From: Frigoribacterium sp. ACAM 257
GTDB lineage: Bacteria > Actinomycetota > Actinomycetes > Actinomycetales > Microbacteriaceae
Direction: 5' to 3'
DNA length: 64,000 nt
Assembly: GCF_007954365.1 (NCBI RefSeq)
Contig: NZ_VOLO01000004.1
Location: 1-64,000, forward strand
How positions within the stretch are numbered: position 1 is the stretch's first letter; the number at the start of each line of letters is the position of its first letter. The notes below the pieces were generated by a model. That model saw only the letters and a list, made by a program, of their open reading frames with translations. It was not told the DNA's origin and did not search any database. Made by a program: the position numbers and the translations under genes. This document shows, one piece after another, positions 1 to 64,000 of this stretch.

Positions 1-2
1 TC

Positions 3-128
3 CTCGAGGGCACCACCGTCCACATCAGCCCCGACGCCGCCGCCCTGCTGAACCAGACCTTCAACACCGACGCCGTCCAGGACGAGATGCTCGTCGGCGT
101 CGCGAAGATCACCGTCGCCACCGAGTAG
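3..128 (+). CDS. C-terminal fragment of an unidentified, probably secreted protein
   Basis: The window opens inside a reading frame that runs 41 codons to a TAG at 126-128. The visible tail contains LLNQTFNTDAV and ends GVAKITVATE, a beta-strand-like ending. The wording resembles the end of HtaA-type or similar cell-surface beta domains of actinobacteria, but 41 residues are too few to prove this. It lies upstream of the zinc importer on the other strand and is followed by two strong hairpins, so it is the last gene of its transcript. The product is therefore best left as unknown; the start lies outside the window. Confidence 0.55.
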   Translation, partial: LEGTTVHISPDAAALLNQTFNTDAVQDEMLVGVAKITVATE

Positions 129-198
129 GGTCCGCCCTCACCCGAGTGACGACGACACCGGCCCCGACCCTGCACGTGGGCCGGTGTTCCCGGTGGGG

Positions 199-228
199 CC
201 CCGTCCCGCGCCTCGGCGTGGGACGGGG
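199..228 (+). terminator. Hairpin downstream of the first gene
   Basis: CCCCGTCCC at 199-207 pairs with GGGACGGGG at 220-228 and is followed by TTCTCCC. It lies 70 bp after the stop of the preceding gene and probably acts as a first terminator. Confidence 0.55.
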
Positions 229-257
229 TTCTCCCATCGCTCCGTCGTGAGACGCCA

Positions 258-292
258 GGAAAGGTCCTTCCCCGCTCGGGGAAGGACCTTTT
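258..292 (+). terminator. Strong intrinsic terminator
   Basis: A perfect 14-bp stem (AAAGGTCCTTCCCC at 260-273 with its complement from 278) closes on a GCTC loop and runs into a short T tract (TTTTCTGT). It is A/T-flanked on both sides and could stop transcription in both directions, separating the first gene from the convergent zinc operon. Confidence 0.8.
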
Positions 293-365
293 CTGTCGTC
301 TCGGCGCCGCTCGACGGGTCCGGGGACGGGACGGGGCCGGGGCCGGCCACCCCGGGTCGGCACCA

Positions 366-463
366 TTCAGGAGGTGCGGGCTGGCGCCTCCTGAACTGTG
401 CACTAATCAGGACGCTGCGCACCTGTGCTGCGCGACTCAGGACAGAGATTCCTGAATGAGGAG
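366..463 (+). repeat. 98-bp intergenic repeat element, copy 1
   Basis: The first of three copies of a 98-bp element (others at 29555 and 55824). It is built from 7-base half-sites at fixed offsets: TTCAGGA at 0, TCCTGAA at 23, ATCAGGA at 40, CTCAGGA at 70, and TTCCTGAATGAGGAG at 83-97. The spacers between half-sites are not conserved, only their lengths. It ends 11 bp from the 3' end of the aztD-like gene. Together with the hairpins this accounts for the gene-free stretch 129-474. Confidence 0.85.
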
Positions 464-474
464 AGAGCGACGCG

Positions 475-1764
475 CTAGCCGGTGACGACCGCGATCTCGT
501 TCGCCGCGACGCCGAGGTCGCCCGTGGCCGTGACCTCGCCGGTGGCGACGTCCACCGCGTGGATCGAGCCCGACGCAGGGTCGGTCACGTACGCGGTGTC
601 GCCGACGACCGAGAGGCTCGGGTGCGAGTCCTGCCACTCGGCCGGCCCCTCCCACGCCCCGATCACCGGGTACGAGGCCCCGAACGAGCCTGTGCCGGTG
701 CCGACGTCGAGCACGTGCAGCGCCCCGTCGGTGCCGAGCACGAGCGCGTCGTCGTCGGCGGTGCGGCCGACGCCCTTCCAGGTGTACGCCACGCCGGACG
801 GCAGGTCGAGCACCTGCGACGAGGCCGCGGCCGTGTCGACCATGGTCAGCTGCGTCAGCTCGTAGCCCTCGGAGTCGGGGTCGCTGTTGTAGTCGCCGAG
901 CATGACGGGCGACGAGTCGGTGACGTAGGCGTTGCCGGTGCGGCCGTACTCGTCAGCGGCGGCGATCTTCGTGAAGGCGCCGTCGTCGTAGAGGAGCACG
1001 CCGTCGCTGCAGCCGAACACGGCGACCTCGTCGGCCGTGGTGCCCTCGCCGTGCACGGAGGGGCACTCCTCGCTGCGGGCGGTCTCCTCGCCGTCGGCGT
1101 CGAGCGCCCGCACGCCGACCCGCGACTCGGAGTCGCCGATCGTAGTGAGCAGCGTGCCGTCCTCGAGCTCGATCGAGACGCCGTGGTGGGCCTCGGGCGA
1201 CGAGATCGTCTCGGTCGCGGGCAGCTCGCCGGTCGACGAGACGTCGAGCAGGTCGGCCGTCTCGAAGACGGTGGTGTCGCCGGTCCCGTCCGAGAACAGG
1301 ATCGTCTTGTCGCCGTGGCGCACGACGTGGCCGGGCGTCGGCGCCTCGAAGACGAGGTCGGTGAGCTCGGGCTCTGCCGTGTAGGACTTCCCGTCGGCGG
1401 TCCAGGCCCCGGTGTCGAGCACCTGGAACCCCGCCTCGGTCGAGACGAGCACGTGCCGCCCGTCGCCCGCCGGGTTGACCCGGGTGAAGCCGGCCAGCTC
1501 GATGTCGGCGACGGTCTCGAGCGTGGTCGCGTCGAGCACGAGCACCCCGCCGTCGTAGGTGGCCGCGATGCGGGGCTGCGCCGAGGAGGCGGTGGTCGCG
1601 CCCGCCTCGGAGACCGCGCCGGTCGCGGCGTCGCCGCCCGCGCCTCCTGCGCCCGAGCCTGCCGTTCCGCTGCACGCGGTGAGGGCGAGCGCGGCCGAGG
1701 CGGCGAGGGCAAGGCCGGCGAGGGCCCTGGTGCGGTGTCGCTGGGTCATGTGTCGCTGGGTCAT
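475..1764 (-). CDS. aztD: AztD-like zinc metallochaperone lipoprotein (paralogue 1)
   Basis: A 429-residue lipoprotein: a hydrophobic segment ends in the lipobox LALTAC (Cys about 31), followed by a Gly/Ala-rich linker and WD-like beta-propeller repeats (LVLDATTLETVADIEL, LHVLDVGTG, IHAVDVATGEV). The late stretch with AWEGPAEWQDSHPSLSV and AYVTDPASGSIHAVD matches my memory of AztD, the periplasmic chaperone that hands zinc to AztC. It is the last gene of the operon, 43 bp after aztC. Unlike paralogue 2 it lacks the HGDHSHYY loop: the corresponding place near residue 120 reads AWTADGKSYTAEP. The start is doubled by a 15-bp tandem duplication, so translation may begin at 1764 or 1749. Metal binding is inferred only. 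Confidence 0.8.
   Translation of the reverse strand: MTQRHMTQRHRTRALAGLALAASAALALTACSGTAGSGAGGAGGDAATGAVSEAGATTASSAQPRIAATYDGGVLVLDATTLETVADIELAGFTRVNPAGDGRHVLVSTEAGFQVLDTGAWTADGKSYTAEPELTDLVFEAPTPGHVVRHGDKTILFSDGTGDTTVFETADLLDVSSTGELPATETISSPEAHHGVSIELEDGTLLTTIGDSESRVGVRALDADGEETARSEECPSVHGEGTTADEVAVFGCSDGVLLYDDGAFTKIAAADEYGRTGNAYVTDSSPVMLGDYNSDPDSEGYELTQLTMVDTAAASSQVLDLPSGVAYTWKGVGRTADDDALVLGTDGALHVLDVGTGTGSFGASYPVIGAWEGPAEWQDSHPSLSVVGDTAYVTDPASGSIHAVDVATGEVTATGDLGVAANEIAVVTG
1735..1764 (-). repeat. 15-bp tandem duplication over the start codon
   Basis: The coding strand reads ATGACCCAGCGACAC twice in direct succession (1764-1750 and 1749-1735), so the protein begins MTQRHMTQRH. Both copies supply an in-frame ATG. 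It is a probable replication-slippage product without effect on the mature lipoprotein. Confidence 0.85.
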
Positions 1765-1807
1765 GTGATCCGTTTCCGTGTTCGGTGAGGGGGGTGGTGC
1801 GGGCCGG

Positions 1808-2926
1808 TCAGGGCGACAGGCCGGTCGCGATGAGCTGCTCGTTCGAGCGCATCATCTCGAGGTAGGTCTCGGCTCCCCCGCCGGGGGCGCTGAGCGACTC
1901 GGTGTGCAGGGCGACGACGTCGACGTCGACGTCGGCCTCGTCGGCGAGGACCTGCACGAGGCGGTCGGGCTGGGAGGCGTCGGCGAAGATCGTGCCGACC
2001 CCCGCCTCCTCGATCGCGTCGGTGAGCCCCGCCAGGTCGGACGCGCTCGGCGCCGCCAGCGTCGTGCCGCTCGGCAGCACCGCCCCGACGACGCGGAACC
2101 CGTACCGCTCGGCGAGGTAGCCGAAGACGTGGTGGTTGGTGACGAGCGCACGGCGCTCGGCCGGGATCGCGCCGAAGCTCGCCTCGAGGTCGGCGTCGAG
2201 CTGCTCGAGCTGGCCCCGGTAGGAGGCGGCGGCCGACTCGAGCGCGCCGGCGTCGAGGCCGTCGACCTGCGTCGCCAGCTCGCGCTCGAGCCCGTCGACG
2301 ACGTCGAGCATCCGCTGCGGGTCGGTCCAGAAGTGCGGGTCGAGCTCGCCCTCGGCGTCGCCCTCGGCGTAGGCCAGGGGCTCGATCAGGTCGCCGGCCT
2401 CGACGACGGGCACGCCCGCGGCCTCGGCGGAGTCGACGTGCTGCTGCAGGCCCTCCTCGAGGCCGAGGCCGTTCGAGACGACCAGGTCGGCGTCGCGCAG
2501 GTCGGCGGCCTCCCGGGCCGAGATCTCGACGCTGTGCGGGTCGGCCCCCGGGGGCATCAGGGTGACGACGTCGGCCTGGTCGCCGATCAGCTCGTCGACG
2601 ACGTCGCCGAGGATGTTCGTCGTGACGACGACGCGCGGGGTGCCGGCGGCTGCGCCGCCTGTGCCGCCGGGGCCACCCGGGCCGCCGTCGGCGAGGGCCG
2701 AGCAGCCGCTGGTGACGAGCAGCACGGCCAGGGCGGCGGCTGCTGTCGCGACTGCACGCGCGGGCCGCGCGGGTCGCGCGGGTCGGACACCCCCGAGTGG
2801 ACCATGCACCCCGGAACGACGGGGTGTTCCGTCCACTCCGGGGTGCCGGAGGGGGGCGGGGGCGGGCGCAGCGTCGGCAGTGGGAGCAACGCCGGAGCGG
2901 GAGGGGAGGAGGCGCGCGGGGCTCAT
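1808..2926 (-). CDS. aztC: Zinc ABC transporter substrate-binding lipoprotein (ZnuA/AztC type)
   Basis: A cluster A-I metal-binding receptor. After the lipobox LLVTSGC come the fold's expected ligands: His in PPGADPHSVE, His in LDPHFWTDP, His in TNHHVFGYLAERYG and Asp in IFADASQPD. An acidic segment (AEGDAEGELD) takes the place of the usual His-rich loop. The ATG at 2926 overlaps the upstream stop (ATGA), which suggests coupling, but it gives an unusually long region of about 55 residues before the hydrophobic core. A GTG at 2809 would give a normal lipoprotein signal. That extra N-terminal stretch is encoded largely by a palindromic repeat (2788-2845). Function as zinc receptor is inferred from family and operon. 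Confidence 0.88.
   Translation of the reverse strand: MSPARLLPSRSGVAPTADAAPAPAPLRHPGVDGTPRRSGVHGPLGGVRPARPARPARAVATAAAALAVLLVTSGCSALADGGPGGPGGTGGAAAGTPRVVVTTNILGDVVDELIGDQADVVTLMPPGADPHSVEISAREAADLRDADLVVSNGLGLEEGLQQHVDSAEAAGVPVVEAGDLIEPLAYAEGDAEGELDPHFWTDPQRMLDVVDGLERELATQVDGLDAGALESAAASYRGQLEQLDADLEASFGAIPAERRALVTNHHVFGYLAERYGFRVVGAVLPSGTTLAAPSASDLAGLTDAIEEAGVGTIFADASQPDRLVQVLADEADVDVDVVALHTESLSAPGGGAETYLEMMRSNEQLIATGLSP
2788..2845. repeat. CACCCC...GGGGTG palindrome inside the aztC 5' coding region
   Basis: Outer arms CACCCCCGAGTGGAC and GTCCACTCCGGGGTG enclose inner arms ATGCACCCCG and CGGGGTGT, giving a nested hairpin of 58 bp. Palindromes of the same style lie in gene-free DNA at 48840-48897 and 6276-6351, so this copy appears to sit inside, or just upstream of, the true aztC start. 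Confidence 0.75.
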
Positions 2927-4353
2927 CGGCCCGTCTCCACGACCAGGCGGCCGGGCAGCGACAGCGTGCGGGCGACCCGCGCCGAGTCGGCGTGGTCGAT
3001 CTCGTGGACGACTCCCGCCGACGGCGAGTTGAGGTAGCTGCGCGACGCGTCGACCTCGAGCACGACGCCGGCGGGCAGCTCGGGGCCGCCGGCTCCCGCG
3101 ACGAGGTCGGCGGCGACGAGAGGCTCGGTCTGCGCGAGGACGCCCTCGGGCGAGAGGACCATCACGCGTCCGGAGACGTCGACCGCCACGACCGTGTCGT
3201 CGGAGTCGCCGACGGCTGTGGCCCGCAGCAGGGGCTCGGGGGTCTCGATCAGCGTCCAGGTGCGGGCCCGCGTGTCGAGCAGCCACGCACCGCGGGTGCC
3301 GGCGACGGAGGCGACCGCCGGGCGTCCGGGACGCGCCTGGAACGAGGTGGCGACGTCCGACGCGGCCGTCCCGGCCGGGTACGGGATGCGCTCGAGCGTC
3401 ACGTCGCCGGCGCTGTCGGCGGTGGCGAGCACGGCGCCGTCGGCACAGCCGACGACCACGCCGACGCGGGTCGTTGCCGAGCCGCGGAGGGCAGGGCAGG
3501 GCTCCTCGAGGCCGTCGACGGGCTCGCCCTCGGCCGTCGTGACGACGACCGTGTCGGCGAGCACGGGCGCGGCCGGCGCGGAGGCGTCGGCAGACCCGGA
3601 CACGGACGTGGCGGACGCGTCGGCCGCGTCGGAGGCGTCGGAGGCGGCCGCGTCGGAGGCGTCGGCCGCGTCGCTGACGACGCTCGCGATCAGCTCGTCG
3701 CCGAGCGGCACGAGCACTCCGTCGTGCGGCGTCCCCTCGATCCGGCCGACCGAGTCGAGCTTGCCGTCGCCCAGTGCGTCGCCGTCGAATACGAGCCCCG
3801 TGCCGGTGGCCGGCCAGAAGGCGGCGGTGAGGGACGCACTGGAGGCGGCCCGCACCTCCTGCGCACCGCCCTCGGCGGACGAAGAGGCGGCTGATCCGGG
3901 GCTGCCACTGCCGGTCTCGACGCCGAGGTCTTCCAGGTCGTCGGGCTCGGCGACGATCCGTGGCTCGGCGAGGTAGTAGTGCGAGTGGTCGCCGTGGGGA
4001 ACGGTCCAGGCGCCGCCGTCGACGACGGTGAGCCGCCCGTCCGGGGTCGCCGCGAAGAGGTGCCGGCCGTCGGTCGTGAGCGAGGAGGCGTCGCCGAGCG
4101 AGCCCCCGGACGCCAGCTCGACGATCTCGCCCGAGGCAGGGTCGAGGGCGCTCAGCACGTCGCCGTCGAGGGCGACGAGGCGGAGCTGCGGCTCCTGGAG
4201 CTCGCGGGCTCCCTCGACGTACCCGTGCGGGACGGCGGTCTCGTCGGCACCGGTCGTGCCGGCGTCGTCGGCGGAGTCGGCGCCGGGGCTGCAGGCCGCG
4301 AGGGCGAGCAGCGCGACGAGGGCGGCGGGGAGGAGGGCTGTTCTTCTGGTCAC
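2923..4353 (-). CDS. aztD: AztD-like zinc metallochaperone lipoprotein with His-rich loop (paralogue 2)
   Basis: A 476-residue beta-propeller lipoprotein (lipobox LLALAAC, Cys about 21) homologous to the gene at 475-1764. Residues about 116-134 read AWTVPHGDHSHYYLAEP, a His/Asp loop of the kind expected to bind zinc. A low-complexity Ala/Ser/Asp insertion (roughly residues 220-250) sits between propeller blades. The start overlaps the aztB stop (ATGA at 4350-4353) and its own stop overlaps the aztC start, so the three are translationally coupled. Having two AztD-like proteins on either side of AztC is unusual. The role as zinc donor is by analogy with AztD; direct evidence is only the fold-like repeats, the loop and the context. 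Confidence 0.8.
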   Translation of the reverse strand: MTRRTALLPAALVALLALAACSPGADSADDAGTTGADETAVPHGYVEGARELQEPQLRLVALDGDVLSALDPASGEIVELASGGSLGDASSLTTDGRHLFAATPDGRLTVVDGGAWTVPHGDHSHYYLAEPRIVAEPDDLEDLGVETGSGSPGSAASSSAEGGAQEVRAASSASLTAAFWPATGTGLVFDGDALGDGKLDSVGRIEGTPHDGVLVPLGDELIASVVSDAADASDAAASDASDAADASATSVSGSADASAPAAPVLADTVVVTTAEGEPVDGLEEPCPALRGSATTRVGVVVGCADGAVLATADSAGDVTLERIPYPAGTAASDVATSFQARPGRPAVASVAGTRGAWLLDTRARTWTLIETPEPLLRATAVGDSDDTVVAVDVSGRVMVLSPEGVLAQTEPLVAADLVAGAGGPELPAGVVLEVDASRSYLNSPSAGVVHEIDHADSARVARTLSLPGRLVVETGR

Positions 4354-5363
4354 GAGTGCGGGGTCGCTTCCTGTCGCGCCGGTGGCGCGAGGTCGAGGGG
4401 CGGGCGGTCAGGTGCGGGGTTGGCGGCGAGCACGAGGGTGGCTGCCGTCGTCGCGGATGCGGATGCGGGTGCGGGTGCGGGTGCCGGTGCGGACGTGGAT
4501 GCGGGCGTCGCTCCGGCGGTCGCGTCGGGCGTCGATCCCGAGGAGGCGCGGTCTCCGACCACGGCTCGCGCTGCGGCTGACAGCCCGGCCAGGGCCACCG
4601 CGCACGCGGCGATGCTCGCGCCCGCCGCGGTCGAGGCGTGCCACGAGACGAGCAGCCCGACGAGCACGGCGAGGGCACCGACGAGAGCGGCGGCGGCCAT
4701 GGTGGTGGGGATGCGCCGGGTCCACTGGGCGGCGGCCACGGCCGGGGCGATCAAGAGGCCGACGACGAGGAGGCTGCCGACCGCCTGGTACGAGGCGACG
4801 ACGACGAGCGTGACGAGCCCGACCAGCACGACGTGGGCGAGCCCCGGACGGAGGCCGGACGTGCTCGCGACCCGCGGGTCGAAGGCCAGGGCCACGAACG
4901 GGCGGTGGAACGCGGCCGTGACGACCACCCCGACGACGACCGCGACGGCGATGAACACGAGGTCGCCCTGGTCGACGGCCAGCACGTCACCGAACAGCAC
5001 GGCCGTGAGGTCGGTCGCGAAGGAGCGCGAGCGGGAGACGATCACGACGCCCACGCTGAGCATCGCGACGTAGAGCAGGCCGATGGCGGTGTCGGGAGAG
5101 ACCCGCGAGCGTCGCGTGACGAGACCGACGCCGGCCGTCATCACGGCGGCGCTGACCGCGGCGCCGAGCACGGCGGGCAGCCCGAGGAGCGCGGCCAGGG
5201 CGACGCCGGGCAGGACTCCGTGCGCCATCGCCTCGCCGAGGAAAGCCATGCCGCGGACGACGACCCAGGTGCCGACGACGCCGCAGAGCACGGCGACGAG
5301 CACGCCGCCGACGAGGGCCCTGAGCATGAACGCCGTGCTGAACGGGTCGAGGAGAAAGGTCAC
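4350..5363 (-). CDS. aztB: Zinc ABC transporter permease (ZnuB/AztB type)
   Basis: A polytopic ABC-3 family permease of about 337 residues with the typical opening FMLRALVGGVLVAVLCGVVGT and a motif GEAMAHGVLPGVALA. Eight or so hydrophobic segments are visible. The reading frame is open farther upstream, but the GTG at 5363 fits the family start and lies 8 bp after a -10-like TATGGT, so the message is probably leaderless. The C-terminus ends in an Ala/Pro/Ser-rich tail encoded by hexanucleotide repeats near 4450-4500. First gene of the leftward operon aztB-aztD2-aztC-aztD1. Confidence 0.9.
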   Translation of the reverse strand: MTFLLDPFSTAFMLRALVGGVLVAVLCGVVGTWVVVRGMAFLGEAMAHGVLPGVALAALLGLPAVLGAAVSAAVMTAGVGLVTRRSRVSPDTAIGLLYVAMLSVGVVIVSRSRSFATDLTAVLFGDVLAVDQGDLVFIAVAVVVGVVVTAAFHRPFVALAFDPRVASTSGLRPGLAHVVLVGLVTLVVVASYQAVGSLLVVGLLIAPAVAAAQWTRRIPTTMAAAALVGALAVLVGLLVSWHASTAAGASIAACAVALAGLSAAARAVVGDRASSGSTPDATAGATPASTSAPAPAPAPASASATTAATLVLAANPAPDRPPLDLAPPARQEATPHS

Positions 5364-5371
5364 GAGGCACG

Positions 5372-5401
5372 ACCATACATGAAAACGATTATCAGTATGA
5401 T
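5372..5401. promoter_or_regulatory. Bidirectional aztA/aztB promoter with Zur-like box
   Basis: TGAAAACGATTATCA at 5380-5394 is a 7-1-7 inverted repeat of the kind bound by actinobacterial Zur. TATGAT at 5396-5401 (+ strand) lies 6 bp before the aztA ATG at 5408, and TATGGT at 5377-5372 (- strand) lies 8 bp before the aztB GTG at 5363. Both genes should therefore start at or next to their transcription start. The box is centred almost exactly between the two -10 elements, so one bound repressor would shut both promoters when zinc is ample. Confidence 0.8.
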
Positions 5402-5407
5402 CAAGGC

Positions 5408-6106
5408 ATGGACATCGCACCGTCACCCTCCGCGCCTGCCTCCGACCTCGCTCCGGACCTGCCGGAGCGGGTCTCGAGGACGGTCGCGCGCCTCCTCGGG
5501 GTCAGCGCCCACCACGACGGTCGCACCGCCCTGCAGGACGTCGACGTGGACGTGCTCGGCGGTCGGCTGACGGCGCTCGTCGGCCCCAACGGCTCGGGCA
5601 AGTCGACGCTGCTGGGGGTGCTGGCCGGCACCCACCGCGACGTGGAGGGGCAGGTCGCCCTGCCCGCGTCGGGCACGACCGCGTTCGTCGTCCAGCGGAG
5701 TGCGGTCACCGACCGGCTGCCGATCACCGTGCGGGAGACCGTCGCGATGGGGAGGTGGGGGTCGCTCGGAGCGTGGCGGCCGCTCGGGCGTCGTGACCGC
5801 GCCGTCGTCGACGACTGCCTCGAGGCGCTCGACGTCGCCGACCTCGCGCGGCGCCCGCTGGCGGCGCTGTCGGGCGGGCAGCGGCAGCGCGTGCTCGTGG
5901 CACAGGGGCTGGCACGCCAGGCCGACCTGCTCTTGCTCGACGAGCCGACGGCCGGGGTCGACGCCGCCGCCACGACCCTGATCCGCGCGGCGATCAGCGC
6001 CGAGCTCGCCCGGGGAGCGACCGTCGTCGAGGCGACGCACGACCATGCGCTGCGCGGGCCGGGCATCGACGTCGTGCACCTCGTGGACGGTCGCCGCGTG
6101 GCCTGA
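5408..6106 (+). CDS. aztA: Zinc ABC transporter ATP-binding protein (AztA type)
   Basis: A 232-residue ABC ATPase. Walker A is GPNGSGKST, the Q-loop lies around VVQRS, the signature is LSGGQRQRV, Walker B is LLLLDEPTAGVD, and the H-loop His is in VEATHDHAL. It energises the AztB permease encoded divergently. The ATG at 5408 follows a -10-like hexamer so closely that the transcript is probably leaderless. Transcription away from the other az genes, yet from the same operator, keeps the subunits co-regulated. Confidence 0.92.
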   Translation: MDIAPSPSAPASDLAPDLPERVSRTVARLLGVSAHHDGRTALQDVDVDVLGGRLTALVGPNGSGKSTLLGVLAGTHRDVEGQVALPASGTTAFVVQRSAVTDRLPITVRETVAMGRWGSLGAWRPLGRRDRAVVDDCLEALDVADLARRPLAALSGGQRQRVLVAQGLARQADLLLLDEPTAGVDAAATTLIRAAISAELARGATVVEATHDHALRGPGIDVVHLVDGRRVA

Positions 6107-6184
6107 GCGCGGATGCGCGGCTGCGCGGCGCGGCTGCAGGCGCACCTCGGCGACACGCCTGGCGGCCGCCGCACGCGGCTGTGC

Positions 6185-6256
6185 GCCCGCACCCCGCGAA
6201 CCCGCGCGGACCCTCGCGCGCGCCGGAGGGTGTGCGCGGGTTCCGCGGGCGCGGGC
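6185..6256. repeat. Long palindrome, copy 1 of a GC-rich pair
   Basis: Left arm around GCCCGCACCCCGCGAACCCG pairs with right arm around CGGGTTCCGCGGGCGCGGGC. The centre CGCGCCGGAGGGT followed by GCGCGGGTT is shared with the palindrome at 6373-6446, so the two are related copies. Confidence 0.65.
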
Positions 6257-6275
6257 AACGAGCGCCTCCGCTGGG

Positions 6276-6351
6276 CGCGAGCTACACCCGCGGACCAGCG
6301 CTACACCCCTCGTTCCACGGGCGTAGTGCGGGTCCGGGGGTGTAGCTCGCG
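6276..6351. repeat. Palindrome with CGCGAGCTACACCC arms
   Basis: CGCGAGCTACACCC at the left pairs with GGGTGTAGCTCGCG at the right, with a nested inner stem (GCGCTAC with GTAGTGC) and GGACC/GGTCC between. Same nested design as the elements at 2788 and 48840. Confidence 0.7.
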
Positions 6352-6372
6352 TGATGGCCGCGGCACGCGCAG

Positions 6373-6446
6373 CGTCCGCACCCCATGAACCCGCCCACAC
6401 CCCCGCACGCGCCGGAGGGTCCGCGCGGGTTCGTGGGGTGCGGACG
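6373..6446. repeat. Long palindrome, copy 2 of a GC-rich pair
   Basis: CGTCCGCACCCCATGAACCC pairs with GGGTTCGTGGGGTGCGGACG (one mismatch), enclosing the same centre as the copy at 6185. It lies directly upstream of the methyltransferase start. Confidence 0.75.
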
Positions 6447-6453
6447 GCGCGCG

Positions 6454-7209
6454 ATGATGGTCGGCGTGCAGCTGCCGCCGAGTGGACCCCCGCGTGAGCC
6501 CGACGCGGGCACCGATGCCGACACGGGCCCGGACGCAGGCGCGGGCGCGGTTGCGGGCGCGGACGTCGTCCGTGCGGCCTACGCCGAGCGCGCCGGCGAG
6601 TACGCGGCAGTGCTCGGTTCGATGAGCGCGGTGCACCCCGACGACATCGACCTCGTCACCCGCTGGGCCAGGGGCCTCGACGGACCCGTGCTCGACCTCG
6701 GCTGCGGACCAGGCCACTGGACGGCGTACCTCGCCGGGCACGGACTCGCGCAGGGCGGTCATGCCGCGCCAGAGCACGCGGGGAGCGGCGGCCTCGACGT
6801 GACGGGCGTCGACCCCGTGCCGGCGTTCGTGGAGCACGCCCGACGCACGCACCCGGGCGTCCGCTACGAGGTCGGCACGGCCGAGCACCTGTCCGCGGAC
6901 GACGGCAGCGTGGGCGGGGTGCTCGCGTGGTACTCGCTGATCCATCACGGTCCGGACGCGATCGAGGAGCCGTTGCGCGAGATCACGCGCGTCCTGCGTC
7001 CGGGCGGGCGCCTCCTCGTGGGGTTCTTCGAGGCGCCGACGCCGGAGCCGTTCGACCACGCCGTCGTGACGGCCTGGCGCTGGCCGGTCGCCGAGCTCGC
7101 CGCGAGGCTCGAGGCAGCTGACCTCACCGTGCTCGAGACGACGACGCGCACCGACCCTGGCTCCCGCCCGCACGCGGCCGTCGTCGCCGAGCGCCGCCCC
7201 CGCGACTGA
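6454..7209 (+). CDS. Class I SAM-dependent methyltransferase
   Basis: A protein of about 251 residues. Motif I is VLDLGCGPGHWTAYLA, followed by an acidic motif II (TGVDPVPAF), the post-I region LAWYSLIHH and LRPGGRLLVGFFEAP, all standard for small-molecule or ubiE/TehB-like methyltransferases. The frame is open from 6385, but its first 23 codons lie inside a palindromic repeat; the ATG at 6454 is the first start after that repeat. The N-terminus carries a Gly/Ala/Asp-rich low-complexity stretch (residues about 12-35). It is a single-gene unit ending at a hairpin. The substrate cannot be told. Confidence 0.85.
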   Translation: MMVGVQLPPSGPPREPDAGTDADTGPDAGAGAVAGADVVRAAYAERAGEYAAVLGSMSAVHPDDIDLVTRWARGLDGPVLDLGCGPGHWTAYLAGHGLAQGGHAAPEHAGSGGLDVTGVDPVPAFVEHARRTHPGVRYEVGTAEHLSADDGSVGGVLAWYSLIHHGPDAIEEPLREITRVLRPGGRLLVGFFEAPTPEPFDHAVVTAWRWPVAELAARLEAADLTVLETTTRTDPGSRPHAAVVAERRPRD

Positions 7210-7262
7210 CGCTGCCGAGCAGCGCGGCCCCTGGACACCGCACGGCTGCCGGCCCGGACGAC

Positions 7263-7297
7263 GGACGCCCCGGTGCCGGGTCGGCAGCGGGGCGTCC
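7263..7297. terminator. Bidirectional hairpin between convergent genes
   Basis: GGACGCCCC at 7263-7271 pairs with GGGGCGTCC at 7289-7297; an alternative stem uses CTGCCGGCCCGG upstream. It lies between the convergent methyltransferase and deoC. Confidence 0.65.
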
Positions 7298-7313
7298 GAG
7301 AGACGATCAGCGA

Positions 7314-8027
7314 CTAGTACGAACCGGCCCCCGAGGAGGCGGCGGCCGAGTCGGCGAGGAGCGCCCGCGACCCCGAGACGCCCAGGCGCGTGGCGCCGGC
7401 GGCGACGTACGCCTGCGCGTCGGCGAGGGTGCGCACACCGCCCGAGGCCTTGACGCCGAGGCGCCCGCCGACGGTCTCGGCCATCAGTCGGACCGCGTGT
7501 TCGGACGCACCGCCGGCCGGGTGGAACCCGGTCGAGGTCTTGACGAAGTCGGCACCGGCCGACTCGGCGGCCTTGCAGGCACCGACGATCGCGTCGTCGC
7601 TCAGCGCGGCCGACTCGATGATGACCTTCAGCACGGTCGGGGCCGGCACGGCCTGGCGGACTGCGGCGATGTCCTCCTCGAGGGAGGCGTAGTCGCCGGC
7701 GACCGCGGCGCCGACGTCGATGACCATGTCGACCTCGTCGGCCCCGGCACGGACGGCCTCGGCCGCCTCGGCGGCCTTGACCGCGGAGGTGTGCTTGCCG
7801 CTGGGGAACCCGGCGACGACGGCGACCTTGAGGTCGGCGCCCTCGGGCAGCACGAGGGGCAGCATCGACGGCGAGACGCAGACCGAGTACGTGCCGAGCT
7901 CGACGGCCTCGGCGATCAGGGCGTCGACGTCGGCGCGGGTCGCCTCGGGCTTGAGCAAGGTGTGGTCGATCAGGCGGGCTGCGTCGGCGCTGGTGAGGGT
8001 CGTCGCGCCGGGGGTCGTCTCAGTCAT
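7314..8027 (-). CDS. deoC: Deoxyribose-phosphate aldolase
   Basis: A 237-residue class I aldolase that splits 2-deoxyribose 5-phosphate into glyceraldehyde 3-phosphate and acetaldehyde. Seen in order: [46 protein letters not shown], the Schiff-base region [13 protein letters not shown] and [12 protein letters not shown]. Length is normal. The ATG at 8027 overlaps the stop of the GMC oxidoreductase gene (8024-8027), so it is the third cistron of that operon rather than being next to nucleoside genes, which is an uncommon setting. The last residues ([11 protein letters not shown]) are low in complexity. Confidence 0.95.
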
Positions 8028-9673
8028 GAGACCAGGGTACGGCGGTCGGCCGCGTCGTCCTGCGCCGCGTCGCCGTCGGCCGCTCCGTCTGCCCCGTCGT
8101 CGCGCACCTCGACGACCGAGGCCGTCGGGTGCTGCGCCAGGAACCGGTCGGCCGTGCGCAGCGACATCGCCATCTGCAGCAGGGCGGGGTTCGCCACGAC
8201 GGCGCTGGGGAACGTCGAGTTGTCGCAGACCCACAGGTTGGACACGTCGAAGCTGCGGCCGTCCGGGTCGACCACGGCGTCGGCAGCGTCGTCGCCCATC
8301 CGGCAGGTGCCGAGGGTGTGCGCCGTCCGGGCCAGGACCCGGATGTCGGTGCCGCCCGCGGCCTCGACGATCGACGTCATCGTGCGGATGGCGTGCTCGT
8401 CGATGGCCTGCTCGTTCGGGCCCGCCGTGAACGAGATGCGCGCCTTGGGCACGCCGACCTCGTCGAGCTCGTCGGAGAGGACGAGGCGGTTGTCGTCGCT
8501 CGGCAGGCACTCGGCGTTGATGCCGATGCCCGACAGGTGGCGGTAGCCGCCGATGACGTCGGCCAGCTCGTCGCCCCAGAGCCCTCCGCCGCGCACCAGG
8601 GTCGTGGCGAGGGTGAGCGGCGGGACGCCGAGGCTCTGGATCAGGTAGCCGCCCACGAAGTCCGCGTCGGCGGGCGCGCGCAGGTCTTCGGTGATGATCG
8701 ACGACGGGTAGCCGCGGTGCCCGCGCATCTCGCCCTCGAAGGTGCCCCAGACCTGGGTGGCGCCGTGCGCCATGAAGTTGCGGCCGACCTGGTCGCTGCT
8801 GTTCGCGAGGCCCGTGTGCAGCAGCAGCCGTGGGGTCTCGACGCCGCCGGCGCAGAGGAAGAGCGCGGCGGTGCGCTGGCGGTACTCGACCCCGTCGTGC
8901 ACGTAGACGACCGCCGTGACCTCGCCGCTCTCGTCGGTGTCGATTCCGATCACCGTCGAGTCGGCGCGGATCTCGGCGCCGTGCGCGACGGCGCTCGGCA
9001 GGTACGTGACATCCATGCTGACCTTGGCGCCGTTGCGGCAGCCCTGGTGGCAGCTGCCACAGCTGACGCAGGCGTGGCGGAGGCCCGCGTGTTCCTGGTG
9101 GTGGTCGTGCGTGATGAGAGCCTCGGGCGCGTCCGCCGTGCGGATCCCGACGGCGTCGCAGCCGCGCACCATCATGTCGGCCGCCGCGTTGCGCCCCGCG
9201 GGCGGGTAGGCGTAGTGCCGTGTGGGGTCCCACGGGTAGTCGCTCGGCCCGGAGACGCCGACAAAGGCCTCGACCTGCTCGATGTAGCCGGTGACCTCCG
9301 CGGAGTCCACGGGCCAGTCGACGCCCTGGCCGGTGACGGACTTCAGGTGGAGGTCGCGCTCGTCGGGCCGAGGCACGAAGGCGCCCCAGTGGAGAGTCGA
9401 GCCGCCCACGCCCCGGCCCGAGTTGTTCGGGCCGAACGCGTTCGGGTCCGCACCGTCGCTGAGGCGCTCGTCCATCCAGTTGATGGCCGTGCCCGCGTCC
9501 TCGTCGTTCGTGTACAGCTCGGGGTCGAAGTTCGGCCCCGCCTCGATCGCGACGATGCGCAGGCCGGCCGCAGCCAGCTTCGCCAGCAGGGGCGCGCCTC
9601 CTGCACCGGTGCCGACGACGACGGCGTCGACGACCTCGTCGCGGCCGTAGGTGGTCATGTCGTCGAGCTTCAT
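8024..9673 (-). CDS. GMC-family FAD oxidoreductase
   Basis: A 549-residue flavoprotein of the glucose-methanol-choline family. The FAD-binding site is [20 protein letters not shown] near residues 19-38, followed by IEAGP, the GGST/HWGAF signature, a four-cysteine-type segment [16 protein letters not shown] near residue 205, and the C-terminal [17 protein letters not shown]. This branch resembles gluconate/2-ketogluconate dehydrogenase large subunits, which work with a small subunit 3. That partner is fused to a hydrolase in the gene directly upstream (4-bp overlap at 9670-9673). Probable oxidation of a sugar acid, polyol or similar alcohol; the substrate is not visible. Confidence 0.9.
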
Positions 9674-11067
9674 CGTGCTGCCTCCGTCGGTGCTGCCTCC
9701 ATGGTCGGTTCCCACGCTTCTCGGGCATCGGCGGCGAGCAGCTGGAAGCCCTGGAACCGAGGCCCGTCGCCCCCGTTCGCGTAGCCGTCGTAGCCGATGC
9801 GCGACATCGTCGCCGGGTGCGAGAGCCAGGTGCGGACGAGGTCGACCCGGCAGTCCTCGAACCACAGGGTCATCTGCTCGGCCGTGAAGTCGTCGACGCG
9901 CGGCTCGTGCTCACCGGCGATGATCGCCGTGACGAGGGCGTCCTGCTCGGCCCGGGGCAGCCCGCCGAAGCCCGCGAGCTCGTCGAGCCCGCGGCGATAG
10001 GCCTCGGGGTCGGGCGGCAGGGCGGCGTTGCGCCACCCGTCGCCACGGCCCGAGCCGACCTGCGCGTCGACGCGGGCGGCGAGGTCGATCGTCTGTCGCG
10101 GCTCGGGCGCGCGCTGCGGGACGACGCGGTCGCTCAGCTCGCGCAGGGTGCGCAGCTGCACCTCGTCGAGCACGACGGGGGCGTAGCGGGGGTCGTCGGC
10201 CAGCACGCGACGGGCGTGCAGCGCACGGGTCTGCGTGCTGACCCGCGAGGAGGCGAGGGTGCGGACCACGTCGACGGGCACGACCGGGCCCGTGCCGGCC
10301 TCGTCGCGCCAGAAGTCGCGGATGGCGGCAGCGACCTCGTCGGGGCGCTCGAGGGGCAGCAGGTGACCCGCACCCTCGAGCACGTGCACCTGGGCCCGCG
10401 GATAGACGCTGCCGTTGAGCTCTCGCTGCGCCGCCTCGCCGAGGTCGCCGTCGCTGCCGCCCGCCAGGATGACGGCGGGCACGTCGAGGACGCCGACCGT
10501 CTCGGACCAGTCTTCGCGGCTGCCGCGGTCGAACCAGGCCGTCCAGGCCTCGGCGGAGGCGCGCTGCACGTCGTCGACGGCGGTCGCGTCGGACGTCGGG
10601 TCGAGCGGCGCACCTACGTTCGCGTCGACGAACGCACGCGCCGACGCCGCGTCGAGCGCGCCCCCGTCGGCCATCGCGCGCTTCTCGGCGCGGTCGTCGT
10701 CGCTCATCGGCTCGGGGCTCGGCGGCGAGGCCGCGAGCAGCACGACGCCGCTGAGGCCGAAGAGGCCGTGCTCGCCGGCGAGGGCGCGCGAGGCCACGAC
10801 GGACGCGACCTTGCCGCCCATGCTGTGACCGACCAGCAGCCAGCGCCCCGGCGCGTGACGGCGGACCTTGCGGACGACCAGGGCGGCCATGTCGTCGACC
10901 GAGACGCCGGAGGCGGCGCTCGCGTCGCCGAAGCCGGGCAGGTCGAGCGCGACCACGTCGCCGGTGTCGGCGAGCCGGGCGGCGACGCCGTCGAACTCGC
11001 GCCCGCTCATGCCCAGGGCGTGCAGGAAGAAGATCGTCGGACGGGACGCGTCGACGGCAGTGCTCAT
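9670..11067 (-). CDS. Fusion: alpha/beta hydrolase + gluconate 2-dehydrogenase subunit 3-like domain
   Basis: A 465-residue two-part protein. Residues about 8-265 are an alpha/beta hydrolase: [10 protein letters not shown] (oxyanion region), nucleophile elbow [10 protein letters not shown], acid in AGGSDGD and the late His in [16 protein letters not shown]. Residues about 285-465 match gluconate 2-dehydrogenase subunit 3, with [15 protein letters not shown] and a C-terminal [18 protein letters not shown]. It begins at ATG 11067 with AGGAG 8 bp upstream and overlaps the GMC gene by ATGA. The longer upstream frame is less likely. The hydrolase may supply or remove the ester form of the dehydrogenase substrate (for example a lactone); this is inference. 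Confidence 0.85.
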
Positions 11068-11225
11068 GATGGCTCCTCGCGGGCCTCGGTGCGGCGCCCC
11101 GGACTGCGGGGCCACGACGGACACTACGAGGCACCGCCGACATTACGAACGGGCGGCTGACCGGCCTCCCAGCCAACCGCCTCCTGCCGGGGTACGCCCG
11201 TCGCCACGAGCTGCATGTCGGCATG

Positions 11226-11297
11226 TCGAGGGCGGGTCTTCCGGGTCGAGGGCGGGTCCGCGGCTACCCGCCCTCGACCCGGATGACCCGCCCTCGA
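11226..11297. repeat. 72-bp period-20 palindrome, copy A
   Basis: The 13-14 bp word TCGAGGGCGGGTC occurs twice in direct order with 20-bp period, then twice inverted, around an 8-bp loop. The two 32-bp arms differ at one position. Related copies lie at 12679, 18979 and 30413. It lies between the hydrolase fusion start (11067) and the DUF2254 stop (11362) in a gene-free stretch that holds nothing else recognisable. Confidence 0.85.
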
Positions 11298-11361
11298 GGG
11301 GCAACGTGGCCGAGGAGGCGCAGGTCGACGGGCCGGCGGAGGCGCGGGTCGCGCCGGGCGC

Positions 11362-12585
11362 TCAGCCGGCGGCAGCGGCCGGCAGGGCAGCGAGCCGGCG
11401 CTCGAGCTCGTCGACCGTGCCGAGCCGCCGCTCCGGCGACACGTCCCGCAGGCGCCCGACGAGCCGGCGCGCCGCCGCGACCACGGCCGGCTGGTCGGCG
11501 CCGTACGTCTCGACGCCCGCCACGACCGAGTCGACGAGCGACTCGACCGACGGCAGCCCGACGACGACGCGGAGCGTGCCTGCGGCGTCACGGTGGCCGG
11601 TCACCCGGTCGCGTCCCCGCCACACGGGCACGAGGACCGCCGTCGACATGTCGAGCGCGCTCACCGCCGTGTAGGGGTCGTTGGTGCCGGAGGCCAGGCC
11701 GCGCACGGCGATCTCCACGAGCTGCTGCAGCGCGTAGGCGACGTCCTGGTAGGGGGTCCGCGACGGCCCGAGCGTCACGCAGGCGCGGATCGCCGTCACC
11801 GTGGCGGACGACGCGGTCGTCGTCGTGCCGACGAGCTCGTCGCCGACGATGACCCAGCTGCCGGGCACGGCGCGCACGACCGCGACCGTGTCGGCGTCGG
11901 CCGCCACGCGGGCGAGCCGCGGCCAGTCGACGGCCTGGACGTAGCCGTCCCGGTCCGTGCGCACCGCGGCCGTCGTGCGGGGCGCCTCCTGCGGCTCGGT
12001 CGTGACGCGGTCGCCGGGCGAGGCCGGGTAGGCGAGGTCGGCCGCCGTCCGGAGGTCGCCGAGCACCTGCTGCTGCAGCGACGTGATCTGCACCGACGTC
12101 GCGATGTGGTGGATGAAGAAGACGAGAACCCCGACGTCGACCACGCCGAGCAGGACGGCTCCGTGCACGGCGAGCAGGGGCACGAACGCCTCGGCGCCGT
12201 CGACCTCGGTGTGCACCGACCGCATCACGACGATCGCGTAGAGGAACGTCGAGGTGAAGGCCGCGAGCACGAGCTGGTTGGCGCGGTCGGCCATGAAGTT
12301 GCGCACGAGCCTCGGCCCGTAGGTCGACGACGTCGTGGCGAGCACGGAGATCGTGATGGAGAACGAGGTGCCGGCCACCGTCAGCATCGACGAGCCGATG
12401 ATCGACAGCAGCGACCGCCCCCCGCTGGCGCTCAGCGCGTCGAGGAACGGCAGCCCGACCGTGCCGCCTCCGATCAGGCCGCGGTCGACGGCGACGAGCA
12501 GCTCGGCCGCGACGATCGCGACGACGCCGAACAGGGCCGGGAAGAACCAGAACGACTCGCGCGCGCGCAGCAGCAGGGCCCTCAC
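11362..12585 (-). CDS. DUF2254 family integral membrane protein
   Basis: About 407 residues. The N-terminal half has four hydrophobic segments (FFPALFGVVAIVAAELLVAV; LLSIIGSSMLTVAGTSFSI; LVLAAFTSTFLYAIVVM; AVLLGVVDVGVLVFFI), and the family landmark STYGPRLVRNFMADRANQL lies between the second and third. The C-terminal half is soluble, with GVLVFFIHHIA and FGRGPSRTPYQDVAYAL-like elements (here TLGPSRTPYQDVAYALQQL). The GTG at 12585 is chosen because the upstream frame runs through an intergenic palindrome. Function of the family is unknown; it is flanked on both sides by copies of the same palindrome. Confidence 0.85.
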   Translation of the reverse strand: MRALLLRARESFWFFPALFGVVAIVAAELLVAVDRGLIGGGTVGLPFLDALSASGGRSLLSIIGSSMLTVAGTSFSITISVLATTSSTYGPRLVRNFMADRANQLVLAAFTSTFLYAIVVMRSVHTEVDGAEAFVPLLAVHGAVLLGVVDVGVLVFFIHHIATSVQITSLQQQVLGDLRTAADLAYPASPGDRVTTEPQEAPRTTAAVRTDRDGYVQAVDWPRLARVAADADTVAVVRAVPGSWVIVGDELVGTTTTASSATVTAIRACVTLGPSRTPYQDVAYALQQLVEIAVRGLASGTNDPYTAVSALDMSTAVLVPVWRGRDRVTGHRDAAGTLRVVVGLPSVESLVDSVVAGVETYGADQPAVVAAARRLVGRLRDVSPERRLGTVDELERRLAALPAAAAG

Positions 12586-12678
12586 GAGCGGGTCACGAGG
12601 GCGGAGGAGGCGCGGGCACGGCAGAGGGGCATGTCCCACACTGTGCCCGGTCGCGTCCCGGACGGCCCGGTACGAGCC

Positions 12679-12750
12679 CGAGGGCGGGTCGCACTCGTCG
12701 AGGGCGGGTCCGCATCGACCCGCCCTCGACGAAGGGGACCCGCCCTCGAC
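12679..12750. repeat. 72-bp period-20 palindrome, copy B
   Basis: Same design as copy A: CGAGGGCGGGTC, then GTCGAGGGCGGGTC, then GACCCGCCCTCGAC twice, with 6-bp spacers that differ in sequence from the other copies. It lies in the 298-bp gap upstream of the DUF2254 gene. Confidence 0.85.
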
Positions 12751-12798
12751 GGAACGCGGAGCACGAGGAGGCGTGGAACGCGGAGCACGAGGAGGCGC
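12751..12798. repeat. 24-bp tandem repeat, two units
   Basis: The unit GGAACGCGGAGCACGAGGAG plus GCGT/GCGC is present twice back to back (23 of 24 positions alike). Each unit contains the over-used word AGGAGGCG. Confidence 0.8.
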
Positions 12799-12810
12799 AG
12801 CGCACGCAGA

Positions 12811-12853
12811 CGAGGAGGCGCGGCGCGGCAGGGTGCCGCACCGCGCCTCCTCG
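12811..12853 (-). terminator. Hairpin terminator of the MMPL gene
   Basis: CGAGGAGGCGCGG at 12811-12823 pairs with CCGCGCCTCCTCG at 12841-12853, with an inner CGGCA/TGCCG stem. It lies 31 bp beyond the MMPL stop; no T tract is present. Confidence 0.6.
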
Positions 12854-12883
12854 ACGCTGGCCGGGCCGCAGCCCGGGGGGAGG

Positions 12884-15517
12884 TCAGGCCCGGTGGGCGC
12901 CGTCCCCGTGGTGCCGGGTCGACGTCTCCGCGTCGACGGGCGCCTCGGCCGCGACGTGCGACACGGCGTCCGACGGCCCCACACCGGCGACCGTACCGGC
13001 ACCGGCACCCGCACCCGCACCCGCACCCGCACCCGCAGCAGGGTGCGACCGCTCGAGCGACGCGCCCTCCACGTCGACGTCCGGCAGGATGCGGTCGAGC
13101 CACTTCGGGATCCACCAGGCGGCGTCGCCGAGCAGGTGCATCACCGCGGGGATCAGCAGCAGGCGGACGACGAACGCGTCGACGAGCACGCCGAGGGCGA
13201 GCCCCAGCCCGATCGACTGGATCATCACGGAGTTCGAGAACACGAAGCCCGAGAAGACCGCCGCCATGATCAGCGCCGCGGCGATGACCACGGTGCGCCC
13301 GGCGTGCACGCCGCGCTGGACGGCGAGGCGCGCCGGCGACCCGTGGGCGTACGACTCGCGCATGCCGCTGACCAGGAACAGCTGGTAGTCCATCGCGAGC
13401 CCGAACAGCACGCCGACCATCAGGATCGGCAGGAAGCTCAGGATCGGCCCGGGGTCGTGCACCCCGAAGACCGGCCCCAGCCAGCCCCACTGGAACACCG
13501 CGGTGACGCCGCCGAACGCGGCGAACAGCGAGAGCACGAAGCCGAGGGTCGCCGTCACCGGCACGAGGATCGACCGGAACACGAAGATCAGGATGATCAG
13601 CGACAGCCCGACGACGACGAGCAGGTACAGCGGCAGGGCCGCGGCCAGCTTCTCGCTGACGTCGATGTTGCCCGACGCGTTGCCGGCGACGCCGAGCGAC
13701 GAGACGCCCTCGACGTCGAGCGAGCGCAGGTCCCGGACGAGCTGCTCGGTCGACTCGGCCGTCGGGCCGCCCTCGGGCACGACCTGGAAGGCGAGCAGGG
13801 CGTCGTCGTCCGAGGCGCCGATCGGGGCGATCGCGGCGACGTCGTCCTGGGCGGCCAGCTCGGTGCCGACGCGGACCTGCTCGGCGACGAGGTCGTCGTC
13901 CGAGACGGCCTGGTCGAGGTCGGCGACGACGAGCAGGGGCCCGTTGACGCCGGCGCCGAACTTGTCCTCGACGATCTTGTAGGCCTGGTAGGCGCTCGAC
14001 TCGACGGGCTCGGACGACCCGGCCGGCAGCCCGAGGCGCATCGACAGCGCCGGGATCGCGACGATCAGCAGCACCACGACCCCGCCGATCAGCGTCAGCA
14101 CGGCACGACCGGTGCCCATGGGCTTCGAGGGCACCTTGACGGCACCGGTGCGGCCGACCGCGGCGCGCGCCTTCTTCGTGAGGATGCGCGGGCCGACGAG
14201 GCGCAGCAGCGCCGGCGTCAGCGTGATCGCGATGAGGATCGCGACGAACACGCAGACCGCGCCCACGGTGCCCATCAGGCCGAGGAACGGGATGCCCGTC
14301 AGGTTGAGCGCGAGCAGGGCGATGAGCACGGTCGAGCCGGCGAACACGACGGCGTTGCCGGACGTGCCGTTGGCCAGCCCGATCGACTCCTCGAGCGGCA
14401 CGCCGGCCTTGAGCTGCGTGCGGTGCCTGTTGAGGATGAACAGCGAGTAGTCGATGCCGACCGCGAGGCCCAGCATCACCCCCAGCACGGGCGTGACCGA
14501 GAGCATCTCGACGGCTCCCGAGAGCGACAGCGACGCGAGCACGCCGACGCCGACGCCGATCAGGGCGTTGACCAAGGGCAGTCCGGCGCCGATCAGCGTG
14601 CCGAGCATGACGAAGAGGACGACGGCCGCGATGAGCACGCCGGCGATCTCGCCCGGACCGAAGATCTCGGGGATGGTGGACGCGATGTCGTTCGAGACCT
14701 CGACGTCGACGCCGGCGATGTCGGCGTCCTCCAGGTGCGAGACGACCGCCTCCTTCGCCTCGGAGGGCACGAGGTTCAGCGCCTTGTCGAACTGGACGGT
14801 CGCGACGGCCGTGGTGCCGTCCTCCGAGACCTGGCGGATGCCGGACGAGAGGTCGAGCAGCGAGGCGCCGTCCTCGAGGGTCGACTCCTGCGTCTCGAGC
14901 TCGGAGAGGCTCGAGTCGAGGGTGGCCTGCTGCGTGTCGATCTGCTGCTGGCCCGCCGTGAGCTGCGCCTGCTGCGCGTCGAGCTGCGCCTGAGCGGCGG
15001 CGAGCTGGCCGGCGGCCTCCGCCTGTGCACGGGCGGCGTCGAGCTGCTCCTGACCTGCGGTCAGCTGCGCCTGAGCGGCGTCGATCTGCGCCTGGCCGGA
15101 CTCGATCTGGGTGCGGCCGTCGGCGATCTGCTGACGACCGGCGTCGATCTGCGCCTGCGAGTCGGCCAGCTGCGCCTGCGTCGCGAACGGGTCGACCGTG
15201 CCCTTGACGTCGTCGAGGTCGGTCATGCCGCCGAGCAGCGAGACGATGTCGGCCTGCTGGTCGTCGGTGAAGGCACTGTCGTCGCTGGTCGTGAAGACGA
15301 CCGAGCCCGTGCCTCCGCTCGCCTGCGGGAACTCGTCCGCGAGCTGGTCGGACACCTCCTGCGTCTTCGTGCCGGGGATGCTCACGGCGGTGGTGAGCGT
15401 GCCGCCGAACAGGGCGAACGAGCCGCCGGCGAGGCCGAGCACGACGATCCAGGCGGCGATCACCACCCAGGCGCGTCGGGCCGAGAGCCGGCCGAGTCGG
15501 TAGAGCAGGGATGCCAT
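12884..15517 (-). CDS. MMPL/RND-type membrane exporter
   Basis: An 877-residue transporter with two six-helix blocks. TM1 is VVIAAWIVVLGLAGGSFALF. The first sterol-sensing-like block includes LGVMLGLAVGIDYSLFILNRHR, the second MVGVLFGLAMDYQLFLVSGMRES, both with the Gly-x-x-x-Asp-Tyr motifs expected of proton-driven MMPL proteins. The large first extracytoplasmic loop holds, at residues about 109-212, a striking coiled-coil run rich in Gln/Ala with repeats such as QAQLTAGQ, as in YhgE/Pip-like proteins. The C-terminal tail is a (GA)n run from simple DNA repeats. The TetR gene 140 bp upstream on the same strand probably controls it. Export of lipids or drugs is likely; the substrate is unknown. 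Confidence 0.92.
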   Translation of the reverse strand: MASLLYRLGRLSARRAWVVIAAWIVVLGLAGGSFALFGGTLTTAVSIPGTKTQEVSDQLADEFPQASGGTGSVVFTTSDDSAFTDDQQADIVSLLGGMTDLDDVKGTVDPFATQAQLADSQAQIDAGRQQIADGRTQIESGQAQIDAAQAQLTAGQEQLDAARAQAEAAGQLAAAQAQLDAQQAQLTAGQQQIDTQQATLDSSLSELETQESTLEDGASLLDLSSGIRQVSEDGTTAVATVQFDKALNLVPSEAKEAVVSHLEDADIAGVDVEVSNDIASTIPEIFGPGEIAGVLIAAVVLFVMLGTLIGAGLPLVNALIGVGVGVLASLSLSGAVEMLSVTPVLGVMLGLAVGIDYSLFILNRHRTQLKAGVPLEESIGLANGTSGNAVVFAGSTVLIALLALNLTGIPFLGLMGTVGAVCVFVAILIAITLTPALLRLVGPRILTKKARAAVGRTGAVKVPSKPMGTGRAVLTLIGGVVVLLIVAIPALSMRLGLPAGSSEPVESSAYQAYKIVEDKFGAGVNGPLLVVADLDQAVSDDDLVAEQVRVGTELAAQDDVAAIAPIGASDDDALLAFQVVPEGGPTAESTEQLVRDLRSLDVEGVSSLGVAGNASGNIDVSEKLAAALPLYLLVVVGLSLIILIFVFRSILVPVTATLGFVLSLFAAFGGVTAVFQWGWLGPVFGVHDPGPILSFLPILMVGVLFGLAMDYQLFLVSGMRESYAHGSPARLAVQRGVHAGRTVVIAAALIMAAVFSGFVFSNSVMIQSIGLGLALGVLVDAFVVRLLLIPAVMHLLGDAAWWIPKWLDRILPDVDVEGASLERSHPAAGAGAGAGAGAGAGTVAGVGPSDAVSHVAAEAPVDAETSTRHHGDGAHRA

Positions 15518-15657
15518 GGGCGGTCGTCCTCCTGGTGGTGCGGTGGGCCGGTGGTCGGTCCGTGGGGTGGTGGAGCCTCGCGTCGCGTCGTCGGGAAGGA
15601 GGTGGGGGTCGGGCGGGTCGGGCAGGTCGGTCGGGCGGGACTGGTCGGCCAGGCAGG

Positions 15658-16308
15658 TCAGGCAGGAGGCGCGTAGCCGCTGCGCACGGTCGCGATCAGC
15701 CGGTCGAACAGCTCGGCCCAGACCTCGCGGGAGGCGTCGTCGAGCGAGCCGTCCGTCCGCCGGACCCAGTGCACCGCGATGACCGCGATGCCGTGCATGA
15801 CGGAGCTGACGAGCAGCTCGACGTCGAGCTCGTCGACGTCGATGCTGCGACGGGCCGCGTCGGCCGAGAGCTGCTCGGTCGCGCGCGAGAAGACGTCCTG
15901 CATGACGTTCGGCGCCCCGTTGCCCTCGGCGTCGCCGTCGAGGACGCGCCAGAGGTAGGCGATCACGGCGGGCAGGTCGATGCCGCGCAGGGCGAGGGCC
16001 ACCTCGTCGAACAAGGAGGCGCGGGTGCCGGCGACGGCAGGCGTCGCGACGGCCGCGGTGGCCGACTGGAACTCGTCGACGGCGCCCGTGATCGCGACGG
16101 TGCCGAGCGTCATCACGACCTCGTCGAGGCTCGCGAAGTGGTTGAAGATCGTGCGGCGCGACACGTCGGCGCGGTCGGCCAGCTCGTCGACGCTGAAGCG
16201 CGGGGCGCCGCGCTCGGCGATCAGCGCGTCGGCCGCGTCGAGGATCGCCTGACGGTGCCGCGCCTTGAGGGCGGCACGTCGGTCGAGGGCGGGGGCGGTC
16301 GCGGGCAC
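15658..16308 (-). CDS. TetR/AcrR family transcriptional regulator
   Basis: 216 residues, starting at a GTG with AGGCAG directly upstream. The helix-turn-helix is ILDAADALIAERGAPRFSVDELADRADVSRRTIFNHFASLDEVV (residues about 21-64, quoted here only for its position and its key YxHF-like end). The C-terminal ligand domain ends LFDRLIATVRSGYAPPA. It precedes the MMPL exporter gene in the same orientation, the usual layout for a local repressor of an efflux pump. An inverted repeat overlapping its own promoter suggests autoregulation. Confidence 0.9.
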   Translation of the reverse strand: MPATAPALDRRAALKARHRQAILDAADALIAERGAPRFSVDELADRADVSRRTIFNHFASLDEVVMTLGTVAITGAVDEFQSATAAVATPAVAGTRASLFDEVALALRGIDLPAVIAYLWRVLDGDAEGNGAPNVMQDVFSRATEQLSADAARRSIDVDELDVELLVSSVMHGIAVIAVHWVRRTDGSLDDASREVWAELFDRLIATVRSGYAPPA

Positions 16309-16314
16309 CTGCCT

Positions 16315-16336
16315 ACACTAAGTGCAGCGACGCACT
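16315..16336 (-). promoter_or_regulatory. Probable promoter and operator of the TetR-MMPL unit
   Basis: On the minus strand AGTGC, 6 nt, GCACT (16336-16321) is followed at once by TAGTGT (16320-16315), a -10-like hexamer 6 bp before the GTG start. The transcript would be leaderless and the inverted repeat would block polymerase when bound. Confidence 0.5.
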
Positions 16337-16385
16337 CGGTGCACGGCGTCCAGGTGGGGAAACGCTGGGAGATTCGGCCGGGTGC

Positions 16386-18944
16386 TCAGCGGCCGAGGGC
16401 CCGGGCCAGGTACGGGGCCGTGCGGCTCGCGCGCGACGCGGCGACCTCGCGCGGCGTGCCCGTGGCGACGACCTGTCCCCCTGCGTCTCCCCCGCCGGGA
16501 CCGAGGTCGATCACGTGGTCGGCGGCCGCGACGACGTCCATCGCGTGCTCGACCACGACGACCGTGCTTCCCGCGTCGACGAGCCGCTGCAGCTGTGCGA
16601 CGAGCAGCTCGACGTCGGCCGGGTGCAGGCCGGTCGTCGGCTCGTCCAGCAGGTACAGGGTCTTGCCCCCTCGCATCCGCTGCAGCTCGGTCGCGAGCTT
16701 GATCCGCTGCGCCTCGCCGCCCGACAGCTCGGGCGCCGGCTGCCCCAGCCGCAGGTAGCCGAGGCCGACCTGCCGCAGCGTCGAGAGAGCGCGGGAGGCG
16801 GCCGGCACGTCGCCGAGGAACCCCTCCGCCTCGTCGACGGTCATCCCGAGCACGTCGGCGATCGTCGCGCCGTGCCAGGTCACCTCGAGGGTCTCGGCGG
16901 TGTACCGCGCGCCGTGGCACTCGGGACACGGCGCCCAGCTGCCCGGCAGGAACAGCAGCTCGACGGTCACCGAGCCCTCGCCCTGGCAGACCTCGCAGCG
17001 GCCGCCGACGACGTTGAACGAGAACCGGCCCGCGCCCCAGCCCCGGGCCCTCGCCTCGTCGGTCGCCGCGAAGGAGGCGCGGACCGCGTCGAACAGGCCG
17101 GTGTACGTCGCGAGGTTCGACCGCGGAGTGCGCCCGATCGGGGCCTGGTCGACCTGCACGACCCGGTCGACCAGCGGGTGCTCGGTCGCCCGCTCGGCGA
17201 GGACGCCGCCGACGAGGCTCGACTTGCCCGAGCCGGACACGCCCGTGACGGCGGTGAGCACCCCGAGCGGCACGTCGACGTCCAGTGCACGCAGGTTGTG
17301 CCGGGCGACGTCGCGCAGCTCGAGCCACGCGGTCGGGGCGCGGGGGGCACGCTCGATGCGTGCGTCCGCGGGGGTCTCGTGCGCCTCCTCGGCGGTGTCG
17401 CCCTCGCCCCGACGCACTGTTCCGGCGTCCCGACGCACGGGTCCGGCGTTCTTGCGCACGGGTCCGGCGTCCTGACGCACGACGCCTGCGTCTCGACGCG
17501 GCGAGAGGAACCGCCGCGTGACCGACGCCTCGACGTCGGCGAGGCCCTCGACGGGGCCGCTGTAGAGCACCTCTCCGCCCCCGGTGCCGGCGCCGGGACC
17601 GACGTCGACGACCCAGTCGGCACGGCGGACGATCTCCATGTCGTGCTCGACGACGAACACGCTGTTCCCGCCCGCGCGCAGCTCCTCGAGCACCTCGACG
17701 AGCGACTCCGCGTCGGCCGGGTGCAGGCCCGCACTCGGCTCGTCGAGCACGTAGACGACTCCGAAGAGGCCGCTGCGCAGCTGCGTCGCGATGCGCAGCC
17801 GCTGCATCTCGCCCGGCGAGAGCGTCGGCGTGGCCCGGTCGAGGCTGAGGTAGCCGAGCCCGAGGCCGGTGAGCACCTCGACCCGGGACAGCAGGTCGCG
17901 TGCGATGGTGACGGCCACCTCCGTCCCCTCGCCCGAGGAGGCGCGCGAGGTCGCCGCGGTCGCGTGCGCCAACGAGGCGGTCGGTCGCAGCATCTCGGCG
18001 ACCTCGGAGAGGGGCAGCCCGTTCAGCTCGGCGATCGTGCGGCCGGCGAAGGTCACGGCGAGCGCCGCCCGCGTCAGGCCGGTGCCGCCGCAGAACGAGC
18101 ACGGGCCCGACTCGACGAACTGCAGCACCTTGGCGCGCTGCGTCTCGCTCTGCGAGTCGGCGAGGGTGTGCAGCACGAAGGCGCGGGCGCTCCAGAACCG
18201 GCCCTTGTACGGCTTCGCCACGCGGTCGCGCTGCGGGACGACCTCGACGACGGGCTGTTCCTCGGTGAAGAGCAGCCAGTCGCGGTCGGCCTTCGGCAGC
18301 TCCCGCCAGGGCCGGTCGATGTCGTGGCCGAGCACCGCGGTGACGTCGCGCAGGTTCTTGCCCTGCCAGGCGCCCGGCCAGGCGGCGATGGCCCCGTCGC
18401 GGATGCTCAGCGAGTCGTCGTGCACGGCGGACGCCTCGGTCACCTCGTGCGCGGTGCCGAGCCCGTGGCAGCGCGGGCAGGCGCCCGCGACCGTGTTCGG
18501 CGAGAACGAGTCGGACTCGAGCCGCTCGGCGCCGGCGGGGTAGCTGCCCGCCCGCGACCAGAGCATGCGGGTGGAGTTCGAGAGCGTCGTGAGGGTGCCG
18601 ACGGTCGAGCGGGAGCTCGGCGCCCCGCGCCGCTGCTGCAGCGCGACCGCCGGCGGCAGGCCCGTGATCGACGCGACGTGCGGGGTGCTGCCCTGGGCGA
18701 TGAGCCGGCGGGCGTAGGGCGCGACCGACTCGAGGAACCGGCGCTGCGCCTCCGCGAAGATCGTGCCGAACGCGAGCGACGACTTGCCCGAGCCGGAGAC
18801 GCCCGTGAAGGCGACGATGCGGTCGCGGGGCACGTCGACGTCGACGTCGCGCAGGTTGTTCTCGCGGGCGCCGCGCACACGGACGAAGCCGTCGGCGGGG
18901 GCGTCGGCGGATGTCGAGGAGGTGCGCGAACGTGAGGAGGGCAT
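16386..18944 (-). CDS. UvrA-like ABC ATPase (short UvrA2-type paralogue)
   Basis: 852 residues with duplicated ABC modules: Walker A GVSGSGKSSLAFGTIFAE and GVSGSGKSSLVGGVLAE, signatures LSPGEMQRL and LSGGEAQRIKL, Walker B YVLDEPSAGLHPAD and YLLDEPTTGLHPAD. Zinc-finger pairs are visible (CPRCHGLG, CSFCGGTG, CEVCQGEG with CPECHG). It is about 100 residues shorter than housekeeping UvrA, as in UvrA2/DrrC-like proteins linked to drug or DNA-damage tolerance. The middle linker contains repeated DAG(P/V)VR words near 17410-17490. ATG 18944 is chosen; the upstream frame enters an intergenic palindrome. Damage recognition is inferred, not shown. Confidence 0.9.
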   Translation of the reverse strand: MPSSRSRTSSTSADAPADGFVRVRGARENNLRDVDVDVPRDRIVAFTGVSGSGKSSLAFGTIFAEAQRRFLESVAPYARRLIAQGSTPHVASITGLPPAVALQQRRGAPSSRSTVGTLTTLSNSTRMLWSRAGSYPAGAERLESDSFSPNTVAGACPRCHGLGTAHEVTEASAVHDDSLSIRDGAIAAWPGAWQGKNLRDVTAVLGHDIDRPWRELPKADRDWLLFTEEQPVVEVVPQRDRVAKPYKGRFWSARAFVLHTLADSQSETQRAKVLQFVESGPCSFCGGTGLTRAALAVTFAGRTIAELNGLPLSEVAEMLRPTASLAHATAATSRASSGEGTEVAVTIARDLLSRVEVLTGLGLGYLSLDRATPTLSPGEMQRLRIATQLRSGLFGVVYVLDEPSAGLHPADAESLVEVLEELRAGGNSVFVVEHDMEIVRRADWVVDVGPGAGTGGGEVLYSGPVEGLADVEASVTRRFLSPRRDAGVVRQDAGPVRKNAGPVRRDAGTVRRGEGDTAEEAHETPADARIERAPRAPTAWLELRDVARHNLRALDVDVPLGVLTAVTGVSGSGKSSLVGGVLAERATEHPLVDRVVQVDQAPIGRTPRSNLATYTGLFDAVRASFAATDEARARGWGAGRFSFNVVGGRCEVCQGEGSVTVELLFLPGSWAPCPECHGARYTAETLEVTWHGATIADVLGMTVDEAEGFLGDVPAASRALSTLRQVGLGYLRLGQPAPELSGGEAQRIKLATELQRMRGGKTLYLLDEPTTGLHPADVELLVAQLQRLVDAGSTVVVVEHAMDVVAAADHVIDLGPGGGDAGGQVVATGTPREVAASRASRTAPYLARALGR

Positions 18945-18978
18945 CCGGGCGATGGTAGGCGGTGCCGCCGCACGATGC

Positions 18979-19050
18979 CGAGGGCGGGTCTTCCGGGTCG
19001 AGGGCGGGTCCGCGCGCACCCGCCGTCGACCCGAACGACCCGCCCTCGAC
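18979..19050. repeat. 72-bp period-20 palindrome, copy C
   Basis: CGAGGGCGGGTC and GTCGAGGGCGGGTC followed by ACCCGCCGTCGAC and GACCCGCCCTCGAC. The spacer TTCCGG and its partner CCGAAC resemble those in copy A. It lies between the divergent UvrA-like gene and the pseudo-SGNH/GAF gene. Confidence 0.85.
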
Positions 19051-19231
19051 GGGGACGCTGTCAGGGGCCACCGGGAGGCGGCGTCCGTCGGCTGGCTGCG
19101 AGAGGGGCGGACGGCCTTGTCCGCCCGCACCCCCGTCGCTACCGTGGAGGCACGGCACCGGGGGGTGCCGCACGCGAGGCAGCCCTGCTGCTCACCGACT
19201 CGCGGGCACGACCTGATCAGGGAGACGGACC

Positions 19232-20689
19232 ATGCCGACGACGGCGAACACGGACAACGACACCGGCGCCGGCGCCGACGGAGGCGCAGGCGCAGGCGCA
19301 GCGGCAGGCACAGTCGCGCACGCTGGCGCAGACGGCGGCGACACGAGCGCAGGCGACGCGAGCGCAGGAGGCGCGAGCGGCGGTCGGCCGGACCGGTTCG
19401 CGACGGCCGCGGGCCGCCTCCTGCGCTCGCCTGCCGCCGCCGCGCGGTACGCCCGGCTCCGTGCGCGGGCGACCTCGACGCCCCGTCCGCACGACGTGCC
19501 GTTCGGCGCCGGGGCAGGGGTCGACCCCGACCGTGTGCTCGTCGTCGGGGCAGGCCCCGCCGTGGGCTGGGGCGTCAGCTCGCACGAGCTGGCGCTGCCG
19601 GGCCGGGTCTCCAGGAGGCTCGCCCGCCGCACGGGCCGCGGCTCCCACGTGGCGGCGCTCGCGGAGCCGACCCACCGCCTCCCGGCGATCCGGGCCGCCC
19701 TCGACGAGGTGTTCCTCGAGAACTGGGACGTCGTCGTCGTGACCCTCGGGGCGGCCGACGCCCTGACGCTCCGCTCGCCGCGCTCCTGGGGCCGCGAGCT
19801 CGACGCCCTGGTCGTGTCGCTGGTGGCACGGCTCCGGCCGTGCGCCCGAGTGGTCGTCGTCTCGACGCCCCTGACCGACGCGCTCTCGACCTTCGGGCTG
19901 CACTCGTCGGGCGCCGCCGAGCGCCACGCGGAGGTGCTGCGCGACGTCGCCGCCGAGGCCTGCTCCGCCCACGCTCGCGTGACGCACCTCTCGCTGCCGC
20001 CGCTTCCGGCCCTGCCTGCCCTGCCGGCCCTGCCTGCCCTGCCGCCACCTGCCCTCCCAGCCCTGCCGCCCCTCCCGCAGGGCACCACCCGATCCGAGGA
20101 GGCGCCCCCCGCCGTGGACGACCCGACCGGCCGTCTCTACGAGCTGTGGGCCGAGGCCCTCAGCGAGCACGTCGCGCCGCTGCTGCACGCCCAGCGCGCC
20201 CGCACCGACTCGCCGCAGCGGGCGCGCAGCCGCCCCCAGCCCGAGCGCGCCCGACTCGACGCGATCACCGCGGCGGGCCTCGACCAGGCCGAGCCGACGG
20301 CAGCCCTGCACGACATCGCCGACCGCGCCCGGGAGGCCTTCTCGACCGACGGGGCCGCGTTCGACCTCGTGCTCGACGACCACCAGTGGGCCGTCGTCAG
20401 CACGCTCGGGTCCGCCCAGGCGATGCCCCTCGGCGAGTCCTTCTGCGTCACGACGATCCGCTCGGAGGAGCCGTTCGTCGTCGCCGACGCCTGGGAGGAG
20501 GGGCTGGACCTGCCCCGGAACGACATCCGCTTCTACGCCGGCTGGCCCGTCCACACGGCCGACGGCACGAGGATCGGCGCCCTCTGCGTCTTCGATCCCC
20601 GACCCCGGGACGTCTCCGGGCTGCAGGTCGAGCGGCTCCGCGAGTTCGCGCTCGACATCGAGCGGGAACTGTTCCGCCGCGCAGCCTGA
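19232..20689 (+). CDS. SGNH-like (catalytic Ser missing) domain fused to a GAF domain
   Basis: 485 residues. A low-complexity N-terminus (Gly/Ala/Asp) is followed at about 90-290 by an SGNH/GDSL-hydrolase-like fold: VLVVGAGPAVGWGVSSHELALPGRVSRRL stands where GDSxxxG is expected, but reads GAGPAVG, so the nucleophile is absent. VVVTLGAADALTL matches the GxND block loosely. A Pro/Ala/Leu run (LPALPALPALPALPPP) links it to a C-terminal GAF domain (about 345-480: AFSTDGAAFDLVLDDHQWAV, PLGESFCVTTIRSEEPFVVADAWE, FYAGWPVHTADGTRIGALCVFD). A sensory or binding role is more likely than esterase activity. RBS GGGAGACGG precedes the ATG. Confidence 0.75.
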   Translation: MPTTANTDNDTGAGADGGAGAGAAAGTVAHAGADGGDTSAGDASAGGASGGRPDRFATAAGRLLRSPAAAARYARLRARATSTPRPHDVPFGAGAGVDPDRVLVVGAGPAVGWGVSSHELALPGRVSRRLARRTGRGSHVAALAEPTHRLPAIRAALDEVFLENWDVVVVTLGAADALTLRSPRSWGRELDALVVSLVARLRPCARVVVVSTPLTDALSTFGLHSSGAAERHAEVLRDVAAEACSAHARVTHLSLPPLPALPALPALPALPPPALPALPPLPQGTTRSEEAPPAVDDPTGRLYELWAEALSEHVAPLLHAQRARTDSPQRARSRPQPERARLDAITAAGLDQAEPTAALHDIADRAREAFSTDGAAFDLVLDDHQWAVVSTLGSAQAMPLGESFCVTTIRSEEPFVVADAWEEGLDLPRNDIRFYAGWPVHTADGTRIGALCVFDPRPRDVSGLQVERLREFALDIERELFRRAA

Positions 20690-20723
20690 CGGCGCAGCCC
20701 GGCGCGCGGCTGGCCGACGTGGC

Positions 20724-20763
20724 AGCGACAAGACGACGCGATGTTCCGCGTCGTCTTGTCGCT
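20724..20763 (+). terminator. Perfect 17-bp hairpin terminator
   Basis: AGCGACAAGACGACGCG at 20724-20740 pairs without mismatch with its complement at 20747-20763 around the loop ATGTTC. It lies 34 bp after the preceding stop. Confidence 0.75.
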
Positions 20764-20841
20764 CTCGTGCAGCTCAGCGCTCGAGACGAAGGAGGCGCCT
20801 CCACATCCCGAGACTTCGTCACGTCCCCGTAGACTGACGCC

Positions 20842-21600
20842 GTGCTCCGTCGCCCCGCTCCCCTCGCCGCAGTCGTGCTCGCCGCCGCCCTCCTCGCGGG
20901 CTGCTCCGCGGCGGACGACGCGCCCGACCGACCGACCCCGAGCCCGACTCCGTCGGCCACCACCACCGCCCCGGCGCCGACCCCGACCCTGAGCGCGGCC
21001 CCGGCGGTGCCGTCGACGTCGACCGTCGCCAGCGTCACCGGCCGCTCGGTCGACGTGCACGACGCCCCCGACGGAGCCGTCACGACGACCCTCGACAACC
21101 CCCAGGCGTCCGGCGCGCCGCTCGTGCTCCTCGTGATCGGCCAGGAAGGCGACTGGGTGCACGTCGCCGTCGCGCAGCGTCCGAACGGGAGCAGCGGCTG
21201 GGTGGCGGCCTCCGCGGTGTCCTTGACGACCACCTCCTACGCGCTCGTCGCCTCGACGACGGACAACACGCTCGTGCTCTACGAGGCCGGCGTCGAGAAG
21301 AAGTCGTTCCCGGTCGCGACCGGCACGGGCGGCACCCCGACGCCGACCGGCTCGTTCTACCTGACCGAGCTGCTCGCGCCGACGAACCAGGGCTACGGGC
21401 CCTTCGCCTACGGGCTCTCCGCGTTCTCGGACGCCCTCAACTCGTTCGGCGGAGGCCCCGGCCAGATCGGCCTGCACGGCACGGACGACGAGGCGAGCAT
21501 CGGCCAGGCGGCCAGCCACGGCTGCATCCGCCTCTCGAACACGGACATCAGCGAGCTCGCCGCGATGCTGCCGCTCGGCACGCCGATCACGATCACGTAG
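20842..21600 (+). CDS. L,D-transpeptidase lipoprotein
   Basis: 252 residues from a GTG start. A lipobox LLAGC (Cys about 20) anchors it outside the membrane, followed by a Pro/Thr/Ser linker. An SH3-like stretch (RSVDVHDAPDGAV...DWVHVAVAQRPNGSSGWV) precedes a YkuD catalytic domain from about residue 130, with TGTGGTPTPTGSFYL, GLHGTDDEASIGQAASHGCIRLSN; the catalytic Cys is residue 228 in HGCIRL. It should form 3-3 cross-links in peptidoglycan or attach proteins. It is a single-gene unit after a terminator. Confidence 0.93.
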   Translation: MLRRPAPLAAVVLAAALLAGCSAADDAPDRPTPSPTPSATTTAPAPTPTLSAAPAVPSTSTVASVTGRSVDVHDAPDGAVTTTLDNPQASGAPLVLLVIGQEGDWVHVAVAQRPNGSSGWVAASAVSLTTTSYALVASTTDNTLVLYEAGVEKKSFPVATGTGGTPTPTGSFYLTELLAPTNQGYGPFAYGLSAFSDALNSFGGGPGQIGLHGTDDEASIGQAASHGCIRLSNTDISELAAMLPLGTPITIT

Positions 21601-21622
21601 CGGGGCCGGCCGCGGGCCCACC

Positions 21623-21988
21623 TCAGAGGACGACCAGCACCACCACGACCGCAGCCGCGACGACGACCTCCAGCACGACGTCCGCCACGATCCGCCGACG
21701 CGACCGGTCGGGCCGCAGCCACGGCAGGCCCGGCCAGCACAGCACGGCGCCCACCACGCCGGCCGCGACGAGCAGCACCGGCAGCAGCCAGAGCGCCACG
21801 GGGACCGAGCTCCAGGGCAGCAGCTGGTGCAGCACCACCAGGACCACCACCGAGTTCAGCGCGGCGATCAGCAGGTCGACGCGGCTGCGGGTGCGCCGCG
21901 CCTCCTTGTCGGTCCAGACCGAGAACGCGAAGGTGCCCGGCACGAACAGGGCGAGCACGCCGACGACGACGGCCGAGATCCAGGTCAC
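21623..21988 (-). CDS. Small membrane protein of unknown function
   Basis: 121 residues with four hydrophobic segments (ISAVVVGVLALFVPGTFAF; LLIAALNSVVVLVVLHQLL; VALWLLPVLLVAAGVVGAVL; ADVVLEVVVAAAVVVVLVVL) and a basic loop KEARRTRSRVD. Its ATG overlaps the stop of the beta-lactamase-like gene (ATGA, 21985-21988), making it the third gene of that operon. No family is recognised. Confidence 0.8.
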   Translation of the reverse strand: MTWISAVVVGVLALFVPGTFAFSVWTDKEARRTRSRVDLLIAALNSVVVLVVLHQLLPWSSVPVALWLLPVLLVAAGVVGAVLCWPGLPWLRPDRSRRRIVADVVLEVVVAAAVVVVLVVL

Positions 21989-23139
21989 TTCTCCTCCTCC
22001 AGCAGGGCGAAGGCGAGGTCGTCGAGGCTGACGGCCGAGCTGCTCAGCACGACCACCGCACGGTCGGAGTCACGGTCGAAGCCGACGAAGCTCGCGTAGC
22101 CGCCCGTCATCCCGTTGTGCCAGGTCGAGGTGCCCCCGGACGCCGAACCCCCGTTCCCGTCCCCACCGCCGTCGCCGTCGTCGTCGCCGTCGCGCGGCGT
22201 CGTCAGCCACGCCCAGCCGATCTCGCCGCCGCCGTCGCCCGCCTCGACGAGCGGCTCCGTCGCGATGACGCCCGGAGCCCGGTCGTCGCGCTGCGCCGCG
22301 GTGTAGGCGACCATGTCGTCGAGGGTCGAGCGGACGCTGCCGGCGGGCCCGAAGGCGCGCATCGTCCAGGCGTCGGCGTGTCGACCGGTGGCGGTGAACC
22401 CGGTCGGGGCGTCCGTGCGGAGCCCCTCCGGGTCGCCCGGAGCGTACGTGTCGGCCAGGCCGAGCGGCTCGGCGACGCGCTCGGCGACGAGCTGTTCCCA
22501 CGGGGTCTCCGCCGCCGCGGCGAGCGCCTGCCCGAGCAGCGCCATGCCGAAGTTGGAGTAGCCGTAGGGCTTCTCGTCGTCGACCTCGGCACGCGACGCC
22601 TGCCCGACGAGGTCGGCGACGTCGTCCGTGTACGGGTCGGCGCCCGAGAGGTTCGCGAGCAGCACCCGCCCGACGAACGGCAGGTCGGCGGGCAGCCGTG
22701 GCAGGCCGCTGTGCTGCGTCGCCAGCTCCTCCAGGGTGACCGAGGAGGCGTCGCCCGTCACCCCGAGGAGCTCGCCGAGCGTGCTCTCGCGCTGCACCTC
22801 GCCGCGCTGCAGGGCCACGGCGTACAGGGAGGCGGTCATCGTCTTCGTCACCGACCCGATCTCGAACTCGTCGGCGCCCGGCCCCGTGGCCGTGCCGAAC
22901 TCGGCCCGGGTGACCTCGTCGCCGTCCACGACCGCGACGGCCAGCCGGTCGAAGGCGCCCGCGGGCAGCTCGTCACGGACCCGCTGGATCAGCGCCTCGT
23001 CACCGGTCACCTCGGCGGAGAGCGACGGCGTCCGCGGGATCGCGGCGGCGCCGAGGCCGAGCGTCACCACGCCGGCGACCACGGCGACGACGACGCGACG
23101 GCCGCGTCCGACCCGGCTCCTGCGCCCGCCCGCGCTCAC
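21985..23139 (-). CDS. Serine beta-lactamase-like hydrolase (class C / DD-peptidase fold)
   Basis: About 384 residues from GTG 23139, with GGGGAGGACC upstream. A single hydrophobic segment VVVAVVAGVVTLGLGAAAI near the N-terminus serves as signal or anchor. The catalytic Ser96 and Lys99 lie in IGSVTKTM, the second motif is YGYSNFGM, and a late WHNGMTGGYASFVGF supplies the HxG-like third motif. Typical of esterase/D-aminopeptidase-like relatives; real lactamase activity need not follow. An acidic Gly/Asp run (DGDDDGDGGGDGNGG) is inserted before the third motif. Coupled by overlaps with the upstream ArsR-type gene and downstream membrane gene. Confidence 0.9.
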   Translation of the reverse strand: MSAGGRRSRVGRGRRVVVAVVAGVVTLGLGAAAIPRTPSLSAEVTGDEALIQRVRDELPAGAFDRLAVAVVDGDEVTRAEFGTATGPGADEFEIGSVTKTMTASLYAVALQRGEVQRESTLGELLGVTGDASSVTLEELATQHSGLPRLPADLPFVGRVLLANLSGADPYTDDVADLVGQASRAEVDDEKPYGYSNFGMALLGQALAAAAETPWEQLVAERVAEPLGLADTYAPGDPEGLRTDAPTGFTATGRHADAWTMRAFGPAGSVRSTLDDMVAYTAAQRDDRAPGVIATEPLVEAGDGGGEIGWAWLTTPRDGDDDGDGGGDGNGGSASGGTSTWHNGMTGGYASFVGFDRDSDRAVVVLSSSAVSLDDLAFALLEEEK

Positions 23140-23714
23140 GAGGTCCTCCCCGCGGCGCCGAGCACGACGAGCAGCGGCACGACCCGCTCGGGCGGGACGG
23201 CGTAGCGCCCCCGCCCGGCGGCCACGAGCCACCCCGTCGCCACGAGCTGTCCGAGGTGGTGGTACAGCTGCCCGGTCGAGCCGAGGCCCCCCTCGGCCGA
23301 GATCTGCGCGACGGTGTCCGCGCCTCCCACGACCGCCTGCAGCAGGCCCAGCCGGGTCGCGTTGCCGAGGGCCGCCAGCGACGGGGCGGCCTGCGACCAG
23401 TCCGCGGCGAGCAGCCCGTCGGTCGTCAGCGTGATCTGCCAGTCGACGGGGCCCGCGGGCACCGCGACGGAGCCCGCGAAGACGATGCCCCCGGGCGGGT
23501 CGAGGCGCTGCTTGACGCCGTCGAGCGCCCAGAACACGTCGGCCGAGGATCCGGCAGGAGCCGGAGCAGGAGTCGGAGCCGAGGAGGCGCCCGCCGGCTC
23601 GGCGGTGCCGCCCTCGGCAGCGTGCCGCTCGAGCACGTCGAGGCGCGCCAGGGCTCCGGCCAGGGTCTCGCGCAGCTCGTCGAGCTCTGCGCGGAGAGGA
23701 TCGGGGGGCGTCAT
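23136..23714 (-). CDS. ArsR-type winged-helix regulator
   Basis: 192 residues. The N-terminal third is a helical segment LRAELDELRETLAGALARLDVLERHA; the C-terminal part is a winged helix: LAALGNATRLGLLQAVVGGADTVAQIS...GLGSTGQLYHHLGQLVATGWLV. The GTG of the hydrolase gene overlaps its stop (GTGA), so regulator, hydrolase and membrane protein form one operon. The upstream frame is open to 24284 but has no start with better support than ATG 23714. No cysteine pair for metal sensing is seen; the signal is unknown. Confidence 0.82.
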   Translation of the reverse strand: MTPPDPLRAELDELRETLAGALARLDVLERHAAEGGTAEPAGASSAPTPAPAPAGSSADVFWALDGVKQRLDPPGGIVFAGSVAVPAGPVDWQITLTTDGLLAADWSQAAPSLAALGNATRLGLLQAVVGGADTVAQISAEGGLGSTGQLYHHLGQLVATGWLVAAGRGRYAVPPERVVPLLVVLGAAGRTS

Positions 23715-23792
23715 CACTCCACTGTAGTCATAATTCTGGAGAAAGTCAGGCGATGTGGAGGATGGGCCGGGCCGCGTTCCCCGAACCGACGT

Positions 23793-23834
23793 AAAAACGG
23801 CAAAGCGGCGTGATCCTTCGGGGAGCTTTGTCGC
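23793..23834 (-). terminator. Terminator of the ROK regulator gene
   Basis: On the minus strand GACAAAGC pairs imperfectly with GCTTTGCC and is followed by GTTTTTAC. It lies 40 bp beyond the ROK stop. Confidence 0.55.
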
Positions 23835-23874
23835 TTTCGCGGAGGTTCCCGCCGTGGCCCGGTGCGGCGAGCGC

Positions 23875-25056
23875 TCAGCGAGCCCCGACGACGAACGTCT
23901 CGACCGCCGCGACCGCCGCGCCCCGCGCCCACCGCGTGAACCCGGTCGCCTGCAGGTCGACCGTGACGGGCTCCGCGTCCGCGGCGCGACGAGCGCGCAT
24001 CGCGGCGTCGACGACGTCGCGGCTCGCCAGGGCCAGCCCGATCCCGTCGCCCGTGACGACGATCGCGCGCGGCCAGGCGAGGTCGGCGACGAGCGCGAGC
24101 AGCGCGCCCAGCGCCTCCGCCGCCTCCTCGACGACGGCGGTCGCCTCGGCGTGCCCGGACGCGTGCGCCGCGAGCAGGTCGTCGAGCGAGACGTCGCCGC
24201 CCCGCCCGAGGGCCCCGGCGGCCCGGGCGAGCACCGCCGCCGTGGCCAGCACCGAGGAGGCGCACCCGCGGTGGCCCTCGTCACAGACGCCGTCGCCGAT
24301 GCCGAGCGGCACGTGGGCGATCGGGCTGCGCGCGCTCGACGGCAGCTCGAGGATCACGCGGTCGACGACGAGCGCGTAGCCGAGGCCGGCCCCGATCGTG
24401 ACCAGCGCGAACCGGTCGAGGTCGCGGGCGGCCCCGAGCCAGCGCTCGGCACGGACGAGCGACACGACGTCGTTGTCCACGACGACGGGCAGGGCGAGTC
24501 GCTGACGCAGGGCTCCGCCGAGGTCGACGTCGACCCAGCCGAGCAGGGGCGCCGTCCGGACCCGGCCGGCACCGTCCACCTGGCCGCCGACGCTCACCCC
24601 GACGCCGTGGACGGCCGTGTCGGGGCACTGGGACAGGAGCTGACGCACGATGTCGGCCACGGCGTCGGCGACGACGACCGGATCCGTCGACGGGAGCTCG
24701 ACGGACGCCTCGTGCAGCACCTCGGCCCGCAGGCCCGCGACGACGCCCCAGACACGAGCCGCGGTGATCTTGACTCCGACGACGACGTCGCGGTCGAGCA
24801 CGAGCTCGATCGGCGTGACAGGTCGCCCGAGCCCGGGCCCGAGCACCACGTCGAGCTCGGCGGCCACCCCGGCGTCGAGCAGGGGCCGGACCGCGCGCGT
24901 GACCGAGCCCGGCGTGAGGCCGAGGGCGAGGCCCAGCTCGCCACGGGTCAGCGGGCCGTGCAGCAGCAGCTCGACGACCACCTGGTGCCCTGTGCCCCGC
25001 GACGGCAGCAGGGACGGGGGCCTCACGGCAGCAGCCGTCACGGTCTGGTCGTCCAC
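23875..25056 (-). CDS. ROK family transcriptional regulator
   Basis: 393 residues from GTG 25056, which has GGAGGAGGCGCC directly upstream. An N-terminal winged helix (VELLLHGPLTRGELGLALGLTPGSVTRAVRPLLDAG) precedes a sugar-kinase-like ROK domain with GVGVSVGGQVDG, VVVDNDV and a zinc-loop remnant CDEGHRGCASS, in which one of the three usual cysteines is missing. Kinase activity is unlikely. It diverges from the alpha-galactosidase gene and a TGTAGTG/CACTACA inverted repeat lies between them, so it is the probable repressor of that gene. Confidence 0.9.
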   Translation of the reverse strand: MDDQTVTAAAVRPPSLLPSRGTGHQVVVELLLHGPLTRGELGLALGLTPGSVTRAVRPLLDAGVAAELDVVLGPGLGRPVTPIELVLDRDVVVGVKITAARVWGVVAGLRAEVLHEASVELPSTDPVVVADAVADIVRQLLSQCPDTAVHGVGVSVGGQVDGAGRVRTAPLLGWVDVDLGGALRQRLALPVVVDNDVVSLVRAERWLGAARDLDRFALVTIGAGLGYALVVDRVILELPSSARSPIAHVPLGIGDGVCDEGHRGCASSVLATAAVLARAAGALGRGGDVSLDDLLAAHASGHAEATAVVEEAAEALGALLALVADLAWPRAIVVTGDGIGLALASRDVVDAAMRARRAADAEPVTVDLQATGFTRWARGAAVAAVETFVVGAR

Positions 25057-25080
25057 GGCGCCTCCTCCGACGATCAGCAG

Positions 25081-25129
25081 TGTAGTGACGACCGACTCCT
25101 TGACCCGGCACATCGTTGCGCACTACAAA
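25081..25129 (+). promoter_or_regulatory. Alpha-galactosidase promoter with inverted repeat
   Basis: TTGACC at 25100-25105 and TACAAA at 25124-25129 are 18 bp apart, a good -35/-10 pair. TGTAGTG at 25081-25087 and CACTACA at 25121-25127 are inverted copies 40 bp apart centre to centre; the second overlaps the -10. They are candidate ROK operator sites. Confidence 0.6.
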
Positions 25130-25182
25130 TAAGCGTCGAGGTCGACCCCCTCGGCAGCCCGCGACCCTGCCAGAGGAGCACG

Positions 25183-27372
25183 ATGACGACGCCGTCCGAC
25201 GCCACGCCCGACCGCACTTCCGCACCCGGGACCGCGCCCGCACCTGCGGTCCCCGCGATCGTCCACCTGACCTCCGGCGGCGTGAGCGTGGTGCTCGACC
25301 TCACCGCGGGTCGCCTGCCCGTCGTCGCCTGGTGGGGCGCGGCCCTCGGAGACCAGTCGGCCGACGAGCTCGACGCCGTCGTCCGCGGCGGCCTCGCCGG
25401 CGTCGTGCCGAACGAGCTCGACGAGCCCGAGATCGTCGAGCTGCTGCCGCTCGCCTCGGGGGGCTGGCGAGGCCAGCCGGGGCTCGAGGGGCACAGTGCG
25501 GGCACCTCCTGGACGCCCCTGTTCCGGGCCGAGGCGACGACGCTCGAGGGGCGCGTGCTCACCGTGCACGGCGTCGACGAGCGGTCCGGCCTCGCGGTCG
25601 ACGTCGTCGTCGAGCTGCTCGGGTCCGGGCTGCTGCGCAGCCGTGCCGCGGTCACCCGCACGTCCGGCGACGAGTTCGTCGTCGACTCGCTGCAGCTGGC
25701 GCTCCCCGTGCCCCGCCGAGCCCAGGAGGTGCTCGACCTGGCCGGCCGGTGGGGCCGCGAGCGCGCCCCGCAGCGGCTGCCGTTCGTGGTGGGCGCGCAC
25801 CTGCGCGACTCGCGGCGCGGACGCACCGGGGCCGACGCCTCCCTGGTGCTGGCCGCCGGCACGCCCGGCTTCGGCTTCTCGACGGGCGAGGTGTGGACGC
25901 TGCACGTCGCGTGGAGCGGCGACCACCGCGAGTACGCCGAGCGCATGGCGAGCGGCACGAGCGTGATCGGCGGCGGCGAGCTGCTGCTGCCCGGCGAGGT
26001 GCGGCTCCAGGCCGGCGAGACCTACCAGGGGCCGTGGGTCTACGCGTCCTGGGGCCGAGGCCTCGACGAGGCCGCAGCCCGGTTCCACGAGCACCTGCGG
26101 TCGCGCCCCGGCCACCCGTCGTCGCCGCGGCCCGTCGTCCTCAACACGTGGGAGGCCGTCTACTTCGACCACGACCTCGACCGGCTCGTCGAGCTCGCCC
26201 GAGCGGCCACCGAGGTCGGCGCCGAGCGCTTCGTGCTCGACGACGGCTGGTTCCGCGGGCGGCGCGACGACACGGCCGGCCTCGGCGACTGGTTCGTCGA
26301 CGAGACGGTCTGGCCCGACGGCCTCGAGCCGCTGATCAGCGCGGTCCGCGAGCTCGGCCTCGACTTCGGCATCTGGGTCGAGCCCGAGATGGTGAACCCC
26401 GACAGCGACCTGGCCCGCACGCACCCCGAGTGGATGCTCGCGCCGGCCGGCCGCCTCCCCATGACCGGGCGCAGCCAGCAGGTGCTCGACCTCGGGCACC
26501 CCGAGGCGTACGCGTACCTGCTCGAGCGGCTCACCGACCTGCTCGGCTCGCACGACGTCGCGTACGTCAAGTGGGACCACAACCGCGACCTGCTCGAGGC
26601 CGGCCACTCCCCCACCGGCACACCGGGCGTGCACGAGCAGACCCTCGCGCTCTACCGCCTGCTCGACGAGCTGCGCGGGCGGTTCCCGGACGTCGAGATC
26701 GAGTCGTGCTCGTCGGGCGGCGCCCGTGCCGACCTCGGCGTGCTCGAGCGCACCGACCGGGTGTGGGCCAGCGACAACATCGACCCGCTCGAGCGCCAGC
26801 AGATCCAGCGCTGGACCTCGCAGCTGCTGCCCGGCGAGATCGTCGGCTCGCACGTCGGCTCGCCGCACTCCCACTCGACGGGCCGCACGCACACCCTCGC
26901 GTTCCGCGCCGGCACCGCGCTCTTCAGCCACTTCGGCATCGAGTGGGACGTCTCCCGCGCCTCGGCCGACGACCGCGCCGAGCTCGCCCGCTGGGTCGAC
27001 CTCTACAAGGAGGTGCGTCCGCTCGTGCACACCGGTCGCGTCGTGCGCGCCGACCACGTCGACGAGTCGTCGCTGCTGCACGGCGTCGTGTCGCAGGACG
27101 GGTCGGAGGCTCTCTTCGCGTTCGTCCAGCTGACGACGCCGCTCACGTCGGCGACGGGGTCCGTGCCGCTGCCCGGGCTCGACCCTTCCCGGCGGTATCG
27201 GGTCGAGGTGCAGGAGCCCGGCGACCGGCCCCGGACCCGTTCCGACTCGCCGCCGCCGTGGATCGTCGACGGGAGCGTCGTGCTGCCGGGCGGCGTGCTC
27301 GCCGAGCAGGGGCTGCAGCTGCCGGCGCTGCACCCTGAGCAGCTGCTGCTGCTGCGAGCGACCGCCCTGTAG
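25183..27372 (+). CDS. GH36 alpha-galactosidase
   Basis: 729 residues, RBS AGAGGAGC 6 bp before the ATG. The N-terminal beta domain is followed by the catalytic barrel: WEAVYFDHD, VLDDGWFRGRRDD, GIWVEPEMVNPDSDL, nucleophile Asp465 in KWDHNRDL, SCSSGGARAD, and acid/base Asp531 in WASDNIDPLERQ. These are GH36 landmarks (group I/II type). There is no signal peptide, so it should act on imported alpha-galactosides such as melibiose or raffinose. It stands alone, divergent from the ROK regulator and without a transporter gene beside it. Specificity within GH36 is not certain. Confidence 0.93.
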   Translation: MTTPSDATPDRTSAPGTAPAPAVPAIVHLTSGGVSVVLDLTAGRLPVVAWWGAALGDQSADELDAVVRGGLAGVVPNELDEPEIVELLPLASGGWRGQPGLEGHSAGTSWTPLFRAEATTLEGRVLTVHGVDERSGLAVDVVVELLGSGLLRSRAAVTRTSGDEFVVDSLQLALPVPRRAQEVLDLAGRWGRERAPQRLPFVVGAHLRDSRRGRTGADASLVLAAGTPGFGFSTGEVWTLHVAWSGDHREYAERMASGTSVIGGGELLLPGEVRLQAGETYQGPWVYASWGRGLDEAAARFHEHLRSRPGHPSSPRPVVLNTWEAVYFDHDLDRLVELARAATEVGAERFVLDDGWFRGRRDDTAGLGDWFVDETVWPDGLEPLISAVRELGLDFGIWVEPEMVNPDSDLARTHPEWMLAPAGRLPMTGRSQQVLDLGHPEAYAYLLERLTDLLGSHDVAYVKWDHNRDLLEAGHSPTGTPGVHEQTLALYRLLDELRGRFPDVEIESCSSGGARADLGVLERTDRVWASDNIDPLERQQIQRWTSQLLPGEIVGSHVGSPHSHSTGRTHTLAFRAGTALFSHFGIEWDVSRASADDRAELARWVDLYKEVRPLVHTGRVVRADHVDESSLLHGVVSQDGSEALFAFVQLTTPLTSATGSVPLPGLDPSRRYRVEVQEPGDRPRTRSDSPPPWIVDGSVVLPGGVLAEQGLQLPALHPEQLLLLRATAL

Positions 27373-27412
27373 GAGGCGCGGGTCGGCCCTCGGGACGGGC
27401 TCGCCGCCTCCT
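27371..27412 (+). terminator. Terminator overlapping the alpha-galactosidase stop codon
   Basis: AGGAGGCG at 27371-27378, starting inside the TAG stop, pairs with CGCCTCCT at 27405-27412, with inner GC-rich pairing around CCTCGGG. Confidence 0.55.
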
Positions 27413-27457
27413 GCGACCTGGGTGTCGGTCCTCGGGGCGCGGCGTACGCTCGCGCCC

Positions 27458-27742
27458 ATGACCAACGACGATCACACCACTCGCCCCTCCGAGGCGAAGC
27501 ACGAGACCGACGACCCCACCACCTCGACAGCGACCAGCGAGGAGACCGTCGAGGAGATGCAGTCGACGCCCGTCGCCGACTCCCCCGCGGTCGACGACGA
27601 CATCGACCAGGACGCCGTCAAGACCCTGCCCGGCTCGGGCGGGCCCGACGACGTCGGCACGGTCGACGTGGATCCTGCTGACCTCAACCTCTCGGGCGAC
27701 TCGATCCCCGGGCACCCGAAGCCGGGCCCGCCCAAGCGCTAG
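27458..27742 (+). CDS. Small acidic protein of unknown function
   Basis: 94 residues, strongly acidic and rich in Thr, Ser, Pro and Asp (MTNDDHTTRP ... VDDDIDQDAVKTL ... GHPKPGPPKR). It has no hydrophobic segment and looks disordered. A -10-like TACGCT at 27445-27450 lies 7 bp before the ATG, so the message is probably leaderless; an in-frame GTG at 27422 is a weaker alternative. No family recognised. Confidence 0.65.
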   Translation: MTNDDHTTRPSEAKHETDDPTTSTATSEETVEEMQSTPVADSPAVDDDIDQDAVKTLPGSGGPDDVGTVDVDPADLNLSGDSIPGHPKPGPPKR

Positions 27743-27776
27743 CCCGTCGTCACGCGCCGGTCCGCAGTCGCTGCCC

Positions 27777-28370
27777 TCAGGCGCCGACGCCGTCCCGGAG
27801 GAGTCGGACGGCCCCGTCGACCGACTCCTCCGTCAGGTCCCTGCGCGTCACGATGTGGTAGCTCAACAGGCCCACCAGCGCCTCGACCGCCGTCGCGACC
27901 GGGGCACCGGCGCGCACCTGGCCGGCCTTCGCCGCCCGGTCGAACCGCGCCTCCAGGGCGACCCTCGTCACGGTCGTGAGCTGCTCGTCGTACCGAGCAG
28001 CCACGTCGTCGTCCTCGGCGGTCGCCGCCGACGTCGCCCGCAGCAGGGCCGCGGTCGACGGCGTCGCGAGCGCCTGCCCGAAGTCACGAAGCCACTCGGC
28101 GACGTCGGCCCAGACGTCGTCGCTGTCGGTGTCCGGGCTCGGCACCGCGAGGCCGGGCATCAGGTGCCCCTCGAGCACGCCCTCGGCCACCAGCGCGGCC
28201 TTCGACGACCACCAGCGGTAGATCGTCTGCTTGCCGACGCCCGCCGCGGTCGCGACCCGGTCGAGCGACAGCTTGTCGTAGCCGCGCTCGGCGAGCTCGT
28301 CGCGCGCTGCGAGCAGGATCGCGAGACGCGCCTGTTCGCTGCGGGCGCGACCGGGTCGTGTCGTGGTCAT
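27777..28370 (-). CDS. TetR/AcrR family regulator
   Basis: 197 residues. HTH segment ILLAARDELAERGYDKLSLDRVATAAGVGKQTIYRWWSSKAALVAEGV lies at about 18-65 (positions given; the YRWW end is diagnostic for this subgroup). The C-terminal domain is of the TetR_C type (VTRVALEARFDRAAKAGQVR). It lies 23 bp after the SDR gene on the same strand and is probably co-transcribed with it, acting on the palindrome upstream of that gene. Confidence 0.9.
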   Translation of the reverse strand: MTTTRPGRARSEQARLAILLAARDELAERGYDKLSLDRVATAAGVGKQTIYRWWSSKAALVAEGVLEGHLMPGLAVPSPDTDSDDVWADVAEWLRDFGQALATPSTAALLRATSAATAEDDDVAARYDEQLTTVTRVALEARFDRAAKAGQVRAGAPVATAVEALVGLLSYHIVTRRDLTEESVDGAVRLLRDGVGA

Positions 28371-28393
28371 GGCACCAGCTTGGTCGATCGCCG

Positions 28394-29437
28394 CTACTGC
28401 ACCGACCAGCCGCCGTCGCTGGCGAGGATCGCACCGTTGATGTTGACCGCGTCGTCGCTCAGCAGGAACGTGATCGACGCGGCCAGCTCCTCGGCGGTCG
28501 CGATGCTCGGGATCGCCGCCTGGAACGGCCGCAGCCGCGCCGACCCGACCTCGGACACGGTCGCCGGGAAGGGGATCCCCGTCGCGACCCCGCCGGGCGC
28601 CACCGCGTTGACCCGGATGCCCTGGCCGGCGTACATGAACGCGGCCGACTTCGTCAGGCCGACCACGCCGTGCTTGGACACCGTGTAGGCGTTGCCCGAG
28701 GCGTTGCCGCGCAGCCCGGCCTCGGAGGCGACGTTGACGATCGAGCCGCGCCGCGCCTCCTGCATGAGCGGCAGCACTGCCCGCGAGAGCTTGAAGGCGC
28801 CGGTGAGGTTGACGGCGATGACCTTGTCCCACATGGCGTCGGTGGTCTCGTGCAGCGGCGAGAAGTCGTCGTTGATGCCCGCGATGTTGGCGAGGGCGTC
28901 GACGCGCCCGTCGGCGGCGGCGACGATGCGGTCGACGTCGTCCTGCGCCGTGATGTCGCCGGCGACGGTCACCAGGGCGACGGGCAGGTCCGGCAGGGCG
29001 GCGGCGAGCGCCTCGAGCTTGTCGGCGAACAGGTCGACGGCGACGACGCGGCCGCCCTCGCGGGCCACGCGGGAGGCGGTGGCTCGGCCGATCCCGGAGG
29101 CCGCCCCGGTCACCACGACGGTCTTGCCGGTGAAGCGGCCGGGGGTGGTCTTCTCGCGCCAGGGGCCGGAGCCGTCGTCGGCGCCGTCCACCGCCTCCTC
29201 AGGGAGCACGCCGCCGTTCGCGCGCAGCACCAGGTCGTCGACGACGGCCTGCGGCAGCTGTCCCTGGCTCAGCGCGACGAGCTGCTGCAGCGGCAGGCTG
29301 CGCACGGGTGCGAGCGTCGACTCGTCGAACGCGACTCCCTGCCCGAGGACCTCGCGGACGAGCGCGCCGCCCTCGGGGTGGTCGAGCCAGTCGCCGATGG
29401 AGGTGGAGCCGGTCAGCGGGCGGTCGTTCGTGGTCAT
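28394..29437 (-). CDS. SDR oxidoreductase with an extra N-terminal module
   Basis: 347 residues. The C-terminal 250 form a classical short-chain dehydrogenase: TGAASGIGRATA (NAD(P) binding), NIAGIN, catalytic Ser in NVASEAG, and YTVSK with Tyr and Lys. In front lies an extra segment of about 95 residues (TSIGDWLDHPEGGALVREVLG ... LSQGQLPQAVVDDLVLRANGG) not part of the SDR fold; it reminds me of short C-terminal modules seen in some GH3 enzymes, but this is only an impression. Regulated by the adjacent TetR through a 21-bp palindrome at 29460-29480. Substrate unknown. Confidence 0.88.
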   Translation of the reverse strand: MTTNDRPLTGSTSIGDWLDHPEGGALVREVLGQGVAFDESTLAPVRSLPLQQLVALSQGQLPQAVVDDLVLRANGGVLPEEAVDGADDGSGPWREKTTPGRFTGKTVVVTGAASGIGRATASRVAREGGRVVAVDLFADKLEALAAALPDLPVALVTVAGDITAQDDVDRIVAAADGRVDALANIAGINDDFSPLHETTDAMWDKVIAVNLTGAFKLSRAVLPLMQEARRGSIVNVASEAGLRGNASGNAYTVSKHGVVGLTKSAAFMYAGQGIRVNAVAPGGVATGIPFPATVSEVGSARLRPFQAAIPSIATAEELAASITFLLSDDAVNINGAILASDGGWSVQ

Positions 29438-29459
29438 GGTGTCTCGCTCCCTCGCGTTC

Positions 29460-29480
29460 AACGAGACTGCTTGTCTCGTT
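29460..29480 (-). promoter_or_regulatory. Perfect TetR-type operator upstream of the SDR gene
   Basis: AACGAGAC and GTCTCGTT are perfect 8-bp inverted arms around a 5-bp spacer TGCTT, 23 bp before the SDR start codon. The TetR gene downstream in the same unit is the obvious candidate binder. Confidence 0.75.
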
Positions 29481-29554
29481 TTGGTGAGGGTAGGGGTGCA
29501 GGCTGAGCGTCAGCCGCGTCAGCCGCGTCAGTCGCGTCAGTCGAGCTCGCAGAA

Positions 29555-29652
29555 TTCAGGAACCTGGCACCCAGGAGTCCTGATCCGTGCACGGTTCAGG
29601 ACTCAGCCTCCCCCCGCCGCACGACTCAGGACCGATCTTCCTGAATGAGGAG
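29555..29652 (+). repeat. 98-bp intergenic repeat element, copy 2
   Basis: TTCAGGA at 29555, TCCTGAT at offset 23, TTCAGGA at offset 40, CTCAGGA at offset 70 and TTCCTGAATGAGGAG at the end, exactly as in the copies at 366 and 55824. It ends 7 bp from the 3' end of the DUF2071 gene. Confidence 0.85.
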
Positions 29653-29659
29653 GCGGGAG

Positions 29660-30355
29660 TCAGCCGCGCGAGTACTGCACGACGACGCCGGGCGACCACG
29701 TCGTGAGGTCGGGTTCACGGTCGACGAGGCCGGGCAGGCCGGCCGCCGCGAGCAGCTCGTCGTCGAGGCGCGTCGCCGTCGCGGTGCGGAGCGGCCACGG
29801 CTCGTGCGCCCTCCGCCACCAACGGGCCCGGCCGGAGGAGGCGGCGTGCACGCCCCAGCGCTCCGTCAGGAACTCGAGGGCGGGCGTCGGCGCGACCGCC
29901 TCGTCGATCGGGGCGACACGGACGAGGCTGCCCGCGCCTCCTCGGTGCCGCTCAGTGCGGTGCGCGACGTCGTCCGCCCGCACCCGGGAGCCGGCCCTGG
30001 CCCAGACGTAGGGCAGTCCGATCGTGCGCGCCGCGAGCACGGCCGGGAGGTGCTGCGTGTCGATCGAGCGGTAGGCGACGCCCTGCCGGCCGAGATCGTC
30101 GACCGTCGCGAGCTGCACGGCGATCTCGGTCATCGTGCCGAGCCGGCCGAGCCTCGGCAGCGGCGGCACCGTGCTGTCGACGAAGCGGTAGGCGACGAGG
30201 CTGGCCCAGGCGGCACCGTCGTGCTCGTCGGGGCGGGTGCCGGGCGGCACGAGCGGGGCGACGCGGTCGGGCTCGACCCGCCAGTGCAGGCCCACCACCT
30301 CGCGCCAGTCGTGCTGCGTGACGGGTCGGTGCGGGAGCGGCGGGGCGGCGGACAC
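29660..30355 (-). CDS. DUF2071 (YqjF-like) protein
   Basis: 231 residues from a GTG start. Family-like landmarks are HDWREVVGLHWRVEPDRVAPLVPPGT at the N-terminus, ASLVAYRF, TEIAVQLATVDDLGRQGVAYRSIDT in the middle, and FLTERWGVHAA before the end. No signal peptide or membrane segment. The family belongs to the acetoacetate-decarboxylase-like fold and has no assigned role. It is flanked by a 98-bp element at its 3' side and by a period-20 palindrome 58 bp before its start. Confidence 0.88.
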   Translation of the reverse strand: MSAAPPLPHRPVTQHDWREVVGLHWRVEPDRVAPLVPPGTRPDEHDGAAWASLVAYRFVDSTVPPLPRLGRLGTMTEIAVQLATVDDLGRQGVAYRSIDTQHLPAVLAARTIGLPYVWARAGSRVRADDVAHRTERHRGGAGSLVRVAPIDEAVAPTPALEFLTERWGVHAASSGRARWWRRAHEPWPLRTATATRLDDELLAAAGLPGLVDREPDLTTWSPGVVVQYSRG

Positions 30356-30412
30356 GCGTCCGTTCTACGCCGTGCCGTGCCGCGCCGGGCGCCCTGCCGT
30401 ACGCCGGCGCGG

Positions 30413-30485
30413 CCGAGGGCGGGTCACTTGCGTCGAGGGCGGGTCACGGACGACCCGCCCTCGAGCGCGCTGACCCGCCCTCGAC
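30413..30485. repeat. 72-bp period-20 palindrome, copy D
   Basis: CCGAGGGCGGGTC, then GTCGAGGGCGGGTC, then GACCCGCCCTCGA and GACCCGCCCTCGAC with 6-bp spacers (ACTTGC, ACGGAC, GCGCGCT) unlike those in the other copies. It lies between the DUF2071 start and the SDR 3' end. Confidence 0.85.
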
Positions 30486-30577
30486 GAGATCACGTGAGGA
30501 ACGGGCGGCTGGCGAGAGACGCGCCGCCGGGCAGAGCCGCGCGGCGACAGCGCGGCGGAGCGGACGCGCGCGTGGCG

Positions 30578-31396
30578 TCAGTAGGCCGCGGACTGCCCGC
30601 CGTCGATCGGCACGACGGCCGCGTTCACGTAGGAGGAGTCGTCCGAGAGGAGGAACGCGACGACCGACGCGATCTCGGTCGCCTCGCCGTAGCGCTTGGT
30701 GGGGTTGCCCTGGATGAACTCCTCGGCCGCGCCACGCGGGTCGTCGGCGCTGATCTGCTTCATGGAGGCCTCGACCATCGGCGTCCAGATGGCGCCGGGC
30801 GCGATCGCGTTGATGCGGATGCCGAACCGGCCGTACTCGACGGCCGAGTTGCGGGTCAGGCCGACGACGCCGTGCTTGGCCGCCGCGTAGCCGGACTGGT
30901 TGCCGACGCCGCGGATGCCGCCGACGCTGGCCGTGTTGACGACCATGCCGGATCCCTGGCGCCGCATCACCGCGAGCACCTTCTCGAGCCCGAGGAACAC
31001 GCCGCGCAGGTTGATCGCGACGACCTTGTCGAACTCGTCGGCCGTGAAGTCCTCGGTGAGGTTCTGACGGCCCTCGATGCCTGCGTTGTTGAAGAAGCCG
31101 TCGATGCGCGAGAAACGCTCGACGGTGGCCGCGACGTAGGAGTCGACCTCCGCCTCCTTCGAGACGTCGGCGACCACGGTCAGCACCTCGGCGTCGGGCG
31201 ACGACGAGCGGATGGCCTCGACGCTGTCGGCGAGGCCCTTCTCGCTGACGTCGACCAGGGCCAGCGACGCGCCCTCGGCGGCGAGGCGGACGGCGGCGGC
31301 GCGACCGAGGCCGGAGCCGCCGCCGGTGATGAGGACGACCTTGTCGGCGAAGCGGTCGGCGGCGGGCGTGGGGGCAGGTGCGGGCGTGGTGGTCAT
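30578..31396 (-). CDS. SDR oxidoreductase (3-oxoacyl-reductase/glucose-dehydrogenase-like)
   Basis: 272 residues with AGGAG 7 bp before the ATG. Seen: VVLITGGGSGLGRAAAVRLAAEG (cofactor motif with the Asp-based ALVDVS that favours NAD), NNAGIE, NTASVGG with the catalytic Ser, and YAAAKHG with Tyr and Lys, ending in PIDGGQSAAY. A normal single-domain SDR. It is a single-gene unit with a direct-repeat promoter region upstream. The substrate cannot be told. Confidence 0.92.
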   Translation of the reverse strand: MTTTPAPAPTPAADRFADKVVLITGGGSGLGRAAAVRLAAEGASLALVDVSEKGLADSVEAIRSSSPDAEVLTVVADVSKEAEVDSYVAATVERFSRIDGFFNNAGIEGRQNLTEDFTADEFDKVVAINLRGVFLGLEKVLAVMRRQGSGMVVNTASVGGIRGVGNQSGYAAAKHGVVGLTRNSAVEYGRFGIRINAIAPGAIWTPMVEASMKQISADDPRGAAEEFIQGNPTKRYGEATEIASVVAFLLSDDSSYVNAAVVPIDGGQSAAY

Positions 31397-31490
31397 GGTG
31401 GTCTCCTGACTTCGACGATGAAGGGCTCGGAGCTCAGCGGTGCGGCGAGTCCTGATCGCGTGCCCTCGCACGAGATCGGCTCATATGCTA

Positions 31491-31518
31491 CACCTGTCGG
31501 CATTGACATCACCTGTCG
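31491..31518. promoter_or_regulatory. Direct repeats between two SDR genes
   Basis: CACCTGTCG occurs at 31491-31499 and again at 31510-31518, 19 bp apart. The intervening GACA creates an inverted TGTC/GACA as well. It lies upstream of the SDR gene at 31396 and is a candidate operator; the binder is unknown. Confidence 0.45.
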
Positions 31519-31557
31519 CCCTACAGCGTCGGCGCCCAGGCAGAGGCAGCCGCCGCG

Positions 31558-32295
31558 TCAGCGCTGCGGCAGCTCGACCCCCGTGGCCTCGACGAGCGCC
31601 GCGAGCAGTTCGTCCTGGAAGGACTCGTCGAGCGCCGACGCCTCGGGCTGCTGCTGACGATCGTGGTGCCAGTACGCGCCGCTGACGTCGGCATCGGCGC
31701 CTTCGCCGACCACGAGCCGGTCTTGCGTGCGGTGCCCCAGCTCGAAGTCGTCGGGGGCCGAGGGGCCGCCCATCTTCGTCGCGACCCAGCCGGGGTCGAC
31801 GGAGGCGGTGAACAGGCCGGGCGACCGACGCGCGACCGCGGCCGACAGGGCGGTGACGAAGAGCTTGCTGTCCGAGTAGCTGCCCGTCGCGCGGTCGCCG
31901 CTCCAGTCGATCCCGTCGAGGGAGGCGGTGCCGCTGCGGTGCATGCCGCTGCTGAGGTAGACGTGCCGCGTCGGGTGCTCGAGCAGCGCGGTGAGCAGGT
32001 AGGGCGCGACCACGTTGACCGGGATCAGCGGCGCGCCCGAGTAGACGCCGGCGTTGTGCACGACGCCGTCGAGGGCCGGCCCGTCGTTCAGGTCGGCGAC
32101 GGCGCGCAGCACGTCGTCGCGCACCCCGAAGTCGGCGACCAGGAGGCGCGCGCCGCGGTCGAGGAGGCCGGCCACCGCCTCTTTCCGCTGCTCGCCGCGC
32201 ACGTGCACGACGACGTCGTGCCCCTGCTCGAGGAGGGCCGCGGCCGAGCCGTGCCCGAGGCCGTCGGAGGAACCGGTGACGAGGAGGTGTGCCAT
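31558..32295 (-). CDS. SDR-family NAD(P)-binding protein
   Basis: 245 residues beginning MAHLLVTGSSDGLGHGSAAALLEQGH, an SDR cofactor motif. NNAG is replaced by VHNAGVY, the catalytic region has YLSSGMHRSG and YSDSKLF with Tyr/Lys, followed by SVDPGWVATKMGG, as in the retinol-dehydrogenase/light-dependent protochlorophyllide-reductase-like branch. ATG 32295 was chosen; an ATG at 32304 is possible. Divergent from the membrane protein at 32385. Confidence 0.88.
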   Translation of the reverse strand: MAHLLVTGSSDGLGHGSAAALLEQGHDVVVHVRGEQRKEAVAGLLDRGARLLVADFGVRDDVLRAVADLNDGPALDGVVHNAGVYSGAPLIPVNVVAPYLLTALLEHPTRHVYLSSGMHRSGTASLDGIDWSGDRATGSYSDSKLFVTALSAAVARRSPGLFTASVDPGWVATKMGGPSAPDDFELGHRTQDRLVVGEGADADVSGAYWHHDRQQQPEASALDESFQDELLAALVEATGVELPQR

Positions 32296-32384
32296 GCGGC
32301 CCATCCTGCACCCTGCCCCCGACACCCCGGCCCGGACACCTGCCCGCGCTCGGCTACCGTGGACTCGACCCCCAGGAGGCCCCC

Positions 32385-33005
32385 GTGGACGCACGCCGGC
32401 AGCGCATGCTGCGCGCCGCGCTGTCCGCGGGCGTCAGCACCCTCGTCACGGCCGTCGCGCACGCCCTCGGCGGCGGCACGTTCCCGCCCGCGCTGCTGCT
32501 CGGCACCGCCGTCGTCGTGAGCGTGCTCGTCTGCTTCGCGCTCGGCGGCCGCCGGGTGACGCTCCCCCGGCTGGTCGTCGCCGTCGCCGCGACGCAGGGC
32601 CTGCTGCACGCCGTCTTCACCCTCGCGGGCGGCATGGCCCCGATGACCGACGACCAGCCCGCAGGAGGCGCGGGCGGCGCGCACGCCGGCCACCACCTCC
32701 CCGGGGCGACGGCCGTGCTGCCCGAGCTCGCCGCAGGAGCACACGACGGCAGCATGGTCGGCGCGCACGTCGTGGCCGGTCTCGTGACGATCGCGTCGCT
32801 CCGCGCGGGGACCTCGGCCGTGCGACAGCTCGTCCGCGCGCTGGGGCTCGTGCTCGTGCGGCTCGTCGCCCGCGTCGTCGCGCTCGCCGTGCCGCACCGG
32901 CCGCGCGGCGTCGTCCGCGTCGAGCGTGCCCCGCGACCGCTCCTCACGCTGTTGCTCGCGACCACGCGCGCCCTCCGCGGGCCGCCCGCGCCGGCGACGA
33001 CCTAG
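32385..33005 (+). CDS. Membrane protein of a probable copper-handling cluster
   Basis: 206 residues from GTG 32385, with a strong AGGAGG 7 bp upstream. Hydrophobic segments include LLLGTAVVVSVLVCFALG, VVAVAATQGLLHAVFTLAGG, and MVGAHVVAGLVTIASLRAG; a His-rich loop (GGAHAGHHLPG) lies between the second and third. It stands directly upstream of a YcnI-like gene and a PepSY membrane protein, which elsewhere go with copper import or resistance, so metal contact by the His loop is plausible. No formal family is recognised. Confidence 0.75.
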   Translation: MDARRQRMLRAALSAGVSTLVTAVAHALGGGTFPPALLLGTAVVVSVLVCFALGGRRVTLPRLVVAVAATQGLLHAVFTLAGGMAPMTDDQPAGGAGGAHAGHHLPGATAVLPELAAGAHDGSMVGAHVVAGLVTIASLRAGTSAVRQLVRALGLVLVRLVARVVALAVPHRPRGVVRVERAPRPLLTLLLATTRALRGPPAPATT

Positions 33006-33129
33006 AGCCGCGCACGCCTCCTGACGGCGGGCGCGGCGTCGACCGTGCCCGACCGCTCTCACCGGTCCGGCACGGCACGACCTCCCCTGTCGCCGCGGGG
33101 TCCGCCCCGCCTGCCCGAAGGACACCCTC

Positions 33130-33956
33130 ATGCGCCCACGCGCCCGCACCACCTCCGCTGCCCGCACCTCCTCGTCCGCTCGTCCGCGCGTCGTCGGCGC
33201 CGCCGTCGCGTCCGCCGCCGGGCTCGCGCTCGCCCTCGCCGCGCCCGTCGCCGCCCAGGCCCATGTCGAGCTCGAGGCGTCGTCGACCGCTCCCGCGGCG
33301 CTGAGCGTGCTGACCCTCGCGGTCGGCCACGGCTGCGAGGGATCCCCCACCACCTCCCTCGCCGTCACGTTCCCCCCCCCGAGGTCCAGGCCGTGACGCC
33401 GACCGTCAAGCCCGGCTGGTCGATCACCGAGTCGCCCGCCGCCTCCGCTGAGGGCACCGCGGCCGAGACCGCGGAGGCCGAGGCGACGGGCACCGACACC
33501 GACACCGGCACCGGCACCGGCACCACGGTCACCTGGACCGCCGAGCCCGGCTCCGCCCTGCCCGACGGCCTCCGCGACACGGTCGCCGTCTCGGCCCTGC
33601 TCCCGGTCGGGGGTGAGGCCGGCGACCTCGTCGCGTTCCCCACCGTGCAGACCTGCGAGGTCGGCTCGTACGACTGGGTCGAGCTCGCGGAGGCGGGCTC
33701 CGACGCCGAGCCCGCGTCCCCGGCGCCGGCCCTGACCCTCACCGAGGCGAGCGGCGGCGACGCGGGCGGCAGCAGCAGCAGCACCGACGGCGCCGCTGCG
33801 ACCGGCACGCAGGAGGCGGCAGCCGCCTCGTCGGCCGTCGCCCCCGTCGACGAGACGGCCAGGGCCCTCGCCCTCGGAGCCCTCGTCGTCGGAGTCGTCG
33901 GGCTCGTGCTGCTCACGACGACCCTGCGCCGCCGTGCCGCGGAGGCCGGCCGATGA
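33130..33956 (+). pseudogene. YcnI-like (DUF1775) copper-binding protein gene interrupted at a C9 tract
   Basis: The first frame (from 33130) encodes a signal peptide ending PVAAQAHVELEASSTAPA, then LSVLTLAVGHGCEGSPTTSLAVTFP, the classic YcnI opening with the mature N-terminal His. At nine consecutive C (33372-33380) the frame breaks and stops at 33396. The family sequence resumes in another frame as EVQAVTPTVKPGWSI and runs to a C-terminal membrane segment (ALALGALVVGVVGLVLL) and stop at 33956, which overlaps the PepSY gene by ATGA. Seven or ten C would restore one protein. It could be a real inactivation, phase variation by slippage, or a sequencing error. Confidence 0.85.
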
Positions 33957-35410
33957 GCGGGATCGGCACCTGGCTCGGCCCCCTCCTGCTGCGACTGCAC
34001 TTCTGGGCGGCGATCGTGGTGGGGCCGTTCATCCTCGTCGCGGCCCTGACGGGGGCCGCGTACGCGATCGCGCCGACGCTCGAGAAGGCCGTCTACGCCG
34101 ACGAGCTCACCGCTCCCGGCACCGGCCCCGCGCTGCCGCTCGCCGTCCAGGTCGAGGCGGCCGAGCAGGTCGTCGGAGACGGCGGCGAGCTCGTCGCCGT
34201 GCGCCCCGCACCCGAGCCCGGCGACACGACGCGCGTGCAGTTCACGGGCGACGACCTGATCGAGAGCCAGACCCGGGCGGTCTTCGTCGACCCGGCGACG
34301 GCCGAGATCCGCGGCGACCTGCCCGTCTACGGCACGAGCGGCTCGCTGCCCCTGCGCACGACGATCTCCGACCTGCACCGCAGCCTCGGGCTCGGCGACG
34401 TCGGCCGCCTCTACAGCGAGCTCGCCGCCAGCTGGCTCGGCGTCGTCGTGCTCGCGGGCCTCGGCCTGTGGATCGCCCGCCGCCGCCGGGCACGAGGACC
34501 AGGACAGGCGAGGGCACGTGCACGACGCGACCTCGTGCGACCCGACCTCCGTGCGACGGGACTGCGGCGGCTGTTCTCGTGGCACGCCTCGGTCGGCGTC
34601 GTGCTGACCCTCGGGGCGCTGTTCCTCTCGGCGACGGGCATCACCTGGTCGCAGCACGCCGGCGACGACGTCACCGCGCTGCGGGCCGCGCTCAGCTGGA
34701 CCGCTCCGACGCTCGACACCGCGCTGCCGGCCGAGAGCAGCGACGCAGCGGGCGCAGGCACGAGCACAGGCACAGGAGGCGCGGCACCCGACCCCGAGGA
34801 CGTCGCAGCCGACCCGCACGCCGGGCACCACGGAGCCGCCGCACCCGGGGTCGTGGACGTCGACCCTGCCCTGTTCGACGACGTGCTCGCCGTCGCGCAG
34901 ACGGTGAACGTCGACACCGGCCTCGTCGAGATCAAGCCGCCCGCCGACGCCGACAGCGCCTGGACCGTCACCGAGATCAAGAGGAGCTGGCCGACCCAGG
35001 TCGACTCCACGGCGGTCGACGGCACGACGCTCGCCGTCGTCGACCGGACCGACTTCGCCGACCACCCGCTGATGGCGAAGCTGGCCCGCTGGGGCGTCGA
35101 CACGCACATGGGCACCATGTTCGGCCTGCCGAACCAGCTCCTCCTCGTCGTGACGGCACTCGGGGTCGCCGCGATGGTCGTGTTCGGCTACCTGATGTGG
35201 TGGCGACGCGGCGGCGCAGGAGGTGCGGGCCGGTTCCGCACCGGACGCCCCGCCCCCGCAGGCGCGCTCGTCCGCGCCCCGTGGCAGGGCCTCGTCGCGG
35301 TCGTCGCCGTGGGCCTCGTGGTGGGCCTGTTCCTGCCGATGGTCGGGCTCGGGCTCGTGCTGTTCGTCGTGGTCGACGCCCTCGTGACGGCGGCCCGCAC
35401 GCGCGCGTAG
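33953..35410 (+). CDS. PepSY-associated transmembrane protein
   Basis: 485 residues. The start LLRLHFWAAIVVGPFILVAALTGAAYAI is the typical first helix of PepSY_TM proteins; DLHRSLGLGDVGRLYSELAASWLGVVVLAGLGLWI and FSWHASVGVVLTLGALFLSATGITW follow, each with conserved His. An extracytoplasmic loop carries DPHAGHHGAA. The end has further helices. Such proteins occur with copper or iron transport genes. Its ATG overlaps the stop of the YcnI-like gene, supporting joint function. Confidence 0.88.
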   Translation: MSGIGTWLGPLLLRLHFWAAIVVGPFILVAALTGAAYAIAPTLEKAVYADELTAPGTGPALPLAVQVEAAEQVVGDGGELVAVRPAPEPGDTTRVQFTGDDLIESQTRAVFVDPATAEIRGDLPVYGTSGSLPLRTTISDLHRSLGLGDVGRLYSELAASWLGVVVLAGLGLWIARRRRARGPGQARARARRDLVRPDLRATGLRRLFSWHASVGVVLTLGALFLSATGITWSQHAGDDVTALRAALSWTAPTLDTALPAESSDAAGAGTSTGTGGAAPDPEDVAADPHAGHHGAAAPGVVDVDPALFDDVLAVAQTVNVDTGLVEIKPPADADSAWTVTEIKRSWPTQVDSTAVDGTTLAVVDRTDFADHPLMAKLARWGVDTHMGTMFGLPNQLLLVVTALGVAAMVVFGYLMWWRRGGAGGAGRFRTGRPAPAGALVRAPWQGLVAVVAVGLVVGLFLPMVGLGLVLFVVVDALVTAARTRA

Positions 35411-35447
35411 CGGCACGTCCCGGCAGCTCCGTCTCGGCGGCTCACGG

Positions 35448-35493
35448 GGCCCGCGGGACCCGCGGGACCCGCCTCGAGCGGGCCCCGCGGGCC
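35448..35493 (+). terminator. GC-rich hairpin between convergent genes
   Basis: GGCCCGCGG pairs with CCGCGGGCC and an inner CCCGC with GCGGG around CTCGA. It lies 37 bp after the PepSY stop, before the convergent endoglycosidase gene. Confidence 0.65.
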
Positions 35494-35508
35494 TCAGGGG
35501 CCCCCGGC

Positions 35509-36498
35509 TCAGCGGTAGAGGGCGTCCTGCCCGTAGAGCGGCTGCGTGAAGCTCGAGACGAACTCGCTGCGGTCGCCACCGGGCAGGCTGTACGTGAGGA
35601 ACACGCCGTAGCCCTCGTCGATCGTGCGCTGGGCCAGAGCCGCCGCCGTGGTCGCCGACGTCGCCTGGATGTCGACCGCCGCGGGCGACAGCTGCTGCTT
35701 GCCGAGTCCGGGGATCGCCGGCACCCGCCAGCTGCCGTAGTAGGGGTTCCACGCGTAGTCGAGCTGCGCGTTCACGGCCGGGTCGGTGGCGGCGAGGCTC
35801 GCCGAGGCCGGGCCGATGTCGTAGAACGACAGCACGGCGTCCGGCAGCTCGGCGCGGAGGGCCGAGATCAGCCAGCCGGCGGACCGGTCGTTCGGCTGCG
35901 GGGTGCCGCCGACCCCGTAGTCGGAGTACTCGTCGTCGAGGTCGACCCCGTCGAGGCCGTACCGCTCGACGACGTCGGCGACCTGCGCGGCGAAGTCGGC
36001 CGCCGCCTCCGGCGAGGTGAAGTTCGCGATGCCCGCGCCCTGGTGGTTGCCGAGCACGGACAGCGAGACGTCGATGCCCTTCGCCTGGAGCGGCCTGATC
36101 TGGTTCGCGGCGTCGTCGAGGGTGGCCTGCACCCGGTCGTTCAGCGACAAGACCGCCTTCGACCCGTCGTGGTCGATGTTCGCCGCGAAGATGATCGCGA
36201 CGTCGAAGGCGTTCGAGCCGTCCTCCAGCGTGTAGCGGCCGACGTTGCTCAGGTCCTCGTCGTTGACCTCGACGTAGGCGATGCTGGTCGGCCCGGCGCC
36301 CGCGGCGGAGACCGCACTCCCGGCGCCTCCCTCCGCCGATGCCGAGGCCGACGCGGACGCCGTGCCGGCGACTGCTGCGGGGACGGCGACCACCGCGACC
36401 GCGACGGCGGCGAGCAGCCGTCTGGCGGCCCTCGCCCGACTGGGTCGGCGGCTGCTCACGGCGGCGTCGTGCTGCTTCTCGTTCTCGTTCTCGTGCAT
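35509..36498 (-). CDS. Secreted EndoH-like GH18 endo-beta-N-acetylglucosaminidase
   Basis: 329 residues. A Sec signal peptide (basic RARAARR, then LLAAVAVAVVAVPAAVAG, Ala-Ser-Ala cleavage region near 48) leads to a GH18 barrel: TSIAYVEVNDEDLSNVGRYT, VSLSVLGNHQGAGIANF and the catalytic DGVDLDDE (Asp183 to Glu190), followed by YSDYG, as in EndoH. It ends with a Gln/Tyr-rich segment (AWNPYYGSW, YGVFLTYSLPGG). Enzymes of this kind cut between the two core GlcNAc residues of high-mannose N-glycans. RBS GAGGAG; its own promoter carries the LacI operator shared with the importer operon, tying it to the mannosidases next door. High confidence on family, moderate on substrate. Confidence 0.88.
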   Translation of the reverse strand: MHENENEKQHDAAVSSRRPSRARAARRLLAAVAVAVVAVPAAVAGTASASASASAEGGAGSAVSAAGAGPTSIAYVEVNDEDLSNVGRYTLEDGSNAFDVAIIFAANIDHDGSKAVLSLNDRVQATLDDAANQIRPLQAKGIDVSLSVLGNHQGAGIANFTSPEAAADFAAQVADVVERYGLDGVDLDDEYSDYGVGGTPQPNDRSAGWLISALRAELPDAVLSFYDIGPASASLAATDPAVNAQLDYAWNPYYGSWRVPAIPGLGKQQLSPAAVDIQATSATTAAALAQRTIDEGYGVFLTYSLPGGDRSEFVSSFTQPLYGQDALYR

Positions 36499-36549
36499 GT
36501 CACTCCTCGTCGAGCGGTGCAGCGGTCGCGGATGTCGGCCGCTGCCTCG

Positions 36550-36578
36550 ACCATCCACGACTTAAACGCTTTAGTCAA
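36550..36578 (-). promoter_or_regulatory. Endoglycosidase promoter with LacI-type operator
   Basis: On the minus strand TTGACT (36578-36573), 17 bp, GATGGT (36555-36550). The 16-bp near-palindrome at 36560-36575 (ACTTAAACGCTTTAGT on the + strand) overlaps the -35 box. The same arrangement occurs at 47640-47668. Confidence 0.75.
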
Positions 36579-36651
36579 CGATCGCTCCGGAGCCGGAGCC
36601 GGAGCCGGAGCGGAGCGGGCCCGAGCCGGCGGCGGAGGCGCTCGAGACCCG

Positions 36652-39600
36652 TCAGCCCAGCACCTCGACCTGCAGGAGGCGGAGGTCGCCCACCGCAGTC
36701 AGCCTCACTCCGTGCACGTCAGCGTCCGCACCCGGCGCCGCACCCGGCGACGCGGGCGGCGACACGACGGGCGCTCGGAACACCCTGGTCTGCCCTGGCC
36801 GATCGAAGACCTCTTCCTCCCGGTGGTCGACACCTGCCGACGTCGAGGCCGCTCCCCCTCCGTCGAGCGCCTCGAGGGTCCACGAGAACGCCCCGGGCTC
36901 CTCGACCGTCACCGTGTAGAGACCCACGGAGGCGACGGGCGTCGCGAAGTCGAGCTCGACGGCCTGCCCCGCCGCGACGCGCACAGGGCGTGCGGCCTCG
37001 TCGTCCACGAGCGCGGCGGCGTGCCGGACGCCCGAGGCACGCCCGCCCGCCGTCGCGTCGCGGATCTCTCGCCGGTGTCCGTGCTGCTGCGACGCGGAGA
37101 AGGGCCTCGATGCGGCCGCCCACCCACAGGGCGTCGTCGACAGCTCGAACTCGATCGTCGCACCGGCCACGAGACGTGCGTGGTCGATGGACACGTCGTG
37201 CCACTCGACGCCGTCGACGAGCACCCGCCGGACGAAGCGTCCCCCCTCGTCGGGGTTCGTCACGACCAGCGTGATCGGGGGGCCGCCCTGCGGCCGCAGG
37301 ACGGTGCGCTCGACCGCCGGGGGCAGCAGCAGGTAGCTGCCCGAGGCCGGCACCAACGGATAGAGGCCGATCGTGGCGAAGATCCACCACGCGCTCATCT
37401 CGCCGTTGTCCTCGTCGCCCGGGTAGCCCTGGCCGAGGTCGGATCCGACGAAGAGCCGGTCGAGCGCGTCCCGGACGACGCGGTGAGCGTCGTCGTGCCT
37501 CCCGGCGAACGCGTACATGAAGGGGATGTGGTGGGCCGGCTGGTTCGAGAGGCCGAGCATGCCGCGACGGACGTCGCGCGCCTCCGTCATCTCGTGGATG
37601 GCGAAGCCGTACGACCCCGACAGCGACGCCGCCCCGGTCTCCGGCTGGGCGAAGAACCGGTCGAGCGCGGCCCCGAGCGCCTCCTCGCCGCCGTGCAGCT
37701 CGGCGAGGCCCGCACCGTCGTGCGGCACAGTGAACGCCGTGCCCCAGGCGTTCGTCTCGGTGTAGTCGTGCCCCCACTCGGCCGGGTCGAAGCTCTCGGC
37801 GGGCACGCGCCACCCGCCGTCGGGGCGGCGACCGACGAAGAAGCCGCGGGCGCGGTCGAAGACGGTGCGGTACTGGGCCGACCGCCGGGCGAACCACTCC
37901 GCCTCGGCGCTCGCACGCTCGTGCTCCGGCGTGCCCGGCTCGTGGCGCGCGGCGACGAGGGCGGCGAGCCGGGAGGTCGACCAGTCGTTGATCGCCGCGT
38001 CGAGGGTCCACGACATCCCCTCGGGGGTGTCCGTGTCGACCCAGCCGCGGAACAGCCCGGGGTGCAGGCCCTTGCGGCCGACCCGGCGGTCGGTGGGCGG
38101 CACCGTCGCGTTCGTGACGGCGCTCGCGTAGGCCTGCTCCAGGTCGAGCCCGGGCACGCCCTTGACGAGCAGGTCGGCGAAGACGGTGTCGCTGGTCGTG
38201 CCGGTCATCACGTCCTCGGCGCCGGGCGCGCTCCAGCGCGGGGTCCACCCGCCGTCGAGGTGGTGCTGCACGAAGCCCTGGGCGAGCGCGCCCGCCGACG
38301 ACGGCGTGAGCAGGCCGAGCAGGGGCCAGGCTGTGCGGTAGGTGTCCCAGAAGCCGTTCGTCGACGAGTACGGCCCGACGACGACCTCGGCGGCGGCGAC
38401 GGCGCCTGCCCCGGCACCGGGACCGGCCTCGGCGCCCGGGGCGGCGTCGCGGATCGGCGAGGACAGCACGCTGCCGTACGGGCTGCGCGACCGCGCCGGC
38501 CCGCCCGCCGGGGACTCGCCGTGCCGGGTCGGGAACGAGAAGAGCCGCGCGAGTCCGCTGTACAGCGACACCCGCTGGTCGAGCGTCGCGCCGCGCACCT
38601 CGACCGTGTCGAGCGCCTCGGCCCAGCGTCGCTCCGCCTCTGCGCCCATCTCGTCGAATCCGCCTGCCGCCGCCAGGTTCACCCTCGCCTCGTCACGGCC
38701 GACCGTCGAGATGCCCAGCAGCACGTCGACGGGCCCCGAGGAGGCGTCGACCACGACCCAGCCCCGCAGCCGGCCGCTCCGGACCGTCAGGTGCTCGCGA
38801 GGGTCGTCGTGCGTCGCCGGGCCGACGCGCAGGTGCACGAAGTGCGGCGGAGTCTCCGGCCGGTCGTCGAGGACGAGGTCGACGACCAGGTCGTCGCCCT
38901 CTCGCACCAGCGACACGTCGGCCACGGTGCCGTGGTGGTCGAGCACGACGGAGGAGGTCGGGCCCGCGAACGAGAAGCGCATCCCGAGCGCGAAGTCGCC
39001 GGCGGTCAGCGCCGCGTCCACTCCCCCGTCGAGCCGGACCCGGTACAGGTGCGGCCAGTCGACCTCGTCCGCGTGGTCGAAGCCGAGCGCCCGCCCCGTC
39101 GGCGAGACGTCCGGCTGTGCGGAGGGGCTCGGCATCACCTGGAACACGCCGCGGTCGCCCATCCACGGACTCGGCAGGTGCGAGGTCGCGAAGGCCTGCA
39201 GCGTGGGGCGGTTGTCGCTCGCCCGGTTGTGCTCGTGCCAGGAGTAGGGCCAGTCCGACTTCGTGGCGTCGGTGGTCGGCAGGCCGAGGACGCCCCCGTG
39301 GGGCACCGAGACGTGCGGTGCCGTGTTGCCGCGCGAGAACCGGCCGGAGGACTGCGTGCCCCGGGTGGTGCGAACGTGGTCGAGCGGCGTGGCCGGCTCG
39401 ACGGGACGCGGCGCGATGCCGACGTCGTCGACGAAGACGACGAGGTCGCGCGCGGCGGACGCCCTGGCCGTCACGACGACGCGCTGCACGCGGCGGCCGG
39501 CGCACGGGCCGAGGTCGACGGTCCGCAGGTTCCACTGGTCGACCCAGAGGCGCTCGGCGGCCGCCTGGTCGTCGGGGCCGAGGCGGCCGCCGTACTGGTC

Positions 39601-39930
39601 GACCGCCTCCGGGAGGTCGGTCAGCCAGCCGCCGTCGTCGAACTGGACGTCGAGCGCGACCGCCGTCGCGTCCCAGAGGCTGTCGAAGGGCGCGTCGGCC
39701 CCGACCGGGCAGACCTGCCAGCTCAGCTGGTCGAGCACGTCGACGGGGTGCCCGGTCGCGACCGGGAGGTCGGCCCGGACGAGGCCGGCGCCGGCGTCCA
39801 CGTCGAGGCGCCACGCCTCGAGCGACGTCGCGCCGACCCCCGGCCTCGCGGCGACCGGCGCGGACGGGCCCCCGTCGCGACGCAGGGCGCCGAGCTCGAC
39901 GACGCCGTCGGGCCGCGTCTCGCCCGTCAC
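36652..39930 (-). CDS. GH92 alpha-mannosidase
   Basis: About 1092 residues from a GTG at 39930 that overlaps the GH38 stop (GTGA). The N-terminal beta-sandwich is followed by SSGRFSRGNTAPHVSVPHGGVLGLP, typical of GH92, then the (alpha/alpha)6 domain with TYRTAWPLLGL, ETNAWGTAFTVPHD and the calcium-site/catalytic region YPGDEDNGEMSAWWIFATIGLYP near residue 840, and PLVPASGSYLLLPPAVE. GH92 enzymes are calcium-dependent exo-alpha-mannosidases. No signal peptide is seen, so it should work in the cytoplasm, unlike the exported GH92 enzymes of Bacteroidetes. A jelly-roll-like extension of about 250 residues precedes and a sandwich domain closes the protein. Linkage preference cannot be read from sequence. 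Confidence 0.9.
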   Translation of the reverse strand: MTGETRPDGVVELGALRRDGGPSAPVAARPGVGATSLEAWRLDVDAGAGLVRADLPVATGHPVDVLDQLSWQVCPVGADAPFDSLWDATAVALDVQFDDGGWLTDLPEAVDQYGGRLGPDDQAAAERLWVDQWNLRTVDLGPCAGRRVQRVVVTARASAARDLVVFVDDVGIAPRPVEPATPLDHVRTTRGTQSSGRFSRGNTAPHVSVPHGGVLGLPTTDATKSDWPYSWHEHNRASDNRPTLQAFATSHLPSPWMGDRGVFQVMPSPSAQPDVSPTGRALGFDHADEVDWPHLYRVRLDGGVDAALTAGDFALGMRFSFAGPTSSVVLDHHGTVADVSLVREGDDLVVDLVLDDRPETPPHFVHLRVGPATHDDPREHLTVRSGRLRGWVVVDASSGPVDVLLGISTVGRDEARVNLAAAGGFDEMGAEAERRWAEALDTVEVRGATLDQRVSLYSGLARLFSFPTRHGESPAGGPARSRSPYGSVLSSPIRDAAPGAEAGPGAGAGAVAAAEVVVGPYSSTNGFWDTYRTAWPLLGLLTPSSAGALAQGFVQHHLDGGWTPRWSAPGAEDVMTGTTSDTVFADLLVKGVPGLDLEQAYASAVTNATVPPTDRRVGRKGLHPGLFRGWVDTDTPEGMSWTLDAAINDWSTSRLAALVAARHEPGTPEHERASAEAEWFARRSAQYRTVFDRARGFFVGRRPDGGWRVPAESFDPAEWGHDYTETNAWGTAFTVPHDGAGLAELHGGEEALGAALDRFFAQPETGAASLSGSYGFAIHEMTEARDVRRGMLGLSNQPAHHIPFMYAFAGRHDDAHRVVRDALDRLFVGSDLGQGYPGDEDNGEMSAWWIFATIGLYPLVPASGSYLLLPPAVERTVLRPQGGPPITLVVTNPDEGGRFVRRVLVDGVEWHDVSIDHARLVAGATIEFELSTTPCGWAAASRPFSASQQHGHRREIRDATAGGRASGVRHAAALVDDEAARPVRVAAGQAVELDFATPVASVGLYTVTVEEPGAFSWTLEALDGGGAASTSAGVDHREEEVFDRPGQTRVFRAPVVSPPASPGAAPGADADVHGVRLTAVGDLRLLQVEVLG

Positions 39931-42900
39931 GAGCTGGCGAGCCCGAAGCGCAGGGTGCGCACCTCGAAGCCGCCCAGGGCGAGCTCGACGGACCCGTCCT
40001 CGCCGAGCCCGTCGGCACCGGCACCGGCACCGGCACCGGCACCGGACAGTGCGCCCTCGAGCAACGAGACGGCCTCGACGCCCGTGACCTCGGCGTCGAC
40101 CCGGACGGTCGCGCGCACCCGGCGGCCGACCGGCTCCCAGAGCCGGACGACGAGGTCGCCCGACCGGTCGTCGGCCAGCTTGACGCTCGACACGAGCACC
40201 CCCTCCGACGCCGTGACGAGGGGCAGGACGCCCCTCGCCCCGGTCGTCGTCGTCCGGTCGACGTTCATCCAGATCCCCTCGGCCGTCGCGCCGGCGAGGT
40301 CGGTGCCGATCACCAGGCCGAACCGGTGGGTCTGCGTGCCCTGGTCGGTCGCCGGGTCGGGGAACCTCGGCGCCCGCAGCAGCGACAGGCGCACCGTCGT
40401 GCTGACGGCCCCGTCGTCGCTGTCGCGGGTGGTGTCGAAGCCGTAGGCCGAGTCGTTGACGAGGGCGACGCCGAAGCCGGGCTCGTCGACCAGCACGAAG
40501 CGGTGCATCGAGGTCTCGAACTTCGCCGCCTCCCACGAGGTGTTGACGTGGGTGGGCCGCCGGACGGCGCCGAACTGCGTCTCGGCCGTCGTGTGCTCGG
40601 CGCGGACGTCGAGCGGGAACGCGACCTTGAGGAACTTCTCGGTCTCGTGCCACTCGGTCTGCTGCGCCCACTCGAGCGTGCGACGGCCCGGCGCGAGGGT
40701 GAGGGTCTGGACAGCGGACGACGCGGAGAACGAGCGTCGGACAACGATCTGCACCGTGCCCGTCTCGTCGACCCGCGCCTCCATGCCGTCGAGCTCGCGC
40801 AGGTCCGTCACCGTGTTGCGGTAGTACCGGTCGACGTCCCACGCGTCCCACATGTTCGGGAAGTCCTGGTGCAGCTGGAGCAGGCCGGCGACCTGCCCGG
40901 GCGCGACGGCGTCACGGCCGGTCGCGAGGTCGACGGCGGAGACGACGAGACCCTGCGCGTCGACCACGACCCGGACCAGCTCGTTGGTCAGGACGAAGCC
41001 GCCGTCGCGGGCGACGAGCTCGACCGGGCGCACGTCGCGCGGCCCGACCACCCGGGCGGAGAACGCGGCCACGCCGTCGCGGGCGACCGGCGACGAGTTG
41101 ACCTCGATCTCGAGGTCGCCCTCTCCGACGAGGGCGGCCTGCGACCGCTCGACGATCGCCCTGGTGGCGGCCTCGACGCGGGCGTACTCCGCGACGGCCT
41201 CTCGGTGCACCCACGCGATCGACGTCCCCGGCAGGATGTCGTGGAACTGGTGCAGCAGCACCGTCTGCCAGAGCGAGTCGAGCTCGTCGTACGGGTAGTC
41301 GGCACCGGTGCGCACCGCCGCGGCGGTCGCCCACAGCTCGGCCTCGACCAGGAGGTGCTCGGTGCGCCGGTTGCCCTGCTTGGTCCGGTGCTGCGAGGTC
41401 AGGGTCGCCCGGTGCAGCTCGAGGTACAGCTCGCCCACCCAGACGGGCGGGTCGACGAGCTCGCCCCTGGCCCGCTCGAAGAAGACGTCGGGGTGCTCCC
41501 AGGCCACCCGCGCGCTGCCCTCGAGGTCGGCCAGCCTGGCGGCCTTGCCCGTCATCTCACGAGTCGTGCCCCCGCCGCCGTCGCCCCAGCCGACCGGGGC
41601 GATCGAGCCGCTGGCGAGCCTGTTCTCGCGGAACTGCACCGACGCCTTGGCAACCTCGGCCCCGGACAGCTGGGAGTTGTAGGTGTCCATCGACGGGAAG
41701 TGGGAGAAGGTGCGCGACCCGTCGATCCCCTCCCACTCGAAGGTGTGGTGGGGGAACTTGTTGACCTGGTTCCAGGAGATCTTCTGCGTGAAGAACCACC
41801 GGAACCCGGCGCGGTTCATCAGCTGCGGCAGGGCGGGCGAGTACCCGAAGCTGTCGGGCAGCCAGACTCCGGCGGGGCGGATGCCGAACTCGCGCTCGAA
41901 GAACCGCTGGCCCTGCGAGAACTGCCGCACGATCGACTCGCCGGAGGGCATCACCGTGTCGGACTCGACCCACATGCCGCCGAGCGGCAGGAACCGGCCG
42001 GCCTCGACGGCGGCGACGACACGCGCCCACACCTCGGGGCGGTGCTCCTTCACCCAGGCGTACTGCTGGGCGCTCGACATGCCGTAGACGAAGTCGTCGG
42101 TCTGGTCGATGAGCTCGGTCACCGACGACGCCGTGCGGGCCACCTTGCGGATGGTCTCGCGCACCGGCCACAGCCACGCAGAGTCGATGTGCGCGTGCCC
42201 CACCGCCGAGATCCGGTGCGCCGACGCCTCGGCGGGCGACGCGAGCACCGGTGCCAGGGCGGCCCTCGCGGCGGGCGCCGTCGCGACGAGGTGCTGCAGG
42301 TCGAGCGCGTCGAGGGCGTCGTCGAGGGCCTGGAGCACGCGCATGCGCCGGGGCCCCTGAGGCAGCTCGGCCTGGAGCTCGAGCAGCACCTCGACGTCGA
42401 GCGCCAGCTCGTGCAGCTCCGACTCGAACAGGGCGAGGTCCATCCGTCGGCTCGTGTAGAGCGGACGGGGCGACGAGGTCTGCACGTCGCCCTCGTCGGT
42501 CGGCAGGAAGGGGTGGTAGTCGAGCAGCACCGGGTTCGACGCGCACTCGACGAACCACTCGACCTGCTCGCCGGCTCTCGCCTCGTCGCTGACGAGCACC
42601 CACTGGTTGCGCGGGTTGATCGACTTCACCGGCGTGCCGTCGGCTCGGTAGACGAGGCCCTCGCACTGGAATCCCGGCATGTTGACGTCGAACCCGAGGT
42701 CGACGACGGCCTCGACCCGACGCCCGGCCCAGTCGGCCGGGACGGTGCCCCGCAGCCGGAACCAGGTCGTGCCCCAGGCCGCGCCCCACGGGCTGCCGAC
42801 CTCGTAGGGCTCGTAGCCGAGCGCGAGCCCCTCGGTCGGCGGCACCGGCTCGCCCGGCAGCACGTGCCAGGCGACCTCGAGCGGCACCGACGTCGCGTGC

Positions 42901-42971
42901 ACGGCCGGGACGATGCGCTCGTCGAGCACCCGGCGGGCGCGTCCGATGGTCAGGGGGATGTCGTCGTGCAT
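39927..42971 (-). CDS. GH38 alpha-mannosidase
   Basis: 1014 residues, the normal length for bacterial GH38. The zinc site starts with GHAHIDSAWLWP (residues about 258-269), the nucleophile is Asp373 in WLPDSFGYSPALPQ, and HQFHDILPGTSI supplies late zinc-site histidines. The enzyme is zinc-dependent and retaining, and lacks a signal peptide. It is coupled to GH92 by a 4-bp overlap and follows the GH5 gene by 94 bp. In an N-glycan context it would trim alpha-1,3/1,6-linked mannose after import. A (GA)n run near the C-terminus comes from GGCACC hexanucleotide repeats. Confidence 0.94.
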   Translation of the reverse strand: MHDDIPLTIGRARRVLDERIVPAVHATSVPLEVAWHVLPGEPVPPTEGLALGYEPYEVGSPWGAAWGTTWFRLRGTVPADWAGRRVEAVVDLGFDVNMPGFQCEGLVYRADGTPVKSINPRNQWVLVSDEARAGEQVEWFVECASNPVLLDYHPFLPTDEGDVQTSSPRPLYTSRRMDLALFESELHELALDVEVLLELQAELPQGPRRMRVLQALDDALDALDLQHLVATAPAARAALAPVLASPAEASAHRISAVGHAHIDSAWLWPVRETIRKVARTASSVTELIDQTDDFVYGMSSAQQYAWVKEHRPEVWARVVAAVEAGRFLPLGGMWVESDTVMPSGESIVRQFSQGQRFFEREFGIRPAGVWLPDSFGYSPALPQLMNRAGFRWFFTQKISWNQVNKFPHHTFEWEGIDGSRTFSHFPSMDTYNSQLSGAEVAKASVQFRENRLASGSIAPVGWGDGGGGTTREMTGKAARLADLEGSARVAWEHPDVFFERARGELVDPPVWVGELYLELHRATLTSQHRTKQGNRRTEHLLVEAELWATAAAVRTGADYPYDELDSLWQTVLLHQFHDILPGTSIAWVHREAVAEYARVEAATRAIVERSQAALVGEGDLEIEVNSSPVARDGVAAFSARVVGPRDVRPVELVARDGGFVLTNELVRVVVDAQGLVVSAVDLATGRDAVAPGQVAGLLQLHQDFPNMWDAWDVDRYYRNTVTDLRELDGMEARVDETGTVQIVVRRSFSASSAVQTLTLAPGRRTLEWAQQTEWHETEKFLKVAFPLDVRAEHTTAETQFGAVRRPTHVNTSWEAAKFETSMHRFVLVDEPGFGVALVNDSAYGFDTTRDSDDGAVSTTVRLSLLRAPRFPDPATDQGTQTHRFGLVIGTDLAGATAEGIWMNVDRTTTTGARGVLPLVTASEGVLVSSVKLADDRSGDLVVRLWEPVGRRVRATVRVDAEVTGVEAVSLLEGALSGAGAGAGAGADGLGEDGSVELALGGFEVRTLRFGLASS

Positions 42972-43065
42972 GGTGGCCTCTCGCTGGGCGTCACGGATCT
43001 GGTCAGGTCGGGTCTCGGTCGTTCGGTCGGGGCAGCTCGGGCGGTCAGCTCCAGCAGACCACAGC

Positions 43066-44379
43066 TCACCGCAGCGTGGCGGGGTGCGCGGCCGCCAGGG
43101 GGACGGATCCGCGCCCGGTCGTCCTGTGGAGGGTCCGCACTCCCCTCGCCTCGAGGAGGCGCTGGTCGCCGAGCCGGGACGCCAGCACCACCTGGGGCCC
43201 GCGTCCCGTGCTCTCGGCCAGGCGCAGCCAGGCGGACGAGAACGCCCCGCCGGGGGCGCAGGAAGCCCGGTGCCCCGGCGCGGGCGACCCGTCGGGGGCG
43301 ACGTCGTCGAGCACGAGCGCGTCCGGCACGGGGACCGGGGCCCGCCGGCTCCTCAGCTCGGCGGCGACCTCGGCGAACCGGCGGCCGGTCGGCTTGAGCA
43401 CCCCGTCGGCCGTGAAGAGCCCCAGGTCGTGCTCGAGGTCGGGGAAGTCGCTCAGCGTGCGCGACACGTCGTGCGAGCACCACCAGGTCACGCCCCAGAC
43501 CCCGGGGACGTCGGCCGCGTGGCGCAGCGTCCCCTCGACGAAGTCGGGGCCGTCGGCCACGGGCACGACGTTGGTCGGCGAGCCCACCTCCTGCAGCCAG
43601 CTCGGCCGGCCGGGGTCGCGGTTCCACGCCGCTGCGAGCTGCAGCAGGTACTCGGCGTGCCGCGCCGAGCCGGGGCCGAGCGCGCCCGCGAGCTGTGCGG
43701 CCCCGTTGAACACCCACGAGTGCGTCACCGTGAGGTCGCCGTGGTCGGCCGCGTGGGCCGGCTCGAAGGGCTGCCGGTCGTCGTACCAGGCGGCGTCGTA
43801 CATCGCGTGGGTGACCGACGGGACCCGACCCGAGGAGGTGCCGCCCGCCTCCTCCAGGCCCTCGCGCGCCGCGCTCGTCATCGTCTCGAGCCAGGCCGAG
43901 GCCCCCGCCGTGTCGACGGGGTGAGGCGTCGGGTGCGGCGGCCCGGCGAACTGGTTGAGCTCGTTGCCGACCGTGACGCCGACGAGGGAGTCCCGGCCTC
44001 CAACCGTGCGCGCCAGGGCCCTGACGTAGTCGGCCGTGGAGGCGACGACGTCGGGATCCGTGAACAGGTTGCGCCGGTGCCAGCTCTCGAGCCACGACGG
44101 CACGAAGTCGAAGCTCGACAGGTGGCCCTGCACCGCGTCGACGCTGGTGTCGAGCCCCGCGGCGGCCGCCAGGTCGACGACCGTCGCCACGTCGTCGAGA
44201 CCGCGGCGCCGGATCAGCGTGCGGTTCGGCTGGACGAGCGGCCACACCGGGAACACGCGGACGTGGTCGACGCCGAGCGACGCGATCTGCTCGAGGTCGC
44301 GGGCGACGGCGTCGACGTCGAAGTCGAGCCACGAGTGGAACCAGCCCTGGGAGGGCGTGTAGTTGACCCCGAACCGCAT
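43066..44379 (-). CDS. GH5-type glycosidase, probable beta-mannosidase (GH5_18-like)
   Basis: 437 residues. It starts MRFGVNYTPSQGWFHSWLDF and shows the clan A pattern: HVRVFPVWPL, VTVGNELNQF with acid/base Glu140, WLQEVGSP with nucleophile Glu264, and WGVTWWCSHDVSR. I associate this combination with GH5 subfamily 18, whose studied members release mannose from Man-beta-1,4-GlcNAc, the core disaccharide left after EndoH-type cleavage and alpha-mannosidase action. That subfamily call is from memory. It has no signal peptide and its ATG shares one base with the stop of the permease gene (TGATG), so it is translated with the importer. Confidence 0.82.
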   Translation of the reverse strand: MRFGVNYTPSQGWFHSWLDFDVDAVARDLEQIASLGVDHVRVFPVWPLVQPNRTLIRRRGLDDVATVVDLAAAAGLDTSVDAVQGHLSSFDFVPSWLESWHRRNLFTDPDVVASTADYVRALARTVGGRDSLVGVTVGNELNQFAGPPHPTPHPVDTAGASAWLETMTSAAREGLEEAGGTSSGRVPSVTHAMYDAAWYDDRQPFEPAHAADHGDLTVTHSWVFNGAAQLAGALGPGSARHAEYLLQLAAAWNRDPGRPSWLQEVGSPTNVVPVADGPDFVEGTLRHAADVPGVWGVTWWCSHDVSRTLSDFPDLEHDLGLFTADGVLKPTGRRFAEVAAELRSRRAPVPVPDALVLDDVAPDGSPAPGHRASCAPGGAFSSAWLRLAESTGRGPQVVLASRLGDQRLLEARGVRTLHRTTGRGSVPLAAAHPATLR

Positions 44380-45326
44380 CAGCCCTTCACGCCTCCCTCT
44401 TCGAGGCCCTTGAAGAAGAACCGCTGCAGCACCGCGAAGACGATCGCGATCGGGATGAAGGCGATCATCGTGCCGGCGGCGATCAGCCGCTGGTCGTTGC
44501 TGAAGGTGCCGGCGAGGTACTGGAGGCCGATCGTGAGGGTGAAGTTGTCGGGCGTCGTCAGCACGATCAGGGGCCAGAGGAAGTCGTCCCACGCGCCGAT
44601 GAACGAGAAGATCGCGACGACCGCGATGGTGCCCCGGACGGCGGGCAGCGCGATCAGGCGGAGGCGCTGCCAGGCGTTCGCGCCGTCCATCACCGCCGCC
44701 TGGTCGATCTCGTCGGGGATCTGCCGGAACGCGTTGAACATCAGCAGCACGTTGAGGGCGGCGATCATGCCCGGCAGCGCGACGCCCACGAGGGTGTCCG
44801 CGAGGCCGAGGTCGCGGATCGTCAGGAACTGCGACACGATCGTCACCTCGCCGGGCAGCACCAGGGTCGCCAGGAACAGCCCGAGCACGATGCCCCTGCC
44901 CTTGAACCGCAGCCGCGCGATCGCGAAGCCGGCCAGCGTCGCGAAGATCACGTTGCCGCCGACGTCGATCGCCGCCACGACCAGCGAGTTGCCGATGTAG
45001 CTGAAGACGGGGATCGCGTCGGCCACCTTCAGGTAGTTCTCGATGGTCGGCTGCGACGGGACGAAGCTCGGCGACCGCGTGTAGATGTCCTCCCCGCTGC
45101 CCTTGAGCGAGGTCGAGAACTGCCAGAGGAACGGGCCGATGCAGATCACCAGCACGAAGAGCAGCAGCACGTAGCGCAGCACCCGCTCGCCGGCCCCCAT
45201 CGAGTCGATGCCGCGGCGGGGACGGCGCCCCCGTGGCTGCCGGGGCGGGACGCCGTCGGGTCCCGGGGCGGCAGCGCCCCGGGCGCCGTCGAGCACGGGC
45301 TCGGGCGTGGTCGTCGTCGTGCTCAT
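44379..45326 (-). CDS. Sugar ABC transporter permease (MalG type), N-glycan locus
   Basis: 315 residues with six membrane segments and the EAA loop IPDEIDQAAVMDGANAWQRLRLIALPA. The first helix is VLRYVLLLFVLVICIGPFLWQFSTSLK. It pairs with the permease encoded just upstream (ATGA overlap at 45323-45326). An N-terminal Pro/Arg-rich cytoplasmic tail of about 45 residues precedes the first helix. No ATPase gene is present in the locus; a shared MsiK-type ATPase encoded elsewhere is the usual solution in actinobacteria. Confidence 0.93.
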   Translation of the reverse strand: MSTTTTTPEPVLDGARGAAAPGPDGVPPRQPRGRRPRRGIDSMGAGERVLRYVLLLFVLVICIGPFLWQFSTSLKGSGEDIYTRSPSFVPSQPTIENYLKVADAIPVFSYIGNSLVVAAIDVGGNVIFATLAGFAIARLRFKGRGIVLGLFLATLVLPGEVTIVSQFLTIRDLGLADTLVGVALPGMIAALNVLLMFNAFRQIPDEIDQAAVMDGANAWQRLRLIALPAVRGTIAVVAIFSFIGAWDDFLWPLIVLTTPDNFTLTIGLQYLAGTFSNDQRLIAAGTMIAFIPIAIVFAVLQRFFFKGLEEGGVKG

Positions 45327-46201
45327 CGGTCTGCCTTGCTGTTGATGCGGGCGAGGGCGATCATCGGCACGAGCGTGACGACGAAGAGCAGCAGGCTGAG
45401 CGCGGAGGCGTAGCCCAGGTTGCCGGTGAAGCCGCGGGCGTACTGCTGGATGAGCATCACGAGCGACTGCACCTGGCCGCCGGGGCCGCCGGTGCCGTTC
45501 GTGAGGATGAACAGCTCGGAGAACACCCGCAGCGCCGAGACGCAGACGAGGATCGCGATCAGGGTCATCGCACCGCGGACGCCGGGCACGGTGACGCTGA
45601 AGAAGCGCCGGATCGCCCCGGCCCCGTCGATCGCGGCGGCCTCGTGGAGTTCTTTGCCGACGTTCCCGAGGGCGGCCAGGTAGATGATCATGTAGTACCC
45701 GAGCCCCTTCCAGACCGTGAGGCTGATGGCGCTGAAGAGCAGCAGCCACCGGTCGGTCAGGAAGGGCAGCGGGCCCTGGATCACCTGCAGGGCCTGCGCC
45801 ATCTCGTTGATGATGCCGCGGTCGTCGAGGATCCAGGTCCAGATGAGGCCGACGACGACCGCCGACGCGATGACCGGGGTGTAGAAGGCGGTGCGGAAGA
45901 ACGCGATGCCCGGCATGTTCTTCTCGACGAGCGTCGCGATGAACAACGGCAGCAGCGTCAGCAACGGCAGGCAGACCGCCATGTAGACGACGCTGTTGAG
46001 CAGCGCCAGCCACACCTGGGGGTCGCCCAGCAGGGTCTCGAAGTTCTGCAGCCCGACGAAGTCGGTCACGCCCCCGAGCGGGCTCGCGTTCGTGAACGAC
46101 AGCCTGACGGTGTTGATCGACGGCCAGAGGCTGAAGACCAGCAGCCACAGCAGTGCCGGCCCGACCAGCAGCCAGGGCGTGAACCAGCGGTTCGCTCTCA
46201 T
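45323..46201 (-). CDS. Sugar ABC transporter permease (MalF type), N-glycan locus
   Basis: 292 residues starting MRANRWFTPWLLVGPALLWLLVFSLWPSINTV. The EAA loop ELHEAAAIDGAGAIRRFFSVTVPG is intact. It forms the membrane channel with the following permease and lies 15 bp after the binding-protein gene. Specificity is inferred only from the surrounding mannosidase genes. Confidence 0.93.
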   Translation of the reverse strand: MRANRWFTPWLLVGPALLWLLVFSLWPSINTVRLSFTNASPLGGVTDFVGLQNFETLLGDPQVWLALLNSVVYMAVCLPLLTLLPLFIATLVEKNMPGIAFFRTAFYTPVIASAVVVGLIWTWILDDRGIINEMAQALQVIQGPLPFLTDRWLLLFSAISLTVWKGLGYYMIIYLAALGNVGKELHEAAAIDGAGAIRRFFSVTVPGVRGAMTLIAILVCVSALRVFSELFILTNGTGGPGGQVQSLVMLIQQYARGFTGNLGYASALSLLLFVVTLVPMIALARINSKADR

Positions 46202-46216
46202 GACGACCTGCTCCGG

Positions 46217-47542
46217 CTAGCCGTTGGCCAGGAGCTGGTTCATCTTCTGCTGGGCGGTGTCGAGCGCCTCCTGGGCCGTGACGTCGCCCTTCATCGCCAG
46301 CGCGATCTGCTGGTCGAGGAACTGCGTCATGGCCGAGTTGGCCTCGACCGGCGAGAGGTTCTCCGCCGTCTTCAGCGACTCGAAGGCGAGCGCCCTGGCC
46401 TTGCCGTCGACGGTGCCGTCGTCCTCGGAGAAGTACGGGTCGGACGCCGAAGCGGTCGTCGACGGGAACACGTTGACGATGTGGCCGAACGCGGCCTGGT
46501 TCTCCTCGTTCGTCATGAAGGCGGCGAACGCGGTGGCCGTCGCGAGCTCCTTGCTCTTCGCCGAGACGCTCAGCCCCTGCACGTAGAGCGGCGGGGTGTC
46601 GAGCGCGGGCGACACGACGACCTCGCCGTCGAGGCTCGGGTTGTTCGTGACGAAGTCGCTCAGCGACGAGGCGCCTCCGGTCGTCCAGGCCACCTTGGCC
46701 TGGGTGAAGAGGGTCGAGTTGCCGAGGTACTCGCTGGTGAGGACCGACGGCGGCAGGTAGCCCTCCTGGTACGCCTCCGCGTAGCGGTCGATCAGGTCGG
46801 CCGAGGCGTCGTCGTCGGCGAAGACGAACTCCGAGCCGTCGTCGCTGACGACCTGGGCGCCGGCCAGGCTGAAGTCGCTGAGGCCGGGCTTGCGGCTCAT
46901 CAGGTAGTCGTCGGGGCAGGCCTCGTGCATCGTGGCCGCCTGGGTGAAGAGCTCGTCGGTGTCGGCGGGCACCGCCGTGGAGTCGAGGCCACAGGCGTCC
47001 ATCCGGGCGGCGTTCCAGTAGTTGACGTCGGTGTTGAGGTACCACGGGTAGCCGTAGACCCCGTCGACGCCGTTGTACTCGTAGGCGTCGAGGGCTCCCG
47101 AGACGTACGTGTCGTCGAGGGCGTCGTCCGCCTGCGAGATGTCGTAGAGGAACCCGCGCTTCGCCAGCGGCAGCGCGATGTCGGGCGGCAGGTTGATCAC
47201 GTCGGGCAGCGTGCCCGAGCTCGCCTGGCTGAGCACCTTCTCCGCGTAGCCGTCGCCCGGCTGGTCGACGAGCTTCACCTCGGTGCCGGGGTTGGCCTCC
47301 TCGAACGCGGCGGCGACGCCGTCGAGGTAGTCCGTGTAGGTCGGGGTCAGCGACCAGGTCTGGACCGTGATGGTGCCGTCGACGGGCCCGTCGACGTCAC
47401 TGCCGGCGCCGCCTCCCGCACCGCCCGAGCAGCCGGAGAGGACGAGCGCGGAGGCCGCGGCGACGGCCGCGACGACGAGGGCGGGCCGCCGGCCGGACAG
47501 GCCGGGGAGGCGGCGGGAAGGGGAGGTGGGGGTGGGCAGCAT
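46217..47542 (-). CDS. Sugar-binding lipoprotein of the N-glycan locus importer
   Basis: 441 residues, family 1 extracellular solute-binding protein. The signal ends at lipobox LVLSGC (Cys about 31) and is followed by a Gly-rich linker and TITVQTWSLTPTYTDYLDGVAAAFEEANPG. ATG 47542 has AAGGAG 10 bp upstream; the frame is open 33 codons farther. It heads the operon binding protein, two permeases, GH5, GH38, GH92. Expected ligand: mannose-containing oligosaccharides released by the secreted endoglycosidase (inference). Confidence 0.93.
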   Translation of the reverse strand: MLPTPTSPSRRLPGLSGRRPALVVAAVAAASALVLSGCSGGAGGGAGSDVDGPVDGTITVQTWSLTPTYTDYLDGVAAAFEEANPGTEVKLVDQPGDGYAEKVLSQASSGTLPDVINLPPDIALPLAKRGFLYDISQADDALDDTYVSGALDAYEYNGVDGVYGYPWYLNTDVNYWNAARMDACGLDSTAVPADTDELFTQAATMHEACPDDYLMSRKPGLSDFSLAGAQVVSDDGSEFVFADDDASADLIDRYAEAYQEGYLPPSVLTSEYLGNSTLFTQAKVAWTTGGASSLSDFVTNNPSLDGEVVVSPALDTPPLYVQGLSVSAKSKELATATAFAAFMTNEENQAAFGHIVNVFPSTTASASDPYFSEDDGTVDGKARALAFESLKTAENLSPVEANSAMTQFLDQQIALAMKGDVTAQEALDTAQQKMNQLLANG

Positions 47543-47639
47543 GACGTCGGACTCCTTCGTTCGCGGTCGTGCGGGGTGAGGCGCTGAAGCGGTACAGGCG
47601 ACGGAGCCCGGTCGAGCTCCGTCGCGGGCCGGTGTCGTC

Positions 47640-47668
47640 ATCGTGAAGCACTAAAGCGCTATAGTCAA
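47640..47668 (-). promoter_or_regulatory. Importer promoter with LacI-type operator
   Basis: On the minus strand TTGACT (47668-47663), 17 bp, CACGAT (47645-47640). ACTAAAGCGCTATAGT at 47650-47665 is a 16-bp palindrome with one mismatched pair. It matches the operator at 36560-36575 and lies between the importer operon and its divergent LacI gene; TATAGT at 47660-47665 may also serve as -10 for lacI. Confidence 0.78.
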
Positions 47669-47715
47669 GCCTCGTCCTCCATGATGAGGCCATGACCGAT
47701 CCCGGAGGACCGCCC

Positions 47716-48783
47716 GTGACCCAGCCCCGGCGAGCCACCATCGGCGACATCGCGGCCAGGGCGGGCGTCTCGATCGGCGCGGTGTCGTTCGCGCTCAACG
47801 ACCGCCCCGGCGTCTCGGCCGAGACGCGGAGCCGCGTCAAGGCGATCGCCGCCGAGCTCGGCTGGCGCCCCCACTCCGCCGCCAGGGCGCTGAGCGGCGC
47901 CCGTGCCGGTGCCGTCGGCTTCGTGCTCAACCGACCTGCGCGGGCACTCGGCACCGAGTCGTTCTTCGGCGACCTGATCTCGGGCATCCAGCTGGGGCTG
48001 ACGAGCGCAGGAGGCGGTGGCCGGGACGGCTCCGCGCCCACGTCGCACGTGGCGCTCAACCTCCTCGTGGCCCGCGACCTCGACGAGGAGGTCGAGGTCT
48101 ACCGCGAGTGGTGGAGCGGACACCGGGTCGACGGCGTCCTCGTGATCGATCCCCGGGAGGACGACCCGCGCCTCCGGCTGCTCGAGGCCATCGGCATGCC
48201 GTTCGTGGTGATCGGGTCGCACCCCTCGACCACGGGAACAGGCCCGTCCGTCTGGATCGACGACGTCGCCGCGGCCGACACCCTCTTCGGCTACCTGCAC
48301 GCGCTCGGGCACCGGCGGTTCGCCCACGTGGCCGGCCGGGCCGAGTTCGAGCACACGGCACTGCGGCAGGCCGCCCTCGCGGAGTTCGCGCGCTCTGCCG
48401 GGCTCGAGACGGCGGAGACGATCACGACCGACTACTCGGCCGCCGCAGCCGCGGACGCGACCCGGCGCCTCCTGTCGCTGCCGGTCCGCCCCAGCGTCAT
48501 CGTCTACGACAACGACGTGCTCGCGGTCTCCGGCCTGGGGGTCGCCGCCGAGATGGGAGTGGACGTGCCCGGCGACCTCTCGGTCGCCTCCTTCGACGAC
48601 TCGGTGATGGCGCAGCTGGTGCGCCCAGCGCTGACGACGCTGACCCGCGACACCGTCGAGCTCGGCGAGCGCGCCACCCGGCTGCTGCTCGACCAGCTCA
48701 CGTCGCCGGAGCGGCTCGCGTCGCGGCCCGGGCCCGCGCTGACGCTGACCGTGCGCGCGTCGACGGCGCCGCCGCGGCGCTGA
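47716..48783 (+). CDS. LacI-family regulator of the N-glycan locus
   Basis: About 355 residues. HTH: ATIGDIAARAGVSIGAVSFALNDRPGVSAETRSRVKAIAAELGWRP at the N-terminus (positions about 8-53; hinge SAARALSG). The periplasmic-binding-like domain includes FGDLISGIQLG, VDGVLVIDP, ALGHRRFAHVAG and VASFDDS. GTG 47716 has GGAGG 7 bp upstream and is preferred; ATG 47692, in frame, has no clear RBS. Divergent from the importer operon and adjacent to the operator, it is the natural regulator of both this operon and the endoglycosidase. Confidence 0.92.
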   Translation: MTQPRRATIGDIAARAGVSIGAVSFALNDRPGVSAETRSRVKAIAAELGWRPHSAARALSGARAGAVGFVLNRPARALGTESFFGDLISGIQLGLTSAGGGGRDGSAPTSHVALNLLVARDLDEEVEVYREWWSGHRVDGVLVIDPREDDPRLRLLEAIGMPFVVIGSHPSTTGTGPSVWIDDVAAADTLFGYLHALGHRRFAHVAGRAEFEHTALRQAALAEFARSAGLETAETITTDYSAAAAADATRRLLSLPVRPSVIVYDNDVLAVSGLGVAAEMGVDVPGDLSVASFDDSVMAQLVRPALTTLTRDTVELGERATRLLLDQLTSPERLASRPGPALTLTVRASTAPPRR

Positions 48784-48839
48784 GCGCGAGGCGCGGCGGC
48801 GCCCGCACCTCGCACCTCGCTCGCGCCGGGCACGCGCGA

Positions 48840-48897
48840 CACCCCCGATCGTGCAGCACACCCTCGGGTTCGGGGGCGTGCTGCACGATCAGGGGTG
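48840..48897. repeat. CACCCC...GGGGTG palindrome between convergent genes
   Basis: CACCCCCGATCGTGCAGCAC pairs with GTGCTGCACGATCAGGGGTG around CACCCTCGGGTTCGGGGG. It fills the gap between the convergent lacI and GH3 genes and could serve both as terminator. Same family as 2788-2845. Confidence 0.75.
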
Positions 48898-48942
48898 CGG
48901 CGCGAGGCGGGGCCCGCCGGGCCGCGCCCGGGAGGGCCGGGC

Positions 48943-51345
48943 TCAGCGCAGCTCGACCTCGACGCCGACCACGCGCGCGTCGTCCAGCGAGACGAGGTGC
49001 ACCGGCCCGGTGATGGCGAGCGCCGCCTCCGTCTCGCGCTCGGCGCACGAGGCGCCGACCCAGAGCTCGACGGCGCCGGGCTCGACCACGCGGCGCATCC
49101 GGCGGTCGCTGAACGCGAGCCGCTGCGTCGGCACGCGGAACGTCACCTGGGCCTCCTGCCCCGGCTCGAGGGCGACCCTGGCGTAGCCGAGCAGCTGCGC
49201 GACGGGCCGGGTGACCGAGGCGACGACGTCGTGCGCGTAGAGCTGCACCACGTCGGTGCCGGCGCGGCCGCCCGTGTTCCGCACCGCCACGGTCGCCGTG
49301 AACGCGCCTCCTGCGGGCACCTCGCCCGAGCCCGCGCCCGCGCCCGCGCCCTCCCCCTCGACGACGAGCCCCGACCGCTCGAACGTCGTGTACGAGAGGC
49401 CGTGGCCGAACGGCAGCACCGGGGTGCTGTCGGCGCTCGTCACGTCGCTCGGGCCGCCGAGCGGCGGGTGCAGGTACGAGAACGGCTGGGCGCCGGCCGA
49501 CCGCGGCAGCGAGACCGGCAGCCGGCCCGACGGCACGACGCTGCCCGAGAGCACGCCGGCGATCGCGGGGCCGCCCTCCTCCCCCGGGAAGAACGCCTGC
49601 ACGACCGCCGCCGGGGCACTCGACCCGGAGACCGCCCAGCCGATCGCGTACGGACGACCCGACAGCACGACCAGCACGACAGGGGTGCCGGAGGCGACGA
49701 CCGCCTCCACGAGGTCGCGTTGCAGGCCCGGCAGCTCGAGGCTCTCGACGTCGTTGCCCTCGCCGACCGTGCCGCGGCCGAAGAGGCCGGCACGGTCGCC
49801 GACGACCACGACTGCGATGTCTGAGCCGGCCGCCTCACGGACCGCCTCGTCGATGCCCGAGCGGTCGTCGCCCTCGACGGCGCCCTCGACCTCGCAGCCG
49901 CGCACGACGACGAGCTCGCTGCCCGGCAGCTCCTCGCGGAGCGCCTCGACGACCGTCGGCACGGCGATGCCCGTCGGCACCCCGGGGTGGTGCGCCAGCA
50001 CGTGGTTGACGAACGAGTAGCAGCCCATCAGCGCCTCGGTGCTGTCGGCGTTCGGCCCGATCAGCGCGACGCGGGCCGGGCCGGCAGCCGCAGCCGCACC
50101 GGCACCGGCACCGGCACCGGCCAGCGGCAGCACCCCGTCGTTCGTCAGCAGCACGACCGACTCGTCGGCCAGGCGACGGGCGACGGCACGGTGAGCCGGG
50201 CTGTCGAGGTCGATCTCGGTCGGCGGCCCGGCGGCCTCCGCGGCGTCGAGGGCGGCCTCGTCGAGCAGGCCGAGCTCCTCCTTCTGCGCGAGCACGCGGG
50301 CGACCGAGAGGTCGACGAGCGTCTCGTCGACGAGCCCGGCCCGCACGCGCTCCGCGAGCGGGGCGAGGTAGGCGTCGCCGGTGGGCAGCTCGACGTCGAT
50401 GCCCGCCTCGAGCGCGAGCGCGGCGGCCTCGCCGCGGTCGGCGGCGACGGCGTGCATCACCTCGAGGAAAGCCACCGCGAAGTAGTCGGACACGACGACG
50501 CCGTCGAAGCCCCACTCGCCGCGCAGCAGGTCGGTCAGGTACTCGGGAGTCGACCCGACGGGCACGCCGTCGACCTCGGCGTACGAGTTCATCACCGATC
50601 GCACCCCGCCGTCGCGCACGGCCATCTCGAACGGCGGCAGCAGCACGTCGGCGAGGTAGCGCGGCCCGACGTTCGCGGGGGCGTGGTTGCGGCCCGCGTC
50701 CGAGAGCGAGTACCCGACGAAATGCTTGAGCGTGGCGTGCACCCCGGCCAACTGCAGGCCGCGCACGTAGGCGGTGCCGATGGTGCCCACGACGTACGGG
50801 TCCTCGGCGATGCACTCGTCGACGCGGCCCCACCGCGGGTCGCGGACCACGTCGAGCACCGGTGCGAGGCCCTGGTGCACGCCCAGCTCGCGCATCGAGC
50901 CGCCGATCAGCGTCGCCATCTGCTCGACGAGGTCCGGATCGAAGGAGGCGCCCCACGCGAGGGGCGTCGGGAACGTCGCGGCCTGCCAGGCGGCCAGGCC
51001 GGTCAGGCACTCCTCGTGCACGATCGCCGGGATGCCGAGACGGGTCTCGGACCGCAGCCGGCGCTGCTCCGCCCACAGCCAGGAGGCGCGCTGCACCGGG
51101 TCGACCGGTCGCGTCCCGTAGACCCGGGTCAGGTGGCCGAGGCCGTGCTGCGTCGCCGCTCCGTAGTCGTCGCTGGGGGTCATCGCGCCCTGCATCGGCG
51201 CCACGGCGCCTCCGCCCTGGTCGACCCACCAGCCGACCAGCTGGGCCAGCTTCTCGTCGAGTGACATGTCGTCGAGGAGGCGGCGGACGCGGTCGCTGAG
51301 GGAGTCGCCGGTCGCGCTCGTCTCGTGCTGCATCTCGATGGTCAT
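48943..51345 (-). CDS. GH3 beta-glycosidase
   Basis: 800 residues. The catalytic barrel has LAPVLDVVRDPRWGRVDECIAEDPYVVG, LKHFVGYS and the nucleophile Asp287 in VVVSDYFAV; the alpha/beta sandwich has VLIGPN-like VALIGPNADS and the fibronectin-like C-terminus has LPFGHGLSYTTF and VQLYAHD. This layout is that of beta-glucosidases/beta-xylosidases; EC-level specificity is open. No signal peptide. ATG 51345 overlaps the permease stop (ATGA). It is the last gene of the second sugar locus and should hydrolyse the imported sugar. (GA)n runs in two places come from simple DNA repeats. Confidence 0.93.
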   Translation of the reverse strand: MTIEMQHETSATGDSLSDRVRRLLDDMSLDEKLAQLVGWWVDQGGGAVAPMQGAMTPSDDYGAATQHGLGHLTRVYGTRPVDPVQRASWLWAEQRRLRSETRLGIPAIVHEECLTGLAAWQAATFPTPLAWGASFDPDLVEQMATLIGGSMRELGVHQGLAPVLDVVRDPRWGRVDECIAEDPYVVGTIGTAYVRGLQLAGVHATLKHFVGYSLSDAGRNHAPANVGPRYLADVLLPPFEMAVRDGGVRSVMNSYAEVDGVPVGSTPEYLTDLLRGEWGFDGVVVSDYFAVAFLEVMHAVAADRGEAAALALEAGIDVELPTGDAYLAPLAERVRAGLVDETLVDLSVARVLAQKEELGLLDEAALDAAEAAGPPTEIDLDSPAHRAVARRLADESVVLLTNDGVLPLAGAGAGAGAAAAAGPARVALIGPNADSTEALMGCYSFVNHVLAHHPGVPTGIAVPTVVEALREELPGSELVVVRGCEVEGAVEGDDRSGIDEAVREAAGSDIAVVVVGDRAGLFGRGTVGEGNDVESLELPGLQRDLVEAVVASGTPVVLVVLSGRPYAIGWAVSGSSAPAAVVQAFFPGEEGGPAIAGVLSGSVVPSGRLPVSLPRSAGAQPFSYLHPPLGGPSDVTSADSTPVLPFGHGLSYTTFERSGLVVEGEGAGAGAGSGEVPAGGAFTATVAVRNTGGRAGTDVVQLYAHDVVASVTRPVAQLLGYARVALEPGQEAQVTFRVPTQRLAFSDRRMRRVVEPGAVELWVGASCAERETEAALAITGPVHLVSLDDARVVGVEVELR

Positions 51346-52283
51346 CCCTTCACCGCCCCCGTCAGGCCGCCGACGATGCGGCGCTCGAACAGGCTGAAGA
51401 AGATCAGCGCGGGCAGCATCGACAGCGCCGTGAAGGCGAGCACCCGTGCCGTGTCGACCGAGTACTGCGACGAGAACGCCTGCACGCCGAGCGGCAGGGT
51501 GAACGTCGACGGGTCGTTGAGGATGAACAGCGGCAGCAGGTACGAGTTCCACGCGCCGATGAAGGCGAGGATGCCCACCGTGATCACGCCGGGCAGCGAC
51601 AGCCGCACCACCATGCGGAAGAAGAAGCCGAGGCGGCTGCAGCCGTCGATGAACGCGGCCTCCTCGATCTCGTCGGGGATCGCGCGGAGGAACGGCACGA
51701 GGATGATGATCGTCGTCGGCAGCGCGAACGCGATCTGCGGCAGGATCACCCCGGCCAGCGAGTTCGTCAGGCCCAGGTCGCGGATCACGAGGTAGAGCGG
51801 CGTGATCGCGACGGTCATCGGGAACATCAGGCCGGCGGCGAACAGCGCGTAGAGCACGCCGCGACCCGCGAACCGGTAGCGCGCCAGCACGTAGCTCGCG
51901 GCGAGGCCGAGGGCGACCGTGCCGATCGTCGTGGCCCCGGCCGAGATGAGCGAGTTACCGACCTGCCGCCAGAAGGTGCCGCCGGTCAGCACGTCGAGGT
52001 AGTTGCCGACCTGCCAGGGGCTCGGGAAACCGGAGGGGTCGGTCGTGATCTGCGCGTTCGTGCGGAAGCCGCCGATCACGATGAAGGCGACGGGCGCGAG
52101 CATCGCGACGATGACGACCGCCGCGACCACGTACGCGACGCCGCGTCCGGGGTCGGCGATGCCGCGCCTCCTGCGGGTCGGCCGGTCGGCCGTCGGCCTG
52201 GGCGGGCGTGCTGACGCGCCCGTGCCTCCGCCGTCCGGGCCCGCAGCGCCGCGGGGGCGGGCGGGCAGGGTGCTCGCGGTCAT
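51342..52283 (-). CDS. Sugar ABC transporter permease (MalG type), GH3 locus
   Basis: 313 residues with an N-terminal cytoplasmic Arg/Pro tail of about 45, then six membrane segments and the EAA loop IPDEIEEAAFIDGCSRLGFFFRMVVRLSLPG. Overlaps both neighbours by 4 bp (51342-51345 and 52280-52283). It works with the permease encoded directly upstream. Confidence 0.93.
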   Translation of the reverse strand: MTASTLPARPRGAAGPDGGGTGASARPPRPTADRPTRRRRGIADPGRGVAYVVAAVVIVAMLAPVAFIVIGGFRTNAQITTDPSGFPSPWQVGNYLDVLTGGTFWRQVGNSLISAGATTIGTVALGLAASYVLARYRFAGRGVLYALFAAGLMFPMTVAITPLYLVIRDLGLTNSLAGVILPQIAFALPTTIIILVPFLRAIPDEIEEAAFIDGCSRLGFFFRMVVRLSLPGVITVGILAFIGAWNSYLLPLFILNDPSTFTLPLGVQAFSSQYSVDTARVLAFTALSMLPALIFFSLFERRIVGGLTGAVKG

Positions 52284-53302
52284 GACTCGTCTCCTGACGT
52301 GGTGAGGGCGCCGGCCGTGTCGCGCCGCAGCACGAAGCGCTGGTAGACGAGGGCGACGACGAGCGAGATGAGGAACAGCACGACGGCGACGGCGTTGCCG
52401 TAGCCGTAGCTGCCCGAGGTGCGGCCGTTGGCGACCATGTACGTCGCCATCGTCGAGGTGCCTGCGGTGGCCGCGATGTACTGGCCCCAGATGATGTAGA
52501 CGAGGTCGAACAGCTGCAGCGAGCCGATGATCGACAGGAACGCCCAGATCCGCAGGGTCGGGCCGAGCAGCGGCAGCGTGATGCGCCGCTGGATCTGCCA
52601 CCAGCTCGCGCCGTCGATCGCCGCCGCCTCGCTGAGCTCCTCGGGCACGCCCTGCAGGCCGGCGAGGAACAGGATGACCGCGAAGCCGACGTACTTCCAG
52701 GTGATGATGACGAGCAGCGTCCAGATGGCGATGCTCGGGTCGGCGAGCCAGTCCTGCGTGAACGCGCCGAGGCCGACCTTCGTCAGCACGTCGTTGACGG
52801 CGCCGCTGCCCTGGAGCATCAGGCTCCAGCCGGTGCCGACGACGACCTCGCTGATGACGTAGGGCACGAAGATCAGCACCCGGATCAGCGACTGCCCGCG
52901 CAGCTTGCGGTTCAGCAGCAGCGCCAGGCCGATGGCGACCGGCCCCTGCAGCACCAGCGAGAGCACCACGATCGTGGCGTTGTGGCGCAGGGCGTCCAGG
53001 AACGTCGTGTCCTGGAAGATCGTCAGGTAGTTGCGGAACCCGACGAAGTCGGTCGGCGGGCCGAAGCCCTGCCAGCTGAAGAAGCCGTAGTAGGCGGCCA
53101 TCACGATCGGGAAGACCACGAAGGCCAGGAAGACCACGAGGGCCGGGCCGACCAGCAGCGCGATCTCGAGGCCGCGGGCGCCACGCCCCTGCCGGGACAC
53201 GGCCCGGGAGGCCGCCGGGGGCGAGGCGACTGCCTCGCCCCCGGCGGTGGCGTGAGCCCCGGCTGGTGCGGCGGGCCGCACGGGAGGTTCGCGGAGGCTC
53301 AC
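52280..53302 (-). CDS. Sugar ABC transporter permease (MalF type), GH3 locus
   Basis: 340 residues from a GTG start. After a Pro/Ala-rich tail of about 45 residues the first helix is IALLVGPALVVFLAFVVFPIVMAAYYGFF; the EAA loop is VPEELSEAAAIDGASWWQIQRRITLPLLG. It lies 7 bp after the binding-protein gene. No ATPase gene in the locus. Confidence 0.93.
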   Translation of the reverse strand: MSLREPPVRPAAPAGAHATAGGEAVASPPAASRAVSRQGRGARGLEIALLVGPALVVFLAFVVFPIVMAAYYGFFSWQGFGPPTDFVGFRNYLTIFQDTTFLDALRHNATIVVLSLVLQGPVAIGLALLLNRKLRGQSLIRVLIFVPYVISEVVVGTGWSLMLQGSGAVNDVLTKVGLGAFTQDWLADPSIAIWTLLVIITWKYVGFAVILFLAGLQGVPEELSEAAAIDGASWWQIQRRITLPLLGPTLRIWAFLSIIGSLQLFDLVYIIWGQYIAATAGTSTMATYMVANGRTSGSYGYGNAVAVVLFLISLVVALVYQRFVLRRDTAGALTTSGDES

Positions 53303-53309
53303 GAGGGGC

Positions 53310-54623
53310 CTACGCCTTCTTGGCGGCCGCGTCGACGGCGTCCACGAACTCCTGCGGCGTGCCGTCGCCCGAGAGCAGGTCGACCACGGCGACGTTCATC
53401 GCGTTGCCGACGTTGAGGCCGTAGACGGTGTCGAGCCACTGCGAGACGAACGGGGCGTCGTTGTAGGCGGCCAGCACCTCCTGCAGGTAGGGCTCGGTGA
53501 CGGACTCCTGGGCGACCGTGTTCACCGGAGGCGCGTTGAAGGCCTTGTAGTACGCCGTCTGCACGTCGGGGGTGGCCAGGTAGTTCAGGAAGTCGACGCA
53601 CGAGTCGGGCGCACCGGCCGAGCACGAGTAGCCGTCGACGCCGCCCATGATCGCGCCGGGCTCGCCGTCGCCGCCGTCGATCGCGGGGAACGGGAACCAG
53701 CCGAGGTCGGGCAGCGGCTTCGCGTCGGGGGTGAGCGAGGCGATGACGCCCGGGTCCCACGCGCCCATCAGCTCCATGCCGGCCTGCTTGTTGGCGATGA
53801 GGCCGGCCGAGCTGCCGGCGCCCTGCTGGGCGGCCGTGGTGAGGAAGCCCTCGTTGAAGGGCTCGGTGTCGCGGAAGTCGGCGAGGTCCTGCGCCGCGTC
53901 GACCCAGCAGGGGTCGCTGAAGTCGCGGTCGGTCGCGGCCTGCTCCAGGGTGTCGCTGCTGCAGGCGCGCAGGGCGAAGAAGAAGTACCAGTGCGCAGCG
54001 GGCCAGGCGTCCTTGCCGCCGAGGGCGACGGGCTGGGTGCCCGAGTCCTTCAGCGCGGTGACGGCGTCGTCGAGCTCGTCGATCGTCGTCGGGGGCGTGG
54101 TGATGCCCGCCGCGTCGAAGACGTCCTGGCTGTACCAGAAGCCGCCGGGCAGCACCGCGATCGGCATCGAGTACACCTTGCCGTCGATCGAGCCGGCGCC
54201 GAAGGTGCCCTCGCTGATGTCGGCGCGGGCGTCGTCGGAGATGCCGTCGGTGATGTCCTTGACCTGGCCGGCCTGGACCATCGCCTGGAGCTTGCCGCCG
54301 CCGCGCTGCAGGAAAACGTCGGGGGCGTCACCCGAGTTGAGCGCGGTCTGCAGCTTGCTGTCGAAGTCCTCGTTCTGCACGGTCTGGACGTCGATCGCGA
54401 CGTCCGGGTTCGCCTTCGTGAAGTCGGCCGCGGCCTGCGTCCAGAAGTCCTGGCCGGGGCCGGTCGTGGAGTTCTGCCACAGGGTGAGGGTGCCGTCGTC
54501 GGCACCGCCGCCGCCGCCTCCTGCGCTGCAGCCGGTCAGGAGGCCTGCTCCTACGAACAGGGCTGCGGAACCTGCCAGGAGGCGCCTGGCCGTTCTCGTG
54601 TTCTTGCTGGTCTTGCTCGCCAT
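53310..54623 (-). CDS. Sugar-binding lipoprotein, GH3 locus
   Basis: 437 residues. Signal RRLLAGSAALFVGAGLLTGCSAGGGGGG with the lipobox Cys about 29, then TLTLWQNSTTGPGQDFWTQAAADFTKANP, a family 1 solute-binding protein. ATG 54623 has AGGTGG upstream; the open frame beyond it runs into the promoter. It heads the operon binding protein, two permeases, GH3. Its extra cysteines (RACSSDTL, SDPCWVD, YSCSAGAPDSC) may form disulphides. Ligand unknown; a beta-glucoside or similar is suggested by the GH3 enzyme. Confidence 0.93.
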   Translation of the reverse strand: MASKTSKNTRTARRLLAGSAALFVGAGLLTGCSAGGGGGGADDGTLTLWQNSTTGPGQDFWTQAAADFTKANPDVAIDVQTVQNEDFDSKLQTALNSGDAPDVFLQRGGGKLQAMVQAGQVKDITDGISDDARADISEGTFGAGSIDGKVYSMPIAVLPGGFWYSQDVFDAAGITTPPTTIDELDDAVTALKDSGTQPVALGGKDAWPAAHWYFFFALRACSSDTLEQAATDRDFSDPCWVDAAQDLADFRDTEPFNEGFLTTAAQQGAGSSAGLIANKQAGMELMGAWDPGVIASLTPDAKPLPDLGWFPFPAIDGGDGEPGAIMGGVDGYSCSAGAPDSCVDFLNYLATPDVQTAYYKAFNAPPVNTVAQESVTEPYLQEVLAAYNDAPFVSQWLDTVYGLNVGNAMNVAVVDLLSGDGTPQEFVDAVDAAAKKA

Positions 54624-54722
54624 CGTTGCCACCTGTTCCTCGTCGTTGAGCGGCCGTGGTCGGCCCGTGACGCAGCGCTCCGATGTGCTGCGTCGGACCA
54701 GTGTCAGAAACGGTCCGCAGCG

Positions 54723-54762
54723 TGTCAAACGTTTTCGAAAACCATTTCGACGGGGCTAGGCT
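54723..54762. promoter_or_regulatory. Divergent promoter region with LacI palindrome, GH3 locus
   Basis: GTTTTCGAAAAC at 54731-54742 is a perfect 12-bp palindrome with the CG centre usual for LacI operators. On the minus strand TTGACA (54728-54723) is followed 17 bp later by GACACT. On the + strand TAGGCT at 54757-54762 lies 7 bp before the GTG of lacI, implying a leaderless message. The palindrome differs in sequence from that of the N-glycan locus. Confidence 0.75.
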
Positions 54763-54769
54763 GCGGCTC

Positions 54770-55807
54770 GTGAACGCTCGCCCGACCATCCACGACGTCG
54801 CCGCGGCGGCGGGAGTCTCGCTCGCGACCGTGTCGAAGGCGGTCAACGGCCGCTACGGGGTGTCGCCCGAGACGACGGCGAAGGTGATGGCCGTCGTCGA
54901 CGCGCTCGGCTACGAGTCGAGCCTGGTCGCCAGCAGCATGCGGGCCCGCCGCACCGGGGTGATCGGCGTGCTCGTGGCCGACTTCGAGCCGTTCAGCTCA
55001 GAGGTGCTCAAGGGCGTCGGCACCGCCGTGCGCCAGCTCGGTGCCGAGTACGACCTGCTCGCCTACAGCGGCGCCCACCAGGGCGGCGCCGACGGCTGGG
55101 AGCGGCGCTCGCTCAGCCGCCTCAGCGGCACGCTCATCGACGGGGCGATCCTCGTCACGCCGTCGGTCCTCACGACCACCACGAGCGTGCCGGTCGTCGC
55201 GGTCGACCCGCACAAGGGGCGCGCCGACCTGCCGAGCGTCGAGGCAGACAGCCGAGGAGGCGCAGGCCAGGCGGTCGAGCACCTCGTCTCCCTGGGGCAC
55301 CGGCGCATCGGGTTCCTCGCCGGGCGGCCCGACCTGCGCTCCGCGTCGCTGCGCGAGGCCGGCTACGCGGACGCGCTCCGCTCGGCGGGCATCGTGCGCG
55401 ACCCCGCGCTGACGCGGGACGGCGACTTCGAGATGGGCGCCGCACGCCGCGCCGCACGGGAGCTGCTCGACGTGCGGCCCGCCGACCGCCCGACCGCCGT
55501 GTTCGCGGCCAACGACCTGTCGGCGATCGCCGTGCTGCGCACCGCCCACGAGCTCGGCCTGCGGGTGCCCGACGACCTCAGCCTCGTCGGGTTCGACGAC
55601 ATCCCCGAGGCCTCGCGGGAGCAGCCGGCGCTGACGACCGTGCGGCAGCCGATGCACCGGCTCGGCACCGTCGCCACGACCATGCTGTTCACGCTGCTCG
55701 AGGGCGGGGTAATCGACCGGCCGGAGGTGCAGCTGCCGACGAAGCTGGTGGTGCGCGGCACGACGGGGCCGGTGCCTGCGCCTGCGCCTGCGCCGTCGCG
55801 CGGGTAG
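54770..55807 (+). CDS. LacI-family regulator of the GH3 locus
   Basis: 345 residues from GTG 54770. HTH: PTIHDVAAAAGVSLATVSKAVNGRYGVS, hinge SSLVASSMRARRTG, effector domain GVIGVLVADFEPFSSEVLKG, LGHRRIGFLAGRPD, FAANDLSAIAVL and GFDDIPEAS. The upstream frame to 54683 passes through the promoter and is rejected. A leaderless start is likely. The C-terminal tail (PVPAPAPAPSRG) comes from a GCCTGC hexanucleotide run. Confidence 0.93.
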   Translation: MNARPTIHDVAAAAGVSLATVSKAVNGRYGVSPETTAKVMAVVDALGYESSLVASSMRARRTGVIGVLVADFEPFSSEVLKGVGTAVRQLGAEYDLLAYSGAHQGGADGWERRSLSRLSGTLIDGAILVTPSVLTTTTSVPVVAVDPHKGRADLPSVEADSRGGAGQAVEHLVSLGHRRIGFLAGRPDLRSASLREAGYADALRSAGIVRDPALTRDGDFEMGAARRAARELLDVRPADRPTAVFAANDLSAIAVLRTAHELGLRVPDDLSLVGFDDIPEASREQPALTTVRQPMHRLGTVATTMLFTLLEGGVIDRPEVQLPTKLVVRGTTGPVPAPAPAPSRG

Positions 55808-55823
55808 CTGCGCCCTCTCACGA

Positions 55824-55921
55824 TTCAGGAACTGGCTGACCCGCTTGCCTGAATCATGCACGACTCAGGCGCGAGTCGCCCCCCGCTGCGCGGCTCAGGA
55901 CACATGTTCCTGAATGAGGAG
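55824..55921 (+). repeat. 98-bp intergenic repeat element, copy 3
   Basis: TTCAGGA at 55824, GCCTGAA at offset 23, CTCAGGC at offset 40, CTCAGGA at offset 70 and TTCCTGAATGAGGAG at the end. Half-site offsets and total length match the copies at 366 and 29555 exactly. It lies between the lacI stop and the GlsB terminator. Confidence 0.85.
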
Positions 55922-55968
55922 GGGGACGGGAGCGTCAGGAGCGACGGCGCGGCGGGGCGGGGACGGCG

Positions 55969-55999
55969 AAGGCCCCCGCCGCAGAGCGACGGGGGCCTT
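55969..55999 (-). terminator. Terminator of the GlsB-like gene
   Basis: AAGGCCCCCG at 55969-55978 pairs with CGGGGGCCTT at 55990-55999 around CCGCAGAGCGA. It lies 19 bp beyond the stop. Confidence 0.75.
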
Positions 56000-56017
56000 C
56001 GGGTGCTGCGGGTCGAG

Positions 56018-56287
56018 TCAGCGCTTGGCGCCGCGACGACCGGTGATGAAGCCCCAGATGACGAGGACGACGAGCGCGCCCACGATGGCGATGAGCCAGC
56101 TCTCGATGGAGAAGAAGCCGTCGTAGCCGACGCCGAAGACGGCGCCGCCGATCCAGCCGCCGAGGAGGGCGCCGATCACGCCGAGGACGAGGGTGGCGAT
56201 CCAGCCGCCGCCCTGACGACCGGGGAGGATGAGCTTGGCGATGGCGCCGGCGATGAGGCCGAGGAGGATGAAGGCGAGGAAGCCCAT
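56018..56287 (-). CDS. GlsB/YeaQ/YmgE family stress membrane protein
   Basis: 89 residues with three hydrophobic segments and the family's Gly-rich pattern: FLAFILLGLIAGAIAKLILPGRQGGGWIATLVLGVIGALLGGWIGG, then WLIAIVGALVVLVIWGF and a basic end TGRRGAKR. Members are stress-induced small membrane proteins (transglycosylase-associated). A GAAAGGG lies 8 bp before the ATG. Single-gene unit, divergent from the unknown protein at 56697. Confidence 0.93.
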   Translation of the reverse strand: MGFLAFILLGLIAGAIAKLILPGRQGGGWIATLVLGVIGALLGGWIGGAVFGVGYDGFFSIESWLIAIVGALVVLVIWGFITGRRGAKR

Positions 56288-56696
56288 GATGAGCCCTTTC
56301 TGAAGGAATTCGGGGGCCGCTACGGGGCAGGCGGCCGGTGCAGATTCCTAGCTTGCACTCAGTTTGGGCTCTTGTCCGGAACTGGTCTCCGTGCAAGGGT
56401 CCACGACGACCTCCCTGCCGGGCTCGATACGCTCGTGAGCCCCCCTGGCAGGCCCGTGCGTCGCCCTTGACGCAGGAGCCCGTGCCGAGAGTCGGGTCTC
56501 TCGGCGTCCGCCGGGAGTTCGGGCTCCCGGAGGTGCGCAGCCATGAACTGCGCCGGGTGCCTAGGGAACACCCGGGCATGTCTTCGGAGCCGAGGCACCC
56601 CCCGATTGGGTGACTTTCTCGCTGTCCCCCAGGAGGCGCCTCCCACGGGCGCGCGCACGCGCCACAGAGCATGCTGGAGGCCTACCGAGGGGGCAC
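56288..56696. other. 409-bp gene-free stretch with strong RNA-structure potential
   Basis: No convincing reading frame or ribosome-binding site is found before 56690. The left half holds an inverted CTTGCAC/GTGCAAG pair about 30 bp apart, which may belong to the glsB promoter region. The right half (56484-56575) holds four consecutive perfect hairpins and lies upstream of the gene at 56697. Confidence 0.6.
56484..56575 (+). ncRNA. Candidate structured RNA or 5' leader: four perfect hairpins in a row
   Basis: Stem 1: GCCGAGAG 56484-56491 with CTCTCGGC 56498-56505. Stem 2: CCGGGAG 56511-56517 with CTCCCGG 56524-56530. Stem 3: GCGCAG 56535-56540 with CTGCGC 56548-56553. Stem 4: CCGGGTG 56553-56559 with CACCCGG 56569-56575. 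Loops are 6 to 9 nt. I could not match it to a riboswitch or to rnpB, ssrA or SRP RNA. The strand is assumed from the downstream gene. Confidence 0.4.
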
Positions 56697-57083
56697 ATGA
56701 AGTACATCGTCTACGGCGAGAACCGCGTGATGACGGGCGACGCGATCGCCGAGGCCGTCATCGCCTACGCCGCGGCCCTCGGCCAGAACGGCACGACCGA
56801 CATCGTCGACGTGCCGACGAGCGACGAGCACGGGTCGGCGACGACCGCCGAGCTGCTGCTCGGCCCCGCCAGCCAGCTCATGATCGAGACGGCCCCCGAC
56901 GACGAGCTCGAGCCCGAGGACGACGCCCTCGTCGCCGAGCTCGTGCGTCGTGCCGCGGCCGTCGGAGGCGCACGCTTCGTCGACGCCGCCTCGGGCAGCT
57001 CGATCGACGAGGAGGAGCACGCTGCGCGGTCCGGCGAGGATGCGCCCCTCCGCACCAGGCCGCCCGAGCCGGACGCTCGCTAG
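56697..57083 (+). CDS. Small acidic protein of unknown function
   Basis: 128 residues, beginning MKYIVYGENRVMTGDAIAEAVIAYAAALG and continuing with an acidic C-terminal half (APDDELEPEDDALVAELVRRA). No membrane segment or signal. GAGGGGG lies 5 bp before the ATG. Its TAG stop shares the palindromic CTAG at 57080-57083 with the convergent transporter gene. No family recognised; the codon pattern and RBS support a real gene. Confidence 0.75.
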   Translation: MKYIVYGENRVMTGDAIAEAVIAYAAALGQNGTTDIVDVPTSDEHGSATTAELLLGPASQLMIETAPDDELEPEDDALVAELVRRAAAVGGARFVDAASGSSIDEEEHAARSGEDAPLRTRPPEPDAR

Positions 57084-58249
57084 ACCTTCTGCTGGCGCGG
57101 GACCACGACGCGCTCGAACACGACGACCCCCGCTGTGGCGATCGGGATCGCGACGAGTGCACCGAGCACGCCGCCGAGCGCTCCTCCCCCGAAGGCGGCG
57201 ACGATCACCAGCGCACCGGGCACCGCGACCGCCTTCGACATGACGCGCGGCGTCAGCACGTACGCCTCGATCTGCGCGTAGACGAGCAGCACGACGCCGA
57301 CCACGATCGCCGTCACCGGCGAGACGGTCAGCGTCGCCGCGATGATGATCGCGTAGGCGACGACCGTCCCGACGACGGGGATGAGCGCTCCGAGGAACGC
57401 GAGCGCCGCGAACAGCACGGGCACCGGGCCGCCCGCGATCGTCAGCACCACGAACACGAAGACGGCGTTGATCGCGGCGAGCGCCACCTGTCCCGCGACG
57501 TAGCGGCCGACGGACAGGAAGATCTCGTCCGAGATGTCCATCACGCGCTCGCGGTGGCTGCGCGGCACGGCCCGGCTGAGCGAGCGGAGCATCTGGGGCA
57601 GCGTCACGGCGAAGTAGATGGTGAGGATCGCGACGATGATCACCGCGGTGATGCCGTTCGTGATGCCCTGGCCGACGGCGAGCACGCCGCCGCCGAGGGC
57701 GAGCAGGCGGTCGGGGTCGAGCAGGTACGAGCTGACGGCCGCGACGGCGTCGTCGACGTCGACCTCGAGGCCGAGGGTCTCGACGGCCTGCTGCACCCAC
57801 GGCTGACGCGAGACGTCCTGCAGGGCGGCGGGCGCCGTGCGGATCACGTGGCCGACCTGGTCGACGAGGGCGGGCACGACGGCGGCGAGGATGCCGACGA
57901 CGGCGCCGATCACGAGCACGAGCGAGACGACGACGCCGACCCAGCGCGGGGCGCCCGCCCGGGAGAGGCGGCGCACGACGGGCTCGAAGGCCAGGGCGAG
58001 GAAGAAGGCGAGGCCGATGTACACGAGGATCGTCGACAGCGCCATCAGGGCGACGATGATGCCGACGCCGAGCCCGCCGCCGAGGGTCGCGATCAGCCCG
58101 AAGCGGAACGCGCCGGGGCGCCGCAGCGGGCTGGAGGGCTGGTCGCGGGACGCGGTCGAGCGGGACGACGTCGAGCCGGACGACGTCGAAGAGGCGTCGG
58201 CGCGTGCCGTCGAGCGGCGCACGGAGCGAGCGCGGTGGGAGAGGGCCAT
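57080..58249 (-). CDS. AI-2E family transporter
   Basis: 389 residues. A Ser/Arg-rich N-terminal tail of about 50 residues precedes the membrane domain (GLGVGIIVALMALSTILVYIGLAFFLALAFEPVV, LVLVIGAVVGILAAVVPALVDQV). The C-terminal block has FAALAFLGALIPVVGTVVAYAIIIAATL and YVLTPRVMSKAVAVPGALVIVAAFGGGALGGVLGALVAIPIA, the hallmark of the TqsA/PerM (AI-2E) family. Substrate unknown; the family exports small molecules or ions. Its TAG stop overlaps the stop of the gene at 56697. Confidence 0.93.
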   Translation of the reverse strand: MALSHRARSVRRSTARADASSTSSGSTSSRSTASRDQPSSPLRRPGAFRFGLIATLGGGLGVGIIVALMALSTILVYIGLAFFLALAFEPVVRRLSRAGAPRWVGVVVSLVLVIGAVVGILAAVVPALVDQVGHVIRTAPAALQDVSRQPWVQQAVETLGLEVDVDDAVAAVSSYLLDPDRLLALGGGVLAVGQGITNGITAVIIVAILTIYFAVTLPQMLRSLSRAVPRSHRERVMDISDEIFLSVGRYVAGQVALAAINAVFVFVVLTIAGGPVPVLFAALAFLGALIPVVGTVVAYAIIIAATLTVSPVTAIVVGVVLLVYAQIEAYVLTPRVMSKAVAVPGALVIVAAFGGGALGGVLGALVAIPIATAGVVVFERVVVPRQQKV

Positions 58250-58317
58250 CGGACCATCCTGGCGGTCGCCGACGGCGGAGGGCCGCACGCGCCTGCCCAG
58301 GCCCGTCGCGCCTCCGG

Positions 58318-59589
58318 TCAGATCGGCTTCTCGACCATCCCCCAGGGCGAGTCGTGCCCCTCCGGCGACGCGAGCAGGTCGAGGAACGGCCCCGCCGGGA
58401 AGGCCTCCGGCCCGAGGACCCCCACGCCCGACCAGACGCCCGTCGCGAGCAGCTCGAGCGCGATCACGGGCCCGAGCGCCGTCTGCCACACGACGGCCTG
58501 CGAGCCGTAGTCGCGCATCGAGGTCTCGTTGTCGGCCACGTGGTAGAGGTAGGTCGACCGCGGCTTCCCGTCCTTGCCCGTGCCTCGCACCCAGACGCCG
58601 GCACAGGTCTTGCCCGACATCACGTCGCCGAGCGTCGCCGGGTCGGGCAGCACCGCCGCGACCACGTCCCGGGGCGAGACCTGCACCCCCTTGACGTCGA
58701 CAGGGGCCGTCTTGTCGAGGCCGAGCTTGTTCAGCGTCCTCAGCACGTCGATGAACTCCTGCCCGAGGCCGTACTTGAAGGTGACGCGCTTCGCGGCCGT
58801 CCAGCGGGGCATGAGCAGCACCTCCTCGTGCTCGACGTTGACGCACTCGACCGGGCCTATCCCCTCGGGGAAGTCGAAGACCTCGGGCTCGCTGAAGGGG
58901 GCGGTGGTGTACCAGCCGCGCCCCTCCTCCCAGACGACCGGGGGGTTCAGGCACTCCTCGATGGTCGTCCAGATCGAGAACGAGGGGGCGAAGTCGTGGC
59001 CCTCCACGACCAGGTCCGCGCCGTCGCGCACTCCCAGCTCGTCGATCTCGCTGAACAGCTCGTCCTCGGCCCAGCGCGCGAAGACGTCGGACATGCCGGG
59101 CTCGACGCCCATGCCGACGAGCGCGAGGCGTCCTGCGTCCCGCCACCGCGCCTCCTGCGCGAACTGCTCGTCGCCGAGCATGACCCCGGTCAGCTCGTGC
59201 GGCTTCTCGGGGTGCGGGCTCGAGAGGCTCATCGCCATGTCGAGGTAGACCGCGCCGCCCGCGAAGGCGCCCTCGAAGATCGGCATCACGAACCGCGGGT
59301 CGACCGCGTTCAGCACATGGGTGATCGCGTGCTCGCGGATCAGGGCCGTGACCGAGTCGGCGCTCGACGCGTCGACCGAGGCGCCGAGGAGGCGCGGGTC
59401 GGCCAGCGAGTCCACCAGCGCCTGTGGGCGGGCCGGGTCGTGGTCGGCGACGACGAGCAGCTCGAAGAAGGCGCGCCGCACGGCGATGCGCACGGCGGCC
59501 GAGCCGACGCCCCCCGCGCCGACGATCAGGATGCGGGCCGGTGCCGCGGCGACGTCGCCGGGCGCGGGGGTGGTGGGTGCCGTCGTCAT
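58318..59589 (-). CDS. Saccharopine dehydrogenase-like NAD(P)-dependent enzyme
   Basis: 423 residues. Rossmann motif ILIVGAGGVGSAAVRIAVRR near residue 19, then VVADHDPARPQALVDSL, HVLNAVDPRFVMPIFEGAFAGGAVYLDMA and GMGVEPGMSDVFARWA, as in LYS9-type saccharopine or lysine-6-dehydrogenase-like proteins. The ATG overlaps the stop of an APC permease (ATGA at 59586-59589), so the pair probably imports and oxidises or reduces an amino acid or polyamine derivative. The exact reaction is unknown. Confidence 0.88.
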   Translation of the reverse strand: MTTAPTTPAPGDVAAAPARILIVGAGGVGSAAVRIAVRRAFFELLVVADHDPARPQALVDSLADPRLLGASVDASSADSVTALIREHAITHVLNAVDPRFVMPIFEGAFAGGAVYLDMAMSLSSPHPEKPHELTGVMLGDEQFAQEARWRDAGRLALVGMGVEPGMSDVFARWAEDELFSEIDELGVRDGADLVVEGHDFAPSFSIWTTIEECLNPPVVWEEGRGWYTTAPFSEPEVFDFPEGIGPVECVNVEHEEVLLMPRWTAAKRVTFKYGLGQEFIDVLRTLNKLGLDKTAPVDVKGVQVSPRDVVAAVLPDPATLGDVMSGKTCAGVWVRGTGKDGKPRSTYLYHVADNETSMRDYGSQAVVWQTALGPVIALELLATGVWSGVGVLGPEAFPAGPFLDLLASPEGHDSPWGMVEKPI

Positions 59590-61172
59590 GCCAGTCCTCC
59601 GTCGATGGAACGCGTGTAGAGCTCGGGCTCGTCGGGCACGAGCACCTCGGTGTCGCGATTCAGGCTCTCGCCGCGGAAGAACGGCCGGGACACGGGCAAC
59701 GCCGACCAGACCACCATCAGCACGGCGCCGACCAGCAGCGAGCCGATGCCGATCACGAAGGTGCCGCCGATGCCGAGCAGCACCGTGTAGCCGTAGTCGG
59801 GCGCGAGCATGTCGACGACCGACTGCACGAAGGCGTACGTGAGCATCAGCGCGCCGAGCAGCGGCAGCAGCCCCTTGAACAGGAACGCCTGCCACGACGA
59901 CGTCAGCTCGCGGCGGAAGTACCAGACGCACGCGTAGCCGGTCAGCCCGTAGTAGAAGGCGATCGCGAGGCCGAGCGAGAGGATCGAGTCCTGCAGCACG
60001 TTCGCGCTCACCAGCGTCATGACGACGTAGAACACGATCGCGACGACGCCCATCACGAAGGTCGAGAACGACGGGGTGCGGAACCTCGGGTGCACCCGGC
60101 CGAACCGCGCGGGCAGGGCGCCGTAGACGGCCATGGCGAGGGTGCCGCGGGCCGTCGGCAGGATGGTCGTCTGCGTCGACGACACCGCCGAGACGAGCAC
60201 CGAGATCACCAGCAGGACCGAGAGCGGGCCGAGCACCGGGTCCTTGAGCGCGAGGAACACGTCGTCGGCGTTCGCCTCGTTCGCGAGGCCGATGCCCGTG
60301 CTGCCGAGGCCCGCGAACGACATCGCGACGACGGTGACGCCGACGTAGGTGACGAGCAGGATCGCCGTCGACAGCACGGCGGCGCGGCCGGGGGTGCGCT
60401 GCGGGTCCTTCGTCTCCTCGGTGAGGGCGAGGCACGCGTCCCAGCCCCAGTAGATGAACAGGGCGAGCAGCACGGCCTCGACGAACCCGGACCAGTCGGT
60501 GAACGCGGTCGGGTCGAACCAGCTCCACTCGACCGGGGTCGCGTTCGGGGCGTCGCCCGTCGCGATCTTGTAGAGCGCGACGACGACGAACAGGGCGAGG
60601 GCCACGTACTGCACGCCGAGCAGCACGTTCTGGACGCGCTCGCCCAGCTCGAGGCCGCGGTAGCTGATCCAGGTCATCAGGGCGATGAACACGACGCCGG
60701 TCGCGGTGACCAGCGGCACGTTCTCGGCCAGCGAGCCGTCGCCGACCATCAGCCAGGTGTACTGCCCGGCGATCTGCGACAGGTTCGCGAGCACGACGAT
60801 GCCCGCGATGGCGACGCCCCAGCCGCCCATCCAGCCGACCCGGGGGCCGAAGGCCTTCGTCACCCAGGTGAACGTCGTGCCGCAGTCGGGCACGGCCCTG
60901 TTCAGCTCGCGGTAGGCGAAGGCGATGAACAGCATCGGGATGAACGCCACGATGAACGCGATCGGCGCCTGCGCCCCGACGGCGGCGACCACGAAGCCGA
61001 GCGTCGCGACCAGCGAGTAGACGGGCGCGGTGCTCGCGAGGCCGATGACGGTCGAGCCCCAGAGGCCGAGGGTGCCGGCGGCGAGGCCCTTGCCCGCGGA
61101 CGGGGCGTCGGCTCCGTCAAGGCGCGAGGAGGCGGTCGGCACGCGGCCGGGAGAAGCGTCGGGACCGCTCAT
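59586..61172 (-). CDS. APC-family amino acid/polyamine permease
   Basis: 528 residues with about 12 hydrophobic segments. The first unwound helix is GTLGLWGSTVIGLASTAPVYSLVATLG and helix 3 begins AVPDCGTTFTWVTKAFGPRVGWMGGWGV, typical of APC transporters of the YkfD/amino-acid branch. It is the first gene of the two-gene unit with the saccharopine-dehydrogenase-like protein. Substrate not visible. Confidence 0.93.
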   Translation of the reverse strand: MSGPDASPGRVPTASSRLDGADAPSAGKGLAAGTLGLWGSTVIGLASTAPVYSLVATLGFVVAAVGAQAPIAFIVAFIPMLFIAFAYRELNRAVPDCGTTFTWVTKAFGPRVGWMGGWGVAIAGIVVLANLSQIAGQYTWLMVGDGSLAENVPLVTATGVVFIALMTWISYRGLELGERVQNVLLGVQYVALALFVVVALYKIATGDAPNATPVEWSWFDPTAFTDWSGFVEAVLLALFIYWGWDACLALTEETKDPQRTPGRAAVLSTAILLVTYVGVTVVAMSFAGLGSTGIGLANEANADDVFLALKDPVLGPLSVLLVISVLVSAVSSTQTTILPTARGTLAMAVYGALPARFGRVHPRFRTPSFSTFVMGVVAIVFYVVMTLVSANVLQDSILSLGLAIAFYYGLTGYACVWYFRRELTSSWQAFLFKGLLPLLGALMLTYAFVQSVVDMLAPDYGYTVLLGIGGTFVIGIGSLLVGAVLMVVWSALPVSRPFFRGESLNRDTEVLVPDEPELYTRSIDGGLA

Positions 61173-61256
61173 GGCCAGAACGTAGTCCTGCCGCCCGGGC
61201 GTGTCAACGAGCCTGGGTCGCTGGCGCCCGGGGCCGCCGTGCCTGCTCCGGCAGGG

Positions 61257-61934
61257 TCAGGCCCGCGCGGCCGGGAACCGCAGCCCGGCGACGAGCCAGG
61301 TGACGGCGACGACCAGCAGCGCGAGCACCGTCAGCACCTGGCCGCCGAACGCGAACGCCGTGATCGAGGAGGCGCCGAGTGCGAACCCGATCGGCGTCGA
61401 GAACACGACGGTGCGGACGAGCGCCACCACGGCCCACGCCACCAGGGCCCAGCCGGCCGGGCCCCGCACGCCGCCGCTCCCGTCCCCGCTCGCGGAGCGC
61501 GCCGCGAGCACGGCGCCCGCGAGGGCCGCCACGACGGACACGAGCGTGAGGAGCAGGACCGCCATGGACCCGATGCCCGCGGCGAGGACGGTCGGGACCA
61601 GCGCCAGGACGGCGGCCAGCAGCTGCGTCACGGCGGCGATGCGCAGCGCGACGCGTCCGGCAGGGGACGCGGCGCAGATGCCCCGCCGTCCGCTGACCAG
61701 CCAGAGGGCAGCCGACGTCGCGAGGGTCACGACGAGCGCGACGACCGGCAGGAAGGCGAACAGCGAGGCCGTCGAGAGGGCAGCCAGCCCGAGCAGGAGG
61801 CGCGCCGCGGTCAGCAGCGCAGCCAGCGCGAACAAGGCGCCCGCGACGACGAACGCCCTGCGTTCGAGGCCGGGGTGTGGAGAGGGGGAAGCCGGGTCGT
61901 GCGTGGGGGCATGGTGCGTCGCGGGATCGCTCAT
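61257..61934 (-). CDS. Membrane protein of unknown function
   Basis: 225 residues with about seven hydrophobic segments (FVVAGALFALAALLTAARLLLGL, FAFLPVVALVVTLATSAALWLV, AAVTQLLAAVLALVPTVLA, MAVLLLTLVSVVAALAGAVLAA and others). A His/Pro-rich N-terminal tail (ATHHAPTHDPASPSPHPG) precedes the first. Single gene; no family recognised. The 247 bp upstream (61935-62181) hold only a terminator hairpin. Confidence 0.82.
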   Translation of the reverse strand: MSDPATHHAPTHDPASPSPHPGLERRAFVVAGALFALAALLTAARLLLGLAALSTASLFAFLPVVALVVTLATSAALWLVSGRRGICAASPAGRVALRIAAVTQLLAAVLALVPTVLAAGIGSMAVLLLTLVSVVAALAGAVLAARSASGDGSGGVRGPAGWALVAWAVVALVRTVVFSTPIGFALGASSITAFAFGGQVLTVLALLVVAVTWLVAGLRFPAARA

Positions 61935-62110
61935 GCCCCGACGCTACCGACAGACCGTCCCGTGCGGCACGCTGTTCGTCGCCGCAGAGCGAGAGTGATC
62001 CGGGCTGATCGACCCACGGGGGCCAGGCTCCCGGGCGCCTCCGGACCGGATCACGCGCGGATCACGGGATGCGGGCCGGTGGCACACGGTGCGGAACGGG
62101 GGCGCAGACG

Positions 62111-62149
62111 AGGAGGTGCCCGTCCGGTCTGACCGGACGGGCACCTCCT
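62111..62149 (-). terminator. Strong 19-bp hairpin terminator of the surface-protein gene
   Basis: AGGAGGTGCCCGTCCGGTC at 62111-62129 and its exact complement at 62131-62149 form a near-continuous stem. It lies 32 bp beyond the stop of the IPT/TIG protein gene. Confidence 0.8.
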
Positions 62150-62181
62150 TCGGGCTGCTGAGCAGGCCCCGCAGAGCGGGC

Positions 62182-64000
62182 TCAGCTGCGGCGCGACCTC
62201 CTCCGCAGGGTGAGGAACCCGCCCGCGACCATCAGCAGCAGTGCTGCCAGCAGGACCGGCGCGGTGTCGCTGCCCGTGAAGGCCAGCGGGCCGCTGCCGG
62301 CGGTGCCGCTGTAGTAGCCGCCCGAGCCCGAGCCGCCGACTCCGCCTGCACCGCCGCCGGGCGTGCCGCCCGCGCCGGGGGTCCCGCCGCCGGGCTGGCC
62401 GGCCGCCGGCAGGTCGACCGTGAAGTCGACCGACTCCGAGGCCGCCGACGTGACGCCGTCAGGCCCGGTCTGCGTCGCCGTGGCCGTGAACTCGCCCTCG
62501 GGCAGTCCGCCGAGCGGTGCGCAGGCCCAGGTGCCGTCCCCGGCGACGACCGTGGTGCAGAGCACCCGGCCGGGGATCTGCACGGTGACCGTGTAGCCCG
62601 GCGTGCCCGTTCCCGTGAAGACCGGGTTCGCCGTGTCGACGACCTGGCCCTGCACCGGCGAGGTGATGACCGGCGCGACGCTCGGGTCGGTGTCCGGGTC
62701 GACGTACACGAACGGGAGCGGCGCACTGGTGCCGGCTCCGTTCGTGACGGTGACGGTCGTGCTGCCCGCCGTGCCGGCCGGGGTCGTGAACGTCAGCGTC
62801 GTGCCGTCGGCCGAGATGCTGTCCGGCGTGATCGGGGCGGAGCCGCCGACCGAGACGGTCGAGCCCGGGGTGAACCGGGTGCCCGTCACTGTCACGACGG
62901 TGCCGCCGGCGATCGGACCCGACGGAGGCGTCAGCGACGTCAGCTGCGGAGCCAGCGCGGCCGCGGCCTGGTACGAGAACGTCAGCGGAGCGCTCGTGCC
63001 CGTGTCGTTCGTCACCGTGACGCCCACCAGCCCGGCGGCGTGTGCCGGGGTCGCGAAGGTGAGCGACGTGCCGTCGGCGCTGACGGTGATCGGCGCGATC
63101 GGCGCGGAGCCGTCGACCGAGACCGTCGAGCCGGCCGTGAAGCCGGTGCCCGTGATCGTCACCGTCGTGCCGCCGCCGACCGGGCCGGAGCTCGGCGTCA
63201 GCGAGGCCAGCACCGGCGCCCCGGCGGGAGCCGCGACGTAGGTGAAGGTCAGCGGCGCGCTGGTGCCGCCGGCGGTGGTCACCGTGACCGGCACCGGGCC
63301 CGCCGTGTCGGCCGGGGTGGTGAAGGTCAGCGACGTGCCGTCGATCGAGACGAACGAGGGCGTCCGGGGGGCGCCTCCGTCGATCGAGACCGTCGTCCCG
63401 CCGGGCGTGAAGCCCGAGCCGCTGATCGTCACCACGGTGCCTCCGCCGACCGGGCCCGACGCGGGCGTCAGGCTCAGCAGCAGGGGTGCCGTCGACGCCG
63501 GGGCCAGGTACGTGAAGGGCAGCGGCGCGGAGGTGCCCGTGCCGTTGGTGGCCGTGACCTGCACGAGGCCGGCGGCGTGCGGCGGCGTGTCGAACGTCAG
63601 CGACGTGCCGCCGGTGCCGAGGGAGACCGGCGTGATCGGCGCGGAGCCGTCCACGGAGACCGTCGAGCCTGCGGTGAAGCCGGTGCCCGTGATCGTGACG
63701 CGGGTGCCGCCTCCTGCCGGTCCGCTCGTCGGCGACAGCGTCGCCAGAACGGGCGCGCCCGCCGGAGCGACCTGGTAGGTGAACGGCAGGGTGCCGCTCG
63801 TGCCCGCCGGGTTCGTCACCGAGACGTCGGTCGTTCCCGCGGCGCCGGCCGGCGTCGTGAAGACGAGCGAGGTGCCATCGGGCGAGACCGAGTCGGGCAC
63901 GATGCCGGTCGTGGTGCCCACTGTGACCGTCGAGTCGCCCGTGAAGCCGGTGCCCACCACCGTGACCGGGGTGCCGCCTCCTGCGGGGCCCTCGTCGGGC
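62182..64000 (-). CDS. IPT/TIG-repeat surface protein, C-terminal part
   Basis: At least 606 residues; the start lies beyond the window. The visible part has about six tandem IPT/TIG immunoglobulin-like domains of roughly 85 residues, each with (S/P)xSGPxGGGTxVTITGTGFTxGSTVSVDG and an ending like TSAPLPFTY. A distinct beta domain follows (SPVQGQVVDTANPVFTGTG), then a Gly/Ser-rich linker, the sortase-type motif LAFTG, a membrane helix (VLLAALLLMVAGGFLTL) and the basic tail RRRSRRS. It should be anchored to the cell wall or membrane and project outward, for adhesion or structure. The repeats are nearly identical at DNA level in places, so copy number may vary. Confidence 0.92.
   Translation of the reverse strand, partial: PDEGPAGGGTPVTVVGTGFTGDSTVTVGTTTGIVPDSVSPDGTSLVFTTPAGAAGTTDVSVTNPAGTSGTLPFTYQVAPAGAPVLATLSPTSGPAGGGTRVTITGTGFTAGSTVSVDGSAPITPVSLGTGGTSLTFDTPPHAAGLVQVTATNGTGTSAPLPFTYLAPASTAPLLLSLTPASGPVGGGTVVTISGSGFTPGGTTVSIDGGAPRTPSFVSIDGTSLTFTTPADTAGPVPVTVTTAGGTSAPLTFTYVAAPAGAPVLASLTPSSGPVGGGTTVTITGTGFTAGSTVSVDGSAPIAPITVSADGTSLTFATPAHAAGLVGVTVTNDTGTSAPLTFSYQAAAALAPQLTSLTPPSGPIAGGTVVTVTGTRFTPGSTVSVGGSAPITPDSISADGTTLTFTTPAGTAGSTTVTVTNGAGTSAPLPFVYVDPDTDPSVAPVITSPVQGQVVDTANPVFTGTGTPGYTVTVQIPGRVLCTTVVAGDGTWACAPLGGLPEGEFTATATQTGPDGVTSAASESVDFTVDLPAAGQPGGGTPGAGGTPGGGAGGVGGSGSGGYYSGTAGSGPLAFTGSDTAPVLLAALLLMVAGGFLTLRRRSRRS

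Follow-up and report, generated by a model that had tools for sequence, protein, structure and literature searches.

A probable catabolic locus for high-mannose N-glycans in Frigoribacterium sp. ACAM 257, with a palindrome shared by its transporter operon and its EndoH gene

The 64,000-nucleotide stretch analyzed here (the window; Frigoribacterium sp. ACAM 257, contig NZ_VOLO01000004.1, positions 1 to 64,000) carries on its minus strand genes for a secreted EndoH, for GH92, GH38 and GH5_18 glycosidases, for two permeases and for a lipoprotein binding protein; a gene for a LacI-family regulator diverges from them. All eight had been proposed in an initial annotation, and each of them was recovered in the same place. 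Extension of the locus into 48943-55807 was rejected: this segment holds a GH3 gene with a curated beta-xylosidase/alpha-arabinosidase match, transporter genes of its own and a second LacI-like gene, and no operator site of the kind described below was found in it. A foreign base composition was also rejected, as third-position GC in the eight genes ranges from 0.947 to 0.982, the rest averaging 0.954.

The GH18 gene at 35509-36498 (minus strand; 329 amino acids) encodes an endo-beta-N-acetylglucosaminidase H that passes the curated EndoH model NF045482 (376 bits, cut-off 300), aligns at 330 bits with the solved EndoH 6ve1 and carries the catalytic DxDxE motif as DLDDE at residues 186-190, which upholds its earlier assignment to the EndoH relatives. 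Enzymes of this type can release glycans above Man5. The EndoH and the binding protein each reach a hydropathy peak of 2.67 within the first 70 residues, signal-like stretches being judged here by hydropathy rather than by SignalP. Over the same span the three other glycosidases, with peaks of only 0.90 (GH92), 1.27 (GH38) and 1.05 (GH5), are signal-less.

The GH92 protein (36652-39930, minus strand; 1092 amino acids), a predicted alpha-1,2-mannosidase, matches its Pfam family at 357 bits and has 7nsn as its top solved relative. Alignments with 7nsn and 2wvx place in it the acid E725, the bases D839 and D841, and W256, H779 and E780 of the +1 subsite. If the roles of these residues are taken from PMC10167667, the window enzyme keeps those predicted to give alpha-1,2 specificity, including the W/H/E triad. 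It clusters with signal-less relatives, separate from the signal-bearing clade, in a tree where 12 rows were labelled signal-less and 17 had no label; for 7 of the signal-less rows an in-frame stop was sought within 17 residues and 5 were labelled by predicted N-termini alone, with L139, which came out in a wrong frame, left out of the stop check. Most GH92 relatives in Curtobacterium do not lie within 10 kb of the operon and have no operator site.

One possibility is that the locus targets fungal or yeast wall mannan, or the side chains of mannoproteins, and that GH92 trims imported fragments of these. Yeast alpha-mannan is a substrate of its relative 7nsn (NnGH92), according to PMC10167667, and the high-mannose core is also found on yeast mannoproteins. 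However, mannan side chains lack the GlcNAc core where GH5_18 and EndoH act, no endo-alpha-mannanase appears among the locus genes annotated with Pfam and NCBIfam, and GH92 should not reach a wall polymer because it has no signal-like stretch. We consider mannan an unlikely target.

The GH38 alpha-mannosidase (39927-42971, minus strand; 1014 amino acids) has the 38N, middle and 38C domains together with HAHID and WLPDSFG, which we take to be GH38 motifs by role. Its top solved relatives are four "Alpha-mannosidase" entries, 7ufr, 7ufs (798 bits), 7uft and 7ufu, presumably the GH38 enzymes of Bifidobacterium longum. The adjoining GH5 gene (43066-44379, minus strand; 437 amino acids) gave no Pfam match; its product aligns at 450 bits with ScGH5_18 (7lr7), followed by BlGH5_18, BlMan5B and 6gvb, and its catalytic glutamates, E140 in TVGNELNQ and E264 in WLQEVG, are invariant across nine aligned sequences, the window's included. 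These nearest solved relatives would place it in subfamily 18, as had been suspected, with a predicted beta-mannosidase activity on Man-beta-1,4-GlcNAc. Such kinship alone does not settle the role, because GimA and GimB, relatives of GH5_18 beta-mannosidases, act in sporangium opening in Actinoplanes, as reported in PMC12691653. GH5_18 is absent from 15 of 15 congeners, and gain of the locus by transfer was considered on that count.

Upstream lie two ABC sugar permease genes on the minus strand, at 44379-45326 (top NCBIfam matches UgpE and MalG) and 45323-46201 (UgpA), all of these matches falling under their cut-offs. They are followed by the gene for the importer's solute-binding protein (46217-47542, minus strand; Pfam SBP_bac_8/SBP_bac_1), which has a lipobox-like LSGC and only distant solved relatives, the best at 88.6 bits, and by the divergent LacI-family gene (47716-48783, plus strand; Pfam). 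The locus thus contains a binding protein, two permeases and a local regulator, and a candidate ATPase, NagB and ManA are encoded in the same genome.

The palindrome ACTAWAGCGCTTTAGT occurs at only two places in the 3.33-Mb genome. The main operator-like copy, ACTATAGCGCTTTAGT, sits at 47650-47665 between the LacI and binding protein genes, upstream of the transporter operon, and the other, ACTAAAGCGTTTAAGT, at 36560-36575, about 60 bp upstream of the EndoH start; both overlap a TTGACT hexamer. At up to 3 mismatches the genome scan returned 2 forward and 2 reverse matches against 1 and 1 for the reversed control, which fell to 0 and 0 at up to 2 mismatches. The palindrome is conserved in the divergent promoter and present before a second member gene, the arrangement by which we recognize a LacI regulon.

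In related genomes, sites were called at a score of at least 13 with a position matrix whose training set contained neither the window nor any EndoH site. Outside Streptomyces, 12 EndoH genes, the window's among them, do not come directly after GH38, and 11 of these have a site upstream, the twelfth scoring 7.1; of the 18 that do come directly after it, 0 have one. These counts are uncorrected for relatedness, and L129, which sits at a contig end, was left out of the EndoH counts. We word the rule as "not directly following GH38" because in the window EndoH lies 153 bp past GH92 and is itself collinear with the operon; a rule of "apart from the operon" is not clean. Among GH85 genes, L075 excluded, all 3 that run on the opposite strand have the site upstream, as against 0 of 17 that share the strand. 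A search allowing up to 1 mismatch left 5 of 20 genomes without an operator match. When main and EndoH operators were compared within and between genomes, 32 mismatches were observed against 39.8 expected on shuffling, and 1.1% of shuffles were as low (11 genomes, relatedness uncontrolled; L078 excluded for want of a main site, L013 represented by the site before GH5). Control stretches in the operator search reached 15, and the L087 site is shared. An operator-like site also lies upstream of a GH18-like gene in L108, Streptomyces sp. WAC 01529.

EndoH could instead work independently, as a scavenging or chitinase-like enzyme, and lie beside the mannosidase operon by chance. In favor of this, none of the 7 Streptomyces EndoH genes that could be tested has the operator in front of it, and no EndoH was seen in 58 of the 80 fetched loci, a set that includes short ones. 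Against this, the second operator, one of only two such places in the genome, precedes the window EndoH, and in Curtobacterium sp. Leaf261, where EndoH and the operon are on separate contigs, the same site precedes EndoH, which makes a chance association highly improbable.

The arrangement recurs widely. Of 71 long GH5_18 loci that were fetched, 66 hold the whole core; they come from Curtobacterium, Leifsonia, actinoplanetes, Streptomyces and other taxa, and 63 of these 66 keep the gene order of the window with a divergent LacI, in counts that take no account of relatedness. Because so many long loci carry the same core, a Microbacteriaceae-type host is not the new setting that the initial annotation had supposed. 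Across all 80 fetched loci, EndoH occurs in 22, GH85 in 21 (L075 counted on a partial match, residues 603-676) and both in none. A search for EndoH at E 1e-15 found none in 29 of 46 genomes, including all 6 actinoplanetes, in which linked GH85 was likewise not found.

We propose, with a probability of roughly 87%, that this is a LacI-controlled catabolic locus for high-mannose (Man5-Man9) N-glycans, with EndoH acting outside the cell, followed by import, and the mannosidases inside. This sequence of steps, much as first suggested, is supported because the EndoH and GH5_18 assignments hold, the operator is shared and the endoglycosidase slot is held by EndoH or GH85, never both. Secreted EndoH would cut the chitobiose core of glycoproteins, so that Man(n)GlcNAc is freed and the protein keeps one GlcNAc. 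Man5-9GlcNAc would be taken in whole by the binding lipoprotein with the two permeases, an uptake probably powered by a MalK-type ATPase whose gene lies elsewhere in the genome. In the cytoplasm, GH92 would strip alpha-1,2 mannoses and GH38 alpha-1,3/1,6 mannoses, and GH5_18 would split the remaining Man-beta-1,4-GlcNAc, with mannose entering central metabolism via ManA and GlcNAc via NagB. The LacI protein, answering to a presumed inducer, would repress the transporter/mannosidase operon and, through the second operator, EndoH, allowing joint expression.

Loci of this type are already known from Cutibacterium, Bifidobacterium and Streptomyces. Higgins et al. 2021 reportedly placed GH5_18 in Gram-positive loci of Streptomyces and Bifidobacterium with common core genes, and ScGH5_18 is the top match of the window GH5; the fetched Streptomyces loci, in contrast to the window, lack a linked GH92, and their linked endoglycosidase is either a GH85 or absent. 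Bacteroides thetaiotaomicron relies on SusC/D-type uptake and periplasmic trimming. Its polysaccharide utilization locus likewise joins a GH18 endoglycosidase and GH92 in one operon and demannosylates after uptake, but has three GH92 enzymes in a Gram-negative host (PMC10154615), whereas the window encodes a Gram-positive ABC importer with predicted cytoplasmic trimming. N-glycan-processing locus 1 of Cutibacterium acnes similarly clusters a signal-less GH38/GH5_18 pair with GH18, ABC transporter genes and a regulator, and cytoplasmic trimming has been proposed and GH5_18 activity confirmed there (PMC6160142); it has a GH20, and GH92 is unmentioned in the main text, while the window locus includes GH92 and lacks GH20. 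In B. longum, as summarized in a review (PMC10154615), high-mannose N-glycan is imported whole, as we predict here, and alpha-mannosidases akin in GH38 work inside, but three GH38 enzymes and one GH125 trim alpha-mannose rather than one GH92 and one GH38. Internal trimming by GH38 and GH5_18 is already on record for C. acnes and, according to the review, import of the whole glycan for B. longum.

Streptococcus pneumoniae offers a published precedent for a GH92 that lacks a signal peptide. Besides this enzyme it has a GH38 and binds Man5GlcNAc with an ABC binding protein, but it uses the GH85 EndoD and GH125, and its authors argue that SpGH92 is extracellular on the ground that EndoD cannot free glycans above Man5 (PMC5215778). 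The window GH92 is signal-less by hydropathy, as first described, and this published example weakens its novelty. By analogy, GH92 and GH38 might be exported non-classically and do their trimming outside the cell, ahead of EndoH. The streptococcal argument rests on the Man5 limit of EndoD, however, which EndoH does not share, and the window GH92 clade is separate from signal-bearing relatives; we find such export very unlikely. Because EndoH can free glycans above Man5, an intracellular GH92 would meet its substrate here, and the pairing bears on the streptococcal argument in turn: given an endoglycosidase that accepts large glycans, a signal-less GH92 can act inside the cell.

What this analysis adds is the shared palindrome, which appears to tie the transporter operon to EndoH and recurs in related bacteria. 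We lean, if only a little, toward a broader model in which several actinobacterial families share an N-glycan regulon controlled by one orthologous LacI-type regulator. The endoglycosidase would be exchangeable (GH18 EndoH or GH85) and kept under the regulator either within the operon or by its own operator copy, with the Streptomyces EndoH outside the scheme. The Microbacteriaceae GH92 would work in the cytoplasm, unlike its closest kin elsewhere, which are secreted, and glycans up to Man9GlcNAc could thereby be imported whole, hidden from competitors.

To our knowledge, bacterial feeding on N-glycans has been studied mostly in gut and pathogen settings. The operator is a cheap marker by which the endoglycosidase and other components could be located in further genomes, and a promoter carrying it could act as a sensor of free N-glycans. 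That environmental actinobacteria carry a complete and apparently co-regulated version of the system points to plant, fungal or animal glycoproteins as a real food source for them.

The N-glycan function predicted for this locus of Frigoribacterium sp. ACAM 257 is very likely right, judging from its sequence. A codon-usage gene call combined with family searches reproduced the gene set and positions of the initial annotation. A LacI gene (47716-48783) lies on the plus strand, and on the minus strand are a lipoprotein binding protein (46217-47542), two permeases (45323-46201 and 44379-45326), GH5 (43066-44379), GH38 (39927-42971), GH92 (36652-39930), and the GH18 enzyme EndoH (35509-36498). From the binding protein to GH92, neighbouring genes overlap or lie at most 95 bp apart, and EndoH, in the same direction as GH92, is separated from it by 153 bp. 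Against the curated EndoH model, EndoH reaches 376 bits (cut-off, 300), and against a solved EndoH enzyme, 330 bits; it carries the DxDxE motif. The GH5 protein has no Pfam match; among solved structures it comes closest to ScGH5_18 (450 bits), BlGH5_18, BlMan5B, and the exo-beta-1,4-mannosidase 6gvb, and the catalytic Glu pair is invariant in all nine aligned sequences, the window's included. The placement of the GH18 protein among EndoH relatives and of GH5 in subfamily 18 thus stands, so neither of the sequence-based outcomes named by the initial annotation as contrary to its reading was found. GH38 has as its closest solved entries 7ufr-7ufu, titled "Alpha-mannosidase," which we take to be B. 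longum enzymes. For GH92, the closest solved relative is 7nsn. The paper on that enzyme names its acid and base and ascribes alpha-1,2 specificity to a Trp/His-Glu triad (PMC10167667), and the aligned counterparts in the window are E725, D839/D841, W256, H779, and E780.

Elsewhere in the genome are one MalK-type ATPase, one strong NagB with a weaker relative, and one ManA, and the only GH20 found (in stretch L113) lies outside the locus, beside a sugar ABC permease-like gene. Adjoining the locus at 33393-35410 are genes for a DUF1775 protein and then a PepSY_TM protein. A separate neighbouring locus at 48943-55807 contains ABC transporter genes and a GH3 beta-xylosidase/alpha-arabinosidase (curated NCBIfam), with a LacI-like gene, judged by eye from its N terminus, at 54770-55807. 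The long called open reading frame at 23854-27372 encodes a GH36 alpha-galactosidase in its C-terminal part, and its initial ~480 residues probably represent a false extension. At the window end, 62182-63960 encodes a perhaps surface-located or secreted protein; it contains five TIG-domain stretches, and its gene carries a tandem repeat of 267 bases at 62777-63711.

The initial annotation suggested that a soil or plant Microbacteriaceae-type host would be a new setting, a view that a scan of a named genome collection did not bear out. Among the best 80 of 579 relatives, GH38 and the binding protein were each present in 74 loci, and LacI and each of the two permeases in 75; the 71 of these loci longer than 20 kb contained the whole core (GH5_18, GH38, both permeases, binding protein, and LacI) in 66 cases and the window's gene order with divergent LacI in 63. 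Carriers among the matches listed include Curtobacterium, Leifsonia, Labedella, Microbacterium, Sanguibacter, Serinibacter, actinoplanetes, and Streptomyces, and with the core spread across several actinobacterial genera, such a setting is not new but common. Higgins et al. 2021 reportedly deals with gut and soil actinobacteria. GH5_18 was found in 8 of 150 sampled genomes of the window's own family, Microbacteriaceae, counting the window's, which is also the only carrier among 16 genomes of its genus.

EndoH was found in 22 and GH92 in 7 of the best 80 of 579 loci; a GH92 relative at E 1e-120 was present in 37 of 39 genomes searched, mostly outside the 10 kb around the operon. In Streptomyces sp. 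ISL-11 (locus L043), Pfam identifies a GH85 gene lying between GH5_18 and GH38, and searching with it placed GH85 in 21 of the 80 loci, including one where the match was partial. Linked EndoH was absent from all 21 GH85 loci among these best 80 of 579, a comparison in which kinship is uncontrolled. Since GH85 enzymes cut in the same manner as EndoH enzymes, the replacement of one by the other speaks for an N-glycan role of the core. Six actinoplanete genomes searched yielded neither EndoH at E 1e-15 nor linked GH85.

The palindrome ACTAWAGCGCTTTAGT is common to the LacI/binding-protein intergenic regions. Of 68 such regions, the window included, 58 have a best site with at most 2 mismatches and 10 have one with 3 or 4, counts that are not independent because the consensus was drawn from those same regions. 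Three independent tests followed. In the window's genome, searches at up to 2 and up to 3 mismatches both placed it at two places, 47650-47665 and 36560-36575, the latter ~60 bp before EndoH; a reversed control gave no match in either direction at 2 mismatches and one in each (forward and reverse) at 3. Within the 64-kb window, 100 shuffles gave none. Fifteen of 20 genomes reached through the loci had a match at no more than 1 mismatch, with reversed controls at 0; of the five without one, three (L037, L048, and L035) carry a diverged main site, and L072 carries another. Both window promoters have a TTGACT hexamer overlapping the palindrome, an arrangement that suits a repressor; a clear -10 box was not seen in either.

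A matrix built from 57 sites, 18 of them distinct, excluding the window and every EndoH site, scored 31.5 before the window's binding protein and 25.4 in front of EndoH, whereas GH92, GH38, and GH5 all gave values below -6. In linked loci, a site preceded 4 of 22 EndoH genes, the four not following GH38, and none of the 18 following GH38 within ~600 bp. EndoH was found in 17 of 46 genomes searched, where, at a threshold score of at least 13, a site preceded 8 of 9 non-Streptomyces EndoH genes and 0 of 7 from Streptomyces, with one further Streptomyces gene left out. The ninth non-Streptomyces gene, from Sanguibacter, scored 7.1; the sequence there resembles the diverged main site of the same genome. 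Microbacterium and Labedella genes count in both the nine and the linked four; when no gene is counted twice and the window is included, a site precedes 11 of 12 non-Streptomyces EndoH genes not directly following GH38. The window's EndoH combines both situations: it lies behind GH92, collinear with the operon, but also has a site to itself. In Curtobacterium sp. Leaf261 the site-bearing EndoH is on another contig than the operon. Sites also preceded all three GH85 genes on the opposite strand, one of them (L087) through an upstream region that also serves the divergently oriented binding protein, and none of 17 on the same strand.

As background, 10 of 2984 500-base stretches in the loci reached 12, seven of them before GH5_18, GH85, or GH92 genes belonging to those loci. 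Scores exceeded 10 before GH5_18 in 5 of 80 cases and before GH38 in 1 of 74 (best 80 of 579), and 3 of 30 GH92 rows reached 12. Control stretches around EndoH genes scored at least 15 in 3 of 48 cases (15.6, 19.8, and 19.8). Because operator-like sites with such scores precede GH92 genes located beside EndoH in Labedella (L048 2316; 15.6) and Sanguibacter (L163; 19.8), at least two of these three are probably further regulon members, not chance. In Streptomyces sp. WAC 01529 (L108 1501 and 491-1462), an operator-like palindrome precedes a GH18-like gene, 29% identical to EndoH over 157 residues; this gene, well away from the main locus (about 7.85 versus 7.71 Mb), is possibly another member.

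Enzyme location was judged by hydropathy alone, which gave a strong N-terminal hydrophobic stretch for EndoH and the binding protein and none for GH92, GH38, or GH5, in keeping with the proposed secreted EndoH and signal-less trimming enzymes. GH92 relatives in Curtobacterium-type genomes start at the same position as the window's. In 7 of 10 inspected, an in-frame stop no more than 17 residues upstream of the match leaves a signal peptide no room; two have longer open frames, and one, recovered in a wrong frame, was dropped from the stop check. A signal-like hydrophobic stretch was present in 7 of 7 other relatives inspected (four Streptomyces, two actinoplanetes, and one Nonomuraea), where the open frame before the match spans 223 to 321 residues in six and 120 in L160. 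A 37-row tree placed labelled signal-less and signal-bearing rows on opposite sides (support, 100/96 and 100/99), with the window's GH92 among Curtobacterium-type rows (100/97); it is midpoint-rooted, a rooting that does not tell which state came first, and has long branches, the window's included. Together, the start and stop pattern and the tree split make a move of GH92 from outside to inside the cell likely, though not proven.

EndoH is free of the Man5 size limit of EndoD. Because EndoD cannot release glycans above Man5, S. pneumoniae GH92 has been argued to act outside (PMC5215778), where a review also places it (PMC10154615). The same review describes import of the whole glycan and demannosylation inside in B. 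longum and B. thetaiotaomicron (PMC10154615), and cytoplasmic trimming is proposed for C. acnes, whose GH38/GH5_18 operon also includes GH20, a GH18, ABC genes, and a regulator (PMC6160142). Regarding regulation, a LacI regulon survey lists ManR for mannose and mannosides, and the searched main text gave no match for Streptomyces, Microbacteriaceae, or N-glycan (PMC4052901); a bifidobacterial N-glycan cluster is described as potentially controlled by NglR, a NagR paralog (PMC9599254). Among the matches listed from openly licensed literature, we found no paper on the operator or on a Microbacteriaceae EndoH/GH92/GH38/GH5_18 locus. The pathway itself is ordinary, and its form here is well built and apparently co-regulated; the parts worth following are the operator rule and the signal-less GH92.
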